In this document: one piece after another, positions 1 through 64,000 of the stretch
Layout: the number at the start of each line of letters is the position of its first letter
How positions within the stretch are numbered: position 1 is the stretch's first letter
Source of the DNA: Bolinopsis microptera
Taxonomy: Eukaryota > Ctenophora > Tentaculata > Lobata > Bolinopsidae
Length of the DNA: 64,000 nucleotides
Direction: 5' to 3'
NCBI RefSeq assembly: GCF_026151205.1
Contig: NC_087078.1
Location: 7,332,675 to 7,396,674, forward strand
Notes under the pieces: model-generated
Databases searched by the model: none
Told to the model about the DNA's origin: nothing
The model's input: only the letters and a program-made list of their open reading frames with translations
Position numbers and translations under genes: made by a program

Positions 1-474
1 GTGGTGAGAAATGCTGAAAATTTCGGTTCGCTTAGCAAAGTGGTGGACGAAGCGTTATTTGCGAGCGAGGTCTCAGAAAACTCAGAACTAGTGGAGATAA
101 TATCAGATAAACTAAGAGATATGAACCCAGATCAAGTACACGACTTCCTGAGAAGTTTCATGGCAGATTGGAGTAGCCTCTCCACAGAGCAGCTGAAATT
201 TGCGATAAAGGTGTCAGAGGAGGGGGAGATATCGAACTTATTGAGGATCCTGAAGTATAACATCGAAGTAACCGGGGTATTTGATGAGACCTCCAGATTC
301 ATATTACAGAATATTGATGTGTCTAAGTGTTTGAGAGAGAATGCTAAACTTTATAATGAGATATTTGGGATGTTAGTAGATGCTGGGCTTGACTCGACCA
401 TATGTTACAAGGGGCAAACTAGCAAGGTTCAGGAGATATTCGATTACATTTTCCGACCTTGCACTAAATTCTGA
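1..474 (+). CDS. 3' part of an unrecognised gene, cut by the window edge
   Basis: The frame is open from the first base to a TGA at 472-474 (157 codons). The predicted chain is mostly helical and acidic, with a run of leucine-rich helices and only three cysteines, all in the C-terminal third. I see no catalytic motif, zinc finger, signal peptide or membrane segment, and I do not recognise the family. The lack of low-complexity sequence and the even codon use make a real terminal exon likely, but a retroelement remnant cannot be excluded. The true 5' end lies outside the window. Confidence 0.45.
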   Translation: MVRNAENFGSLSKVVDEALFASEVSENSELVEIISDKLRDMNPDQVHDFLRSFMADWSSLSTEQLKFAIKVSEEGEISNLLRILKYNIEVTGVFDETSRFILQNIDVSKCLRENAKLYNEIFGMLVDAGLDSTICYKGQTSKVQEIFDYIFRPCTKF

Positions 475-2988
475 TCATTAAATATATGCTTGCTGATTAG
501 ACAGTATAGTTGGCCCCTAGACTTGATTAATTATTTAGCGATGTTCATCGGAACTATGTCATGTTAAGTGAAAATACCACACAAATATAAACTGATATTG
601 ACTTACCAAAATTGTTTTTGCAGTATGATTCCTGTATAGCCAATCTTGGACAGTGTGGACAACCTGTAATATTGATTAATGTGATTACTATAATCGCTAA
701 TGACAACCAACGCCCGAACGCCGTATATTGATAATTGATTCATCACTCAAAAACTTTGGTTATATAACAAAATTGATTAGATTACGAGAAATATTAGCGA
801 GAAATTGTGCATAACCGCATGGAACTAGCTACATAATCGAGGGCGCGCGCGCGCGTGTTGAGTCAAGTGGTGCGCGCGTATCGTCCCACTGCAATCATTG
901 TATAGGAACCCGCGCGTTACTGAATTTACATATCGAGTGGTACAAAAGAATCGTTTTCAGAGGCTGACAGCCAAAATCTAGAAAGCTTCAAATGGGGTGA
1001 GATCCAAGATTAAACGTTCCTGAACTAACCAGCTCGTCGTCCAGATATTTTCACGAAGCTGGAAACCAGCTCACAGCTGAAAGTGTACGGACATTTGTCT
1101 CTCCGACAATTAGATCGACGTCGTACACAAATCTTGGGATGTCTTCCTTGAGGGCAGGTAACCAACTAGAGGTAATTAAGAGTAATTAAGAGTAATTGGG
1201 GGTAACTAGAGGTAATTTAATTGAGTTGGAGATATCACCAGAATGATTTTTCAGTTATTTTTACACTCGGTCGCTTGTCAAGGCATGTACAGGAGAATTT
1301 TCTTTGTAATGAAATTATGTACCACTTTGTGCAACAATTTGAAAGTTGATCGACAAACAAGATCAATTTTAATTGGATCACAATTAATTATTTAAAGGCG
1401 ACTTTTAAAATTCTGTACTCACCGGGCAGGGGTTGAACTCGTCATCTGAAATACAGGAGTTATTGACGGTGACGTAATAAAGGCCTCCTCAGTCCTCGTG
1501 GACCCCTCAATGCGTTGTGTCACAGGGGGGGGGGGGTGGATTATGCCGTGTTTAAGCCCTTTTAACGAAAAATCATCCAAATTTATTTAATTAACAGATA
1601 AATTTATGCGTTTCTCAAAGTTGAAGCGAAAAATTCTTTAGGGGTAGAAAAAGCTGCCACAATATATACAGTACGACTTATCAAAAATAGAAAAATCTGA
1701 TTTTTTTTTAATTTGTTAAAGCCTCAATTGTCAATATCAAGTCTCAATGACCGAGTTTTACCAACTTTTAAAACCAACCAAATTCTTTGCTGGGTCCGAT
1801 TTACTGTTTTTATATACGTTTATTTTACGTTTTCATATTGCGCTGAATTGCCAACAGGGCCATTTCCCGTTAACTCAATTACAACTTTGATTTGACAAGT
1901 TGTGTTTAATACTTGCTTGCCCATACTCAACAATTATACCCACGGGACTAAATCTAGCTAGACTTGTACTTACAGTTGCAGTTTCTGGTTTCAGTGCTCA
2001 TTTTTCACCTCTAATTTGTAAATTCCTTTGATACTTGATATTGTTGGAAAATCTTAGGGACTTCTAAAACAGTTTTCAAAGGGCTGAAGTAGCATCATTA
2101 CATACGTATCAGATTTTAAATAAGTTTTGAGTACCAATTCTAAGCCCAAGAATAAATAATAAAATGGCGGCTAATCTTATCGGACCTAATAATAACTGCT
2201 AATAATAGCTGAACATGACCTCCCAACTTTATCTTGAAAAGAACTAGCGCAGACAGCTACAGAGTGACAGTTTTCAGATTGGACTGTCATGATTCTAGCC
2301 CATAAAAACGGAGTAATTTGATAATCTGTCAAACTTGGTATTCGGGTTGAAAAACGGAACGTCCATAAACGGAATACTCCCCTTAGATTTGATAACAATT
2401 ACAGTCGCACCTTTAAAATCCCAATTCCACTATATTGTTAGGTTTCTCTCTTAGAAATTCGGTATTCTGTAGAATTGGAAAATTTCAGCATCTTGTTGGG
2501 GGATAATTAAATTTTTAAATTTCATAAATTACATATCAAGATCTGGTTTTAAAAAGAGGGCAAAATCATTTAAGGTCCAATTTTTTAAAACACTAAGTTT
2601 TAAAATTTACGGATAACTTAGCTAGATCATAATTTCGAGAGCTTGGTGAGATTTGAGAATGAACCGCATGGATGATCGTTACGCCGGCGTGATATTATGT
2701 AAAAACTTCTCAATACTTCAATACTTAGGGAATGTTTTCGTTACATAATTGATATTTAATTTACGAGTGGCAGTCCGGCAGTCTCGAGGGGGAGGGGGGC
2801 ATAAAATTGCATAAAATGGAGACTTTTTCTATGGAAAAAATGGAAAAACCCTTGAGTAATTCTCCATTTTATGCCATTTTACGCCATTGCCCCCCCCCCC
2901 CCCCCCCCCCCCAGCAGTCCCTGTTTGATGCTTTACACTTACAGATTAGCAGGGTGGTATAACAAAATAATTTAAAAGGTTAGAAAGA
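475..2988. other. intergenic region, AT-rich, no gene seen
   Basis: It holds an alternating CG tract at about 841-855 with further GC-rich sequence to 880. A short degenerate tandem of GAGTAATTAA-like units lies at 1,170-1,220. There are a G-run near 1,527 and a long C-run near 2,888-2,912. Around 2,810-2,890 two short near-inverted copies of a GGAGAATT/CCATTTTATGCC-type sequence occur, and a related sequence recurs near 43,140-43,210. No exon could be supported on either strand. Confidence 0.5.
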
Positions 2989-5901
2989 CTAAAAATATAA
3001 ACCTACGACGCAGGAAGGACGCTTCTTACAGGGCAATACAAGGCAGTTCTCTAACTTCACCGACTCACACTTGTAGCCCTTACTGCACCTGTGACCCTGA
3101 AACAGGCCAAATATTACAAATCACTAAATTACAACCCTAATGAATTAGTGAATGAAATAGCCCTGAACCTAGAGCGCAGTCACCCTGAACCCCGAACCTC
3201 AGCCAAGATAACAACGCTAAAAACATTAACAATCTGGTCTGGAATTTTATCAAATATTTCCGTTATATCGTTACAATAGTTTAACAGGTACAAGTGTCTC
3301 GTTTACTAGCCCAAAGTACGTGTCTGTTATCACAAACAGTTATATTTATGAAGGAGTAAGTGTGTCTGTTATTACAAACCTGGCAGACATCGCGCTCAGC
3401 AGCACCACATGCGCTGGCTGGTACGTAGACATTAGTAGGAGGGAGGCAGCCATCTTCTGCAATAAGACAACAGGTAGTGTCACAGGAACCATGGCAGTAC
3501 TTGGTGGAGATGTGGGCAGGGTTACAGATGGGGTTGTATTGGGCTGCTACACAGGACGGGTACACGGCTGGTACGCCGCTCTCTGCGGGGGAGGAGGGTT
3601 ACTGATAACACGTTAGGTGGGGTTATTGACATTTCACCAGAATAGAAACACCTGTTTTGGTAGGGTTTATTTGATAAGGTTTAAATTAGGCAGGGCCGTC
3701 CTGTTTAAGTAAATATGAGTCAAAACACCTGTGGGCAGTTCTGTAGAATGGACAAGACCTTGTTCACTAAACGTTACTAATTAGGTTATAAGGGCCAGAA
3801 CATTCTAAATTAGGAACATTCCAGCATTGGCCCTTCTTATCTTAATAAGCAAAGAAAGATAAGATTTATTAAATTTTGAGAAGTGGATATTGTTGCAGTC
3901 ATCTGGAATGCTGAGTCCAACTAGATAATAGTTAATCTTAGTATTACAGTATAGTATTATAGTAGTATTACAGTAGTATTATAGTAGTATTACAGTAGTA
4001 TTATTAGTAGTGTTATAGTAGTGTTATATTAGTATTACAGTAGTATTACAGTAGTATTATTAGTAGTGTTATAGTAGTATTACAGTAGTATTACAGTAGT
4101 ATTATAGTAGTATTACAGTAGTATTATAGTAGTATTATAGTAGTATTATAGTAGTATTATAGTAGTATTACAGTAGTATTACAGTAGTATTATAGTAGTA
4201 TTACAGTATAATATTACAGTAGTATTATTAGTAGTGTTATAGTAGTATTACAGTAGTATTACAGTAGTATTATAGTAGTATTATAGTAGTATTACAGTAG
4301 TATTATGATAGTATTACAGTAGTATTATAGTAGTATTATAGTAGTATTATAGTAGTATTATAGTAGTATTACAGTAGTATTACAGTAGTATTATAGTAGT
4401 ATTATAGTAGTATTACAGTAGTATTACAGTAGTATTATAGTAGTGTTATAGTAGTATTATAGTAGTATTGTAGTAGTATTATAGTAGTATTATAGTCTAG
4501 TATTATAGTAGTATTATAGTAGTATTATAGTAGTATTACAGTAGTATTATGGTATATTATTATAGTATCAAATGTTGGAGTAGTTCGCTGTTTATTAGTC
4601 TCGTATTGAAATACTGATAGTTGGATAATATGCAGTTGAGAGAGACAAGGACAAATGAAACAGGAAGTTAGGAATGTAGGCAAATTTTCGGCGTCAACGC
4701 CATCTTCAGGCTCAAATTATTTGTCATATAGTAGTGTTGAAAGTATTAAAAAAGTTTTAATAATTTCAACACTACTATATAACAAATAATTTGAGCCTGA
4801 AGATGGCGTTGACGCCGAAAATTTGCCTACATTCCTAACTTCCTGAATTCTGTTTCATTTGTCCTTGTATCTCTCAACCGGATATTATCCAAAGATCCAA
4901 CTATCAGTGTTATTATAGTAGCAGTATTTATATTATGACTATGAAATATGAATAGCAGTGAATTGCCACCCCCAATTACTCACCCTGGTTTGAAGTAGGT
5001 TTGAATAGCTCGCTCTTGCAGTGCTGTATGTTGTTAAACAGGAATGTGTTGTAGCAAGAGTCAATAGTCCTCCCACATACACACCTCCCCTCATCTATAT
5101 CACACCCTTCGTACAGTACAGTGCAGCCGTGGTAGATATCTGGAGTTGTAGCTTAGTGTAAGTAGTTTCGTTTGCTCTGTCCAAAATTATAATAGCTCCT
5201 AATACATAGGGCCGGGGTCGTTCACATAATATTACGTAATCACTTTTTGGCCCATTTTTAACCCCCTCCCCCATCCGTAACCAGTTTCACACATAGCTAT
5301 TGTGTTAAAGTGTTAAAATAACGCTAGCGTATTTATTTAGAAACCCTGTCCCTCCCCCTCAGTGATAACGTAATATGAACGACCCCATATTTAGTCGAGC
5401 ACTTTGCAACGTTGGAAACTTTGTAATAATGATATAAGTAGTGTGTAACTTAGTGGTAGATATCTCAAGCAAACTTGACTATTTATCAGGTAAACTTGCT
5501 CTCTTTAAAGGATGAAGTACATTGTCGGTATCAGAGCACACAAATAAGGTAAACAATTTAAACTAATTTAGGGAGTGATAAGGATCCGGAATACTATTCA
5601 CTAGAATTAACTGACATATTAATGTAATTATTATTATTATTATCATAATAATAAGAATCATGAGTTATTCCTCATTTGGCAACGAGGAAAAATAATTCGA
5701 TATCTATTATCTAGTCATCTGAAAACTAATTAAATATAAATTATGTAACTAAACAAAAGCAAAACTAACAGCGGGAAAAGCGAATGAAAACTAACGCTAA
5801 CAGCAAAAGCAACAACAACATTAACGTGACTTACCTTTGAACTGAAGGGATACTGGCAGTAAATGTAGGATACAAGTTACCAGAAGCAGAAGTGTTCCCA
5901 T
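2989..5901 (-). CDS. small secreted cysteine-rich protein with a CRIM1-like motif (4 exons)
   Basis: Exons by splice signal and phase are 5901-5835, 5139-4984, 3582-3380 and 3096-2989 (stop TAG 2989-2991). Together they make 534 nt, 177 residues. Exon 1 is a signal peptide (MGTLLLLVTCILHLLPVS). Exon 2 has the spacing C-x6-GC-x6-CxCG-x5-C-x3-F-x6-C, ending in CKSEL. This closely resembles the stretch after the IGFBP-like domain of CRIM1 (GC.I..GKCEC...C.NPFEF....C). Exon 3 has nine cysteines including a CC pair, and exon 4 has five. There is no transmembrane segment, unlike CRIM1, so the product is probably extracellular. CRIM1-type proteins bind TGF-beta/BMP ligands; a ligand-binding role here is only inferred. 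All four junction phases agree, which argues that the model is real. A 13-bp minisatellite lies just upstream of the ATG. Confidence 0.72.
3945..4560. repeat. 11-bp microsatellite array (AGTAGTATTAY)n
   Basis: More than 50 imperfect copies of an 11-bp unit AGTAGTATTAT/C run for about 600 bp, inside intron 2 of the cysteine-rich gene. Copies differ mainly at the last base (T or C), with occasional shortened units. Confidence 0.95.
4607..4909. mobile_element. fold-back element, nearly perfect palindrome of about 300 bp
   Basis: The left arm (about 4607-4750) is the reverse complement of the right arm (about 4758-4909), around a short AT-rich centre. Arms include CGGCGTCAACGCCATCTTCA and its complement. 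No ORF is present. It lies in the same intron as the 11-bp array and immediately after it. It looks like a fold-back MITE. About 35 bp of the arm (TTTCAACACTACTATATAAC...) recurs at 47,578-47,612, upstream of a retroelement ORF. Confidence 0.85.
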
Positions 5902-5944
5902 AGTAATAGTACAGACATTTCCTGTAACATTTACTGCTGCAAGT

Positions 5945-6290
5945 TTGTAATACCGGCCTCTAATACCGGCCTCTAATACCGGCCTCTAATACCGGCCTCT
6001 AATACCGGCCTCTAATACCGGCCTGTAATACCGGCCTGTAATACCGGCCTCTAATACCGGCCTCTAATACCGGCCTCTAATACCGGCCTCTAATACCGGC
6101 CTCTAATACCGGCCTCTAATACCGGCCTCTAATACCGGCCTCTAATACCGGCCTCTAATACCGGCCTCTAATACCGGCCTCTAATACCGGCCTCTAATAC
6201 CGGCCTCTAATACCGGCCTCTAATACCGGCCTCTAATACCGGCCTCTAATACCGGCCTCTAATACCGGCCTCTAATACCAGCCTGTAATA
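5945..6290. repeat. 13-bp minisatellite (TAATACCGGCCTC)n
   Basis: About 26 nearly identical 13-bp units run in tandem. A few have G instead of C near the end (CCTG). The array starts about 45 bp upstream of the predicted ATG (5901) of the minus-strand cysteine-rich gene, so it occupies that gene's likely promoter or 5' UTR. Confidence 0.95.
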
Positions 6291-6299
6291 CCTCGTCAC

Positions 6300-8862
6300 C
6301 GTGACACAAAAACTGTGTACCCTCTATTATAGTACATTACAGCTCTATTTACCAAATATTTCAGGTACATCCGCCCAATATATATAGTTACAATGTAAAT
6401 CAGATTATTGCACAACAAGTGTACTTTAGGGCTAGTAAAACGTATATGTCAATATATTAAAGATTTGACAAATTTGACAAACGAACCATACTCTGTACGT
6501 GAACCATATTACTCTGTAGTCTGTATACGTGAGGGTGGAAATATGGAAACAGCTGGAACCATTTTATTTAATAGTGTTAAATGTCGGTAATCTCGTTCTT
6601 TCTTAACCTTATTTTCTGTCCGGGTTTTAAGTTCCTTATCTTTTTCTGGTCCGGAATTTGATATTTCACTGTAATCTACTGGTATTTCAAAATAGTGTAG
6701 TAGTGAGCATTAGTTACGACCGCCACCAGGCACACTTTTAATTTTCGGTTCTTCAAACAGATGTCATTCCATTTGATATTACAAACGGCACTGATATATC
6801 AAAATAAAAAAGTCGTAGTTTACAAGAAAAATTGAAGTTTTGTTTACATTAAACTATTCAACAAACAGCACATAAACTTACAAAATATTAACAAAAATAT
6901 TACATTCCTAGAAAGATTTCAGGCGCTTTTAAAATTATTGGGAAGGGGCGTATAACAAAAGAGTGTGAAGTCATCTGCATTGCAGCTGATATTAGTACTT
7001 TATCGGCCCGTCAATACCTATAAAAATCACGCAAATCCAATTACGGTGACAAATTTAATATCGTTAAATGCGTTATACTTTGAAGGGTACGTCAAGTCAA
7101 CATTGTAAATTAAGGATAAATGTTATTAACTTTTCTGGCAAGTATCCACGCCTTTAATTATCAATGGACTCGCAATTAGGGCACTTTTCCAGGAAAGTTA
7201 TTTTCGTAACCGTTAAAATTTCAATAGAAAATTCACAAGTCGTGAGCCGTAAAATAGCACAGTTCGTTAATCATGGGGATCGCCTAACTTTTTAACAATA
7301 TTTAGCCTTAAAATCCACAACAGCGTAAAGAATTTATCATAATAGGGTTACCCGAGAAAAGAATTCCTTCAACGGAAAATCTAATAAAAATTGCGTTCAC
7401 TAAATATATTCAGACAGTGAAGCGTCAAACTGATATAATATTTAATACGGTCTCACACAATGACCTGGACCAACTGGCTAACATTGTCTCAAATAAACAA
7501 ACAACCAGCTTACCAGGTACCAACAAACTAACTCATCAATCAGCCAAAATAGCCGACAATTTATACGAATTATCAAGAATTTAAAAACGTTTCAGGGTAG
7601 GTTTTGCGATATTTTCTGGGATCTGCGCTTAGATTTACATAGTTAATTGGGGACATCGGAATGTTTAATGCAGTTGCATACAGTCTTAAAGACTATAGTT
7701 TAAGAATTAATGAGTGAATCCGTTAACTAGTACGTGGGTTGATGTTTACATTTTTCAAATTTTAAAAGCTAATTAAAAAATAGCCGCGTAGAATGGAAAG
7801 AAATGTTGATAAAAGACGGAATGTTGGGGCCGTTGTTGCTGATCTACGTTATTTACGGGAACCATAGTAACAGTCCTATCACATGATATAGATAATGGAG
7901 AATGAGGGAAATACCAAGGAATTATAGCGGTGACTTCCATTCTAAATCAGCTTCATCCTTCATTCCTCTTGGAAACTCAATAACATTCTTCCGAAGTTTT
8001 CGTTTTTGGCAAGATCTTGGTTTGAGGTGGCATGTTATATTAGCAGAACTCAGTTAGCTATGTGTTATCAGGGCCATGAAGTAAAGTTGCGTGGTCTAGT
8101 AAACCTCTTTCAAAACATCCAAACAGAATCGTGCCAAATCGGGTGACGGTGACTTATAGGTGGGGAGCTGGAATTTTAACACAGTTATTTACCAATCAGT
8201 CGTATGTTCCGCCTCTCTACCCGGAATTAATTATATCTTAAATAAAACTCCAATTTTTTCGAGCTCGGTTTGTCGCTGACGTTTTTTACAAATTCCCCGC
8301 TTTAAAACAGAAATAGTGGTCGCAAAGCTAGCGTGCCCCTTTTTCAACAGAGTCGCCAATTGGCAAGCCTGTAACCAGTAGAGGGGTTGGTACCTCCTAA
8401 ACTAAATCGAGGGGGCAATGCACCCTCTGCAACATAAAGTCTCAATTTGCCACCGACCCTCCTCATTGAGTTACATATGTCGGGAAATTTGCAACCGAAC
8501 GATAATAACCCGCGTACGTTACAACCACAATTAAAATAAACTTAAAACATCGCCAAAAATCCTTTTTTGACCAGAAAACGCCATTAAGTAAACGTGAACT
8601 AGTGATCGTTGACACTGTAACCAGATTACGACGCATTAAACCAGACTTATTTGCAGTCCAATAGGGTTACGGATATATGAGTCCAACTCTAAAACAACCG
8701 AACTAATAAACAATAACCTCATCAAAGTGACAGTTGTCCTTAATAACAGCGACGCAACACATCAATAAATCAAGTTAAAACAACGATCTGTCAATATGAT
8801 CAAGTAATTACGAGTAAATATCAGTAAATATCAGACGACACCTTTCACTTCAACAGTGGTTC
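6300..8862. other. intergenic region, no gene seen
   Basis: The region is AT-rich. I looked for exons on both strands and found none with convincing splice sites and family similarity. Regulatory sequence of the flanking genes may be present but cannot be pinned down. Confidence 0.4.
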
Positions 8863-10696
8863 CTAATTCTGATTCCAGTGGAGACCCCCCTCAAGATGGG
8901 AGCTGGTACAGGGTTCATCCCCTGCTCTCGTACTGCAACCATCTCCGGCAACTTTGAGTTTTTCTTCTTTATCTGGTAGATTTATAGTGAGAGAGGATAA
9001 CACGTCGCGTTGGAGGTCACGTGGGGGACTGGGGGTCGTTTGATCATCGTATGATTTTATCAGCATTTTCACAGTGCCGTCATACTCATACGCGTTATTG
9101 TGATATATTATTTAATCGAAAGTTCTATATCACATTCTATATCACGTAGTAGAATGTTCTTAATTGGATGAAGTCATTGAAGCAATTTGGAATTTGCAAA
9201 GGCTATTTCTAAAACTGCACATGACACAATAGTTCCTGCCATAGTGACAGATTCTAGAACTAAAAACAGCGTCTCAAAACCCGAAACCAACCTCGGAGGT
9301 ATCAATGTCGAGATAGCTCCACAGGGTGCTGGGTATGGGTTGAAGAGCTATCACCTCACACAAGAACTCCTCCAGTGCTGTGCGGCGTGACTCGATAAAG
9401 CGGGGGTGCTGGTTGTTGGCGACGATACGGCGATTGGGAAACGGTAGGTTCTTGTGCTGAAATAGGAGATGTTTTAAAAGCGACCGCGCAGGGATTATGG
9501 GTAATGGTGACGTTAATGTTAGGTGACTAGACCGTAGGGTGACTAAATCAAGCGATGGAAAACAAACTGTTACCATGTTAGGTTAGACGATATTATTATA
9601 GATGTTGTGATTTACGGTGTGATTAGAAACACTTTTTGCTCTATAAATCGTTAGCCAAAAATGTCTTCTCATTGCTCTTAACGGAACACATGATGCAGTA
9701 TTCTCAAAAGTCTCTTTAAATTACATAACTAAACAGCCGTGAGTTTTTAGAGAGAATCAGGTTCAAAATGTGAATTCTGATATAAAGGTAGGGCATATTT
9801 TTTTGACACGTGACACTTGACAGTAATTAACTAATCAGCTGAACCACTATTGACCAATCCAAACCCAGATTCACAGTGACGTATCACATCTATTATCTTC
9901 AACACACATCGCATGATATAGAAATGCGTGCAATAAATGAGGGGACTATCTGTATGAGGGGACCATTTGTATCATGAGCACAGATTACCGCATCAAGGTA
10001 TTAATAACTCAATAATTTAGGCTGCACAATCCCGTTGAATGATAATAATATGATTGCTCAGTTGTTCATGATTTGTACTACTACTAATTTATACTATGCG
10101 TTAGAAGAAGGTGGGTTATTTTGCTGAATAAATGAGTAATTCGCCGACGAAACTTTTCTACAGAATATTTTCGTTTAACCCTACCTTTACACTGAGTTTC
10201 TTATGTAGATCTCTGAATGTACTGTAACGTAGTTTTCTGGTGTAGTGATCTTCGTCCAACTGTGAGAGAATGCTGGTTAATTAGTTAATTATAATAATTA
10301 ATCACAGCGATTAATAATTATTAATATTGACATGTTATGTTCATAACGTGTTTCATTGATCTTATCTATCTTTTCCATAAAACGGAACGTGCAGCTGTCT
10401 GCAGACTGGTCCACAAACTACTCGTGACGTCATGATGGTAAACAGATCATATGAACGGTATCTTGGATGCAATTAGTTACAATTACCATTAATTGATATG
10501 CTGGTATATCCTGTCCTGCATGACGCGCTTCTGACGACAGAAAACATTCTAACTTTGCTCCTCCTGTCCCGTTAACGTTATTAATTTATAGATTATTTTA
10601 AGATCTTACCTGTATTTGAACCTCATATTGAGTGTAAGCCTTTTCTTTCTCCGAAGTCTTAGTGTACCAACTTGGGATTCTTATACTTATCCTCAT
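8863..10696 (-). CDS. PX-domain phosphoinositide-binding protein, SNX22/SNX24-like (4 exons)
   Basis: Exons are 10696-10610, 10259-10185, 9456-9292 and probably 9084-8863, all phase 0, giving 182 residues. The PX domain fills nearly the whole first three exons. MRISIRIPSWY starts beta-1 and YEVQIQ follows. KLRYSTFRDLHKKL is the RYS-x-F-x-x-LH signature, with Arg as the phosphoinositide ligand. LPFPNRR is the PxxP-like loop. FIESRRTALEEFL is the conserved RRxxLExFL helix. PX at the very N-terminus in a protein under 200 residues matches human SNX22/SNX24. Such proteins bind PI3P on endosomes. The last exon (DGTVKMLIKSYDD...) is less certain because its acceptor lacks a good pyrimidine tract. 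An in-frame TGA upstream supports the chosen start. Confidence 0.75.
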
Positions 10697-11324
10697 TATC
10701 CTTCTTATTGTGTCTCACATGTCAGAGTATCATTCACCTATATTATAACGACAGGGATCAGAATAACAAGACAGCACCGTAGTAGTTATATTAATTCAGC
10801 GTAATAATTGTAATACATAGACGTGATACTGGAAGAAGCAGCCCATGACGGTATATAACATCAATGTCATGACTGCATGCGGAGGCCAGAAAAACTGACT
10901 ACTTGTACCTTCAGCAATCAGCAGATCGAACGGTGGTACGATTTAAGAATTTTACGATTTTAAATATCGAATGAACTCCAGCTTGATCCTCAATTTACAA
11001 TAACATTTATTCTACATTTAAGAGCACTGGTTAAAAATGTAATTGTCATTTTTAATTAAATCTTGTAGTTATGTTCCTAATGATTGTTGTCTAACTTGGA
11101 ACTTTAAGTACTAGGCTAGATTTTTAGTATAATTTCGTTTCAATTCCAGATCTTAAAAAAAGATTATAACCAAATAATAATGCAATTTCGATAATAAATA
11201 AATCAGCGTTCATTATATATTGTTAGATTGTCACAAGAATTGATGTCCCAACCAAGAACAAGAAATTTATTCGGCTTATCTAATAGAAATGTAAATGGAT
11301 TTTAAAAACTTTAAAATATTAAAA
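10697..11324. other. intergenic spacer between the PX gene and the NOL7-like gene
   Basis: It lies between two genes read in the same direction. It is AT-rich, and no convincing exon was found. A pyrimidine tract with CAG near 10,835 on the minus strand could be a 5' UTR splice acceptor of the PX gene. Confidence 0.4.
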
Positions 11325-12655
11325 TTAATCCCGTTTGACTAAAAACTGAGCTGCAGGACCAAGTTTCACTTTGCTGAATTTAGATTTTTTAACAGCATAC
11401 TTTTGTACAGTTATAACGTCTTCATTTAGCTCATATTTGCTGTGCAATGATTTTAATGATACTGCTCTGATTCTAGGCACATCCACCTCTGCTTCTGTGC
11501 CTATTGACGAATAAACTTCTTCTTTCTCTCCATCTGATTGTTCATTTTCTGAAATCACAGACAAATTAGTCACAAATTGTTTGGTGTTTGATGACTCCAG
11601 AATTTTCAAACAAGGTCCAGATATAATCAATAGCAAATTTAAAAGTTGTGATAAACAAACCCACCTTTAAATTCTTGTTTAGAAACAGCTGATAGAACAG
11701 TCGAGGATAATACACGCCTTTTCTTATTGACTCTTAAAAACTCTTTAGCGTTCCTAAAAACATTGTCAGTTTGATTTATGCTTATTGGTAACAAGAATTC
11801 ATTTTTGATGATAACTTATTCCATAGAAAGCATATTGCAGAAGCATATTATATACTTTAGTCGGTAATATTATGGGGGGTCTAATTTGGTCCTTTTCGGG
11901 CCACAGAACCATATTTGTAACAGTCCATATTTTTAACACCCATAATTTTCCCACCCATAATATTACCGACTAAGGTATAGGTATTACGAATTGTGTTAAA
12001 ATATTACGTAATTATCGAAAGCTGGTATTGTAGAATAAAAACCTTATTGCATCTGACTCTTCCATGAATACTTCTTTTGACTTTGCAAAAGATACCTCCT
12101 CTGGTGTTTCACTCTCACTATCTGAACTTTCATTTCCTATCGAAATATTTATGTCTTTTTTCTCATCGAGGTTTTGCTCCACCTGTAGGTCAGCGCTGTC
12201 ACAATCCTGCAATTATGCACGTTAAAACTTTAAATAATACAGAATTATACAGCAACACACCTGTATAAAAAACAATGACGACAAAGAATGTTCAGGTTGA
12301 AAAAATGCTCAGGCCCAGCTGCAGCTGGTTAGGGCAGGCAAAAGTAAATAGGACTGTGCTATATGATTGAGAAATGGGAAAACCAGTCACTCCATGTTAG
12401 AGCACACTTGCTCTGAATTCTTACTCCTACCCCCATGCATCATTATATCAATTACTTTTAATTTTCTAGAGCAGGACCAGTGGATAAATATTAGATTAGT
12501 TTAGAAATTACGCCTAAAGAATGGTGTAAAATGTAAATAGAACACACCTCCACTTGACTTTGACTTGAGCTAGTTACTTCAGCCACTTGAATACTCCCAT
12601 TCTCCTCGTTACAACCAGATTGGATTCTAATTCGAGCAGACCTTCGAGTAGTCAT
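11325..12655 (-). CDS. NOL7: NOL7/UTP16-like nucleolar protein (4 exons)
   Basis: Exons are 12655-12548, 12206-12043, 11753-11665 and 11548-11325 (stop TAA). Together they make 585 nt, 194 residues, and every phase closes. The N-terminus is basic (MTTRRSARIRI) and an acidic serine-rich stretch follows. Then come TPEEVSFAKSKEVFMEE, close to the PEELTFASAQ segment of NOL7, and a basic segment NKKRRVLSSTVLSAVSK like KKRKLLPDTILEKL in NOL7. The C-terminus ends GPAAQFLVKRD, near the AAVQFL of NOL7. Known NOL7 proteins are nucleolar small-subunit processome factors. The match rests on short motifs remembered from the vertebrate protein (about 257 residues), so the family name is moderately sure. 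The gene structure is surer. Intron 2 contains a small TIR element. Confidence 0.6.
11857..11973. mobile_element. short TIR element (MITE) in an intron
   Basis: TTAGTCGGTAATATTATGGG at the left is the reverse complement of CCCATAATATTACCGACTAA at the right. The two arms flank about 75 bp without coding capacity. It sits in intron 2 of the NOL7-like gene. Confidence 0.7.
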
Positions 12656-13140
12656 CTCTACCTGATAATGAAGAACTTAATTTCAAATCCTAAAAGGTTC
12701 AGAATATATAAAATAGGGTTTCTTTAAGTATCAGTAAATAGTAATATTAATTTCAGTCAAGTCATACACAAAACTTTGTGTGTGGTTCCCTTCGATGACA
12801 GACGAACCGTCCTAAAGAGAAACATTCTTATCTTTGTTGTCAGATGTCTCATAACATCAGAATATTGTTCTTTACTCTTATCAGCAATTTTATAATCAGC
12901 GTGTTGGAGGGTCCTGTGACATGTAATATCTGAACTTAGTATACCCACCAGATTTACAGATTAAGGACTGATTAATATACTTTTCAAATCCACATGCTCA
13001 GTGTAAAAGCATGTTCTTTATCCTCCAACCTCCAACCATATCTAATATGTTCTACAGTGTTCGTTGTTCCCTGCATATACTATAGTATCGATAACTAAGG
13101 CCAGCAACGGTTAAGGTATTATATCACACATTCTTCGCCC
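12656..13140. other. intergenic region, nothing recognised
   Basis: No exon, repeat or RNA gene could be supported between the NOL7-like start and the SINE at 13,142. Confidence 0.4.
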
Positions 13141-13141
13141 A

Positions 13142-13384
13142 TGGCTCCGCTGTATTGATCATGTAGTACAGCTCCTCATTTAACCCTCACACACGATTTC
13201 TCGAGCATTCAGCTGAGTAGACCGGGGGGCTGCAATTGCATAGGTCCATCGGAACCCTTAGCAGAACGGCAACGCCGCTCACGCCATGGCTAGTGACACA
13301 GGCAAGGATCGAACCCGCAACCTCATGATTGAGCAGCATATCACGAGTAAGGCAGGTCGACTAACGAACTGCGCCACTAAGCCA
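13142..13384 (-). mobile_element. tRNA-derived SINE
   Basis: Read on the minus strand, the element begins near 13,384. An A-box-like TGGCGCAGTTCG is followed about 45 nt later by a perfect B-box core GGTTCGATCC (13,319-13,329 region), the internal RNA polymerase III promoter of a tRNA. A tRNA-unrelated body of about 165 bp follows. The tRNA-like part does not fold cleanly enough, and lacks the flanks, to be a working tRNA gene. Confidence 0.7.
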
Positions 13385-13480
13385 TAGTAGCAGACGTTTC
13401 AGATTTGTTAAAGTTTGCTAACTGTCATATCAGCCAAATCTTTTAAACTTTGTCTTGTTGTTATTGGGCTTTTAAAAAAG

Positions 13481-13606
13481 GGGGGGGGGGACCCCCAACC
13501 CATGTAGCTGAGACACCTCACAGCAAGTGGACCAAAGTGGCTCTTGCTTGTGAACAGTGCATCAACTACCCGCCGAAGCGGTGGGTTGGGAGTCCCCCCT
13601 GGGGTC
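13481..13606. mobile_element. short TIR element with G-rich ends
   Basis: GGGGGGACCCCCAACCCA at the left pairs with TGGGTTGGGAGTCCCCCC at the right (one mismatch) across about 90 bp. The inner part is shared by weak frames on both strands and shows no conserved domain. Confidence 0.5.
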
Positions 13607-13757
13607 ATTTCGTCCGTAAAATTGTATACAATATAAAATAGTACAGTAAAATATCTACAAAATTTAGATAAACAAATATAGGAGACCTCAAAGCTCGTTT
13701 TCTGGGGGATGAGGTTTGAAGGAAACGTCTTGCAGTTCAAGATGCTGAAATTTTTGT

Positions 13758-14175
13758 TTAACTGATATGATTTTTGACTTGGCTCTTGGCTTCTTTTTTG
13801 TGGTCAGCTATCATCTCAGAGACACGATCTACAAACAAAGTGCAGAGCGGTATTATACCTCCGAAGGTTGTGAAGACTAGAGGGACAAAGGATCCTTTCT
13901 CTGACTGAAGTACTCTCTCTTCATACAAATCTTTCTTTTCTTTCTCATGATCTCTATAGATCTTATCTAGTGACCTTGATGTCAAAGAATGTTCTTTCAA
14001 AGGGTTCATACAATCCGACAACTGCAACATCAAGACGGGCTTCATCCTGGGTGTTGGTCTTCCTTGAGAATGAGCTTGGTTGGACTGTCAGGAGTGCTGG
14101 TTCTATCCTTACGTCTTTACACTTTGCTTCTCGGAGGAAGAAAGCAGCAGTGTCTCTTATGACATTGTGGCGCAT
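13758..14175 (-). pseudogene. decayed transposon-associated nuclease-like domain
   Basis: Two overlapping minus-strand frames (14175-13963 and 14045-13758) together resemble the C-terminal domain of an abundant invertebrate transposon protein. Seen motifs are MRHNVIRD, DEARLDVAVVGL, FFDIKV, then HEKEKKDLYEERVL, and GSFVPLVFTTFGG. The EARLD...FFDIKV arrangement looks like the E/D...D-x-K core of PD-(D/E)XK nucleases; that reading is inference. A frameshift near 13,970 splits the domain just after FFDIKV, so the copy is broken. No neighbouring polymerase or transposase remains. Confidence 0.55.
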
Positions 14176-14614
14176 GAAAACGTGTTATTGGGCTAATCAC
14201 TCAATATTAAAGAATAAACCCTATATAAAACCAACCCATTTAAAAACTCAATATATTCTCTCAAATATTGGGAGAAACAAAATCACCCTTAACCTTGTGG
14301 CTCCAAGTTCAAATCTAGACTATCTATATTATCACTATCACTCAATATTCATTTTTGTTTCAATGAGTTTGAGTCTTGAGGTCAACAGAGAAAAATCTAT
14401 GTTGGGTCACTGCTTTTGTAAAATATTGAAAAATGAACTGTTGTATGTACAAGTTCTGGAATTTGAAATCAACAACCATTCGTATTTATATGCTCAGGCA
14501 GACGACGTTCTATAAGTCAATTTGGACAACAACGCGACATAGCATAATTTTACAATATAGACAAAGGATCTTAGATTTTAAAACTCGTTAAAGACGCTCA
14601 ATTTTTTAAGTAAA
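14176..14614. other. spacer, nothing recognised
   Basis: The long plus-strand frame through 13,970-14,515 is the antisense of the nuclease-like fragment, extended by chance into AT-rich sequence. Confidence 0.4.
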
Positions 14615-14882
14615 TAACAACAACAACAACAACATGGCGAACCTAGCAAGCTAGAAACGAGGGGCCGATCTCCTTTTCGTGTAGCGCTCGGCCACGGTCC
14701 TTTCGGTACAGATTTCCCTGCAGCATAGTCGGGACGCTGGCCAAGGCATATGCACTCGTGTTATTTTCGCAGCTCTAATGAAAGCCACTACCATTCACAC
14801 CATGGTTTGGTGAGCTGCCCTTCAGTTTTTGAGATTTTGGCCCAACTGGGTTTCGAACTCGCAACCTCCAGGCCAGTAGACA
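14615..14882 (-). mobile_element. SINE with (TTG)n tail
   Basis: On the minus strand a B-box-like sequence GCGAGTTCGAAACCC lies near 14,850. A body of about 200 bp follows with GGCCGAGCGCTACACG and GGAGATCGGCCCC, then five GTT units at about 14,615-14,632 as the 3' tail. The short-repeat tail and internal promoter are typical of SINEs mobilised by CR1/L2-type LINEs. The conserved-looking core could be one of the widespread metazoan SINE core domains, but I cannot assign it. Confidence 0.6.
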
Positions 14883-15626
14883 AGTAAATAACAAATAAGT
14901 AAAAATATGCGCGGCGCAGGAAAATTAAAATCTGTATAACTTTACTTTTTTCAGTTTCAGTTGCAAAAACTATTTTATTTTCGAATACGATGATTTCAAT
15001 ACATTGTAAATGATCTAAAACCACAAAATTATTGAGGTTTCCAATCAATGATAAAGTTTGTAGCGCGATGCACTACTTACTACTACTAACTGGGCCGCGC
15101 CGCGCATCAAATAATGTTTCTTGCAACATATCGGTAGTTAGGCAAAATCTGCAAAACCAGTAGATTGGCAAAATGCACTATTGGGCCTCGCCAAAGGTTT
15201 GAAATCGTGAATTAACAGTAGACCATTTTCAAATATTAATTTTTATCGCCCATAATTTAACTATTTTGACTCAAAAGTGCAAATGATCTCATTGTGAATG
15301 GCGCAAAACACAATTGAGGTATTCAACGTTGTATTCCCAAAGAGAGCTTTGATTAACGGAAAATCATTCAAGTAAAAAAGAGATTTTTGAAGATTTTTGA
15401 AAAAAGCTTTTCTGCTGTCCCTTTGAACAAAATTTTTGGGGTTTTGACTTGTAGGTTTATAACTTACCAGGACGTGCGCCGAGTTCAGAGTTGGACTCGT
15501 GATCGTCGACGGTCCTATTTGGTAATATTTGGAACAAATATTTACGAGTATCAACCGTTAAGTTTTGACTAAAATTTTGACCGCATGAGTGATGACAGAT
15601 GAGTGACCAATCAGTGAGGTCGATGT

Positions 15627-16490
15627 AGTAGAGGCTCTTACGGGCATTGTCTGCTCGATACGCTAGGGACCCCAGATACACCTTACTAGACGTATTTTTG
15701 ACCGTAGAATCGATTAAAAGTAGTTTTAAGATGATTGGACTGACTTTTTGGGGGTAAAATCGCAAAAAACCGATTTTTGGGCAAAAAATAGGCCAAAAAA
15801 CCATGTTTTTTGATATTTTGAACAAGTTAATTTTGTTGGCATGTCGGCAAAACTTGCATGGAGATAGCTAAAACACAGCCGCACAAGATGGTTTAAAATT
15901 TGAAAAATCCCTCTATTTTTTTGGGGGTAAAAATCCAAAAAAGTGGTAAAAATTTTGACTTTTTTGCTTGAAGTTTGAATAATTTTTTGCAGTTGTATTA
16001 AATCAACCCAAAAATAGTCACATCGTGTTTGCCTAAATTTTTCCTTTCCGAGAAGTACCCACTTCATATACTTTATCGAAGTTTGAATATTGTCACTCCG
16101 CAAGCGTTTTTGCCAAATTTTCGACGCGCACTACGCGCAAAAGCATTTAGTTGTTATCAATTGGCATCCGCGCGTTCATCATAAATTTCAAACAGCTATA
16201 ACTCAGCGAGATTATGTCCGTTCTAGCTCATATTTTCACACCAAATAGAAAACAATGTAATCTTATTGCTGACAAAATATGAATATAATTACTTTATTTG
16301 CCTTAGAGTAATAGACTGTCAAAGTTTAAAACGTGCATTGGTATAGCACGTGACTAATAAAGCCAAATTTATACTTCTTAACATATTATCGATTCTTAGA
16401 CATCATACTATTGTGTCCAATTAGCGGTAAAGTCTTTAAACTCGTAGCAGAAAACACGTCTTTTTGCCCGTAAGAGCCTCTACTAATGAG
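15627..16490. mobile_element. TIR DNA element (AGTAGAGGCTCTTACGGGCA ends)
   Basis: TAGTAGAGGCTCTTACGGGC at 15,628 and its reverse complement GCCCGTAAGAGCCTCTACTA ending near 16,490 bound an element of about 860 bp. Inside are only broken AT-rich frames, so it is non-autonomous. The first 260 bp recur in reverse orientation at about 53,880-54,131. Flanks are consistent with a short (3 bp, ATG) target duplication, which is too short to be diagnostic. Confidence 0.6.
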
Positions 16491-16609
16491 AGTGACACAA
16501 GTCGCCATGCACCATTAAGGACTGAAAGCAGTATATATCCAGAAAAAACTTTGATGCAATGAAAATTTTGAATGTGTCCTACTGGTACTAGTAGGACATG
16601 TTCAAATTT

Positions 16610-16770
16610 TACCTGGGGACCTCAGGCTATCATGTTCATAAATAGTGAAACAAATTTAGTGAAACAAATTTAAAATTTTCTCCTTTATTTTACAATCATA
16701 ATATAATAATATTTATAAGTCTCCGTTTTGAAAGTTTTAAATTTTAATATATTCACATTTCTATTTGTAT
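16610..16770. repeat. dispersed repeat shared with 24,362-24,465 and 24,718-24,748
   Basis: The segment 16,640-16,745 is the reverse complement of 24,362-24,465. The preceding ACCTGGGGACCTCAGGCT recurs directly at 24,720. It directly precedes the 5' end of the truncated reverse transcriptase. Confidence 0.6.
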
Positions 16771-17870
16771 TTAAAAGTAAGTATGTCTCGGTATTAGGTG
16801 AAGAATCCGAGAAACTTCCAGTAGTCTATGGAGTGCCGCAGGGGAGCTGTCTTGGTCCCTTACTTTTTATTATTTATATTAATGACATCCGTAACTCATC
16901 AATTATAGGAAAGTTTATACTATTTGCCGACGACACTAACATATTTATAGAAGACACATGTGTCAAAAGACTATACGAAAAAGGAAATGAAGTTCTATCA
17001 TTTGTGTACAAGTATATGAAACTAAACTTATTACATATTAACATTAAGAAATGTTGTTTTATTCATTTTAAACCCTCACGGGCCAAAGAGGAAGTAGAAA
17101 ATGACGAGAACATACTAACTTTAAATAATGTAGTTATTAAAAGAGTTCAAGAAGCTAAATTTCTAGGCGTTATTATTGACGACCAACTTAACTGGAAATC
17201 ACATACGCAGTCACTTAACTCAAAACTTAAATGCGAAGTAGGAAAGCTGTGCAGAATACGACACATTGTCCCAAAGCAGTATTATAAGGATTTATATCAT
17301 ACTCTATTTGAATCACATTTAGGATTTGGAATATCTGTGTGGGGTGGTATTAGCAATAACCGACTTGAACCTATCTTTAAAACACAGAAAAAGTGTATAA
17401 GAATTCTGTTTGGGGATAGAGAAGCTTACCTAGAGAAGTTTAAAACGTGTGCCCGAACACGACCTGTTGATAAGCAAAGACTGGGGTTGGACTTTTACCA
17501 AAAAGAACACTCCAAGCCCTTGTTTAAAACCCACAGGTTGTTGACGGTCCACAATCTGTACAAGTACACTTGTCTCTTAGAACTATTCAAAATTAATAAG
17601 TTAGAGGAACCATTATCACTGTACTCATCATTTAACAGGTCACCACGACGAGAGGATTATTTCATTACATCACAACCATCCTCACAATTCATCTACCAAT
17701 CATCCTACATGTGGAACAGCTGTCGACAAACATCAAGTAAGATAAGTTTTAATACTCCATCAAACGGGTTTAAGAATATATTGAAAATTGCCTTACGAGA
17801 ATTGCAATTCAAGCATGATACACTTGATTGGTGTGAGCTTAATTTTGCCACAAATGAGCTCAAGTTCTGA
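16771..17870 (+). pseudogene. 5'-truncated reverse transcriptase, CR1/L2-like LINE (family A)
   Basis: The frame runs from fingers/palm to the C-terminus. It has GVPQGSCLGPLLFIIYIND (RT block 4), FADDTNIF (catalytic Asp pair, near 16,921), a FLGVIID block, and the long C-terminal region with HSKPLF and WCELNF. The retroelement sequence starts at about SKYVSVLGEE; residues before it come from flanking repeat. It lacks the endonuclease and everything upstream, as expected of a 5'-truncated LINE insertion. It is about 90% identical by eye to the minus-strand copy at 28,975-30,003 and serves as the empty-site reference for three insertions there. Confidence 0.9.
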
Positions 17871-19050
17871 TTTATGTGAGTTACTAAAATGACCATATAT
17901 CTTTTCTCATACATATAACCACTGCACTCCAACCAAAAACATTACTTACACCATACTCCACAAATGATATATATATATACACAAACACACTAGTACCGAG
18001 CAATCGCACTGTAAAACATGCTCACGATACACTCAAAATTGGAAATATTCAACGGCTTGTATATGAAACTTACACTTACACTCAGTGTACACCCAGTGTT
18101 AACTAGTATTACACACTGGTAAACTCTACGTAACGCGCGAAAATAATAATTCTATGGCGTTTTCATTGTCACATTTCACGTCGACGGGATTAAACGCGCG
18201 CGCGCGCGCGTAACATCTTATCTTACTGCTATCTCAACGAATAAACACACAACGACTTTGACAATTGACCGACGACTTAACGATTGTGAGTTATGACGGA
18301 CTTAACTGTATGGGTCAACTACTAAAACTGCATTGTATACTATCTTAATCATTATACTGGACATGAGATGACGAAGTATCTTGAGCAGCACTTTATACCT
18401 CCACTTAGAACTTGATTAGTCACGAACAATAGAATCATTATAAATCAATACAATAAAACATCTTGATCAATAAATGCCTAGCAGCACCAGACAGCAGCCG
18501 TGTACCTTTTTCGACTCCACGGAGTCCCTGATGGACTTTTGTTTACTTTTGTTAATAATTTGACCGCAACCTTTCTTTCTCGAAACACAAATCCTACTGT
18601 ACTTCATTACAGTATTAAGATAATATAATATAAAGCAAATCATGTGAATATATGACTACGAAATAGATCTATAGACTTGTCCATAATATTTAATACCGTA
18701 TTGATGGTTTTGAATTTTGTATATTGAATTTTAATGTGAAGCGTTTACTCTTCCCCCTCGGCAATTAATTAGAAAGTTAGATTAATGACAATAATTGCCA
18801 AATGACGTAGTAGATATAGATGTTCAATGTTGTAGAGTGATTTCAAGAGTAGTGGTCCACAGGGGCCCGAAAAAGCCGTACAGGCACTTGGGTCCTTATC
18901 CTTGTCACTAGTCCCAATTGGATTCACTTTACACAAAACATGAACGTTTACAATTTAGACGTACACATTGGCACGATATTTATTAGAAAGCAAACAGTAT
19001 AAAATAATACGTGCGTGCGCGGCTTGAGCCGCGCCGCATAACAATTTTAT
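17871..19050 (+). repeat. left arm of a large inverted repeat (LINE 3' flank)
   Basis: The whole interval matches, in reverse complement, pieces between 28,200 and 24,833. Landmarks are the TATATATATACACAAACACAC stretch near 17,970, the (CG)n tract near 18,195, and the sequence GTACACATTGGCACGATATT near 18,961. It may be an unusually long 3' UTR of family A or a segmental inverted duplication. No coding sequence is present. Confidence 0.8.
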
Positions 19051-19054
19051 TTAT

Positions 19055-20005
19055 TATAACTCCATCCTAATAAACTACTACCCTCCCTCAGTTGATACCA
19101 CCACTAGTAGCAAGCTCCCTTTTCACTCTGACGATGAGTCTGAGATTATTGCTAACTCAGAAATTGCTACTATCAGCATAGGCGACGTCAGGAAGGTGTG
19201 CTTTAAGTGCATCTATGAGACCGGAAACGAAGCCTCAACTGAGTATGTTCATAGTGTAAGTCCAGAATCTAACTCAGTGTATGTGATGACACGATCGTCA
19301 CAAGCCTGGTATCGTCACGGTATTGATGAAACAGGTCCTGCTGAAACTCAGTCTTCTGTGCAGACAGGAAGGTTCTCCATCACACTGAGAACTGTGAGCA
19401 AACAGTTTAGCCGGAGCTGCATCATCATGGGCGACTCTAACACCAAGCCCATCAAGTTCGGTGTCGGTACTGGAACCCTTGGACAGTCCTTCCCAGGTGA
19501 ACGTGTTAAAGCCAACAAGGTCAGTGCAATAGACCCTAAGCTCTGCATTGGTTATAGCAACGTCATCTTAGTTTGTGGGACCAACGATCTACGAGTTGAA
19601 AATGTGCAGTCACCTGGTGATATACACCAGCTGGTAGACATTCTCCACCTGAAAATCCAGCAGATCCAGAAACTGTGCCCTAAGGCGAAGTTGTTTGTCA
19701 CAGCAGTTTTACCGTCTAGACTCCCTAAGATGAATAAAAACATTATGGCATTCAACAGCTTGGTTGATGAAATGTTGTACTCTAGCTTTAACCAGACTGT
19801 ATGGCACCTTGGTGTTGGCCACTTTTTAGACGGTAAAGGGTTGCTTGCTATGAAACTCACGAGAAATGGTGATGAAATCCATCTCGGAGAGCTTGGTATT
19901 GCTAAATTTGTGAGATGTCTGAAACAGTGGGTGTATGTGAGGGAGAGACAGGAGAGAGTAAGACAAAGGAAGGCCACCCGACCAGTGGGAGTTTATCCCA
20001 CTTAG
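19055..20005 (+). CDS. LINE ORF1, 5'-truncated: AlkB-type dioxygenase + SGNH hydrolase (family B)
   Basis: Homology to the full ORF1 at 33,982-32,780 starts near 19,058, upstream of the first GTG start at 19,196, and ends at TAG 20003-20005. The AlkB part keeps N-x-Y (INYYPP), KLPFHSDDE (iron ligands His and Asp, codons 19,124 and 19,130), VYVMTRSSQAWYRHGID (distal His ligand) and RFSITLR (2-oxoglutarate-binding RxSxTxR). The SGNH part has IIMGDSN (nucleophile Ser block), a Gly-containing block, VCGTNDL (Asn block) and DEIHLGELGIAKF (C-terminal Asp-x-x-His block). SGNH esterases are known in CR1/L2 ORF1; the AlkB fusion is the unusual part. The frame is the same as that of the PHD-endonuclease ORF beginning 7 bp after the stop. 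Confidence 0.85.
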   Translation, partial: YNSILINYYPPSVDTTTSSKLPFHSDDESEIIANSEIATISIGDVRKVCFKCIYETGNEASTEYVHSVSPESNSVYVMTRSSQAWYRHGIDETGPAETQSSVQTGRFSITLRTVSKQFSRSCIIMGDSNTKPIKFGVGTGTLGQSFPGERVKANKVSAIDPKLCIGYSNVILVCGTNDLRVENVQSPGDIHQLVDILHLKIQQIQKLCPKAKLFVTAVLPSRLPKMNKNIMAFNSLVDEMLYSSFNQTVWHLGVGHFLDGKGLLAMKLTRNGDEIHLGELGIAKFVRCLKQWVYVRERQERVRQRKATRPVGVYPT

Positions 20006-20011
20006 TTTATC

Positions 20012-23000
20012 ATGATTATGAAACTTATTAAAGATGTGTGCGACCCCTGTAGTAAATACATTAATATTGGCCAGCCACTCTTAGAATGTGAAAATTGCAG
20101 CAAAGTTGTTCATACTAAGTGCTTCAGATCCGCGAAATTTACAAGCAAAAACGGTCTATGGATGTGCAGTGATTGCTGTAGTACAATAGAAGATAGGTAT
20201 TGCCCATTTCCAAGCAGCCAAAGATATGATGATTCAGATAAATTCTATGATACAAACAACCAGGAAGATGTCACCATAGCTAAATTCTCTTCAATACTTG
20301 AAGACTGTAAGCGTTACACAAAACAAGAACTAGCAAACTCAATCAGCAAACTTTTTCCTGAGAAAAATAAAAATTCTGCTTATCTGCCCGCTCTGTTTTG
20401 CAATATAGATGGGTTTGCTAGTAATTTTGACAGCTTTTTAATAGAACATAAGACCCTCCCGTGTAATTTTGATGTCATTGGATTGGCTGAGACCAACATC
20501 GATCCAAGCCAACAAGGCTTATACCAAATCCCCTCCTATACAACATTTTGTCAAGTACCATTCCCTGATAAGAAAAAAGGAACAGGAGTATCCTTATATG
20601 TCTCTGATCGCCTGAATGCTGTAGTAATCGAAAATCTATCTCACTGTACAAAAGATATTGAGTGCTTATTTGTTGAAATTACTCTTAGCTCGGGTGATAA
20701 ACTGACATATGGGGTTGCTTATCGTCCTCCAAATGGCTGTAGTGAGACCTTTTGTCAAACTCTTGAGGATATATCTAAGCAGTTGGCTGGTAAAAAGTTC
20801 CATATTCTTGGCGATTTTAACTCTAACCTCCTCAATGTACAAACCTCCAGCCAGCTATTTGAGGACACGTTACTTCGTAACAATATGTATCCTACTATAT
20901 CACTTGCTACCCACTTCCGTCCTAACTGTAAAAACTCATGTATTGACAATATCCTCACATCAGAGATAGATCATGTACTTCTCTCCGGTGTATTGAATGA
21001 TAGGATTGGTGACCATGCCTTTATATTCACCTTCACGTCAATTCCTACCGAAAACAGTACTGAAAAACTTAAACATGTTCGCTACTATGATTATTCAAGT
21101 TCCAAACTCACTAATTTTGTTAATGAACTCGAGGTGAAGGTGAATGACTTGACTCCCTCGGTAAACTTCAATGAGTTCTTGGACTGCTTCAATGAAACAC
21201 TTGATAAACACTGTAAGCTTGATGTACCAAAAGTTACCAAAAGGACTCCCAAACTCAACCCGTGGATTACCGATGGAATCATTGTCTCAGTTGAAAGAAA
21301 ACATGAACTCTGTAGAGACTGGTCAAGCACTGTAACAAATAGAAACCCTGAGGGTAATGTACTGCTCTATAAAGTCTTCAGTGACTACCGAAGAATGCTT
21401 AAAAGTATTATCAAGGTCGCCAAACGATCGTACTACTGCAATGAAATCCATAAAAATATAGAAAACAGCAAAAAAAACGTGGCAGATAATCAATGAGCTC
21501 AGGGGCAAGAAAAAGAAGCAAACTAAGCCTCCCTTTATCATAAACAACGAACGAATCATGAATCGTAGAGTCATAGCCAATGGATTCAACTCTTACTTTG
21601 TTTCTATTGCCCCTAAGCTCAATGAAACACTTAGTAGCAGTGAGGCCTCTGGTTTACCAATTCTCCCTATAAAAACATTCTATGATTTCCTTGGAAAGAC
21701 TAATGAAAAATCGATTATGTTAGAAGACTGTACACCTTATGAGATAACGGAAATAATAAAAGGATTTGAAAATGGAAAAGCAAGTGATATTCCTGTTAGT
21801 GTAATCAAAAGATCATCTCACGTAATTACACCGATCCTTAGTCGATACATCAACATCTTAATGTCTAATGGCACGTTCCCCGACGTTCTAAAGACTGGTA
21901 GAATAACTCCTGTATTTAAGAAGGGAAACCCTGAAGAGATAGAAAACTACCGCCCAATCTCTACTCTCTCTATATTTGGTAAAATCTTTGAAAAGATCAT
22001 TTACTCAAGAATATATTCGTTTGCTAGCTCACAGGGTATAATATCTAAAACACAATTTGGCTTCAGGCAGTCACACTCTACTTCACATGCAGTTAATCAC
22101 TCAGTAAACCTTATAACTGAATCTCTAAAACTTAAGCATCATGTCTTAGGCATATTCATAGACCTAAGCAAAGCTTTTGATACAATAGATCATGGTACAT
22201 TACTTGTCAAATTACAGGGCTATGGGATACGTGGGGTGGCAAATGATCTTATAAAAAGTTACTTAACAAATAGATCACAATATACTGAAGTTGTTGGTGA
22301 GAAATCTGACGCCTTGAAAATACAGTTTGGAGTCCCTCAGGGTTCGATTCTTGGACCTCTCTTATTTCTCCTATATATTAATGATATCGCCAACAGCTCC
22401 AATTTGGGATCATTTGTCACCTTCGCTGATGACACCAATATATTTGTGACTGGGAAATCTAAAAAGGAGGCATATATGCGTGGTAATTCTCTTTTAGCTA
22501 GTTTATATTCCTACATGCGAGCAAACAAACTCCATGTCAACTTGTCTAAATGCTGTTTCATTCACTTTAAACCAGCATCGTCCTCCCAGACTGACAATAA
22601 TTCTGAATATACTCTAACCATTGATAACTTTCCAATAAAACAAGTTGCATCTGCTAAGTTTCTGGGAGTCGTCATCGATGAAAAGCTAACCTGGGAAGAA
22701 CATATAAAATCACTTAGGCGTTCTCTCAGCCATGCAACATCAACTCTCTGCCGCCTACGCTGCTCCCTCCCAGATTTCTTACACCGCCAGTTGTATTACA
22801 CTCTATTTGAATCACACCTCTCCTATTGTATCACGGTTTGGGGTGGGGCAGCCAAAACTCGTATAAGTTCTGTATTCAAAGCACAAAAATATTGTCTCAG
22901 GGTACTGTTTGGCGACAGGGAGGCATACCTAGATAAATTTAAGACCTGTGCTCGTGCTCGACCGTTTGGCAACCAAAATCTGAACAAAAAATTTTTCTTG

Positions 23001-23408
23001 AAAGAGCACACGAAACCTTTGTTCAAGGAACACGGAATACTTGCCGTCCAAAACCTGTACACTTACCATTGTTTCCTTGAGCTCTATAAAATCATGAAAT
23101 TCCGTGCTCCGATTTCCCTCCATGAAAATTTCACCTGCTCAAGTAGGAAACCCACCCTTATACTAAGCCAAGCAGACCCCCCTGACAACTTCAATAGCAG
23201 AACGACTCGTATTTGGAACGTAATTGTGCCTAAGCTTGGTATACGTGACTACTGTCTAAGTGTGGCCTGCCTGAAGTCTAGGATGAAGCAATCACTGCTC
23301 GTCAACCAGCATAACCATGCTGATCTTGATTGGACAAACAAAGATTTCGAATGCTCTAATCTAAATTTTGACATTAAGTCTACCCTAGGGTCCACACATC
23401 CAAAATGA
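20012..23408 (+). pseudogene. LINE ORF2: PHD finger, APE endonuclease, reverse transcriptase (family B), one frameshift
   Basis: The first part, 20012-21496, has a PHD-like zinc finger. Its pairs are CDPC, CENC, HTKC and CSDC. An APE-type endonuclease follows (LAETNI, GTGVSLYV, YRPPNG, GDFNSNLL, SCIDNIL, GDHAFI). The second part, 21558-23408, carries the RT: FIDLSKAFDTIDH, GVPQGSILGPLLFLLYIND, FADDTNIF, KFLGVVIDE, and the same C-terminal domain as family A. The two frames meet in a run of eight A at 21,470-21,477. Removing one A would bring SKK directly to TWQIINELRGK, the sequence found in family A. So this is an almost intact element of the CR1/L2/Rex1 group with one homopolymer frameshift. 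The PHD finger at the start of ORF2 rather than in ORF1 is unusual. Confidence 0.9.
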
Positions 23409-24083
23409 TTATCTTGAAATTGAAAATTAGCTGGGTGTGCATTTTCCTTCCTGTCTTACTAACGTGTGTGAGCGCAGTGTAGTGAGAAAGTGTTTTTAAC
23501 AGATTTATTATTAGACTTAGGATTATGATTTTTAATATATTACATTGATAAAAGATTTATTTTTGATAGGTACTTAATAAAGTTGATGAATTTCCCTCCC
23601 TATTAAAATTTTAAACCCATTTAGTGAAAATTGATAAACGAAGATCTAGATATTGATACATATTATAACCAACATTGCTTATATTCTGCCTTGTAAACAA
23701 AGAGCAAATCTTCTTAATGCCTTCTTCCTGTCCTAAAACTAAAACTTCATCCTATTAAAGTAAAGGCCAGTTGTTACCACAAGCTATTATACCGTCCCTC
23801 TCAAAAACATACCTCAGCCTCCATCAAAAACAATTTTAGTTTTCAGTCCTTCTAGTTTCCAAAAATCTACCGAGCTAGTGTTCTGGTGTGCACAAAAGCC
23901 CCTAAGCCCGTGCATTCCTTGCCCCGCTAGCTGCCAGTCCTTGACAAACTTCCAATAGCAAAGATCAACTAGTCATTTACAAATTGAGCACTATACAATT
24001 TTAATTGTTTTAAATATTTGACTTTGTAAAATGAGCTAAAACATTGATTTATTAGTTTCATTGATTTATTAGTTTCATTGTTT
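23409..24083 (+). other. presumed 3' flank / UTR of the family B LINE
   Basis: The sequence is non-coding and AT-rich after the ORF2 stop. A clear 3' tail or target duplication was not found, so the end of the element is not set. Confidence 0.4.
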
Positions 24084-24810
24084 AGGGGCTGGAGTACGCG
24101 TGTTTACAGATTAATGAATTGTTGCATTGTAAATATTTAAAGTTGACGATATATTATGATTTAATAGTAAATTTTTCAAAGCTGGCTTTGGACTTAGGTA
24201 AAATTATAATTTATTTATTTAAAAGAAAAAACCACGGATAGTTTTTAATTTACATAGTCGTATAACTATAATCAAGTTAATCCTGTTTTCAAGAATGCGC
24301 GGCTTTGGCGGCCAGTTATTGACTTGTACATAAAATTGAATTTTAAATAGAAATGTGAATGTATTAAAATTTAAAACTTTCAAAACGGAGGCTTATAAAT
24401 ATTATTATATTATGATTGTAAAATAAAGGATAAACTTTTAAATTTGTTTCACTAAAATTTGTTTCACTAAAATTCAATTTAATGTATAAGTCAATAACTG
24501 GCCGCCAAAGCCGCGCATTCTTGAAAACAGGATTAAATTGTTTATGATTATACGACAAAGAGAAATAAATTTAAACTATCCGTGGTTTTTTAAAATAAAT
24601 TATAATCTTACCTAAATCCAAAGCCAGCTTTGTAAAATTTACTATTAGATCATAATATATCGTCAATTCTCAATATTTACAATGCAACATTTCATTAATC
24701 TACATACAAGCGTACTCTTACCTGAGGACCCCAGGCTATTATGTTCATTAACATATAGATTTGGCGGAATGACAGGCTGAGCGCGGCCCAGTAAGCGTAC
24801 TCCAGCCCCT
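24084..24810. mobile_element. palindromic (fold-back) element with a nested insertion
   Basis: Terminal AGGGGCTGGAGTACGC at 24,084 is the reverse complement of GCGTACTCCAGCCCCT at 24,795-24,810. The inner arms, about 24,104-24,340 and 24,460-24,707, are also complementary (for example CAAAGCTGGCTTTGGA and TCCAAAGCCAGCTTTG). The loop, 24,362-24,465, is the reverse complement of 16,640-16,745. The right arm is interrupted by a 75-bp insertion. No ORF is conserved. Confidence 0.75.
24718..24792. mobile_element. 75-bp insertion with 10-bp target duplication
   Basis: AAGCGTACTC occurs on both sides (24,708-24,717 and 24,793-24,802). Removing one copy plus the insert restores the palindrome arm. 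The last 30 bases (GGCGGAATGACAGGCTGAGC...) recur at 34,058-34,090, next to the 5' end of the minus-strand LINE. A shorter relative (GGCTGAGCGCCGCCCAATAA) is at 52,986. Confidence 0.65.
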
Positions 24811-24832
24811 GCACGCATCCGTTCTTATGCGG

Positions 24833-25205
24833 CGCGGCTCAAGCCGCGCACGCACGTATTATTTTATACTATACTTTTTGCTTTCTAATAAATATCGTGT
24901 CAATGTGTACGTCTAAATGTTCATGTTTTGTGTAAACCGAATCCAATTGAGATTAGTGACAAGGATAAGGACCCAAGTGCCTGTACGGCTTTTTCGGACC
25001 CCTGTGGACCACTACTCTTGAAATCGCTCTACAACTATTGAACATTTATAACTGTTATATAATATATAACGTCATTTGACAATTATTATCATTAATCTAC
25101 AATCTAACTGTCTTGCTGAGGAGAAGGATGAAGGAGTAAACGCTTCACAAACTAAAATATAATACTTACAACATACAAAATTTAAAACCATCAACACGGT
25201 TATAG
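24833..25205 (-). repeat. right inverted arm, distal part
   Basis: It is the reverse complement of about 18,690-19,045. It shares the GC-rich GCGCGGCTCAAGCCGCGC end and the GGACCCAAGTGCCTGTACGG block. Confidence 0.8.
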
Positions 25206-25254
25206 TTAATATCAAGGGCCAATTTGGTATACCGCTATTTCGTTGTAATATCTA

Positions 25255-27241
25255 TTATCACACTTTCGAGCCAAATTTGGCAGGAAAGCAGAATTGATAT
25301 TACATGCCCCGATAGGGAGCACTGGCTCTCACCCGGGGGCATGAAATATCAATCAGTTGCTCAGAGAGAGTCCGATATTCCCATAGGAACAAGGAGCCCA
25401 CTCACAACAACTGTTCTACTACTGTGAGGTACTCATTTAAATAAAGATTTAAATCAATAACCTGAAGTAGTCTATGACCGTAAATGCAATGATCAGATAA
25501 ACTTTCCAGATTTAGGAAAAATATATATTTATACCTTGTTTTAAAAACATTTCCTTGCGTTTGAGATGTGTTAAGCAAAATACAATTTTTTGTTGTAAAA
25601 CTTTTTCAAGCTGTTGCTTTTTTACTGCACTTCATAGTTCAAAACCTAATTAGGCTTCGGATGATGAAACAAAGTAAAAACTTCCTGGTTTGTACGAGTT
25701 TCAAGCGACTTAAGGTTACTGAAAACGAGATCAAAGTTTACAAGCAGACTTGAAAGTTGCACAACGTTTTGGTACTTGTCAGCGATACAATCAATCAGGC
25801 TTATTAATTTCCTTAATCGCTTACTTGAAATTAAAAAGGAAGTGTCAGAACAAACTACAGTCACCCTCACAAAAAGTAGTAGACACAGAAACGATGTTTG
25901 ATCTATTCGAAGGAAGAAAACACACAAAACAAAGCCAGATTTCAGCCATTTCAGACCTGAATTTTAACCCCCTCTGATCCCTTCTTTGAGCCATATTCCA
26001 TATAGAAATTGTGCAGAAATTATACTTGGCTTTTCCATTTTCCAAACCGGTTTCGCCTAGATTAGCTTGCGAAATTCGTGGCTGATCTATAAACAGAGAC
26101 TTATAGATTCTGTACAATAAAGAGCGAAAATTCTATCCCAGGACTAGTTTTAACTGAATTTTAGTTAGTGCAAATAAGTGCAATAAAAACATCCTATAAA
26201 ATATATTATCTATATAAATATATCAAGGGACGAATGACGTAACTTAATCAGCTAATCTGGTTATAAATTAGTCTGGGCACTGGGGCAAACAGGTCCGATG
26301 ATTAATGTGCTGCCATTCTTTAGACAATTCAATATTGGTAACAGTACGGGTGAACTACCTGGCCATGACCAGTCACCAGGGTGGTTATAGGCTGGTGGAG
26401 TACTGCGTTCTAAAATGTTGAAGAGATACATTTGAATATTACAAATGTTCTGATAATTTCCAGTTCAGATAATTTCTAGCTCGAAGCAGATAATGGCAAA
26501 TAATGGCAAGTAAAGATGGATACTGACTAAGAACTAAGCAGAATACTCGATAAAATTCTAAGTCAACGATAACAAGTTGCATTAAATCATTCTGAAATAA
26601 CAGACAATCAAGAATCAAGACGGACGATAATATTGTTGATGTAAATTAGGGAGTGTAGTGTATAATGTGGACTGATAAATAGACACTAATTATGACCCCA
26701 CAGCTCTATTCAAATACAAGAACTAGGAAATTCTTTCACCCCATCGCAGATACAGATTATACGATAAGGACTGTGATGTATAATCAACACTTAAACGGAT
26801 GTTCTATACATTATACATCTACAGTTTTAATGACTCTAAAAATATCTAATAGAAATAAAGTATTATAATCACCTCACATCGATTGATTTGCAGGATGTAA
26901 TTACGTATCAAACGCGCTCGCGGCGGAATATTCTAGACTCATAAGTACAAGACCCATAGGCGGAAAACACATTAATATCGCATGCACTAGGTAGCAGTAC
27001 AAAGCAAATTCAGCGCGGCACACAGCATTCACTGTGTCATAAATGTGAAACGCGAGATTCTAATTTTGACGTATTGTATCTTTAATATCTGAAATACTAA
27101 CTTATCGAGAGCTATATATAGCTTGGACATTATAAACATAAATAAGTTAGACATGTCTAGTTTTGCTTTGGTGAGATTTATAACTAACGTTTGATCAAAT
27201 TCTGCTTTCCCGGCCAAATTTGGCTCCAAAGAAAGTGTGAT
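25255..27241. mobile_element. about 2-kb TIR element without recognised coding
   Basis: TATCACACTTTCGAGCCAAA at 25,255 and, reverse-complemented, the sequence ending GAAAGTGTGATA at 27,241 form imperfect TIRs of about 46 bp. They share CCAAATTTGG and GAAAGCAGAATT. This block is absent from the corresponding place of the left arm (18,575-18,690), so it was inserted after the arms formed. Frames at 25,568-26,117 are short and show no known domain. Confidence 0.6.
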
Positions 27242-27250
27242 AAAACATTA

Positions 27251-27415
27251 ATCACATGCCTTCTCATGCGATATCAACATTTTCAAAACTCGGCAAGCCT
27301 CGTGATTGAAAATGTCGATATAACCCTCGGCAAGCCTCGGGAAATATCGAAACTTTCGCTAACTCGGCAAGCCTCGTGGGCGAAAGTTTTGATATCGCAT
27401 GAGAAGGCATGTGAT
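27251..27415. mobile_element. hairpin-rich MITE
   Basis: Perfect 25-bp terminal inverted repeats start ATCACATGCCTTCTCATGCG and end CGCATGAGAAGGCATGTGAT. Inside are three copies of CTCGGCAAGCCTCG, two of them in their own hairpins (for example CATTTTC...GAAAATG and CTTTCG...CGAAAG). The whole can fold into a multi-armed structure. Confidence 0.8.
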
Positions 27416-27419
27416 AAAT

Positions 27420-28248
27420 GTATAGTATATCTTTACATTTTAATACAATAATGAAATACAATAGGATACATGTTTCGAGAAAGAAAGGTTGGTCCGATTA
27501 TTAACAAAAGTCCATCAGGGACTCCACGGAGTCGAAAAAGGTACACGGCTGCTGTCTGGTGCTGCTAGGCATTTATTGATCAAGATGTTTTATTGTATTG
27601 GTTTTTGATGATTCTATTGTTCGTGACTAATCAAGTTCTAAATGGGGGTATAAAGTGCTGCTTAAGATACTTCGTCATCTCATGTCCAGTATAATGAATA
27701 AGATTGTAAACAATACAGTTTCAGTAGTTGACCCATACAGTTAAGTCCGTCATAACTCACAATTGTTTAATCATCTGTCAATTGTCAAAGTCGTTGTGTG
27801 TTTAGTCGCTGAGTTAGCAGTAAGATAAGTTGTTACGCGCGCGCGCGTTTAATCCCGTCGACGTGAGATGTGACAATGAAAACGGTACAGAATTATTGTT
27901 TTCGCGCGTTACGTAGAATTTACTAGTGTGTAATACTGGTTAACACTGGGTGTACACTGAGTGTAAGTCGCTAAGTTTCATATACGAGCCGTTGAATATT
28001 TCCAATTTTGAGTGTATCGTGAGCATGTTTTACAGTGCAATTGTTCGGTACTAGTGTGTTTGTGTGTATATATATATATATATCATCTGTGGAGTATGGT
28101 GTGTGGACTGTGGTAAATAATGTGTTTAGTTGGAGTGCAGTGGTTGCATGTATGAGGAAATATAAGTGGTTATTTTAGTAAATCACATTAATCAAAACTT
28201 GAGCTCATTTGTGGCAAAATTAAGCAATTTTCAATGTATTCTTAAACC
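27420..28248 (-). repeat. right inverted arm, proximal part (LINE 3' flank)
   Basis: It is the reverse complement of about 17,760-18,600, including the (CG)n tract at 27,837 and the TATATATATA stretch at 28,070. Relative to the left arm it lacks about 50 bp of the RT C-terminal coding sequence near 28,223. Confidence 0.8.
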
Positions 28249-28838
28249 CAGAGGCGGCTCGTGGGAGCTGGCTGGCAGTTTTGTTGGGGTCCAATCGATG
28301 GACTGGGGGGGGGGGGGAGGGGGGCTTGGGAGCCGGCTCAAGCTGATCCCTCCAAACTACCGATTACATTACACACAGGGCCTTGTAAATGTAATGTGTA
28401 ACACTTTACAGGCGACAGCAAACAAACACAAAAACTTATAACATGGGTGAAACAGGACACCAGTCCACACGTGTACGATCTCAGCCGCGCAGAATCATAT
28501 AGCAGTCAAATTGCAAAGGGTCCTGGACCCCCAAATCGAGGCAAATCATAATAGATTACCTATAGTGGGATGCGCACGATGTGCTTTGTAACGTTTACAA
28601 TTAACTATGTATTAAAACTGCGCGGCTGAGTGGTCCAGGACTCCCTACAACACAAAATTTCACGAAGATCACGCGTGCGCTTACATTAAAACGTATGATA
28701 GTAAATGAAGACCTTTATATTGCGATTTGTTATTTCCTAACACTATTACTAATTACTATTTCTATTTTAAGCACCAGCCACCAGATAATAATTTTAAGGC
28801 GTCCACAGACGCCTGGACGCCCTCAATAGCCGCCTCTG
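28249..28838. mobile_element. hAT-type non-autonomous element, 590 bp
   Basis: TIRs CAGAGGCGGCT (28,249-28,259) and AGCCGCCTCTG (28,828-28,838) are flanked by an exact 8-bp duplication CTTAAACC (28,241-28,248 and 28,839-28,846). The left arm has the uninterrupted site (TTCTTAAACCCGTTTG in reverse complement of about 17,765). An 8-bp duplication and CAGAGGCGG ends are typical of hAT transposons. There is no transposase. Confidence 0.9.
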
Positions 28839-28910
28839 CTTAAACCCGTTTGTCGGAGTATTAAAACTTATCTTACTTAATGTTTGTCGACAGCTGTTCC
28901 ACATGTAGGA

Positions 28911-29059
28911 CAGGGACAAAAGGATTTCGCGGCATGTACGAAATCGCGAAATTTCCCATTCTCCGCGACAAATTTTATGTATAGTTTAATGTATAGCCTG
29001 TTAAATTTCGCGGTACCGCGATTTTTGGCCAAAATAATCGCGAAATCCTTTTGTCCCTG
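28911..29059. mobile_element. hAT-type MITE, 149 bp
   Basis: TIRs CAGGGACAAAAGGATTTCGC and GCGAAATCCTTTTGTCCCTG are flanked by an 8-bp duplication ATGTAGGA (28,903-28,910 and 29,060-29,067). The empty site, CCACATGTAGGATGATTGG, is present in the other LINE copy (complement of about 17,695-17,715). The insertion interrupts the RT C-terminus. Confidence 0.93.
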
Positions 29060-29986
29060 ATGTAGGATGATTGGTAGATGAATTGTGAGGATGGTTGTGA
29101 TGTGATAAAATAATTCTCTCGTCGTGGTGACCTGTTGAATGATGAGTACAGTGATAATGGTTCCTCTAACTTATTAATTTTGAATAGTTCTAAGAGACAA
29201 GTGTACTTATACAGGTTGTGAACAGTTAACAATTTCTGATTCTTAAACAAGGGCTTAGAGTGTTCTTTTTTGTAAAAGTCCACACCTAGTTTTTGCTCAC
29301 CAAATGGTCGTGTCCGGGCACAAGTTCTAAATTTTTCTAAGTAAGCTTCTTTATCCCCAAATAGAATTCTTATACACTTTTTCTGTGTTTTAAAGAGAGG
29401 TTCGAGTCGGTTGTTGCTAATACCACCCCATACAGATATTCCAAATCCCAAATGTGATTCGAATAAAGTATGATATAAATCCTTATAATACTGTTTAGGG
29501 ACAATGTGTCGTATTCTGCATAACTTACCTACTTCACATTTAAGTCTTGAGTTAAATGACCGTGTGTGAGTTTTCCAATTAAGTTGATCATCGATAATGA
29601 CACCTAGAAATTTAGCTTCTTGGACTTTTTTAATGACAACATTGTTCAAAGTTAATATGTTCTCGTCATTTTCTACTTCTTCTTTGGCACGTGACGGTCT
29701 AAAGTGGATAAAACAGCATTTCTTAATGTTAATATGTAATAAGTTTAGTTTCATATACTTTTAAACAGATGCTAAAACTTCATTTCCCTTTTCGTACAGT
29801 CTTCTGACACATGTTTCTTCAATAAATATGTTAGTGTCATCGGCAAATAGTATAAACGTTCCTATAATTGATGAGTTTCGGATGTCATTTATATAGATGA
29901 TAAACAGCAAGGGACCTAAACAGGACCCTTGGGGCACTCCGTAGACAACGGGCAGTTTCTCAGAGTCTTCACCTAATACTGAGACA

Positions 29987-30334
29987 AGGATACAAGGATA
30001 CAAGGATACAAGGATACAAAAGTGATAATTATTTTATTGAGTTCACAATAGTTATAATTCTGAAATAATTTAAGTTACACACTTCTAATCATTTACAAAT
30101 GTGTAGGGATAAAATAGAAATGTTATAATATAATGCTATTTTCTTTAAGTAAATCAAATTTGTATGGTTCATGAGTTTATTTTGAGTTCCTAGAGCATTA
30201 TGCACTTGCCAGTATTTGAGTGGAAATCTGGGCTCTTATAATAGGCTGTATATTGTTCGTTCACAGAGAGAATTGAATGGATTGCTCTTGCTGTGGCAGT
30301 AAATTTGGTAGGATCTAGATTTTTGTTGGAGAGC
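29987..30334 (-). mobile_element. 5'-truncated LINE 3' end nested in ORF2
   Basis: The insert ends on the minus strand in four copies of an 8-bp repeat (ATCCTTGT), the kind of tail left by CR1/L2-type elements. A direct duplication ATACTGAGACA flanks it (29,976-29,986 and 30,335-30,345). The left-arm copy carries the uninterrupted site. The first about 140 nt read as an RT C-terminal peptide ending NTGKCIML and a stop at 30,190-30,192, so this is a different LINE family with a short 3' UTR. Confidence 0.85.
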
Positions 30335-30345
30335 ATACTGAGACA

Positions 30346-32672
30346 TACTGGTATCTATTCGACAGGTAACTTGCTATAAGGTTGTTTGCATTTCCACGGA
30401 TCCCATAATTTTCTAACTTATGCAGTAACTTTTCATGTGAGATTGTATCAAAAGCTTTGCTAAGATCAATAAATATTCCAAGTACGTGTTGTTTTTTCTT
30501 GAGACGTGATTCTATGTGGTTAACTGAGTAATTTAAAGCATAACTAGTCGAATGATTTTTACGGAATCCGTACTGGTTTTCATACAAGGAATTCTGTGAA
30601 TGAAAGAAGCTATATAATCTGTTGAATATAATTTTTTCAAATATTTTACCAAATACTGCAAGTGTCGACACAGGTCTATAATTTTCAAGGAGTTCCTGGT
30701 TATCTTTCTTGTAAATTGGACTAATCCTTCCAATCTTAAGGTCATCTGGGAATATGCCATCTTTCATACATTCATTGTACAGTACAGTAAGTAGAGAAGT
30801 GACTATTTTTGAGGACTGTTTTACAACATGAATTGGTATATCACTTGCCTTACCGTTCTTAAGTTCAGATATGATTTTGCTAACCTCGTCTGTTGTGCAG
30901 TCATGCATGTAAATGCTGGAGGTGTTTGAGAGCGGTAAATAGTCATAGAAACTAGGTAGATTGTTTATGTTCATTTGACCAAGTTCATTGTAAGCAGTAT
31001 TTAAGTCAGAGGCCAATGATACGAAATACTTATTGAATTCGTTTGCTATGATCCTCCTGTTTGTTATCTTAACGTTGTCTATGGTGAACAGCGGCTTTAT
31101 TTCACGCCGCCGTTTTCCTCTTATACTATTTATTAGTTCCCAGGTCTTTTTACTATTCCCGCTATTTTCTGCAAATTTACCAGAGAAGTAATCTGTTTTC
31201 ACAGTTTGACGTGTTTTCTTTAGGACTTTTCTGTATTCTTTGTAGATAAGGTAGCGACTACGTTTTAGTGAGCATTCAGGGCACTGGCAAATCCCGCCCT
31301 TGTTATCAGTTTCCCCGAGTTTACATTTTCTATTTCTTATCTCAACCCAATTTTCGTAGAGTTTATGCTGATTATTAATTGAGCAAATGAGACCGGGAGT
31401 TATCCAAGGGTTAACCTTAGTAACAGTTCTCTTAGAGGTTTTCGGGGTTTCTAGTTTAAACGATTTTTCGATGCAGTTTTTGTAAGTGTCATGGAATTCA
31501 GTAAAGTTATGGATTATTTTAGTTTTAAGCTCATCTTCAAGATCCACTAGGAAGCCGTTAACATTTGATTGACAGAAATCGTAATACTGTTTAATAGAAG
31601 TTTTTCCAGAGTTGACTTCAACATTCCAGTTAAATGTGTTAAAAATAGGCGAGTGGTGAGTTATTCGTTCTTTTAGGGTGCCTGAAGTAATAAAATTCTC
31701 AATGTCGTTGGTAATTATGTTGTCTATGCAAGATGCTTTACAGCCTGGTTTTTCGTGAGTAGCAATAGATATTAACGGACAAAATCCTTTACTGAACAAT
31801 ATTTCTTCATATTTTTGTACATTTTTGTTATCTTTATCATGAAGATCGATATTAAAGTCTCCAGCTAGATAACTGAACTTCGGCATGTGATCAAGAAGGT
31901 TAGAAAGTTCAACTAGAGCTTGGGAAATACAGCCACTTGGTGGACGATACAAAACACCTACATTAACAGGTTGATCTTCGTTACTTAATGATAAGACAAG
32001 TATTTCTAGATGTTCTGTGACTTGTGATATATTTTCAATTACTGTAGCATTTAATCTATCGTCAACATAAAGGGCTACTCCAGTGCCCTTTTGTTTGTTA
32101 GGTGCTGTGTCCTGATAGTAACTATTATAACCGTCGAGCTGAAATAGATTGCTTAATTCTTTTCCAGTGTTGGTTTCAGCTAGGGCTATTACGGAGAATT
32201 TTGTTTTGTACCTATTGGTTTCAATGGCAAGGTTGTCAAAATTTGATTTATTTCCATCAATATTTTGAAAGAGAATAGATGATTGTTTCTTTACTTGGTT
32301 GCAGAGAATATTGGTAAGGTCAGATGCAGTGTATGAGTTACAATTATTTAAAGTATTCGAGATTTTGGTTGTGTATTCGTCTAGGTTGTTGTCGTTGTCG
32401 TCATCGTCAGTGAGTAGTTTAAATGGGTTATATTTAACCTTGTCTAAATGGATACAACGAGTACAGTAAAACTCATTAGATTGGCTATTTGTATTGGATT
32501 TGCGATAGCATTTATGGTGCATTATGCAGTCACAGTGGAAACATTCAACTATTGTTTGGCCGATGACTATGTTCTTAGAACAGACAAGACATACCTCCTT
32601 AATGAGGGGAGTCATGTGACCCTGACTAGCAGCAGCAGGAACAACAGGACCAGTTTCTCTTCCAGCAGTCAC
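30346..32672 (-). CDS. LINE ORF2 first part: PHD finger, APE endonuclease, RT N-terminus (family A)
   Basis: From a GTG at 32,672 (or the internal ATG in GHMTPLIKEV) the frame shows a PHD-like finger. Its pairs are CLVC, CFHC, HHKC and CTRC. An APE endonuclease follows (LAETNTGKE, GTGVALYVDD, YRPPSG, GDFNIDL, SCIDNII, THHSPIF), then a linker with a second CxxC...C segment (CQCPEC). RT blocks 1-3 come next (YRPVSTL, FRKNHSTSYA, FIDLSKAFDTISH). It ends where the nested LINE tail enters, at YQYVSV. The frame is also open upstream of 32,672 without a stop back to the GA-rich run at 32,837. It is therefore continuous with the end of the SGNH domain of ORF1. Confidence 0.92.
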
Positions 32673-32779
32673 ATCCCTGAAGGATCTACTGTCTACCCTT
32701 GTGGACCTCCTCTTCCTTTTGTCGATACCACCGTTAATCCTGAGAAGAACAGTGTTACGAATAAATTGACCTAACTTTG

Positions 32780-34056
32780 CTAGTCCCCTCCAGTTGAGGT
32801 GAAGGAAGTCTGGTTTTTGGTGTTTGTTGAGGTCGCGAGAGAGAGAGAGCGGTCAAGTAGACCATCTCTATCACAGAACTCATCAAATCCATCCACATAA
32901 CTGACACCAAAATTGGACGGGAGCAGCCTACGTCGAATCAAACTGTTAAAATATATAAGTTTTCTATTTAAGTCAGCACGTTTAGAGGAAATTGCTGGAC
33001 AAACAAAAACATGTATACACGGATTGACAGATTGTATCTGTGCAATCTTTGAAGCTAATGCATTATAAATAAGTTCAATGTCATGTTGGTTCTTGACCTC
33101 TTCGTTTTTGAGGTCGTTGACCCCGCACAATATTACACAGTTTCTATACCCCAACGTGACATAAGGATCTATACTATCAATGACCGGAGCGAAGATGCGT
33201 TTGCCAGGTAACCACTTGCCGAATGACTTAGCAGGATCAGTACCAAATTTCAAGCCTCCAGTGTTTGAATCCCCGATGATGCATGTGGCATTTCTGTTCA
33301 ACGAATTCACGGATCTAAGTGTGATGCTGTAACGTAGCCCTTCTATATCACCTGCATCAATACGATGGTTGAACAGTGCTTGGCTATGACGTGTCATAAC
33401 ATAAAAGGAACGTGGGTCACATTGCTGCTTGTGCTTATCAGTGCCTGTGTGAGAGTCCGAGAAAGAAACCTGACATGCAGAACCAAGCGAGACAGTGAAT
33501 ATTTTAGACTCTGGATGGATGGTCGGCTCATCATCAGAGTGTCTAGGTAGCTTGCTGTCTGTTCCTTCAAACCGATTTACTAAGCAGCTGTTGATCTGAG
33601 GTAGATCACCCTGGCAGAACTCATTATTGATTTTGTCAATGAGTTCCTTGAGAACCGATGGTATTGCCTGTGGCTTTTCAGATGACTTGGAACCTGGGTA
33701 ATCATACCTTTCCCCATATGTTAGGCAGGAGCGGTCGTTCTCAACTTTGAAGTGACCACTGTCCTTAACAAAAAGTTCACCTAAATCATTTGCTGTTTGC
33801 TGATCATTGTAGTCATTTTTGAACATTTCCACAGGTTTCTGCTCATGATTGGGTAGCTGCACAGGGACTGTAGGGACTGGAGAACGAAGGTGCTGAGTAG
33901 GAGGTCCTGGATGCAATGAGGTGGGAGGAATGCAGGGGCCAGGATTATGCAATGGCTGTAATGAGTCTAAGGATTGTTTCAATTCACTTATGCCTGCAGC
34001 TGCAGTGTGCTCATTGGCACAGAGTACAGTGAGCTGTTCAGAGATTGTTAGAGATT
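32780..34056 (-). CDS. LINE ORF1: AlkB-type dioxygenase fused to SGNH hydrolase (family A)
   Basis: The frame is annotated from a TTG at 33,982; it is open further up to about 34,056, where retroelement sequence seems to end. Counting from 33,982, LTYGERYDYPG (about 87-97) and NRFEG precede KLPRHSDDE (His148, Asp150). FYVMTRHSQALFNHRID gives the second His (206), and RYSITLR (217-223) is the RxSxTxR signature. This is the complete Fe(II)/2-oxoglutarate site of AlkB proteins, which remove methyl groups from DNA or RNA bases. The SGNH part follows: IIGDSN (about 235-240), the Gly block and LCGVND (about 285-290). The frame shifts in the GA/TC run 32,837-32,849. In the shifted frame DFLHLNWRGLAKLGQF completes the SGNH Asp-x-x-His block and runs on into ORF2. 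Confidence 0.9.
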
Positions 34057-34090
34057 AGGCGGAATGACAGGCTGAGCGCGGCCCAGTAAG

Positions 34091-35226
34091 TTCGAATTCA
34101 GATTTCTGCGACCCAAATTGCAAATTTCACTGTTTTGACTGAATTTTTCTTGAATCACCATCTTAGCTTACAAGGTCACTGATGATGGCACAAGACACGA
34201 TTGCAATAGTATAATGTATATTGCATTGAAGTTCAGTTTATATATTATTATGTTATAACCGTGCTGGTATAAAAAGTAGGTATAACTTTAGCTGCACTAT
34301 GCACACATCGAAATCTTGAATTGCGTCTGAAATCGCATCATAAATTGAATTGCAAATTGCAAAATCATGATTTATAATTATAAATTAACGATGGAAACTC
34401 GTGCATTACACATGGTTATATAATTGCAGCATCAATATAATCCACCTATCACATTTTTGTGATTTATTCCAATGCTTTATATATAATGTAATTTTCGGCT
34501 GGTACGGTATAATAATATGACAGCTCAAATGGCAAAACGTACCTCCCATCATATCTAGCTAGCTGCCAATGCAATGACCACATGCTGTTGATTTTATTAT
34601 GATGTAATCAAACATTATACTAAGTACGTCCGACGCAAACTCTTTTTAGAGATATTAGGTCTACATGTGTGCGCAATGAATGCGCAGCGTTTCAATCGCT
34701 TTTGGAGACGTTTGACTACTACCGGTGACGATTAGCTACAAGTAAATACAAATGGCAGGGTTAAGCGACGTTTGATCGAAAACCTGGTTTCAGGCCCCCC
34801 TGTGATTGAGGTTCTCAAAGTTTTATTCCCAAAGAAACCTTTAGATTTTATATAAACGAACTTGGCACACAAAAGATTATAATGCGGAGGTTGGCTGGCT
34901 CTTCTATAATAAATACGACACTCCAATTTACAGAATGCTTGCTAGAGATAAAACAAAATATTATCAGACTATACATGCAGCATGAGTAACTGGTGGATAA
35001 GCCTTCGGTAAAAACGGATCCGGAAAAGTCAATGCGGCACTCGGGTCCTTGGTATTGTCGTCGGTATACTGTCCATTATCTACGTTCTGCTTTCATAGTT
35101 TAAACAATAGTGAGTTCTAAGTATACAGCTTTAAACTGATTAAGTATGAATGAATGAAATACCTGACAATCCGCACTCCTATAATTCAAAAGCATGAGTA
35201 ACTCTTAGTGATGTATGATTTCTAGA
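34091..35226. other. spacer, nothing firmly recognised
   Basis: The region is AT-rich and its frames are short. A small shared motif with 15,300-15,350 (GTATTCCCAAAGA-like) hints at an old repeat, too weak to annotate. Confidence 0.35.
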
Positions 35227-35574
35227 AACTAATTGGGAGGCCGACAAAGGGGGGCCCTCCATTATTAGAGGTCAGATCATATGACGTATAATTAGTGATG
35301 TGACGTATAATTAGTGATGTGATCCATCCATGTGATCCATCAGTAGACCCAGAAATGAGCTAGATATAGGGTAGAGTTCACATGTCAATTCTGTAAATCA
35401 TAGCTGTACATTAAGAAGTAAACATGATCTGACTGCTCGACTCGTAGATCACATAAGGGACGGGAGCTCTTGCTAAAGGGGGTTTTCGTATCAAGGGATG
35501 TGAGACGTACGTGCCAAAGGCATGCAAGGAGAGTGAGCCGATCAAGTGTTCTTAGGTATATTATATACTGAAAG

Positions 35575-36213
35575 ATGAAAGACAATAGTATCGCATTCTT
35601 ACATTCTATCAACATGCCTACCTTCTCCAAATTCATCTCTGGTCGGACAGGATCTCAACAGCTACTTGACTCTGACGGATTCATCTACTGTCGGAAGAAG
35701 AACAAGGATTCAGCCCTCACATCTTCCTGGCGGTGTTGCAAGCACAAACTCCCTACGAAGTGTTCGTGTCCAGTGGCTGATGTCGAGGAAGTCTTCTACG
35801 AAATAACTTACTATATACAGACAAACTATCCTAAGCTAATGTCTATAGTGAATTATTTTGAGAAGACTTACCTTGGGTCAGTCATTGTGGACAGTGAGGT
35901 GAGGCTTCTCCCTGCATATCCCTTAGGATTCTGGAACCATTTCGCCAGAATCATTCGGGATCCGGAGTTCCCTCGAACCTCGAACATGGTTGAGGGCTTT
36001 CACAGAGGATTTAAGTATGTGAGAGCTATCAAAGAGCAGCAAGTCATCACTGACTTTCACATCGACAGGTTGAGTGTTGGCAAGACACCCGCTAAGAGGC
36101 GAAGGAATTGCCATACCCAACTCCACGATATCTGTTCATTTTACTCCACATACTCTAGCAAGATCGAGTATTTGTTTTCTGTAGCCTCAGTTTTTGGGCA
36201 CGATATGTATTAA
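35575..36213 (+). CDS. FLYWCH zinc finger joined to MULE transposase C-terminal part
   Basis: Of 212 residues, about 17-65 form a FLYWCH-type finger: KFISGRTGSQQLLDSDGFIYC..., then SSWRCCKH, KLPTKCSC. The C-terminal half has PLGFWNHFARIIRDPEFPRTSNMVEGFHRGFK. It matches the WN...PRTNNxVEGxH segment at the end of FLYWCH-linked Mutator-like transposases. The DDE catalytic core normally between these parts is missing, so the protein cannot be an active transposase. It is an internally deleted copy, or a short DNA-binding derivative kept intact. The uninterrupted frame inside intact TIRs suggests a young element. Confidence 0.75.
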   Translation: MKDNSIAFLHSINMPTFSKFISGRTGSQQLLDSDGFIYCRKKNKDSALTSSWRCCKHKLPTKCSCPVADVEEVFYEITYYIQTNYPKLMSIVNYFEKTYLGSVIVDSEVRLLPAYPLGFWNHFARIIRDPEFPRTSNMVEGFHRGFKYVRAIKEQQVITDFHIDRLSVGKTPAKRRRNCHTQLHDICSFYSTYSSKIEYLFSVASVFGHDMY

Positions 36214-36226
36214 ATTATAATTAATG

Positions 36227-36424
36227 TATTCAGTATTCAGTATTCAGTATTCAGTATTCAGTATTCAGTATTCAGTATTCAGTATTCAGTATTCAGTATT
36301 CAGTATTCAGTATTCAGTATTCAGTATTCAGTATTCAGTATTCAGTATTCAGTATTCAGTATTCAGTATTCAGTATTCAGTATTCAGTATTCAGTATTCA
36401 GTATTCAGTATTCAGTATTCAGTA
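36227..36424. repeat. 7-bp minisatellite (ATTCAGT)n
   Basis: About 28 almost perfect copies of a 7-bp unit lie just after the FLYWCH ORF stop, inside the MULE-like element. Confidence 0.97.
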
Positions 36425-36756
36425 AATTTGATTAGGGGTAGAGTTCACATGTTCTGTAAATCATAGCTGGTGGATCACATCACTAATTATACGTCACATC
36501 ACTAATTATACGTCATATGATCTGACCCCTAATAATGGAGGGCCCCCCTTTGTCGTGCAGCGAACTAATTTATTTAAAATCTTTAATTAATAAATTGGAA
36601 GATTTTTTAATATAAACTTTTTCCTGAAAGCTTACAGTTTTGACTGAGTTATTTATAATATAAATAGATATTTTACAGACTTTTTGTCGAAAATTTCTAT
36701 TGACATTGAGGTTCTGTTGTCAAATCACAGCAGATTAATCCATTCCACTATAGAAA

Positions 36757-39700
36757 ATGAAGATGTCATTATCAGAAGAAAATGATGCTGTATTCAGAAA
36801 AGCTAGTCAGTTTGTAAAATCTTGCACGAAACAACTACAGAATATCCAACATTCAGAAAACAATGTGGCATTAGTAAGTCTCTGTCAATTTTTGATTTAC
36901 AGCTCCAATTGCTTACTTCGCTAAAACCTCAATATCTGTAGTTTTTTAAATAGTTTCAATACATAGACAGTACAACCTGATTGTCCGTTAGGTTGAAGAA
37001 ATGCTGAATAAAGCACAGCTTCATCTACGAGAAGTGGAAAAAAGACAAAAAATAATGCAAGAATCAGGAAACAAGGCGGAAGTGAACAGATTAGAGAACA
37101 TAAAGGTCCCCCTCATTACTCTAATCGACAAACTCAAACCAAATGAGGACGAAGCTGATTATTTCAGATCTGTCAAGGCAGAAGAACAAGATTTGTCGGT
37201 AAAAATGTTTGCTTATTTAATATATATGTTATATTATTTTGTTGACAATAAGATAATGATAATTAAATGTTTTTTGTTTCCATAACTAACATGAAATTAT
37301 TGTTCCATAGAATTGCTCCATTGAATTATTGCCCAGCTCCATTGAATTTTGAATCGCTGATCATATGCTCTACACTCCAGGAGGGGGAAGAGGAGAGTTT
37401 AGATTATGAAGATGAAGAAGATGAAGAAGAAGATGACGAAGAAGAAGAAGAAGATGTCGATGAAGAAGATGATGACGATTATGAAGATGGTAAGACCTAA
37501 TCGAGTTTGCTATTAGTGAATATTTCACTTATCTTAATTAATCAAGAGTGTAACAAACCTTTACACACTTCAGATGTGGAAGAAGAGGAAGAAGAAGAGG
37601 AATACACTGAAGATGAGGATACAGAAGATCTGACAACAAGCACATTACCTAGCATTGCTTGCGAGGCTGTTGGAAATTACACTGCATTGGTTAGTCGTGA
37701 TAAGAACTCACATCCACCTTTTCATGGCATTTCCCCGTAATTAATTGAGTTGTTTATTAATTGATCAAGTTATTTAAGCAATGATATTCTAATTTTTGTG
37801 AGTTAGTAGATTCAAAAGTGTGAATGAATAATTCTGTTATTATAAATTACATTATTCCTCATTAACTCATTTAGATTTTAAGTAATAAAATTATTCGTAA
37901 TGTGTTTACTGTTTACCATATTCTTAATCGGACAGGAGTCAGGGGATTTGTCGTTTAAGAAAGGAGACAAGTTCGCAGTGAGATCTCAGAGAAGAGACGG
38001 GTGGTGGGAAGCAGATAATCTGGAGAATGGAGAGTCGGGCATGATACCCAGTAACTTCATGAAGGTAATAATTTCCTAGATTCGTGTTATATATTTATAT
38101 AGGAAACACGCTTTTTGGTCCTATGCTGTTTGCTAAGTTAGGATACTAAGAGGGCTTAGGTGGAGCGAACAATGGCACTATGGGGCTACTATTCTGCTGC
38201 CACTATGAGGTAGTACATATTTAGATAGATTATCAACATAACTTCCTCCAGGTGAAGACGTTAGAGGAGTCCATGAGGGAGAAGAGGAAGCCGAAACAAG
38301 TACGGGACATGTTAAAAAACGTAAAGTTTGAACAGCTCCGATCTGCATTGTTACTCAACACTGGTTCTCGACCTTCTACTACTATGAGGTTTCTTCGAGG
38401 TAGTTATTCATTAATGAGTATTTTAATTAATTAATGGGTATTGGGTATTTTAATCACTGATTGTAAGATCAAACTCACATAGATCCATTGTCTTAAATCT
38501 TGCTTTCTCCCTTAACAAGTTCAATAAACATTTCTAAAACTTGATTCAAGCGAGTGAATTAATAATTGCATTCCTCTTAGATAACTCAACATATCTGTTG
38601 AGTACATGGCTTCATCCCAGACTTTCTGCGACCTGTATTTCATATAAAGATCTTCACTGGGATATGAGGAACAATAACATTGTACCTGTGGCTAGTATTA
38701 ACAGGTCAGTTTAACAGTCTCTCCATTTTCTTTGTTTATTTGAAAATAAACATGTTCTGATTTTAAACAGTTGTTTTAAGCATCAAAGTAGCTGACTACT
38801 AGTGTCTAGTCTATATCGGTTATCACAATAGGAGAAGACGACTTCTTTTAAACCTTACAATTTACACTCTACTCACCTGAAAATTGCTCATTTTTCTTAG
38901 AAACATTCATGAATATAAATGTTCAGGATTATTACCGTTAACATGGTCAGAAACTTGCCCCCTCCTAAACCAAAAGCTCTCATAGTCGCCAGAAGGGTAT
39001 GGAAACCAAAACATTAGTTTTAAACCTTCAAAATAATTGGTTTTTCCTAATTCTTGTGCTACTGTATGATTACTTTTACGATGAAGAAGAAAAATATATT
39101 TGTGACATCGCTAAGTTAGTTGATTGATTGATAATAAACTATAACTCAGGTGCACATGGCAATAACCACCAAGATGTCCAGTCAAGAGTCTCTGCTGAGT
39201 AACGCTCACACGATAAACTGTGTGTGGAACGCGGCTGACCCTAACACGTGGAAGTTCGTCAGGAACAGCGGTTGTTGGTTTACTCCTAAAGTTATCTGTA
39301 GGATCGAGTCCAGTGATGCTAATGTCGGACTTCTTATTGAGGTAAAGCGTCAGTAACTGAGGGTACAAGGTGCAAGGTGAATTATTCTGCAGCACAGTTT
39401 GAAAAAGTCGCAGATCAAAAAAGCACTCAAAATTATGTATTTGGAATTTAGAGTTGGACTTTCCGTTCCATATGTTCCGCGGAACGATATTTGACGAAAG
39501 TCGATTATCTTGAGATCTGACTGATAGATTTTCTTTAAACTTTGGGACAAATAAATTCGCCCAAACTCGCACAGATTATCCGTCTTATAGCCATGTAACT
39601 ATCTGGACAGTTAAAGAAACTTCTGTCGGTCAGATCTCGAAATATATGCCTGCGTTCCGCTGAAACCGCCAATTTGGAGATATTTTCTTGTGTTTGAAGA

Positions 39701-41761
39701 CATATCTCAAGTTTGGCACATAGAAATTCGACCAAACTCGCACAGATTATCCGTCTTATAGCCATGTAACTATCTGGACAGTTAAAGAAACTTCTGTCGG
39801 TCAGATCTCGAAATATATGCCTGCGTTCCGCTGAAACCGCCAATTTGGAGATATTTTCTTGTGTTTGAAGTCATATCTCAAGTTTGGCAAATAGAAATTC
39901 GACCAAACTCGCACAGATTATCCGTCTTATAGCCATGTAACTATCTGGAAAGTTAAAGAAAATTCTGTCGGTCAGATCTCGAAATATATGCCTGCGTTCC
40001 GCTGAAACCGCCAATTTGGAGATATTTTCTTGTGTTTGAAGACATATCTCAAGTTTGAAACATAGAAATTCGATTAAACTCGCACAGATTATCCGTCTTA
40101 TAGCCATGTAAAACTATCTGGAAAGTTAAAGAAAACTCTGTTGGTCAGTTCTTGAGAAAATCAAAAATGTATTCTAAGTTATTTACTAAAACACTCGATT
40201 TTCGAACTTTTTATTTGGAACAGATTTGTCGAAAGATTCATCTATTAATTTGGAGAGCGCATGGTAAAATTGTTGATTAAATGACCTTTTTCAGCAGCTA
40301 GTTTATTACTTTTCGCGCGCGCGCGCAACGTGTTACTTAACATGTTTTTCACCTGGCTAGTGGCTGGCCACTGGCCATCTTGCAGTACCAGACCAGTTCT
40401 AGCTACCGTAACAGACAGAACTGGACACAGGCTGGGACTGAATGAAACATCAATCTTCACGATATTAGTCCCATGCTTGAAAATACTTAGCCCTATGTAG
40501 CTAATATAATTTCATTTGCCAGGCCTGCTGTGTTTACAAAAACGAGGAAACTTCAGATCTAGTGGAAGCTTGTGTTGGATGGACGTTTCTCCCTCTTTTT
40601 CAATCTAACGGTGCTCCTGTTCCCAACAAGACACAGGTATAGGGATAAGAACCAATTAACTAAATGTGATATAATGTACTCAAATAAAAGTGATCAAATT
40701 CAGCAGATTTACGTCCATACAAATTTGACCATTTCTAATATCACTATAAATTTTATCAGATTAAAAAGGCGGTGGTTTTACAATTATAACTTTGCCTCAG
40801 TCTCTGCCGCTGTACGGAGGTTTACCATTTGAGGCTGGTATAGATGTAGACGAAAACTGGCCTCCCCGGCGTACGTTTGGGCGGCCCAGCAAACCTCAGA
40901 TAAACATCAGTGTGTCGTCTATATCACGTTTTAAAGAGCAGGTTTGTTTTGTAGAATTGTTGTACTTGGTTATATTTCTACCTCAGTCATATGTTTACCA
41001 TATATTCACAGCGTCTAAAGTATCCTCTATCCAGGGCTTGACGACTACTTGTGATTATTTCAGGACCGTTTAAATTGTAACCATAATTGAAACCACTCAT
41101 CACTAAAATGCTGCACTCTCCAGGAGGTAGCGAGATTGCCTAGCACCATCTTAACCAGTACACTCAACATCAAAACAATTGGACTATTCCGGCGAGAAAT
41201 TGCAGAGGCCCTCCTCAAAGAAACAGATTGCAGTCAGAATGGTGTTCGGTTTAATCCTACGATATCGTTGATGCTTCAGATGGCTGACCAGCCTGTTCTA
41301 ATGGACTTGTTTAAACGAGTGTTCGCTGAGCGGACAAAAGAGCTGAGAAGAGCAGATAAGAATGACCCAAAGTTCATGAAAAAGCATCTGGAGGATGTTC
41401 TGAAGTCTACTATCTGGCCGGTAAGGGAGTAACTTATAAATATAGCAGGGGAATTATTTATGCAACGTTTACTCCTATATTTACGGTTTATCACAGTTTT
41501 GAACTTGAATTATTTTTGAGGGTTAATAGTCGTTTCCCGACCTAATCACTCCGTTCCTCCCAGATGGTAACAGGGAATGCTCCACAGCTGGCTCACGATC
41601 CTGTGACACGTGTTCAAATTAATGACAGACTAAGTCTAGCGAACGGGGTCGCTGCTCAAGGAGCACTGGCGATATTCTCCAAAGAGGGGCCTCATGTTCC
41701 GTTTGACATTTCCGAACTCAGCTATGTTCCAATTTATCGGCAGTATTTCTTGAACGTCTGA
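36757..41761 (+). CDS. NPHP1: nephrocystin-1 (13 exons)
   Basis: Exons: 36757-36873, 36992-37198, 37381-37489, 37574-37689, 37936-38064, 38252-38399, 38581-38704, 38927-38996, 39150-39341, 40523-40636, 40801-40941, 41124-41420, 41564-41761; 1,962 nt, 653 residues (human about 732). Every junction is GT-AG and in phase. Order matches the family: N-terminal coiled coil (exons 1-2), long Glu/Asp stretch (exons 3-4), SH3 domain (EAVGNYTAL, DLSFKKGDKF, GWWEADN, GMIPSNFMK), then the nephrocystin homology region (LPPPKPKALIVARRV, NTWKFVRNSGCWFTPKVICR, VGLLIE, GGLPFEAGIDVD). It ends GPHVPFDISELSYVPIYRQY, close to the human C-terminus. Nephrocystin-1 scaffolds the ciliary transition zone and cell junctions with NPHP4, p130Cas and Pyk2. 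Intron 9 carries a 171-bp satellite and a (CG)n tract. Confidence 0.97.
39410..40150. repeat. 171-bp tandem repeat in NPHP1 intron 9
   Basis: Starts of the unit (CCGTCTTATAGCCATGTAAC) are at 39,580, 39,751, 39,922 and 40,093. That is three full 171-bp units, with decayed partial units on both sides. Short minus-strand frames repeat the same peptide but have no other support as genes. Confidence 0.92.
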
Positions 41762-42497
41762 TGAATTGTTTGTTTTAGTTAAGATGATGATTAGATAATG
41801 CGATAAGATGTTCGAACTCTTTGATATCTTAAGGTTGTTATTAATCTTTACTTCCAGAACTACTGACTTCTTTGACTTCGAATTTATGTGTGAACTTGTT
41901 GATGTAAGGTTGTAATCTATTTTTGCTGCCAGAACTACTAACTTATTTGACCCTAAATTCAAACTATTAATCGTTACAACTCTTTATTATTTCTTGGTGT
42001 CACGCGTTAACTGCAGATTCTAAAGAATGAAAACGATGTTCTGTAAAATTATTTTTTATTCGATATGATAGAAATGAGTATAAACTGAATAAGCATAGTG
42101 CTGGAATACATATTAAGTTAGTTTTAGCCTAGTAACGATTGCACTTAAGCGGTAGTCGGAAATCAAAATTAAAATAGCAATGAAATATAAAAATAAACTA
42201 AATAAGCACAGTACTGAAAAACATATTTGAATCAAATGGAATCAAATGAAAACTATTCATTTAAATCAAATAAAATCTAATGAAATCTGATTGCATAAAA
42301 ACAATAGCATATACTTTTTAAGAGAAAATAAGGTCATCGTAAAATCAAATGAAATCTAAGAAAATCTTGTTGCATACAAAAATAATTTTCTTGCTTTTTA
42401 AAGGAATTAAGGTCATCAAGACGTAGCCGATTAAATAATCGTAAAGATGAGGAGAGTTTTGGCAAATATTTTCGTATTACAAAGCGTAGTTATCTAA
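41762..42497. other. 3' intergenic spacer between convergent NPHP1 and IRF
   Basis: No gene was found. It holds AT-rich sequence with repeated GAAATCAAATGAAATC-like short motifs near 42,230-42,370. Confidence 0.5.
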
Positions 42498-45400
42498 CTA
42501 TCTAACCGACAAAGGTTCGTCCACACTCACTCCACAATTTCGCAGTATTTCTGTAAATTCCATATTGGTCTCAAAATCAACGTCCGGCATCTCGGAGGTG
42601 ATTTCGTTTAACATTTGGTCTGAAAGGAGAGAGGGGAACGAAATGAGTTAGTGTTTTAGGGAGACTTTAGTTATGATGGGTGAGACGGGACATTCCTTCA
42701 GCTATTAACTTCATAATATCTGAAGTTGAGTGATCACATCAAAATTAAACAGCTTCCAACAGAAATGTAGCTGGAAGTGAAATGTAGCGAATATTTAGTT
42801 AGACACAAAATTCAGCCAGCAGTACTTGTCTTGAGACAAAATCCCCGGCCGCTTGAATATATCAGAAATCAAAATAAGGACTACAAAATATGTACCATCA
42901 AATTCCACAGCAGCAGCTTGTCTAGTATCAAGACTATTTGTAATGCTAACAACAATCCCAGACGTGTGATTGCTTGTTTCCTGGTTGAAGTTGAGGTTTG
43001 CTTGCTGGAAGTTGTTTGCTCGCTCGTGCTTTATCTGAGAATAGTACTATACTATCTGAGAATAGTACTATACAGGGATAATCAGAGTTGAAAAGATTTT
43101 CAAGAAATAGTTCCGGACGAATAATAGGTTTTGCAAACTGTATGCAATGGTAGAAAATGGAAAAAACCTTTGGGTAATTCTCCATTATATGCCATTGGCC
43201 CCTCCCCCTCCCTCCCTCCCAGTGATTACGTAAGAAAGGAGTTTCCCACCCGGAAACGAACCTCAATAAAAAGCGGGAGCTCTTGAATTGGTTTACTTGG
43301 TGTCCACTCCTTTCCGACAGCTATATACGTTATAGCTGTTGGTCTGTCTGACTCGTTCGTGGGTCTTCCTACACGCTTCATGTTCATCAACTGAAATCAT
43401 TTTCTATTTGTGTGCAAACATTGGAATTATTTGTGCAAGATTGAAGATTAATTTACACGAAAGTGATATTTTTGTTTTGAGGACAGAATAAAAAACACCT
43501 TATCTGTTAGAAACTCATAAGCTATAGAAGTTCCGACCAAATGCAAAACTCTTTATCCAAAAGAAGAAGGAGGACTGAGGATGAATTAGGAGCTACTTAC
43601 GTAACCAGCCATTTCGAGGAATGATATGTAGCTGTAAACTGGATTGATCGCCCAGTTTTGATCTTTTGGCCTCGGCATTTGCTTTGCTCCTCCGTGATTA
43701 CTGTGTCCAAAGTAAGGCTGAATAAAATAATAATAATTATAACTCGTGCAAGTCCGAAATGGGCTGAATAAAATTTAATAATTAATCCAGTTGAAATATA
43801 GTTCACTAACTTAAAGTGTGAGAGAATACACTAGAATATTGTGCAGTTGCTTGTGCAGTAGATCAACTTGGTTTAAAATGATACGATGTTTTATTTATAC
43901 TCCGAAATTATAGATAAAATTGAGCCCCGCCTTCCATACGCGCACAACGAATAAACACTTACGCGCGCGCGCGCGTCAAATACACTATTACAATAACGTT
44001 TTGATACTTCTATACAACATAGTCATTCAGTATTTGCGCTCGCGGGTAAGTAAATTTTAGGTAAATTCGTATGTACATCATTTTTATATATATTAGACCT
44101 TTTTAGTCAGTAATTCTTTACAATACTCCCTATAGCACATGCACGTATTTCACCACAATTCTCCATGCAAAAAATCACGGAGTAAAGCATAAGTTAAATT
44201 ACTGCCGCAATCAACGTCGGGTTTTACAAAACCAAAAGTAGGCCCTTAAGAGAAATATGTGAGTTATGTCACTAAGATGCCGAAACACACTACATTTGCC
44301 GAGAGGTCTGATCACAATTAAATTCGCGGCCAAAACTAGTCGCTTTTGAACACTGTTACCATGGTTAACCTGCAGCTTCCTACTTCTCATCAAATTTGCA
44401 GGTGGGTGGTCGTACAGACAGACAGAATAATTTTGTAAGTCAAATATTTTTTCGGTTTTCGAAGTTCGCGCACCTACCCTTCAATATACGATTTTGGACT
44501 CGAGGGTCCCCCTTTATAATGCGATCTCGGAAGCCAGGCCTCCCCTTCGCAATACGAGCTCGGAAGCGGGAGCTCTGCCTTCAGAGGTACGTATCGAGAA
44601 TGACTCGGACCGAACATTTTCTAAGTCAACATTTTTCTGGAAACTACTTTTGTTCATGTTTCATGCTACCCTGATCATTATGAGCCGAAAATATTGTGTC
44701 CAAATCATGTGCGAACAATTCTCATAATTTTTGTCCCGCCAATGTCCGCCAATGTCCGCCAATGTCCGTCTGAGCCCACCAATGTCTGTCAATGTCCGTT
44801 AATGTCCCCAAAAAACACGTCCGTTGTCTCATAGAATCCCATATTCAATTTTATCCTCATTAAGTGAGAAATTTGACACCCGTAAAACAACCACTTCAAG
44901 ACAAGAGCTGGCCAGGTTCCCGTACTGTAGTGCGACACGTACCATAGTTCGAAACATACCCTAGTGCGAAACCTTCAAGATCAACACTGTCGTACTAGAG
45001 TACGCTACCTGGATCGTAGTGCGACACGTACTGTAGTGCGAAAGAGGGTGTTTTTTTCGGACTTCGCACTAGAGTACTTGCCGCACTAGAGTATGTGTCG
45101 CACTACAGTACGATCACCAGCTGGCCAATACCCAACTTAAACTTCTCTCTTATAACTTGTGAGTGAAGCGACCTCTTGACTTCAACTCATACGACAAGAG
45201 ATTGACATTTAAATAATCTATAAGGACTACAGAAATTCTATCAAGGATCTCTTAGGTAACCAAATCATGAAATCACTGTAATGGCTAAGAAATGTGAGTA
45301 ACAAGTACTAGAACAGCAGTTTAGGCATAGGTCAGGGGAGGTGTCTTTATAACATGACCACTTTATGTATACCTTGTAGCTATACATAAAGCTGTGATAA

Positions 45401-48400
45401 AGGAACATACAATTGCGAGGGAAAAAGAAAGTCAGTTTACGATGTAACGTTATTGTACCAAATTTCGCAATTTATAATTTAGCAATTTAATTTTGTAAAA
45501 CAGGGGGGGGGGGGGTAAAAGTCAGTACACATCACCCAATCAACATTGAATCGCTTATGCTCGTGTTTGTGAAGATGCTAGAAACTTTTAACATATTATC
45601 ACAGTAGGTCATTAAATGTGTAATATGATCTGAAAAGATGACGTAAAACGGAATCAAGTTATACCAGGAAGAATTATAGCTGCCGGACAATTTCACCCAA
45701 TGTCAATGAGCACTAAGTGACAGAGAAATAAGCCCCAATTTATGTGTACTGACTTTAATTAGCCTCCCCTGTATATGAAATAATTTTCTTTATAATCTGT
45801 TTTCATATTTGTTATCTTATTTTTCATCTCATTTGTTATCTAACAATGTAAGACGGTTTTAAAACATATTAACCCTCAAAGAACGCCAAAATGCCCCAAA
45901 ATACCCTCAAAGAACGCCAAAATCCCCAAATACCCTCAAAGAACGCCAAAATACTTGCCCGAACAGCGCAGAGTCTCTCAACAAGAATGTTGTAGAATGG
46001 ATCACTGGACAGGACAATCCCTCGGTTGAAGTTCCTTAGTGCTTGGTACAGTTCAGTATCTCCCGATGTTAGCGTCTGGGGAATATAATCACTTATTAAC
46101 ATATTATAATTATACGGTCATTAATTAAAACACTACAACCTGCTATCTTCGATAATATGATGAGATAAAAACCTGGCAGAGATCTTGGAATAATTATGTA
46201 CTACCCGTAGTAAAAATTCAAATATGAAATCACCATAATGAACTACCGGTTGCGGTAGCATATTTTCAAATATAAAGTTTACTAAATCAAAATTTCACAG
46301 TTATGACGGAATATTTTTCCAGTAACCAATTAGTCAGTTAACTATGGACTATGGATGCCATATTGTCACTTTTAAATCCATGATTTGTGAATTCTAATTG
46401 GATACTACAACATTGCACACACATTTCAGCATAACGATAAAAGATAGTATCTAATGACATTTTCCTGTCATTAAGTCTAGTGTTAGGGTGAGACAACGTG
46501 ACCTTTTCTTGATGATCTGAGATAAAGTTACCTTTTCTTGATGATCTGAGATAAAGTTACCTTTTCTTGATGATCTGAGATAAAGTTACCCTTTCTTGAT
46601 GATCTGAGATAAAGTTACCCTTTCTTGATGATCTGAGATAAAGTTACCTTTTCTTGATGATCTAAGTTACCTGCGATATGAACAGTTTATCTGCGTTTCT
46701 AGAGCCTCTCCCGTAAGTCTCATTACATTTCTCCTCCGTCAACATGTTAAAGTCTACCTCGCTTGTATCGCTGAAAATTTCAGGGATTTTGATATTACCC
46801 ACAACTCACAAGGACTGGAAGAGAGAAAAGGAGAGGGAGAGGGAGAGGGAGAGGGAGAGGGAGAGGGAGAGGGAGAGGGAGAGGGAGAGGGAGAGGGAGA
46901 GGGAGAGGGAGAGGGAGAGGGAGAGGGAGAGGGAGAGGGAGAGGGAGAGGGAGAGGGAGAGGGAGAGGGAGAGGGAGAGGGAGAGGGAGAGGGAGAGGGA
47001 GAGGGAGAGGGAGAGGGAGAGGGAGAGGGAGAGGGAGAGGGAGAGGGAGAGGGAGAGGGAGAGGGAGAGGGAGAGGGAGAGGGAGAGGGAGAGGGAGAGG
47101 GAGAGGGAGAGGGAGAGGGAGAGGGAGAGGGAGAGGGAGAGGGAGAGGGAGAATTTACTCGTAATCTGTTGTTCATCACAATATTTCAATATTTATTGAC
47201 TATTACCCTGAACATCAACTCTGCAGAATACATTAGAAATACAAATAATAATGATAATTAATAATTAATAATTAACCTGTAAATAAGGAGGCCGTTTTGG
47301 AGGTCTGCTTGTTTGTCACAAATCAGACGTCCTCTACTCCACACTGATATGAATACTGAAACATTTCTGTATTTAATATTTATAACGGAGAGTTGAAACT
47401 AATGTTTGACTTGATATAATAATGATATAATATTCCTTGCATCAGATTCGATACAAAACTATAATATAATATTAAGGATTGCGTAACTAACAGTTACGCA
47501 ACGATAATATCATAGTTACTAACTATGATATTATCATTGTTGAACTTTATTCGAGTTTCATTATTCAGTTTTAATTCTTTCAACACTACTATATAACAAA
47601 TCATTTGAGTAGCCATTGCATGGCTACTGTTAACGACAAGGAGTTGGAGGATCTGCTCGGGAAATGTTCTGCTTGGATACCAAAAGCGATGGAACAAGTC
47701 GGGTGCACTGCTCCAGCTGTCGTGACGTCAGCATTGTGTAAACGTGCGATGAAGGACACTTTGCATTATTGTTTTCTGAATCGTTCCACTTTGTGCGGTT
47801 TCAGGCGAAAAAAAAATGTTTTAATTTAAAAAATATGAAACAGCTGAAGGCTGAGCTGAGCTCCATCAAGAGCCAGCTAATCGAGAATCAGACGTGGGTA
47901 ATCAGCTTCCAGGAGCAGATTATCGACAACAACTTGGACAAGCAGCTCGACGCAGTAAAGACTGTGGTCAAGTCTTCGGCGGAGAGCAACTTGAAAGAAC
48001 AGTTCAAGTCATACAGTGAAGCTGCTGCGGAGAGCGGTATGGTCTGCCAGACTGATAGTTTGGCAGATCCGGCTGCACTGAAGAAATTGGTCAAGTCCGT
48101 CGTCCAAGAGGAGAATCAGAGCAGGAACGTTGTATTATTAGGACTGCCAGAACAGAAGGACGAGAATGTTGAAGAGCGGGTACATGAGGTATTCCAGGAG
48201 ATAGGACTAAAAGTAAAACCAGCTTTGCAGGCTACTAGAATAAGAAAGATTCGTAAAGAGAATCCGAAGCGCCCAGTCAAGGTTTCGTTATCAAGTCACA
48301 GCTCTGTCGGCTGTCCATCAAGTGCTATGTCAAGTCAAGAAGCTGCGCCACTCAGCGACTTTCAACAAAGTGTATGTGAGACCAGATCGCTCCGAAGTAG

Positions 48401-51400
48401 AGCGATCTCAGGAGAGGCTTCTGGTTCATGAACTGGTGAAGAAAAGATAAATGGAACCGGATAAACTGCATTACATACGATCGGGGACAAATATTCACTC
48501 AAACGACAAGCCAATCGAGTGATGATCTGTGTTGTGGATGTGGTATGTGTGCGGTTTTTTTAAAAAGATGGTGAATGTTTAAGCATACCACCTTGCACTA
48601 GCTTTTCTTGTTTTCGCTCCATATGAGGCATGAGCACACAAAACTTCATAGTTTTCGCAATATTTTGGTTTGATTTCATTTTAGGCTATTGAAGTGTTGG
48701 AATGAGTTCATACTAAACATGAACCATATAGTGTGCACTGTGCAGTACCCTGAACAGAGGGATGATTATTCACTGTTATTTTATATGTTTTAATTGGTCA
48801 TTAGAACCACCTGGCACCGTCCAGCTTTCAATGCAAAAATGTATTCAAAAAATAGGTTAGAATCTGCTGCACTATTCGAAAAATATGTTATCTTGCATAA
48901 TTAAACCATAATTATATAAGGTCTTGTATAGGCTATAGCAGATGTAAGAAGTACACAGAGTAAAGACCACACACCATTGCACGAATAGTCGGTAACTCTC
49001 TGCTCTTGTCTGAGCATCTCCTGTGCCCAGCTAGGCGCAGTCGTCATGTCAAACGGAGACCCTTCCCAACTAGAGGTCCGGCTGGTCTGTGAGTGTGAAC
49101 CTACCGATCCTGAAACAATGAGTAGAAAACAAGTAGCTCACCAACACGACAGCATAATTAAAAGTTTAAAATCTAAAACCTTATCAAATATACTTAATTA
49201 ATGCTAAGAAATATCCAGCAACTCTAAGCCAGGAAGTTCACCCACCATTTCCGTGTAAGATAGGACTGGAGTTAACCGAGGAATGTCCACTAGGCCACAT
49301 TCCTGGTTGGGAGGGCGAGGGGAGGTAACTAGGTGAGGCTACTGGTGTCTTTTGAGAATCTGGTACAGTGCAATCTGTCGAGCAGGAAGTTTAGTAAACT
49401 ATTCCATTAACATGAGAGCAATGAATAAACCTATAAATTAAAAACTTTTTAAAGTTAAAGACTAACTTATCTGGATGTGAATCATGTTTTCCTCATCGCG
49501 GAGCTTTGTAATCTCGTCTCTTGAATTAATGATGGCTCGGAAAGTCCCTGTTAAAGGTTTTGATACAATTTGTTCGTCCACCTCCATCAATTTTTTAACA
49601 ATAATCTCTAGTGTCAAGCAATTAGTAATTAACTAATTAAGAAATGAAGTGTTCCAATGTAGTGTGTGGCGTGTAGTTTTGATACGCGCTGTTTTTGAGC
49701 TCTCTTATCTCATCTCTTATCGCAATTTAACGACGACTTAGCTGCTACTTTGTGTCTGGTGCTATACAATTCTGAGTACATTATGGAACATGTGGAGCGG
49801 GACTCTTCAATGTGGTCAAGTGAATAATATATGGGCTAGTTTATACTGATGCTGCTAATGATCTCGGTTGTTGGGTTAAGGAAGTGATGAAGACAATAAA
49901 CTATGATGAATTAAGACATATATTAGACAAGTTCAAGAAACCAAACAAGGACGTTTTAGTAAAGCACCTTTTTGATGCGTTTCAGGGTATTGTTGGACAT
50001 AAAGATCTCTTCCTAAAAGTGACAACAAAATTAGAGGAAATGAAAAGTTAAATTACTAATGCTCAGAAATCAGTTATTCAGTTGCAAGGGAAACTCTTAG
50101 ATATTAAGACTAAAAAGCTGGATTCAGTCCAGAGAACTGTTAAACACTGTTAAAACCGCTGTAGAGAATACTGTTCAAGCTGAGATTCAGTCTTACAGTG
50201 CTGCTGTGTCAAAACATTCCCCCAGCTCTACCTCCACTTTCACGGCAGAGAACTTGAAGAAAGTAGTTCAGAATATTGTAGCTGAAGAAGATCGCAGCAG
50301 AAATGTCTTGAATTTTGGTCTCAAGGAGGATGCAGGAGAGAAACTCGGCGATAAAATTGGTGATGTGTTTGAACAAATGGCAGAGAAGCCACGCTTCGAA
50401 GCTGCTAGAATTGGGAATATATCTGCTGAAAAACCTAGAGCTGTCAAAGTATCATTTGGAAGCTCTAGCACCGTTCATCAGATACTGATAAAAGCTAAAG
50501 AACTCAGACTGTTTCAGTGTTTCAAAACTGTGTTTATTTCACCGGATCGGTTGCCGGAGGAGCGTGCAATACATAGACAATTGGTTCTAGATTTAAAGAC
50601 GAAAGTCAAGGAAGATCCTAATAAACATTATTTTATCAGAAGTGGTAGAATTTGTGAGATGAGCGAGATGTAAGTGTTTACTTCTTATTTAATAAAATAG
50701 ATATTACATATTTATATGAACTCTAACACATTACATTAACTGGGAACACACATGCATTCTGGAGTTTAAATTATCACTTTTGTCGCCATGCCAGCTGCTT
50801 TGGAGTCGGCAATTTTTATTTAAAGAATATTGGTTGCTTTATAAGCGGGATATAAATGCTTTATTTCATTTCATTTCAACCTTTCAAAGTACTGGGTGAT
50901 TTTCTCTCATATAGCTTTGTAATCTCGTCTCTTGAATTAATTATGACTCGGAAAGTCCCTCTTGAAGGTTTTGATACAACTTAACAATAATCTTTAGTGT
51001 CAAGCAAGATAACTAATTGAGAAATGAAGTGTTCCAACCTTTTAAAGTACTGGGTGATTTGCTCTGATTGTAGTTGTCCCCAAATCTGTACTTGTGCCAG
51101 CAGTATATGACTCCCAATTCCTCCATAGGCAAGTTTTCTGAAGTCCAAATAATTATTTGATATTGATGGGGGGGGGGGGGGGGGCAACCCCATCAATACC
51201 CATACCCATTCGGCCAAACTTTGAGGAATAAAAAATTGATATTTCTAATGCCATATTCTACTGAGCTGAAATGTGGCTCCACATCGGCGAACACGACGGT
51301 GAGACAAATTAAATTTTGTCTATGAAATGAAGTCCGGTTTGAATTTAAGATGAAATCTTGTCTGCATTTTGAATGTTTATCTTACCTTTAGCTCGTGGCC

Positions 51401-52222
51401 AAGGTATGCAGGCGATTTTTTGACTCGCATCAATCCATTCTAAACCTCTGTGATGTCCAGTATTTATCTGAATCGGATAAGTAAGTCAACAAAATGTAGG
51501 ATGTAATTTTCATACCACGTAGACTAACACTAATTTTGAGTTTTGTCAAATATATCACATTGTATACAACTTTATCCCTTGCCTCGAATGGAAACTTTGA
51601 ACATGAAACTTAACTCTCACAACATTATGTGAAGTCGCAATGCTAAGAGTGGAGCGGTGCAATATGTAATCAAGAAATGCCTCTTGTGTAGAACAACTCA
51701 AAGTAAGGTTTTATTCAAAGATTTTTTGAGAAGTCTGCCAGCAGTCTCAAAAACGAATAGAATCATTCTCCCTCTTCAATGTGTGACGTGTGCATACTTT
51801 AGTTATATCAGATAAAATTAAAAACCTACTGTGAACTCTGTTAAGTGTGAGTATTCTCCTAAATGAAATTTCTACTGAATCATCTTTACAATGCTCGTTT
51901 AAGTTTCTGATTACTCTACTAGATTGTCTACCAAATAATCACTAAATTATACATTGTACCTATATTCGATATTGTCTTATTGGGAGAATAAAGACAAACG
52001 AAATTGTTTAAAATTAAAATCAGCATTAAATTAGTGCTTTGGTACAAATATGCGAGTATTTGTACCAAAGCGGGTGGGCCCTAGTGGCTAGGAGTACCAG
52101 TTGTATTCAAGTATGTTGATTATTTATACTTTAGTTCATTACCAAACTTTATAACTTACCTCGTTAATCAACCAAGGTATGAAGGTTACTTGATTTTGAT
52201 TTCGTGGCTGTGCCGGCCTCAT
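42498..52222 (-). CDS. IRF: interferon regulatory factor (IRF) family transcription factor (12 exons)
   Basis: Exons: 52222-52160, 51467-51386, 51137-51039, 49607-49467, 49374-49246, 49109-48975, 47343-47277, 46770-46671, 46075-45959, 43717-43601, 43390-43297, 42619-42498; 1,266 nt, 421 residues, all phases closing. Exons 1-3 form the tryptophan-cluster DNA-binding domain: [41 protein letters not shown]. Exons 5-6 are a Ser/Pro linker. Exons 6-12 form the IRF-association (MH2-like) domain: [47 protein letters not shown] (RLC-type helix), [13 protein letters not shown] and [12 protein letters not shown]. IRFs bind GAAA-type elements and act in innate immunity. The fifth DBD tryptophan is replaced (TLKE where WKT is usual). 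One intron is GC-AG (donor after 45,959). A duplicated exon and retroelements sit in the introns. Confidence 0.88.
44915..45118. mobile_element. TIR element of 204 bp with 9-bp target duplication
   Basis: The ends CGTACTGTAGTGCGACACGT and its near complement at 45,091-45,112 enclose further copies of the GTAGTGCGA / TCGCACTA motif in both orientations. AGCTGGCCA flanks both sides (44,906-44,914 and 45,119-45,127). It lies in IRF intron 9. Confidence 0.8.
46505..46668. repeat. 29-bp tandem repeat carrying splice-donor-like sequence
   Basis: Five to six units of about 29 bp (GATAAAGTTACCTTTTCTTG...) end directly at the 5' splice site of IRF exon 8. On the minus strand each unit contains GGTAACTTTATC, nearly the real donor CAG/GTAACTTAG at 46,671-46,662. 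Confidence 0.9.
46830..47152. repeat. (GGGAGA)n hexanucleotide array
   Basis: About 54 near-perfect copies occur. It gives long artificial frames of alternating Arg-Glu or Ser-Pro. It is located in IRF intron 7 between exons at 47,277 and 46,770. Confidence 0.98.
47578..48522 (+). pseudogene. ORF1-only retroelement copy 1, L1-type RRM ORF1 (broken)
   Basis: Several frames together resemble a LINE ORF1 protein. They start [15 protein letters not shown] (47,620), then have a coiled coil ([18 protein letters not shown]). An RRM-like domain follows ([35 protein letters not shown]), then the C-terminal piece ending [14 protein letters not shown] (about 48,522). Frameshifts lie near 47,805 (A-run) and 48,310. 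No endonuclease or RT follows. The copy is antisense within IRF intron 6. Its upstream 35 bp match the fold-back element at 4,769. Confidence 0.7.
49665..50877 (+). pseudogene. ORF1-only retroelement copy 2, with (TTTCA)n tail
   Basis: The decayed N-terminal part ([18 protein letters not shown]..., 49,880-50,050, one stop) is followed by a coiled-coil segment. The open part at 50,206-50,673 has [24 protein letters not shown], then the RRM and C-terminal domain ([13 protein letters not shown], [22 protein letters not shown]). This is the same family as copy 1. About 200 bp of 3' UTR ends in TTTATTTCATTTCATTTCA, a short-repeat tail. No ORF2 is present. It is inserted in the antisense direction in IRF intron 3, inside a duplicated exon segment. 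Confidence 0.72.
50877..51137 (-). repeat. tandem duplication of IRF exon 3 end / exon 4 segment
   Basis: 50,909-51,035 matches 49,498-49,660 (exon 4 and the intron before it). 50,877-50,910 matches 51,033-51,066 (end of exon 3 and its donor). So the block exon3-end, short intron, exon4 was duplicated in tandem. The first copy of exon 4 has lost about 30 bp and its acceptor is TAAAG instead of TAG/AG. The second copy of exon 3 is partial. The retroelement copy 2 entered the second short intron. Confidence 0.75.
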
Positions 52223-52272
52223 GACTGTCTATAATAAGAGGGTATTAGAAGTATATAAAGTAGGTTGGAGAG

Positions 52273-52990
52273 AAATGTGACCTCCAGATCAGTAAAATAA
52301 GGTGCTCTGGGGGAGCTGCATAGAGTCCACTAGTATTTAATATTAGCCTGTACTGGCTCAATAAAATGTGACCTCCAGATCAGTTAAATTAGATGCGCTG
52401 GGAGAGCTGCATAGAGTCCACTAGTATTTAATATGAGCCTGTAATGGCCCAATAAAATGTGACCTCCAGATCAGTTAAATTAGATGCGCTGGGAGAGCTG
52501 CATAGAGTCCACTAGTATTTAATATTAGCCTGTAATGGCCCAATAAAGTGTGACCTCCAGATCAGTAAAATAAGGTGCTCTGGGGGAGCTGCATAGAGTC
52601 CACTAGTATTTAATATTAGCCTGTACTGGCCCAATAAAATGTGACCTCCAGATCAGTAAAATAAGGTGCTCTGGGGGAGCTGCATAGAGTCCACTAGTAT
52701 TTAATATTAGCCTGTACTGGCCCAATAAAATGTGACCTCCAGATCAGTAAAATAAGGTGCTCTGGGGGAGCTGCATAGAGTCCACTAGTATTTAATATTA
52801 GCCTGTACTGGCTCAATAAAATGTGACCTCCAGATCAGTAAAATAAGGTGCTCTGGGGGAGCTGCATAGAGTCCACTAGTATTATTTAATATTAGCCTGT
52901 ACTGGCTCAATAAAATGTGACCTCCAGATCAGTAAAATTAGGTGCGCTGGGAGAGCTGCATAGAGTCCACTAGTATTTAATATTAGCCGG
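52273..52990. repeat. 91-bp minisatellite upstream of IRF
   Basis: About eight units start at 52,273, 52,364, 52,455 and so on, each beginning AAATGTGACCTCCAGATCAG. Two sequence versions alternate (GTGCTCTGGGGGAG and ATGCGCTGGGAGAG types). The array starts 51 bp upstream of the IRF ATG, so it occupies the promoter or 5' UTR. Confidence 0.95.
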
Positions 52991-53879
52991 CTGAGCGCCG
53001 CCCAATAAAATTGAACGGGGAATCGTTTAACTAGATCACTTTTGAGGCACTTCGACAAGAACTACTCGCGATATTGTGCTTCTGATCTCACGGAGAAATA
53101 TATCAGTAGCGTTTTGAGCTTGTTAAGTTATTATTTTGGGTACTCCACATCAATAAAATATATGAAAACACAGTTAGTAATCAAATTGCACAAAATACAA
53201 ATCAAAAAAATCAAAATATAATGACACAAACATCATCACACATCATTAAAAATATATCCACTAAAGTTTAAAAATTATTTTAAATCTATTGGCTTAGACA
53301 ATCAAGTTAAAATGAATTTAATTTAATTGACGATGTCAATTCATCTCAGCTCGGCGCGGCACAGTAGCGCATCTCGCTAGGAGAAGCCTCATTGAGTGCG
53401 CGGCACAGTAACGCATTGCGCTATACAAAAATCTAATTTACATACTTTCCACTACTATATAAGTTGATAAAGCGTTTTTTAGTAACATGAGGATTACACA
53501 CAAAATAAACAAAATAGTGTAAAAACCGAATAGTGTGAGAAGGAGTTTTGAAATGCAACAACAACACTAACTGCTAAAGTATTTTTGTAAAAATATGACA
53601 ATATTTGCTTTAGCGCTTAACTTTCAAACAACGGTGTAAATTTTTGAAAATATGCGCGGCGCACCTAAAATTTTGGTTCCATTTAAAATTAATTTTTGTT
53701 CAGAATTATATTTAATATATGTAAATTAGTCGGTATCACAAAACATATGAAAAAATTCAAAATATAGCACCTATATACCAAAAATGAAGTGCGCGCAACA
53801 AAGCTTAGATTTCTACCCCTTTTTGGATTTGTACCCAAAGAAAATTTAAGGAATTTGTGTTATCTTTGTACCACGTTGT
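52991..53879. other. intergenic region, AT-rich, no gene seen
   Basis: It holds GC-rich islands GCTCGGCGCGGCACAGTAGC near 53,347 and ATATGCGCGGCGCA near 53,650. The second recurs at 14,905, so parts are probably old transposon ends. Confidence 0.4.
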
Positions 53880-54131
53880 GCGGCTGTGTTACAGCAATCA
53901 TGCAAATTTTTTCGACATACCAACAAAGTTAATTTGGTCAAAATATCAAAAAACATGGTTTTTTGGCCTATTTTGGGCCCAAAATTCGGTTTTTTGCAAT
54001 TTTACCCGGGGAAACTCAGTCCAATCATCTCAAAACTACTATTAATTGATTCTACGATCAAAATACGTCTAGAAAGGTGTATCCAGAGTCTCTAACGTAT
54101 CGAGCAGAAAATGCCCGTAAGAGCCTCTACT
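53880..54131 (-). mobile_element. partial copy of the 15,627-16,490 TIR element
   Basis: It is the reverse complement of about 15,627-15,890, ending with the terminal GCCCGTAAGAGCCTCTACTA at 54,112-54,131. It lies 65 bp upstream of the first ATG of the charged-repeat protein. Confidence 0.75.
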
Positions 54132-54195
54132 ACTATTATACGAATCGAGCGCTACTTTTTAAAAGTTATTGTGCTTCTGCATAAATATAGAAGAC

Positions 54196-55326
54196 ATGAA
54201 CCAAACTGCGAAACGTCACTGCCCCCGGAGCTATATTTACTTCTTAAAGACTATGATCACCTATCTCCGAATGAAAGCTCAGATGTCAGAGCCTGAATCT
54301 TCATTGCTGAACATGTTAGTTCAAAGACATCACCAGGTAGACCCCTCTGCCTACGTAGATTACAAGTTTTCTGCAGGAGCTCACCAATTCAAATCTGCCA
54401 AGAATCCAGATCAGGGGGAAACGAAAGATCAGGATGAAAGGAATGATCAAGAAAGGAAGAATCAGAAGAAGGGGGAGAATGAGAAAATAAATGGGGATCA
54501 GGAGAAAGAAGAGCAGGAGAAATATGATCGAAAGCTCCTGGAGTTAGAGTCCCTATATTCATTTCTAAAAGACTTTGGGGGATCGCCCATGATCACCCAT
54601 CTCCGAATGAAAGCTCAGATCTCAGAGCCTGAATCTTCATTGCTGAACATGTTAGTTCGAGGACCTCACCGGCTAGATCCCACTGCCTACGTAGATTACA
54701 AGTTTTCTGCAGGAGCTCACCAATTCAAATCTGCCAAGAATCCAGATCAGGAGGAAACAAAAAATCAGGATGAAAAGAAGTATCAGGAAGAAAGGAAGGA
54801 TCAGGAGGAGGATGAGAAGAAAAATGGGGGTCAGGAGAAGAAAAATCAGGAGAAAGATGAAAGAGATCTCCACCGAGCATGCTCTATAACCTACGCCGCT
54901 TGCACGTTTTCTGCTGGAGCTCACCAATACAAATCTGCCAAGAGTTCAGATCAGGAGGAGGAGAAAGATCAGAAGAAGAAGAAAGATCAGGAGAAGAAGA
55001 AAGATCAGGAGAAGAAGAAAGATCAGGAGGATACAGAGGATCAGGAGGAGAAGAAAGATCAGGAGGATACAGTGGAGAGGGAGGGGAGGGAAGATCAAGA
55101 GGTAAAGGACCCGGAGAAGGGGGAGGATGAGATGAAGAATGGGAATCAGGAGAAGGAAGATCAGGAGAAAGATGATAGAGAGCTCCACCGAGAGAGAGTG
55201 CTGAAAGAAATAGAAAAGGAGATTGAAAAGAAGAATGCTACTAGCTGGGTTGCTCAAAGACTACTGAAAATGTATAAAGTAGATACATCTAGATCTAAGA
55301 TAGATTGTAAATGTCTAGTAAAGTAA
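54196..55326 (+). CDS. orphan charged-repeat protein (376 residues)
   Basis: The frame is uninterrupted from ATG 54,196 (open back to 54,169) to TAA at 55,326. It is built of internal repeats. A globular-looking unit (LRMKAQxSEPESSLLNMLV, then DYKFSAGAHQFKSAKNPDQ) is followed by a Lys/Glu/Asp/Gln-rich stretch with KDQEEKKDQE-type periodicity. The KFSAGAHQ block starts near 54,361, 54,697 and 54,901. The first two units are 336 bp apart and nearly identical in DNA. The C-terminus (VLKEIEKEIEKKNATSWVAQRLLKMYKVD) predicts helix or coiled coil. There is no signal peptide, membrane segment or known domain. It is read in the same direction as RBM25, about 200 bp upstream, and could even be an upstream exon or separate gene. 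Function unknown. Confidence 0.55.
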   Translation: MNQTAKRHCPRSYIYFLKTMITYLRMKAQMSEPESSLLNMLVQRHHQVDPSAYVDYKFSAGAHQFKSAKNPDQGETKDQDERNDQERKNQKKGENEKINGDQEKEEQEKYDRKLLELESLYSFLKDFGGSPMITHLRMKAQISEPESSLLNMLVRGPHRLDPTAYVDYKFSAGAHQFKSAKNPDQEETKNQDEKKYQEERKDQEEDEKKNGGQEKKNQEKDERDLHRACSITYAACTFSAGAHQYKSAKSSDQEEEKDQKKKKDQEKKKDQEKKKDQEDTEDQEEKKDQEDTVEREGREDQEVKDPEKGEDEMKNGNQEKEDQEKDDRELHRERVLKEIEKEIEKKNATSWVAQRLLKMYKVDTSRSKIDCKCLVK

Positions 55327-55522
55327 AGCATGTGATAATAATTTTTAGAAAGTAGAATAAATTAGGGATTTAGTGAAAGACGATTCTTCTAAAAGGGAAA
55401 GACAAGACCTTTGAATTACATGATGTTTGTGTCATTATTATTTGATTTGATTTATTGATATCCAGAAGTTTCCCTGTGTTTTAACTGCACAGTTTTTAAA
55501 ATAATTTTTCCTCTCTTTAGTC

Positions 55523-58500
55523 ATGACGTTTCAGCCACACATAATTATCCGGGCTCCAACCACGCTACCAATGCAGATGCCCATACACATGGGTATTCCT
55601 ATCGGTATCCAACCTGTGATGACATTTCAAACCCATCATAGGGTAAGGGTAAGCGTGCCCTTCATTTGTTTCATTTACATGTAATATCTTAACCTCTCAT
55701 ATACCACATGTCAGTGATGCAACATTGTTACTCATTTTATGTGTTAGTAACATCACTTGTGCTGCATTTGTATGTGTGTTTCATGTATTTACAGCAGAAA
55801 CCAAATGGTATTTTAACCTTTCATACCATCCGATAGGATTTGACGATTCTCTTACAGCCGCACTACAACAATCACAACAACAACCCCGGTGTTGTACAGC
55901 CCATACCTGGACAGCCAACTACAACTGTGTTTATCGGGAATATTAGTGAACGAGTCCCTGATAACCTCATCAAACAAGTTCTAATTGTAAGTAGCAAGTT
56001 TCTAACTTAAATATCGGTTATGATCACCAACGTCTGCAGTCTTTGCCTCTAATTTTCCCTTTAAATGTTGATGGTCGTGATGCAAATGGTCGTTTATACT
56101 TGTAATACTAGTATATCTAGAGTCAAATGGAGTTTTTCAAAACTACCATTCAAGACCGTTAAGGGGGCCGGGGGGGTCTTCATCAAAATTCTCTCGAAAT
56201 TGACTTTATAGTTGTTTCTGATAGAGGGGAGTGATATCTATCAGCTGTTTTTGGTCCCATGGAAAAATATTGTTCTTAGCTGAAATTATTGCCGGTCAAA
56301 GGTCAGCGCTTATGTGTAATTGTATTGCGCGAGCGATTTTCAGTCGCGCGCCCTGAAAAACGAGTCTAAAAATCTATCTTCTCCTACATTTTTTGAGCAA
56401 TCACCCTGAAACTTTCAGGATATGTTCTAAGGACCATTTAGAAGAGATTGTCGGGCCAGAATTTTGAGATAGGCCTTAGAACATTTTTTATTCAATTTTG
56501 AAAATCTTGGACCTCGTTTTTTGAAGATTTTTTCAGGTCCAAGATTTTCAAAATCGAATAAAAAATGTTCTAAGGCCTATCTCAAAATTCTGGCCCGACA
56601 ATCTCTTCTAAATGGTCCTTAGAACATATCCTGAAAGTTTCAGGGTGATTGCTCAAAAAATGTAGGAGAAGATAGATTTTTAGACTCGTTTTTCAGGGCG
56701 CGCGACTGAAAATCGCTCGCGCAATACAATTACACATAAGCGCTGACCTTTGACCGGCAATAATTTCGGCTAAGAACAATATTTCTCCATGGGACTAAAA
56801 ACAGCTGATAGATATCACTCCCCTCTATTATATCAGAAACAACTATAAAGTCAATTTCGAGAGAATTTTGATGAAGACCCCCCCGGCCCCCTTAACAAAC
56901 GATTGTTGGGACTCTGGAGCTTTGTGAGTTTATATCCGTTTTGTTAAATGATATTTTGTTTCAGAAATGTGGTCCGATCATCTCTTGGAAAAGGGTACAA
57001 GATGCGTCTGGCAAAATGCAAGGTAAGACCATATTTTTATAAATGGCGTCGGCCTCACTGAATTGTTTTAGATTAAATAAAGTTACGAAATGATGGAACA
57101 ACCTTAATTGAGAACATCAGTGAGTGTTCTTAACTAACGATTATATTTTTCAGCGTTTGGTTTCTGCGAATACCGGGACCCTGAAGCTACTCTAAGAGCA
57201 TTAAGAATCTTGAAGGACCTGGAGATAGCCAATAAAGCGCTTCTTGTTAAGGTTAGTTAAAACTAGAGCATTGTAAGCACCATGATCAGTACGATTTTTT
57301 CCTCGCTGTTAAATGTATCGTAATGGATTCAAATTTTAAAGTTATCCTCCTTAATGTTTTGATGCCAATTATCAATCCAAGTACATACCTTACCCGCTAT
57401 AATATTCCCGAGTAAGGTAGTACACACTTTAACCACCTAAACTGACAGGTTGATCAAAAAACAAAAGATCTGCTGGACGCACATATCAAGAAGAAGAAAA
57501 GTAAGCTGAAGATGCCAGAAAATGACAATGCCCTGGATGAGCGTACCAAGGTTGGTTTTGTGCGATAACTGGTTGTTCAATTCTTTATTCCTGCTGTCCA
57601 GTGTATTTAACTGTAATTCTTGTTCCGTGTGTTTAAGATTTCGGAAATAAACTGACTGAAAATTGTTCCAGAAAGAAGACCAGCATGTACTGAAGGAGAT
57701 AAACGCGATGATAAACGCTAACAAAGACTTGTTCACGAAGGAGGAGGATAACCCCGACTCAACTGCCAACGTGCTCGCTGACAAGGCACTCAAGCGTATT
57801 ACTGGGCAGCGCGTCGAGGGGGAGGTGAGAACCATTAATTTGCTTAAGTTAAGATAACACTCACAATTTACAAAATCATAGTTATTTATGAGTAGTGATA
57901 ACGGTTTTTTGGCAGCTTTCTTTATTGTTTGCCTGTCGCTTTATGATCATGATACCTGAAGAGTGAATATATGACCTGATCACTAAGCACTGATTAATCC
58001 TCAGACCCAAGACAGCAACGTTAACCTGGAGGCGGAACGTGAGAGTCTAGTTGAGCGAGAAATTCGCAGTTTTAGGGACACTTACAAGGTGAGTCACACC
58101 CACTCCAGGCCCACTACCACTCACCACTTCATGCATGTTGCCATGACAACTGTTGCCGTGGTTACCATTTAGCGTTTCCATGACGACCGATGTGGTGGCA
58201 ACCATCACACTATATGATTTAAGAGATGTGATATTGGTGGACTGTTTGCCACGCTCGTGTTGGCAGATCCGAAGTCTTTGTTTGATAGGTCAGTGGAAAT
58301 CACAATCTTCTCCCTCAAAAAGGGCATAAAATTCCTTCTGACTGTAAAATTCACAATCTCGTGTGTGTATTCATACATTTGTGATTTCTGCAGACTTCTT
58401 TTTCCTCCGACTCACCCAACATCATCTGATCAAGACATCTGTGAGTAAACATTTAAATAGGAGTTAGAGTTAAGGGTAGAACTTGTATTAGACCTGACAA

Positions 58501-61500
58501 TGAGAAGCGACCTGCTTTATCAGAGAAACTTGTGTTCCAACTATACTTTTTTAAATCATAGTGCAGTGTAATGCTTTCATCGTCGGTTTTCATTGTACAG
58601 AATTAATTTATTATAAATTATTTTAATTATTATCATAATTATGTTAGGAAGTGCTCGTGAGATAGCTGTTGATGGATAGTTGAAGTAAATAGTTGAAGTA
58701 TATGGGTATCTTAAAATGAAATGCACAAGCATAAGTCAATTGAACCGCCAGCAATACTGACAATACATGGTGGAGTTCCTTTCAACAGCTCCTTAGTGAC
58801 ACGAATTGTAGCACAGTGCAAATTACCACGAGTGTAAGAACACTCTTTGTACTACCGTGTGCTGTGTTATAAAGATTAGCGCTACTGTCGCTACACAACC
58901 GGCTACATATTGCACAGACCACAACTGTTAATAGCACCTAAAAGTGTATTTATTTTTAATTACTTCAAGCATTTTCGGTTTTTAGTTTTTTAGTTTAATT
59001 TTAAATTAGTTTTTAATGTTTAAAGGTAAGGGTAGTTAAAAAAGGTGGTTTAAATTTTGGTCCCGTGTAAAGGTTTCAAAGATAGGAAGTGAAACAAGAA
59101 AGTTGATGAAGGAGTAACAATAAATAACACATGTCAGGGCGTGCTGTGGAAAAGCCGCGCAGTGCTGCAACAGTCCCTGATCTCAGTCGTATGTACAACT
59201 TTGTGTGTAACATTCTGCGCATTCTTTTGTTCCCATACCTGGGTGTGTAAGGATGATTTAAAATCACGCACATTCTGCCCTAGAACTGAAATTAGATCAT
59301 ACCTTCGGAAAAAACTAAAATTTTTGCATGTGCCCTGGCCCTGTATTCCAAAACGTGGAAGGGCACTAAATTATCTTACATGTTGCCTGAACAAAATAAA
59401 CAGTAGGCAATTAAAAGGACAAATCATAAGCAAAGGTATCAACTGACCTAGAAAATTTCTAAAATAAAACATCTCTTGTACCGTGTCCTGAACGTTAAAT
59501 GAATGTAGTATAAAAGGAGGTGTGTTTCCGTGAAAGTATCTTAAAACTTATTAGATTTACCCAACACAGCTCATAAATGTGACTCTCCGCGGTCCTCCTG
59601 GGATGGCTACCTGACCCCACCTACCTAGTAAGTGAGAACGCAACCCACTAAACTTTTCTGTAAAACTCACTCTCATTATAATGTGTTACGATATGCACCA
59701 AACTGACACTGGTTGATATCGTGTGTTCTATTTTGTAGGATGTAATTTCAATTTATACATATCTTTCACTACAGCTTTGATTTAATAGTACGCTGACATG
59801 TACACAACCGCTTCATATGTATACATTTATATGCCGTTATTTTTCACAATTTGGGATTTATCTAGTCAATCATGTGCACGGCTTAATCTTTAAATGATTT
59901 CCAATACTTTGCAATATTGAACGAAAAAATAAAGCCCCTCTTGCAGTGTATAAATGATAATGTAGCAGAGTTTCTGCTACCGTCCTGGCTTGTTCTGACT
60001 CTACCTTCTCTTAGGACAAGCAGGAAGATAGACCGAAAAGAGGGGGAAGACGTGGTTCCCGCGACGATTCAAGAGAGCGGAGTCGCGAGCCACGCTCGCG
60101 CGAGAGGAGCAGAGATCGCAGCCAGCGACCCCGCAGTCCCCCGAAGAGGGTGGAGGAAAGGAGAAGAGAGAGAAGTGAAGATAGGAGAAGGAGGAGGAAG
60201 TCTCCTTCTAGAGAGCGTTCTAAAAGAGGTGAGTACGGTTTTTGTTGTTGTTGAGTGCACGGTTTTTTTATCCATCGAATTATACTTTTCGCTGGATGTC
60301 CGACTCATCCTAGGCATGTGAAATGTGAATTACGTTATCGAAGGAGTCCATTTCCGGAGACTATTCCGTGCCATGTACAAATTTAACTCTGATTATATGA
60401 CCCTACTGATCCTGTAATACTATACTCGAGCTTGAAACTTAACTCAATCCTGGCCAATTCTAAACCTCACTTCAACTCGATTATCTCCACCCTAATCTTA
60501 ACGATTAAATTTGTTAGTGTTGAAAAGCTAAGACCTTTGGCAATCCGCTTGAACAACATGAATCATAAAGGTAAAGAATTAAGGAAGGCCCCTCTCCTCT
60601 TGTCACAATCGTTCATAATGTTACGGATTTATCTACCAAATACTGGTATTTTATCACCATCTCTCATACAAAGCAAACAACCATGCTGCTCGCGTCAAAT
60701 CCTTCGGCGCGCGCGCGCGTGCATCTATGTACGCAATTATTTTCAGCTTGGATGTATAATAACAATTAACCTTATCGAGTGTGCGATGTACATTACGTCA
60801 TACAATTTGTACTCAACTCCCTAGTGTAGTATTACACGGATATTGTCTAATGATAATTATCCATCAGGATACGAATCAGGCGGGTCGGACGACGAAAGGA
60901 GATCTGAGCGAAGAGAGTGAGTTTGCTTAGTTCTTATTCACTCTTCTCTTGAAGCCAATTATTGTTTGTCAAAGGAGTTTCTCGACAATTAATTACTTTA
61001 TCAAAGTTTTATAAAGTATGCTCAAACGCTGATACCCTAGTGAACCCAGTGACGAAGCTCAAATTAGAAAAAAGTTGGAGAAGAAAAAGAGAGCACGATA
61101 CGACGCGTACAGGAAGAGACTAGACGGCTGGGAACTGAGGGAACGCCAGAAGAGGCGAGAGTACGAGGCGTACGAGGACCACGAGGCTGAGAGGAAAGAA
61201 GAGCAGGCAAAGGAGAGGAAGAAGATCGCTGCGTTTCTTGAAGATTATGAAGATGAACGTGACGATGAAAAATACTACAGAGGTATGTTGAAGTTCGATT
61301 AATATAACAGTTAACATGAAACCTTATTTGTGAATTGGATTTAACGCGAACTGTAGGCTACTGATAACACCAACATGTGTTATTCCATTGTGTATGAAAG
61401 TTATTTATTCTATATTTATGCAGGTTCGGCACTGTCGAGGCGTATTCGAGACAGAGAAAGGGAAATAGAGTCAGACGAGAGGGACAGGAAGAAGGAGAAG

Positions 61501-63021
61501 GAAGAAGTAGAGGAACTGAGACGCAGACTCCAGGAGGAATACCCTGATAAGGATCCTGATGAGCTGATCGCTAAATTAAACAAAGCAGAAGAGAGTGGAT
61601 CTGAGGAGTCACCTGATTCCTCGCCAGTCCACGCTGCTAAACCCCTCGTTCCAAACCTTTCAGAAATCTCACTTCCAGCTCAGATAATCGAACCACCCTC
61701 CAGTGACAGGCCCTCCAGAGATAGGCACTCTATCGATAGATACTCCCGAGACAGACATTCCAGAGACAGACATTCCAGAGACAGATCTGTCACTCCTAAC
61801 ATGCCTCCTGCTCCTCCAGCCACCATAATCATTAAACAACCTGCCATGAAGGCTGTTCCTAATGCTTCCCCAGCTGCAAACTCTAATAATGGCCCTGTTT
61901 TTGGTTTCCAGATGAAAACCGGAAAATCAGTAAGTTGCATCTGGAATCTCAATTTGCATATTATATACTCTACTGGATATTTATGACTCTAATCAGCCTT
62001 TATCATATCCCATTATTTTCACCATGTTTGTTTGTTTTGTTAACCTATTGTTCTTGCAGTCCGAGTCGACGACAACCATACAATTAGGCGGTAAACGTAA
62101 GAAGCTGGAGGTGAGCAATGTCTTCAATCAAGACGAGGACGAGGAAAACAATGACAACTCTCGAAAATTAAAACTGTCACTACCTTCAGCGGAGGACAAG
62201 AGGGTAAGTTTCTTCACTTTTACCATGACCTTGGAATGAACGTTCTGAATCTTGTTAGTTTTTAAGCTTTACAATCATAGCAATTGTTAACATTCCAAAT
62301 AGCTGTTAATGCTAATTCAAATTTCAGTTGACGGATTCTCTGATAAAGAACAACCCACTTTCGGGAAAATCTAATCCTCTCCCTCATTCTGCTGACACAC
62401 CTGAAGAAAAACCTACCATCAGTGCAGAGGATAAGCGGAAAAGCATAAAACAGCTAATTGACAAGTACGTATTATATATTTAACATTACTTTAATGTGAC
62501 CCTTGCTATATTATTTCAACAACATATTACTCCATTTTAGTTACCATTTACAATTAATATTCCCAGGATTCCCACACAAAAAGAGGAACTGTTCGCTTAT
62601 CCTTTGGACTGGTCCGTACTAGACAAGGATCTGATGGAGCGCCGAGTGAAGAGTTGGATAAACAAGAAGATAGTGGAGTATATTGGGGAGGAGGAGCCCA
62701 GTTTGTGTGGATTTATCTGCAGCAAAGTTCTCGCTCAATCTCAGCCTGAAAACATTCTTCAAGATGTCGCTATTGTAAGTTTCATGCTACTGTATCAAAC
62801 GTAGCATCTTCAATGTTCATATCGGTCTGTTGGTGTTGAAAATTCAATAGATTTGTCTTTGTTTGTGACTTATATTATTAGTTTATACAGTTTTTTTTGT
62901 AACGGTGATTGAATTAATAATCTGACAGGTGTTAGAAGAGGAGGCAGAGGTGTTCGTTGTCAAAATGTGGCGACTTCTCATCTACGAGACAGAAGCAAAG
63001 AAACTAGGTCTTGTGAAATGA
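55523..63021 (+). CDS. RBM25: RNA-binding protein 25, splicing factor (15 exons)
   Basis: Coding exons: 55523-55642, 55858-55986, 56965-57022, 57154-57251, 57449-57550, 57672-57824, 58005-58088, 60015-60228, 60868-60916, 61041-61282, 61424-61929, 62060-62203, 62328-62464, 62567-62774, 62929-63021; 2,337 nt, 778 residues (human 843). All phases close. Domains in order: Pro/Met-rich N-terminus (IHMGIPIGIQP), RRM (RNP2 TVFIGNIS; RNP1-like AFGFCEYRDPEATLRALR), EREIRSFRDTYK as in vertebrates, RS/RE-rich region (exons 8-9), EDYEDERDDEKYYRGSALSRR (split over exons 10-11), and a C-terminal PWI domain (PLDWSVLD, RVKSWINKKIVEYIGEEEPS, ending LLIYETEAKKLGLVK). RBM25 binds exonic enhancers and recruits U1 snRNP through LUC7L3. 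An AG just before the first ATG shows a 5' non-coding exon upstream. A possible poison exon lies in intron 7. Confidence 0.97.
56163..56891. mobile_element. 729-bp near-perfect palindrome flanked by TTAA
   Basis: The arms of about 355 bp (starting GGGGGCCGGGGGGGTCTTCA, ending with the complement) meet at a short centre near 56,527. TTAA lies at both ends (56,159-56,162 and 56,892-56,895), the target duplication of piggyBac-type elements. It has no ORF and lies in RBM25 intron 2. Confidence 0.88.
58394..58440 (+). other. possible poison exon of RBM25
   Basis: GTGATTTCTGCAG precedes and GTGAGT follows a 47-nt segment, both strong splice signals. Read in phase 0 after exon 7 it gives TSFSSDSPNII and then TGA. 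Its length is not a multiple of three. Inclusion would therefore end translation early. Genes for RS-rich splicing factors often regulate themselves with such exons. Confidence 0.35.
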
Positions 63022-63846
63022 AACCTGTGTGCTGCCGAGCCGTGTGCTGCCACATTTATAGTTTTCCCGTGAAATTGTCAGAAAGATCAGAAGGTATGGG
63101 TAAGTTGGAGTGTTTTTCTCTTCAGTTTCAAATGAAATGAGTACAAGAAAGTGATGTATACTTGACTGTGGGGCGGGCTTTCAGTTGCTTAAATTATATC
63201 GATGGACAGTTTTTATTTTCGTTTAATCAAAATCGCCAATTGTCTTTTAAGGATAGGGTAGTCAGTACTAGTATGCAGTGCCAAATGAATGATGAATCTG
63301 CCCACCCCCATCTGCCGTACTATAAATAAGTTTCCAAAATATAAAACTGCATGAAATGTTGTTTATGTGATCCTACTTTAGATTGGCACTGCAGAATATA
63401 ATAATGTGTATTTAGGGTAAACTTATGACAGTTCGCACTTAATAGTAATAAGTTAAAATTGAATTACCCTATATATGTTGAATAATTTATGTTAGCATAA
63501 AATATCTATGAAGCTGTTTTATTCTGAACGAATTTTGTCCAATTCTTACATATGATTCTGTTTTATTGATATTAGAAATTGTTCTTATTTGTTAAACTAA
63601 CAATGGCCCTAGTAGTAGTTGCTAATAATAGTTGGCATTCTGCCCGCTACAGATTAGCTAGGGCAGATAAGATAACTGCCGATTTAAAGTTAATAGTACA
63701 ATAAATATGCCTAAAATAACTGCCAATATCAGACAAAGATGTTGGTCAATGTTCCGGATGAAAAAAATGTGCATCTATCACCACATCTACAGCCAAATTT
63801 TCTGTGGTTACTATTTTTAATGAGTTAAAATAACCAATGGAAACAG
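63022..63846. other. RBM25 3' UTR and spacer
   Basis: It is non-coding, with a candidate poly(A) signal AATAAA at 63,700-63,705. Confidence 0.45.
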
Positions 63847-63915
63847 GTCAAGAACTTCGTCTTTGCAACATTCAAAGTTCTCTTCAGAGACGAGAGAGCC
63901 GCTCGTCCTCGAATG
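63847..63915 (+). CDS. possible internal exon of a further gene
   Basis: AAACAG precedes a 69-nt frame (VKNFVFATFKVLFRDERAAR..., phase 0) followed by GTAATC. The peptide is not low complexity, but no neighbouring exon was found before the window ends, and the family is not recognised. Confidence 0.3.
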
Positions 63916-64000
63916 GTAATCCTTTTGCGCCTCTTTACCTTCTCTATGTTTCTATGGGATTCAACATCCCTGGTATTGATGACTTCTTTCCTTCCTACCT

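Follow-up and report, generated by a model that had tools for sequence, protein, structure and literature searches.

Does a frame on the minus strand of a 64,000-nucleotide stretch of the Bolinopsis microptera genome (the window) encode a genuine fusion of two enzymes in the ORF1 of a LINE, and what could such a protein do for the element? The initial annotation proposed that an AlkB demethylase domain and an SGNH esterase are joined in one frame directly upstream of a frame for a PHD-like finger, an endonuclease and a reverse transcriptase (RT), that a second copy retains the key residues, and that the element may repair or demethylate its own RNA or cDNA. The analysis shows a LINE whose ORF1 comprises a PHD-like finger, long helices, AlkB and SGNH, followed by an ORF2 with a PHD-like finger, endonuclease and RT.

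Copies of the element in the window

Parts of three copies are present:

32783..34054 (frame from 32780), minus: ORF1 of copy A, 424 aa, 5'-truncated, with the end of the helical region, a linker, AlkB and the first part of SGNH
33314..33739, minus: AlkB (2OG-FeII_Oxy_2) domain of copy A, Pfam PF13532, residues 106-247
32738..33289, minus: SGNH esterase region of copy A, outer limits calculated from the alignment with P0001
30318..32852, minus: frame of copy A with the ORF1 tail and ORF2 (weak PHD/RING-like finger, endonuclease, first part of RT)
28975..29979, minus: remaining RT of copy A in a different frame, past an interruption of about 356 bp (tblastn)
19028..20002 (to 20005), plus: ORF1 of copy B (a second family), 325 aa, with its 5' end lost within AlkB
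about 19052 to 19390, plus: AlkB part of copy B, followed by SGNH, placed by motif residues
20006..21493, plus: first ORF2 frame of copy B, PHD-like finger and endonuclease
21462..23405, plus: second ORF2 frame of copy B, RT (RVT_1 6.9e-36)
16719..18621, plus: copy C, C-terminal RT fragment and 3' part, family of copy A, matches from 16784

The AlkB domains of copies A and B both exceed the curated PF13532 cut-off of 31.2 bits, with 54.8 bits (E 1.8e-14) and 55.7 bits (E 9.9e-15), respectively. The SGNH half is matched less firmly by Pfam: GDSL_2 gives 21.7 bits in copy A (E 3.1e-4, residues 304-402), under its cut-off of 32.9, and an E of only 0.045 in copy B. Copy A has both the endonuclease and the RT that define a LINE ORF2, with RVT_1 (1.4e-19), Exo_endo_phos (1.5e-4) and Prok-RING_1 (0.0016) in frame 30318..32852. 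The proposed arrangement, with the fusion directly upstream of the PHD-endonuclease-RT frame, is thus borne out.

The motifs of copy A follow each other on the minus strand: TYGERYDYPG (YGxxYxY, 33721-33692), RHSDDE (HxD, 33544-33527) and H...RYSITLRS (H...RxSxTxR, 33367-33311) for AlkB, then the Ser block GDSNTG (33274-33257), the Gly block (33197-33211) and the Asn block CGVNDL (33127-33110) for SGNH. The Asp-His block of SGNH sits in the ORF2 frame because of a frameshift near 32846; the tblastn match of P0001, a 738-aa relative, switches frame at 32840-32846. The homology to P0001 begins at its residue 256, placing the 5' truncation near 34045, and copy A is without most of the N-terminal PHD-like finger and long helices found in full-length ORF1. 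Its RT is broken between about 30336 and 29979 (tblastn). Self-comparison finds the sequence beyond its 5' end (34049-34090) again elsewhere in the window, and a search for a target-site duplication of at least 7 bp found none.

In copy B, the first ORF2 frame matches PHD (2.2e-4, under the cut-off) and Exo_endo_phos (1.7e-5). Truncated ahead of the YGxxYxY part, its ORF1 still has the later AlkB ligands (HxD, H, R, R) in frame, together with the full set of five SGNH residues. This ORF1 is about 36% identical to P0001 and 95% identical, over 315 aa, to another relative, P0137. Judged by these identities, copy B belongs to a family other than that of copy A. The initial annotation, which placed it at 19,055-20,005, was correct as to its key residues but not as to its closeness; that the second copy is a distant family strengthens the argument for the fusion as a part of the element. 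Between copies A and B, 12 of the 18 shared four-fold sites in AlkB differ, which is near saturation and makes selection unmeasurable for this pair. Copy C matches copy A in blastn at 88.6% over 935 columns (16784-17718) and 88.3% over 805 columns (17837-18621). Both window copies of the fusion are broken, copy A being 5'-truncated, frameshifted and interrupted, and copy B 5'-truncated.

Other features of the window are a FLYWCH-like ORF (35572-36210) with a tandem array of a 7-base unit and flanking inverted repeats 98.8% alike (35242-36555), long self-complementary stretches 80-95% alike (4621-4892, 24092-24717, 56158-56896) and tandem repeat arrays that show up off the diagonal when the window is compared with itself (5946-6292, 39538-40155, 52273-53011). 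Two frames, 47742-48431 and 50101-50673, look alike by eye, with a common RSRNV motif, and are perhaps another LINE ORF1 type.

Conservation and selection among relatives and genomic copies

The copy A protein retrieved 143 proteins, the best 120 of which were listed; with the AlkB part of P0001 and the second family added as queries, at least 188 homologous proteins were present among the matches listed. The hosts named for them are B. microptera and Mnemiopsis leidyi, likewise a ctenophore, plus one bacterial label, Moritella sp. (P0170), on a 2.8-kb contig, which we take as contamination, an attribution that is unproven. No close relatives were found in viral contigs (one query protein each), phage records or prokaryote contigs. 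In Mnemiopsis gene models the same ORF1 adjoins a LINE endonuclease or RT, and one is apparently inserted in another LINE. Full-length ORF1 is about 700-750 aa long. At its N-terminus is a PHD-like finger in which eight Cys/His are conserved and to which some rows add a second CxxC; long helices that probably form a coiled coil, AlkB and SGNH follow.

The 188 relatives and copies A and B were aligned jointly (190 rows). Both domains are present in 174 rows, the remaining 16 having fewer than 120 residues of one domain. The iron and 2-oxoglutarate ligands (HxD...H, R...R) are intact in 184 of the 185 rows scorable at all five sites, and by column the counts are H423 185/186, D425 185/186, H481 188/188, R492 189/189 and R498 189/189, with E427 at 184/186. 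The SGNH columns are kept to a similar degree (S514 189/189, G535 188/188, N564 188/188, D666 171/181, H669 178/181), copy A being among the rows without H669 owing to its frameshift. The sole row without HxD is P0188 (516 aa), an SGNH frame whose AlkB half is degenerate and which has a repeat region at its N-terminus. AlkB matches SGNH in conservation, and the linkers are far less conserved than either; within AlkB, the substrate lid and the residues that bind iron and 2-oxoglutarate are among the top-conserved columns. From their sequences, both domains look catalytically intact. Trees of the two domains have 38 of 97 splits in common (shuffle mean 0.2, maximum 2 in 200), and strong SGNH splits contradict 7 of the 34 strong AlkB splits.

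The B. microptera genome (264.65 Mb) was searched with the copy A protein. Among 943 candidates, 99 matches on many contigs were scored and 89 were without an internal stop, which is no proof of intactness, copy A itself being among the 89. Eight matches are 96-97% identical to the copy A protein, with frames of 698-751 aa. In six units (L050-L053, L055, L047) both ORF1 and ORF2 are open, with lengths of 751+1141, 742+1126, 746+1121, 716+1122, 740+1133 and 707+1113 aa, and all six ORF2s contain endonuclease and RT; in a further unit (L054) ORF2 is divided between two frames. Genome and window together thus contain dispersed full-length and 5'-truncated copies, as expected of a LINE.

Selection was measured by Nei-Gojobori dN/dS in nine pairs, the SGNH slices including linker and tail. 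In the five measurable between-family pairs the AlkB ratio is 0.09-0.14, values that are approximate because dS is 1.1-2.9: 0.135 for family A (L002-L010) versus family A2 (L013-L025) (bootstrap 0.075-0.25), 0.104 for the 551-aa versus 537-aa families, 0.122 for 646 versus 611 aa, 0.085 for 593 versus 607 aa, and 0.123 for L042 versus L043, two Helitron loci described below. The close Helitron pair L041/L042 gives 0.043. For SGNH with linker the measurable values are 0.133 and 0.097. Saturated dS leaves no ratio for three of the nine AlkB pairs (L052/L054, L047/L055, L034/L057) and several SGNH halves, and the bootstrap interval of the class 3 pair rests on 170 of 300 bootstraps. AlkB is clearly under purifying selection. 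Together with the at least 188 homologues and the repeated open two-ORF elements, this strongly supports the early claim that the fusion is part of the element: the AlkB profile match, the presence in many copies and a second species, and selection across families were all found. A separate observation concerns families A and A2, whose PHD region has a dS of 0.03 and whose AlkB has a dS of about 1.06; ORF1s are therefore mosaic, and a single tree does not describe them.

Further LINE families and Helitrons with both domains

With a piece of human ALKBH2 as query, 150 of 594 matches were scored, many being frames of repeated lengths, and those fetched are transposon frames. Among the matches, L031 is an ALKBH2-like frame of the host with 50% identity to the human piece, and L032 a 505-aa AlkB frame with 38% identity, presumed cellular, versus 28-40% for the repeated frames. 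AlkB followed by SGNH was found in other LINE ORF1s of 551-552 and 537 aa (L034 and L040), of another 537-aa family (L048) and of 593-607 aa (L045, L046). A search with the Helitron AlkB described below added ORF1s of 611-646 aa (L057, L059), 540 aa (L056) and 478 aa (L058). An endonuclease frame follows ORF1 in L045, L046, L048, L057, L058 and L059, with RT too in the first three; the short frame downstream of L056 gave no endonuclease match. None of these nine ORF1s (478-646 aa) has a Pfam PHD match. In L058 the profile match of AlkB is weak (PF03171 0.0046 only), and this AlkB forms a long branch.

The two domains also occur in rolling-circle Helitrons, on contigs C9 and C1. One frame of L042 encodes SGNH, AlkB, DUF6570 and Rep (PF14214, 1.8e-23), with the order of SGNH and AlkB reversed relative to the LINE ORF1, and by coordinates it runs on into the PIF1 helicase domain of L060 (6.3e-25). 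L041 resembles L042 over its fetched extent, in which Rep is seen, and L043 has SGNH-AlkB with PIF1 downstream. Of these loci, L042/L060 is the one for which both Helitron domains, Rep and PIF1, were seen. The Helitron AlkB query found ten loci at 74-100% identity over 162-171 residues (150 scored of 727), three of which were examined; in four of the ten the frames exceed 3,200 aa.

In a tree of 26 rows, a branch with support of 99/96 separates 23 transposon AlkBs from three cellular sequences, human ALKBH2 and two genes presumed to be the host's; the cellular side includes no ALKBH3 from a further species. The Helitron AlkBs group with the LINE row L056 (96/88), itself a long branch, and the PHD-type row L047 falls outside the grouping of the other PHD-type rows. 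A recent capture of host ALKBH2 is not favoured, given the 50% identity of L031 versus 28-40% for the repeated frames and their separation in the tree. A bolder reading, less likely than not, is that ctenophore LINEs and Helitrons have exchanged AlkB and SGNH as a portable two-enzyme cassette, not recently copied from host ALKBH2, that would clear methyl (perhaps acyl) modifications from single-stranded transposition intermediates or element DNA. If so, mobile elements themselves would fight host nucleic-acid modification, damage or defence.

Possible function and known systems

AlphaFold models both domains with high confidence and predicts for AlkB the double-stranded beta-helix fold of this family, with the highest structural Z to ALKBH2/3 and lower Z to the ALKBH5 and FTO folds. 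An AlkB-only profile compared with solved AlkBs gives ALKBH2/3 as the best matches (1e-16 and 7e-15), followed by ALKBH8 (2e-11) and E. coli AlkB (1e-7), with no ALKBH5 or FTO among 36 rows at E up to 1. By sequence profile the domain is nearest to the ALKBH2/3 type, and its predicted fold points the same way. A further profile comparison gave matches to zebrafish ZfL2-1 (PDB 4c1b) at 1.6e-4 and, more weakly than to ALKBH2/3, to C. elegans NMAD-1 at 7e-5.

The lesions m1A and m3C arise on single-stranded nucleic acid and block polymerases, and ALKBH2/3 and E. coli AlkB reverse them. The intermediates of LINEs are RNA and single-stranded cDNA, and that of Helitrons is single-stranded DNA, not RNA. 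For E. coli AlkB, reversal of such methyl lesions is described in the available part of one report (PMC544882). We can propose that ORF1p would multimerise on its own RNA through the helices, that the esterase would hold it at membranes or RNPs, as proposed for ZfL2-1, and that AlkB would be a genuine demethylase like ALKBH2/3, dependent on Fe(II) and 2-oxoglutarate, that frees template RNA and single-stranded cDNA of the Watson-Crick-face methyls (m1A, m3C) at which the element's RT would stop. This is the most likely of the readings considered, though the chances that the whole explanation is right appear evenly balanced. Because AlkB and SGNH also occur in Helitrons, which move via ssDNA and not RNA, the need common to both kinds of element may well be protection of single-stranded transposition intermediates. 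Resemblance to ALKBH2/3 in sequence and fold is consistent with the suggestion of the initial annotation that AlkB acts on RNA or cDNA of the element, the activity itself being a prediction.

The main rival reading makes AlkB a counter-defence eraser, which would strip from the element a silencing mark set by the host, 6mA in DNA or m6A in RNA; in this way the element may escape methylation-based defence, as the initial annotation suggested. Presence in LINEs and Helitrons alike suits a mark on DNA, and NMAD-1 is by name a DNA 6mA demethylase. As far as the available parts of these papers go, the AlkB of an orchid Ty3/Gypsy element is an m6A RNA demethylase in vitro (PMC9289625), and Alkbh1 knockout leads to more 6mA on young mouse L1s, with repressive marks (PMC4982230). 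However, the AlkB-only profile is nearest to ALKBH2/3 and finds neither ALKBH5 nor FTO at E up to 1, and L1 in human cells benefits from m6A and is suppressed by ALKBH5, according to the accessible text of another study (PMC7873242). We consider this eraser role rather unlikely. It seems quite improbable that AlkB is retained to bind nucleic acids or proteins, or that its substrates are host tRNA or proteins instead of the element's own nucleic acid: AlkB families do vary in substrate and ORF1 proteins are chiefly RNP proteins, but few columns of the domain are as conserved as those of the catalytic ligands and the substrate lid. Finally, a chance join, pseudogene chimaera, captured host gene outside any mobile element or gene-model artefact, which the truncated or frameshifted window copies could have suggested, is almost certainly wrong, being refuted by the stop-free genomic matches, the open two-ORF units, the LINE-adjoining Mnemiopsis gene models and the AlkB dN/dS.

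Demethylation of template RNA and cDNA by ORF1p would bear on the poorly understood half of LINE biology, which is what ORF1 proteins are. A predicted demethylase in ORF1, under purifying selection and in more than 100 scored copies in one genome, suggests that chemical modification of the template may limit retrotransposition.

Several parts of this system are already known: ORF1s with an esterase, ORF1s with a PHD finger, and AlkB domains both in RNA viruses and in a single lineage of orchid LTR elements. Close in architecture is the type IV ORF1 of CR1/L2 LINEs such as ZfL2-1, with a coiled coil and an SGNH esterase upstream of endonuclease-RT; there, in contrast, only coiled coil and esterase are described, the text available is without AlkB, and the esterase is proposed to anchor the RNP at membranes (PMC3905857). 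A survey of 448 Jockey-superfamily elements reports esterase ORF1s only in two vertebrate groups, its available text likewise without AlkB (PMC4120745). In the portion available of a further paper, LINE esterase ORF1s are so far those of CR1, L2 and RTEX, and esterases also occur in bdelloid LTR and Penelope-like elements (PMC5408684). By architecture only, not by RT clade, the ctenophore elements are LINEs with a type IV (esterase) ORF1, and ctenophore LINEs thus join the elements with esterase ORF1s.

A retrotransposon-encoded AlkB-family demethylase is shared with the orchid Ty3/Gypsy (Ogre/Tat) elements, plant LTR elements with an ALKBH5-like additional ORF of recent acquisition, as described in the part available (PMC9289625). 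In the ctenophore elements, by contrast, the AlkB domain is of ALKBH2/3 type and part of a LINE ORF1, where it is joined to SGNH; it is found in many diverged families of an animal. The AlkB of Flexiviridae lies in a viral polyprotein that is not known to include SGNH or RT. These and related plant RNA viruses are likewise RNA-borne elements whose AlkB keeps H, D, H, R and R, according to the accessible text (PMC544882). Human ALKBH2 and ALKBH3 are the best matches in profile and Z, but the transposon AlkBs lie across a well-supported branch from ALKBH2 and the presumed host genes. The Helitron frame is like known Rep-PIF1 proteins from DUF6570 onwards, but unlike them it begins with SGNH and then AlkB, and we know of no report of such a Helitron. 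No published AlkB in a LINE was found in a limited search of the open-licence literature, and as far as that search goes the LINE ORF1 with AlkB fused to SGNH appears to be new. The range of AlkB capture, known in plant RNA viruses and a single LTR lineage of orchids, widens to animal LINEs and, it seems, DNA transposons.
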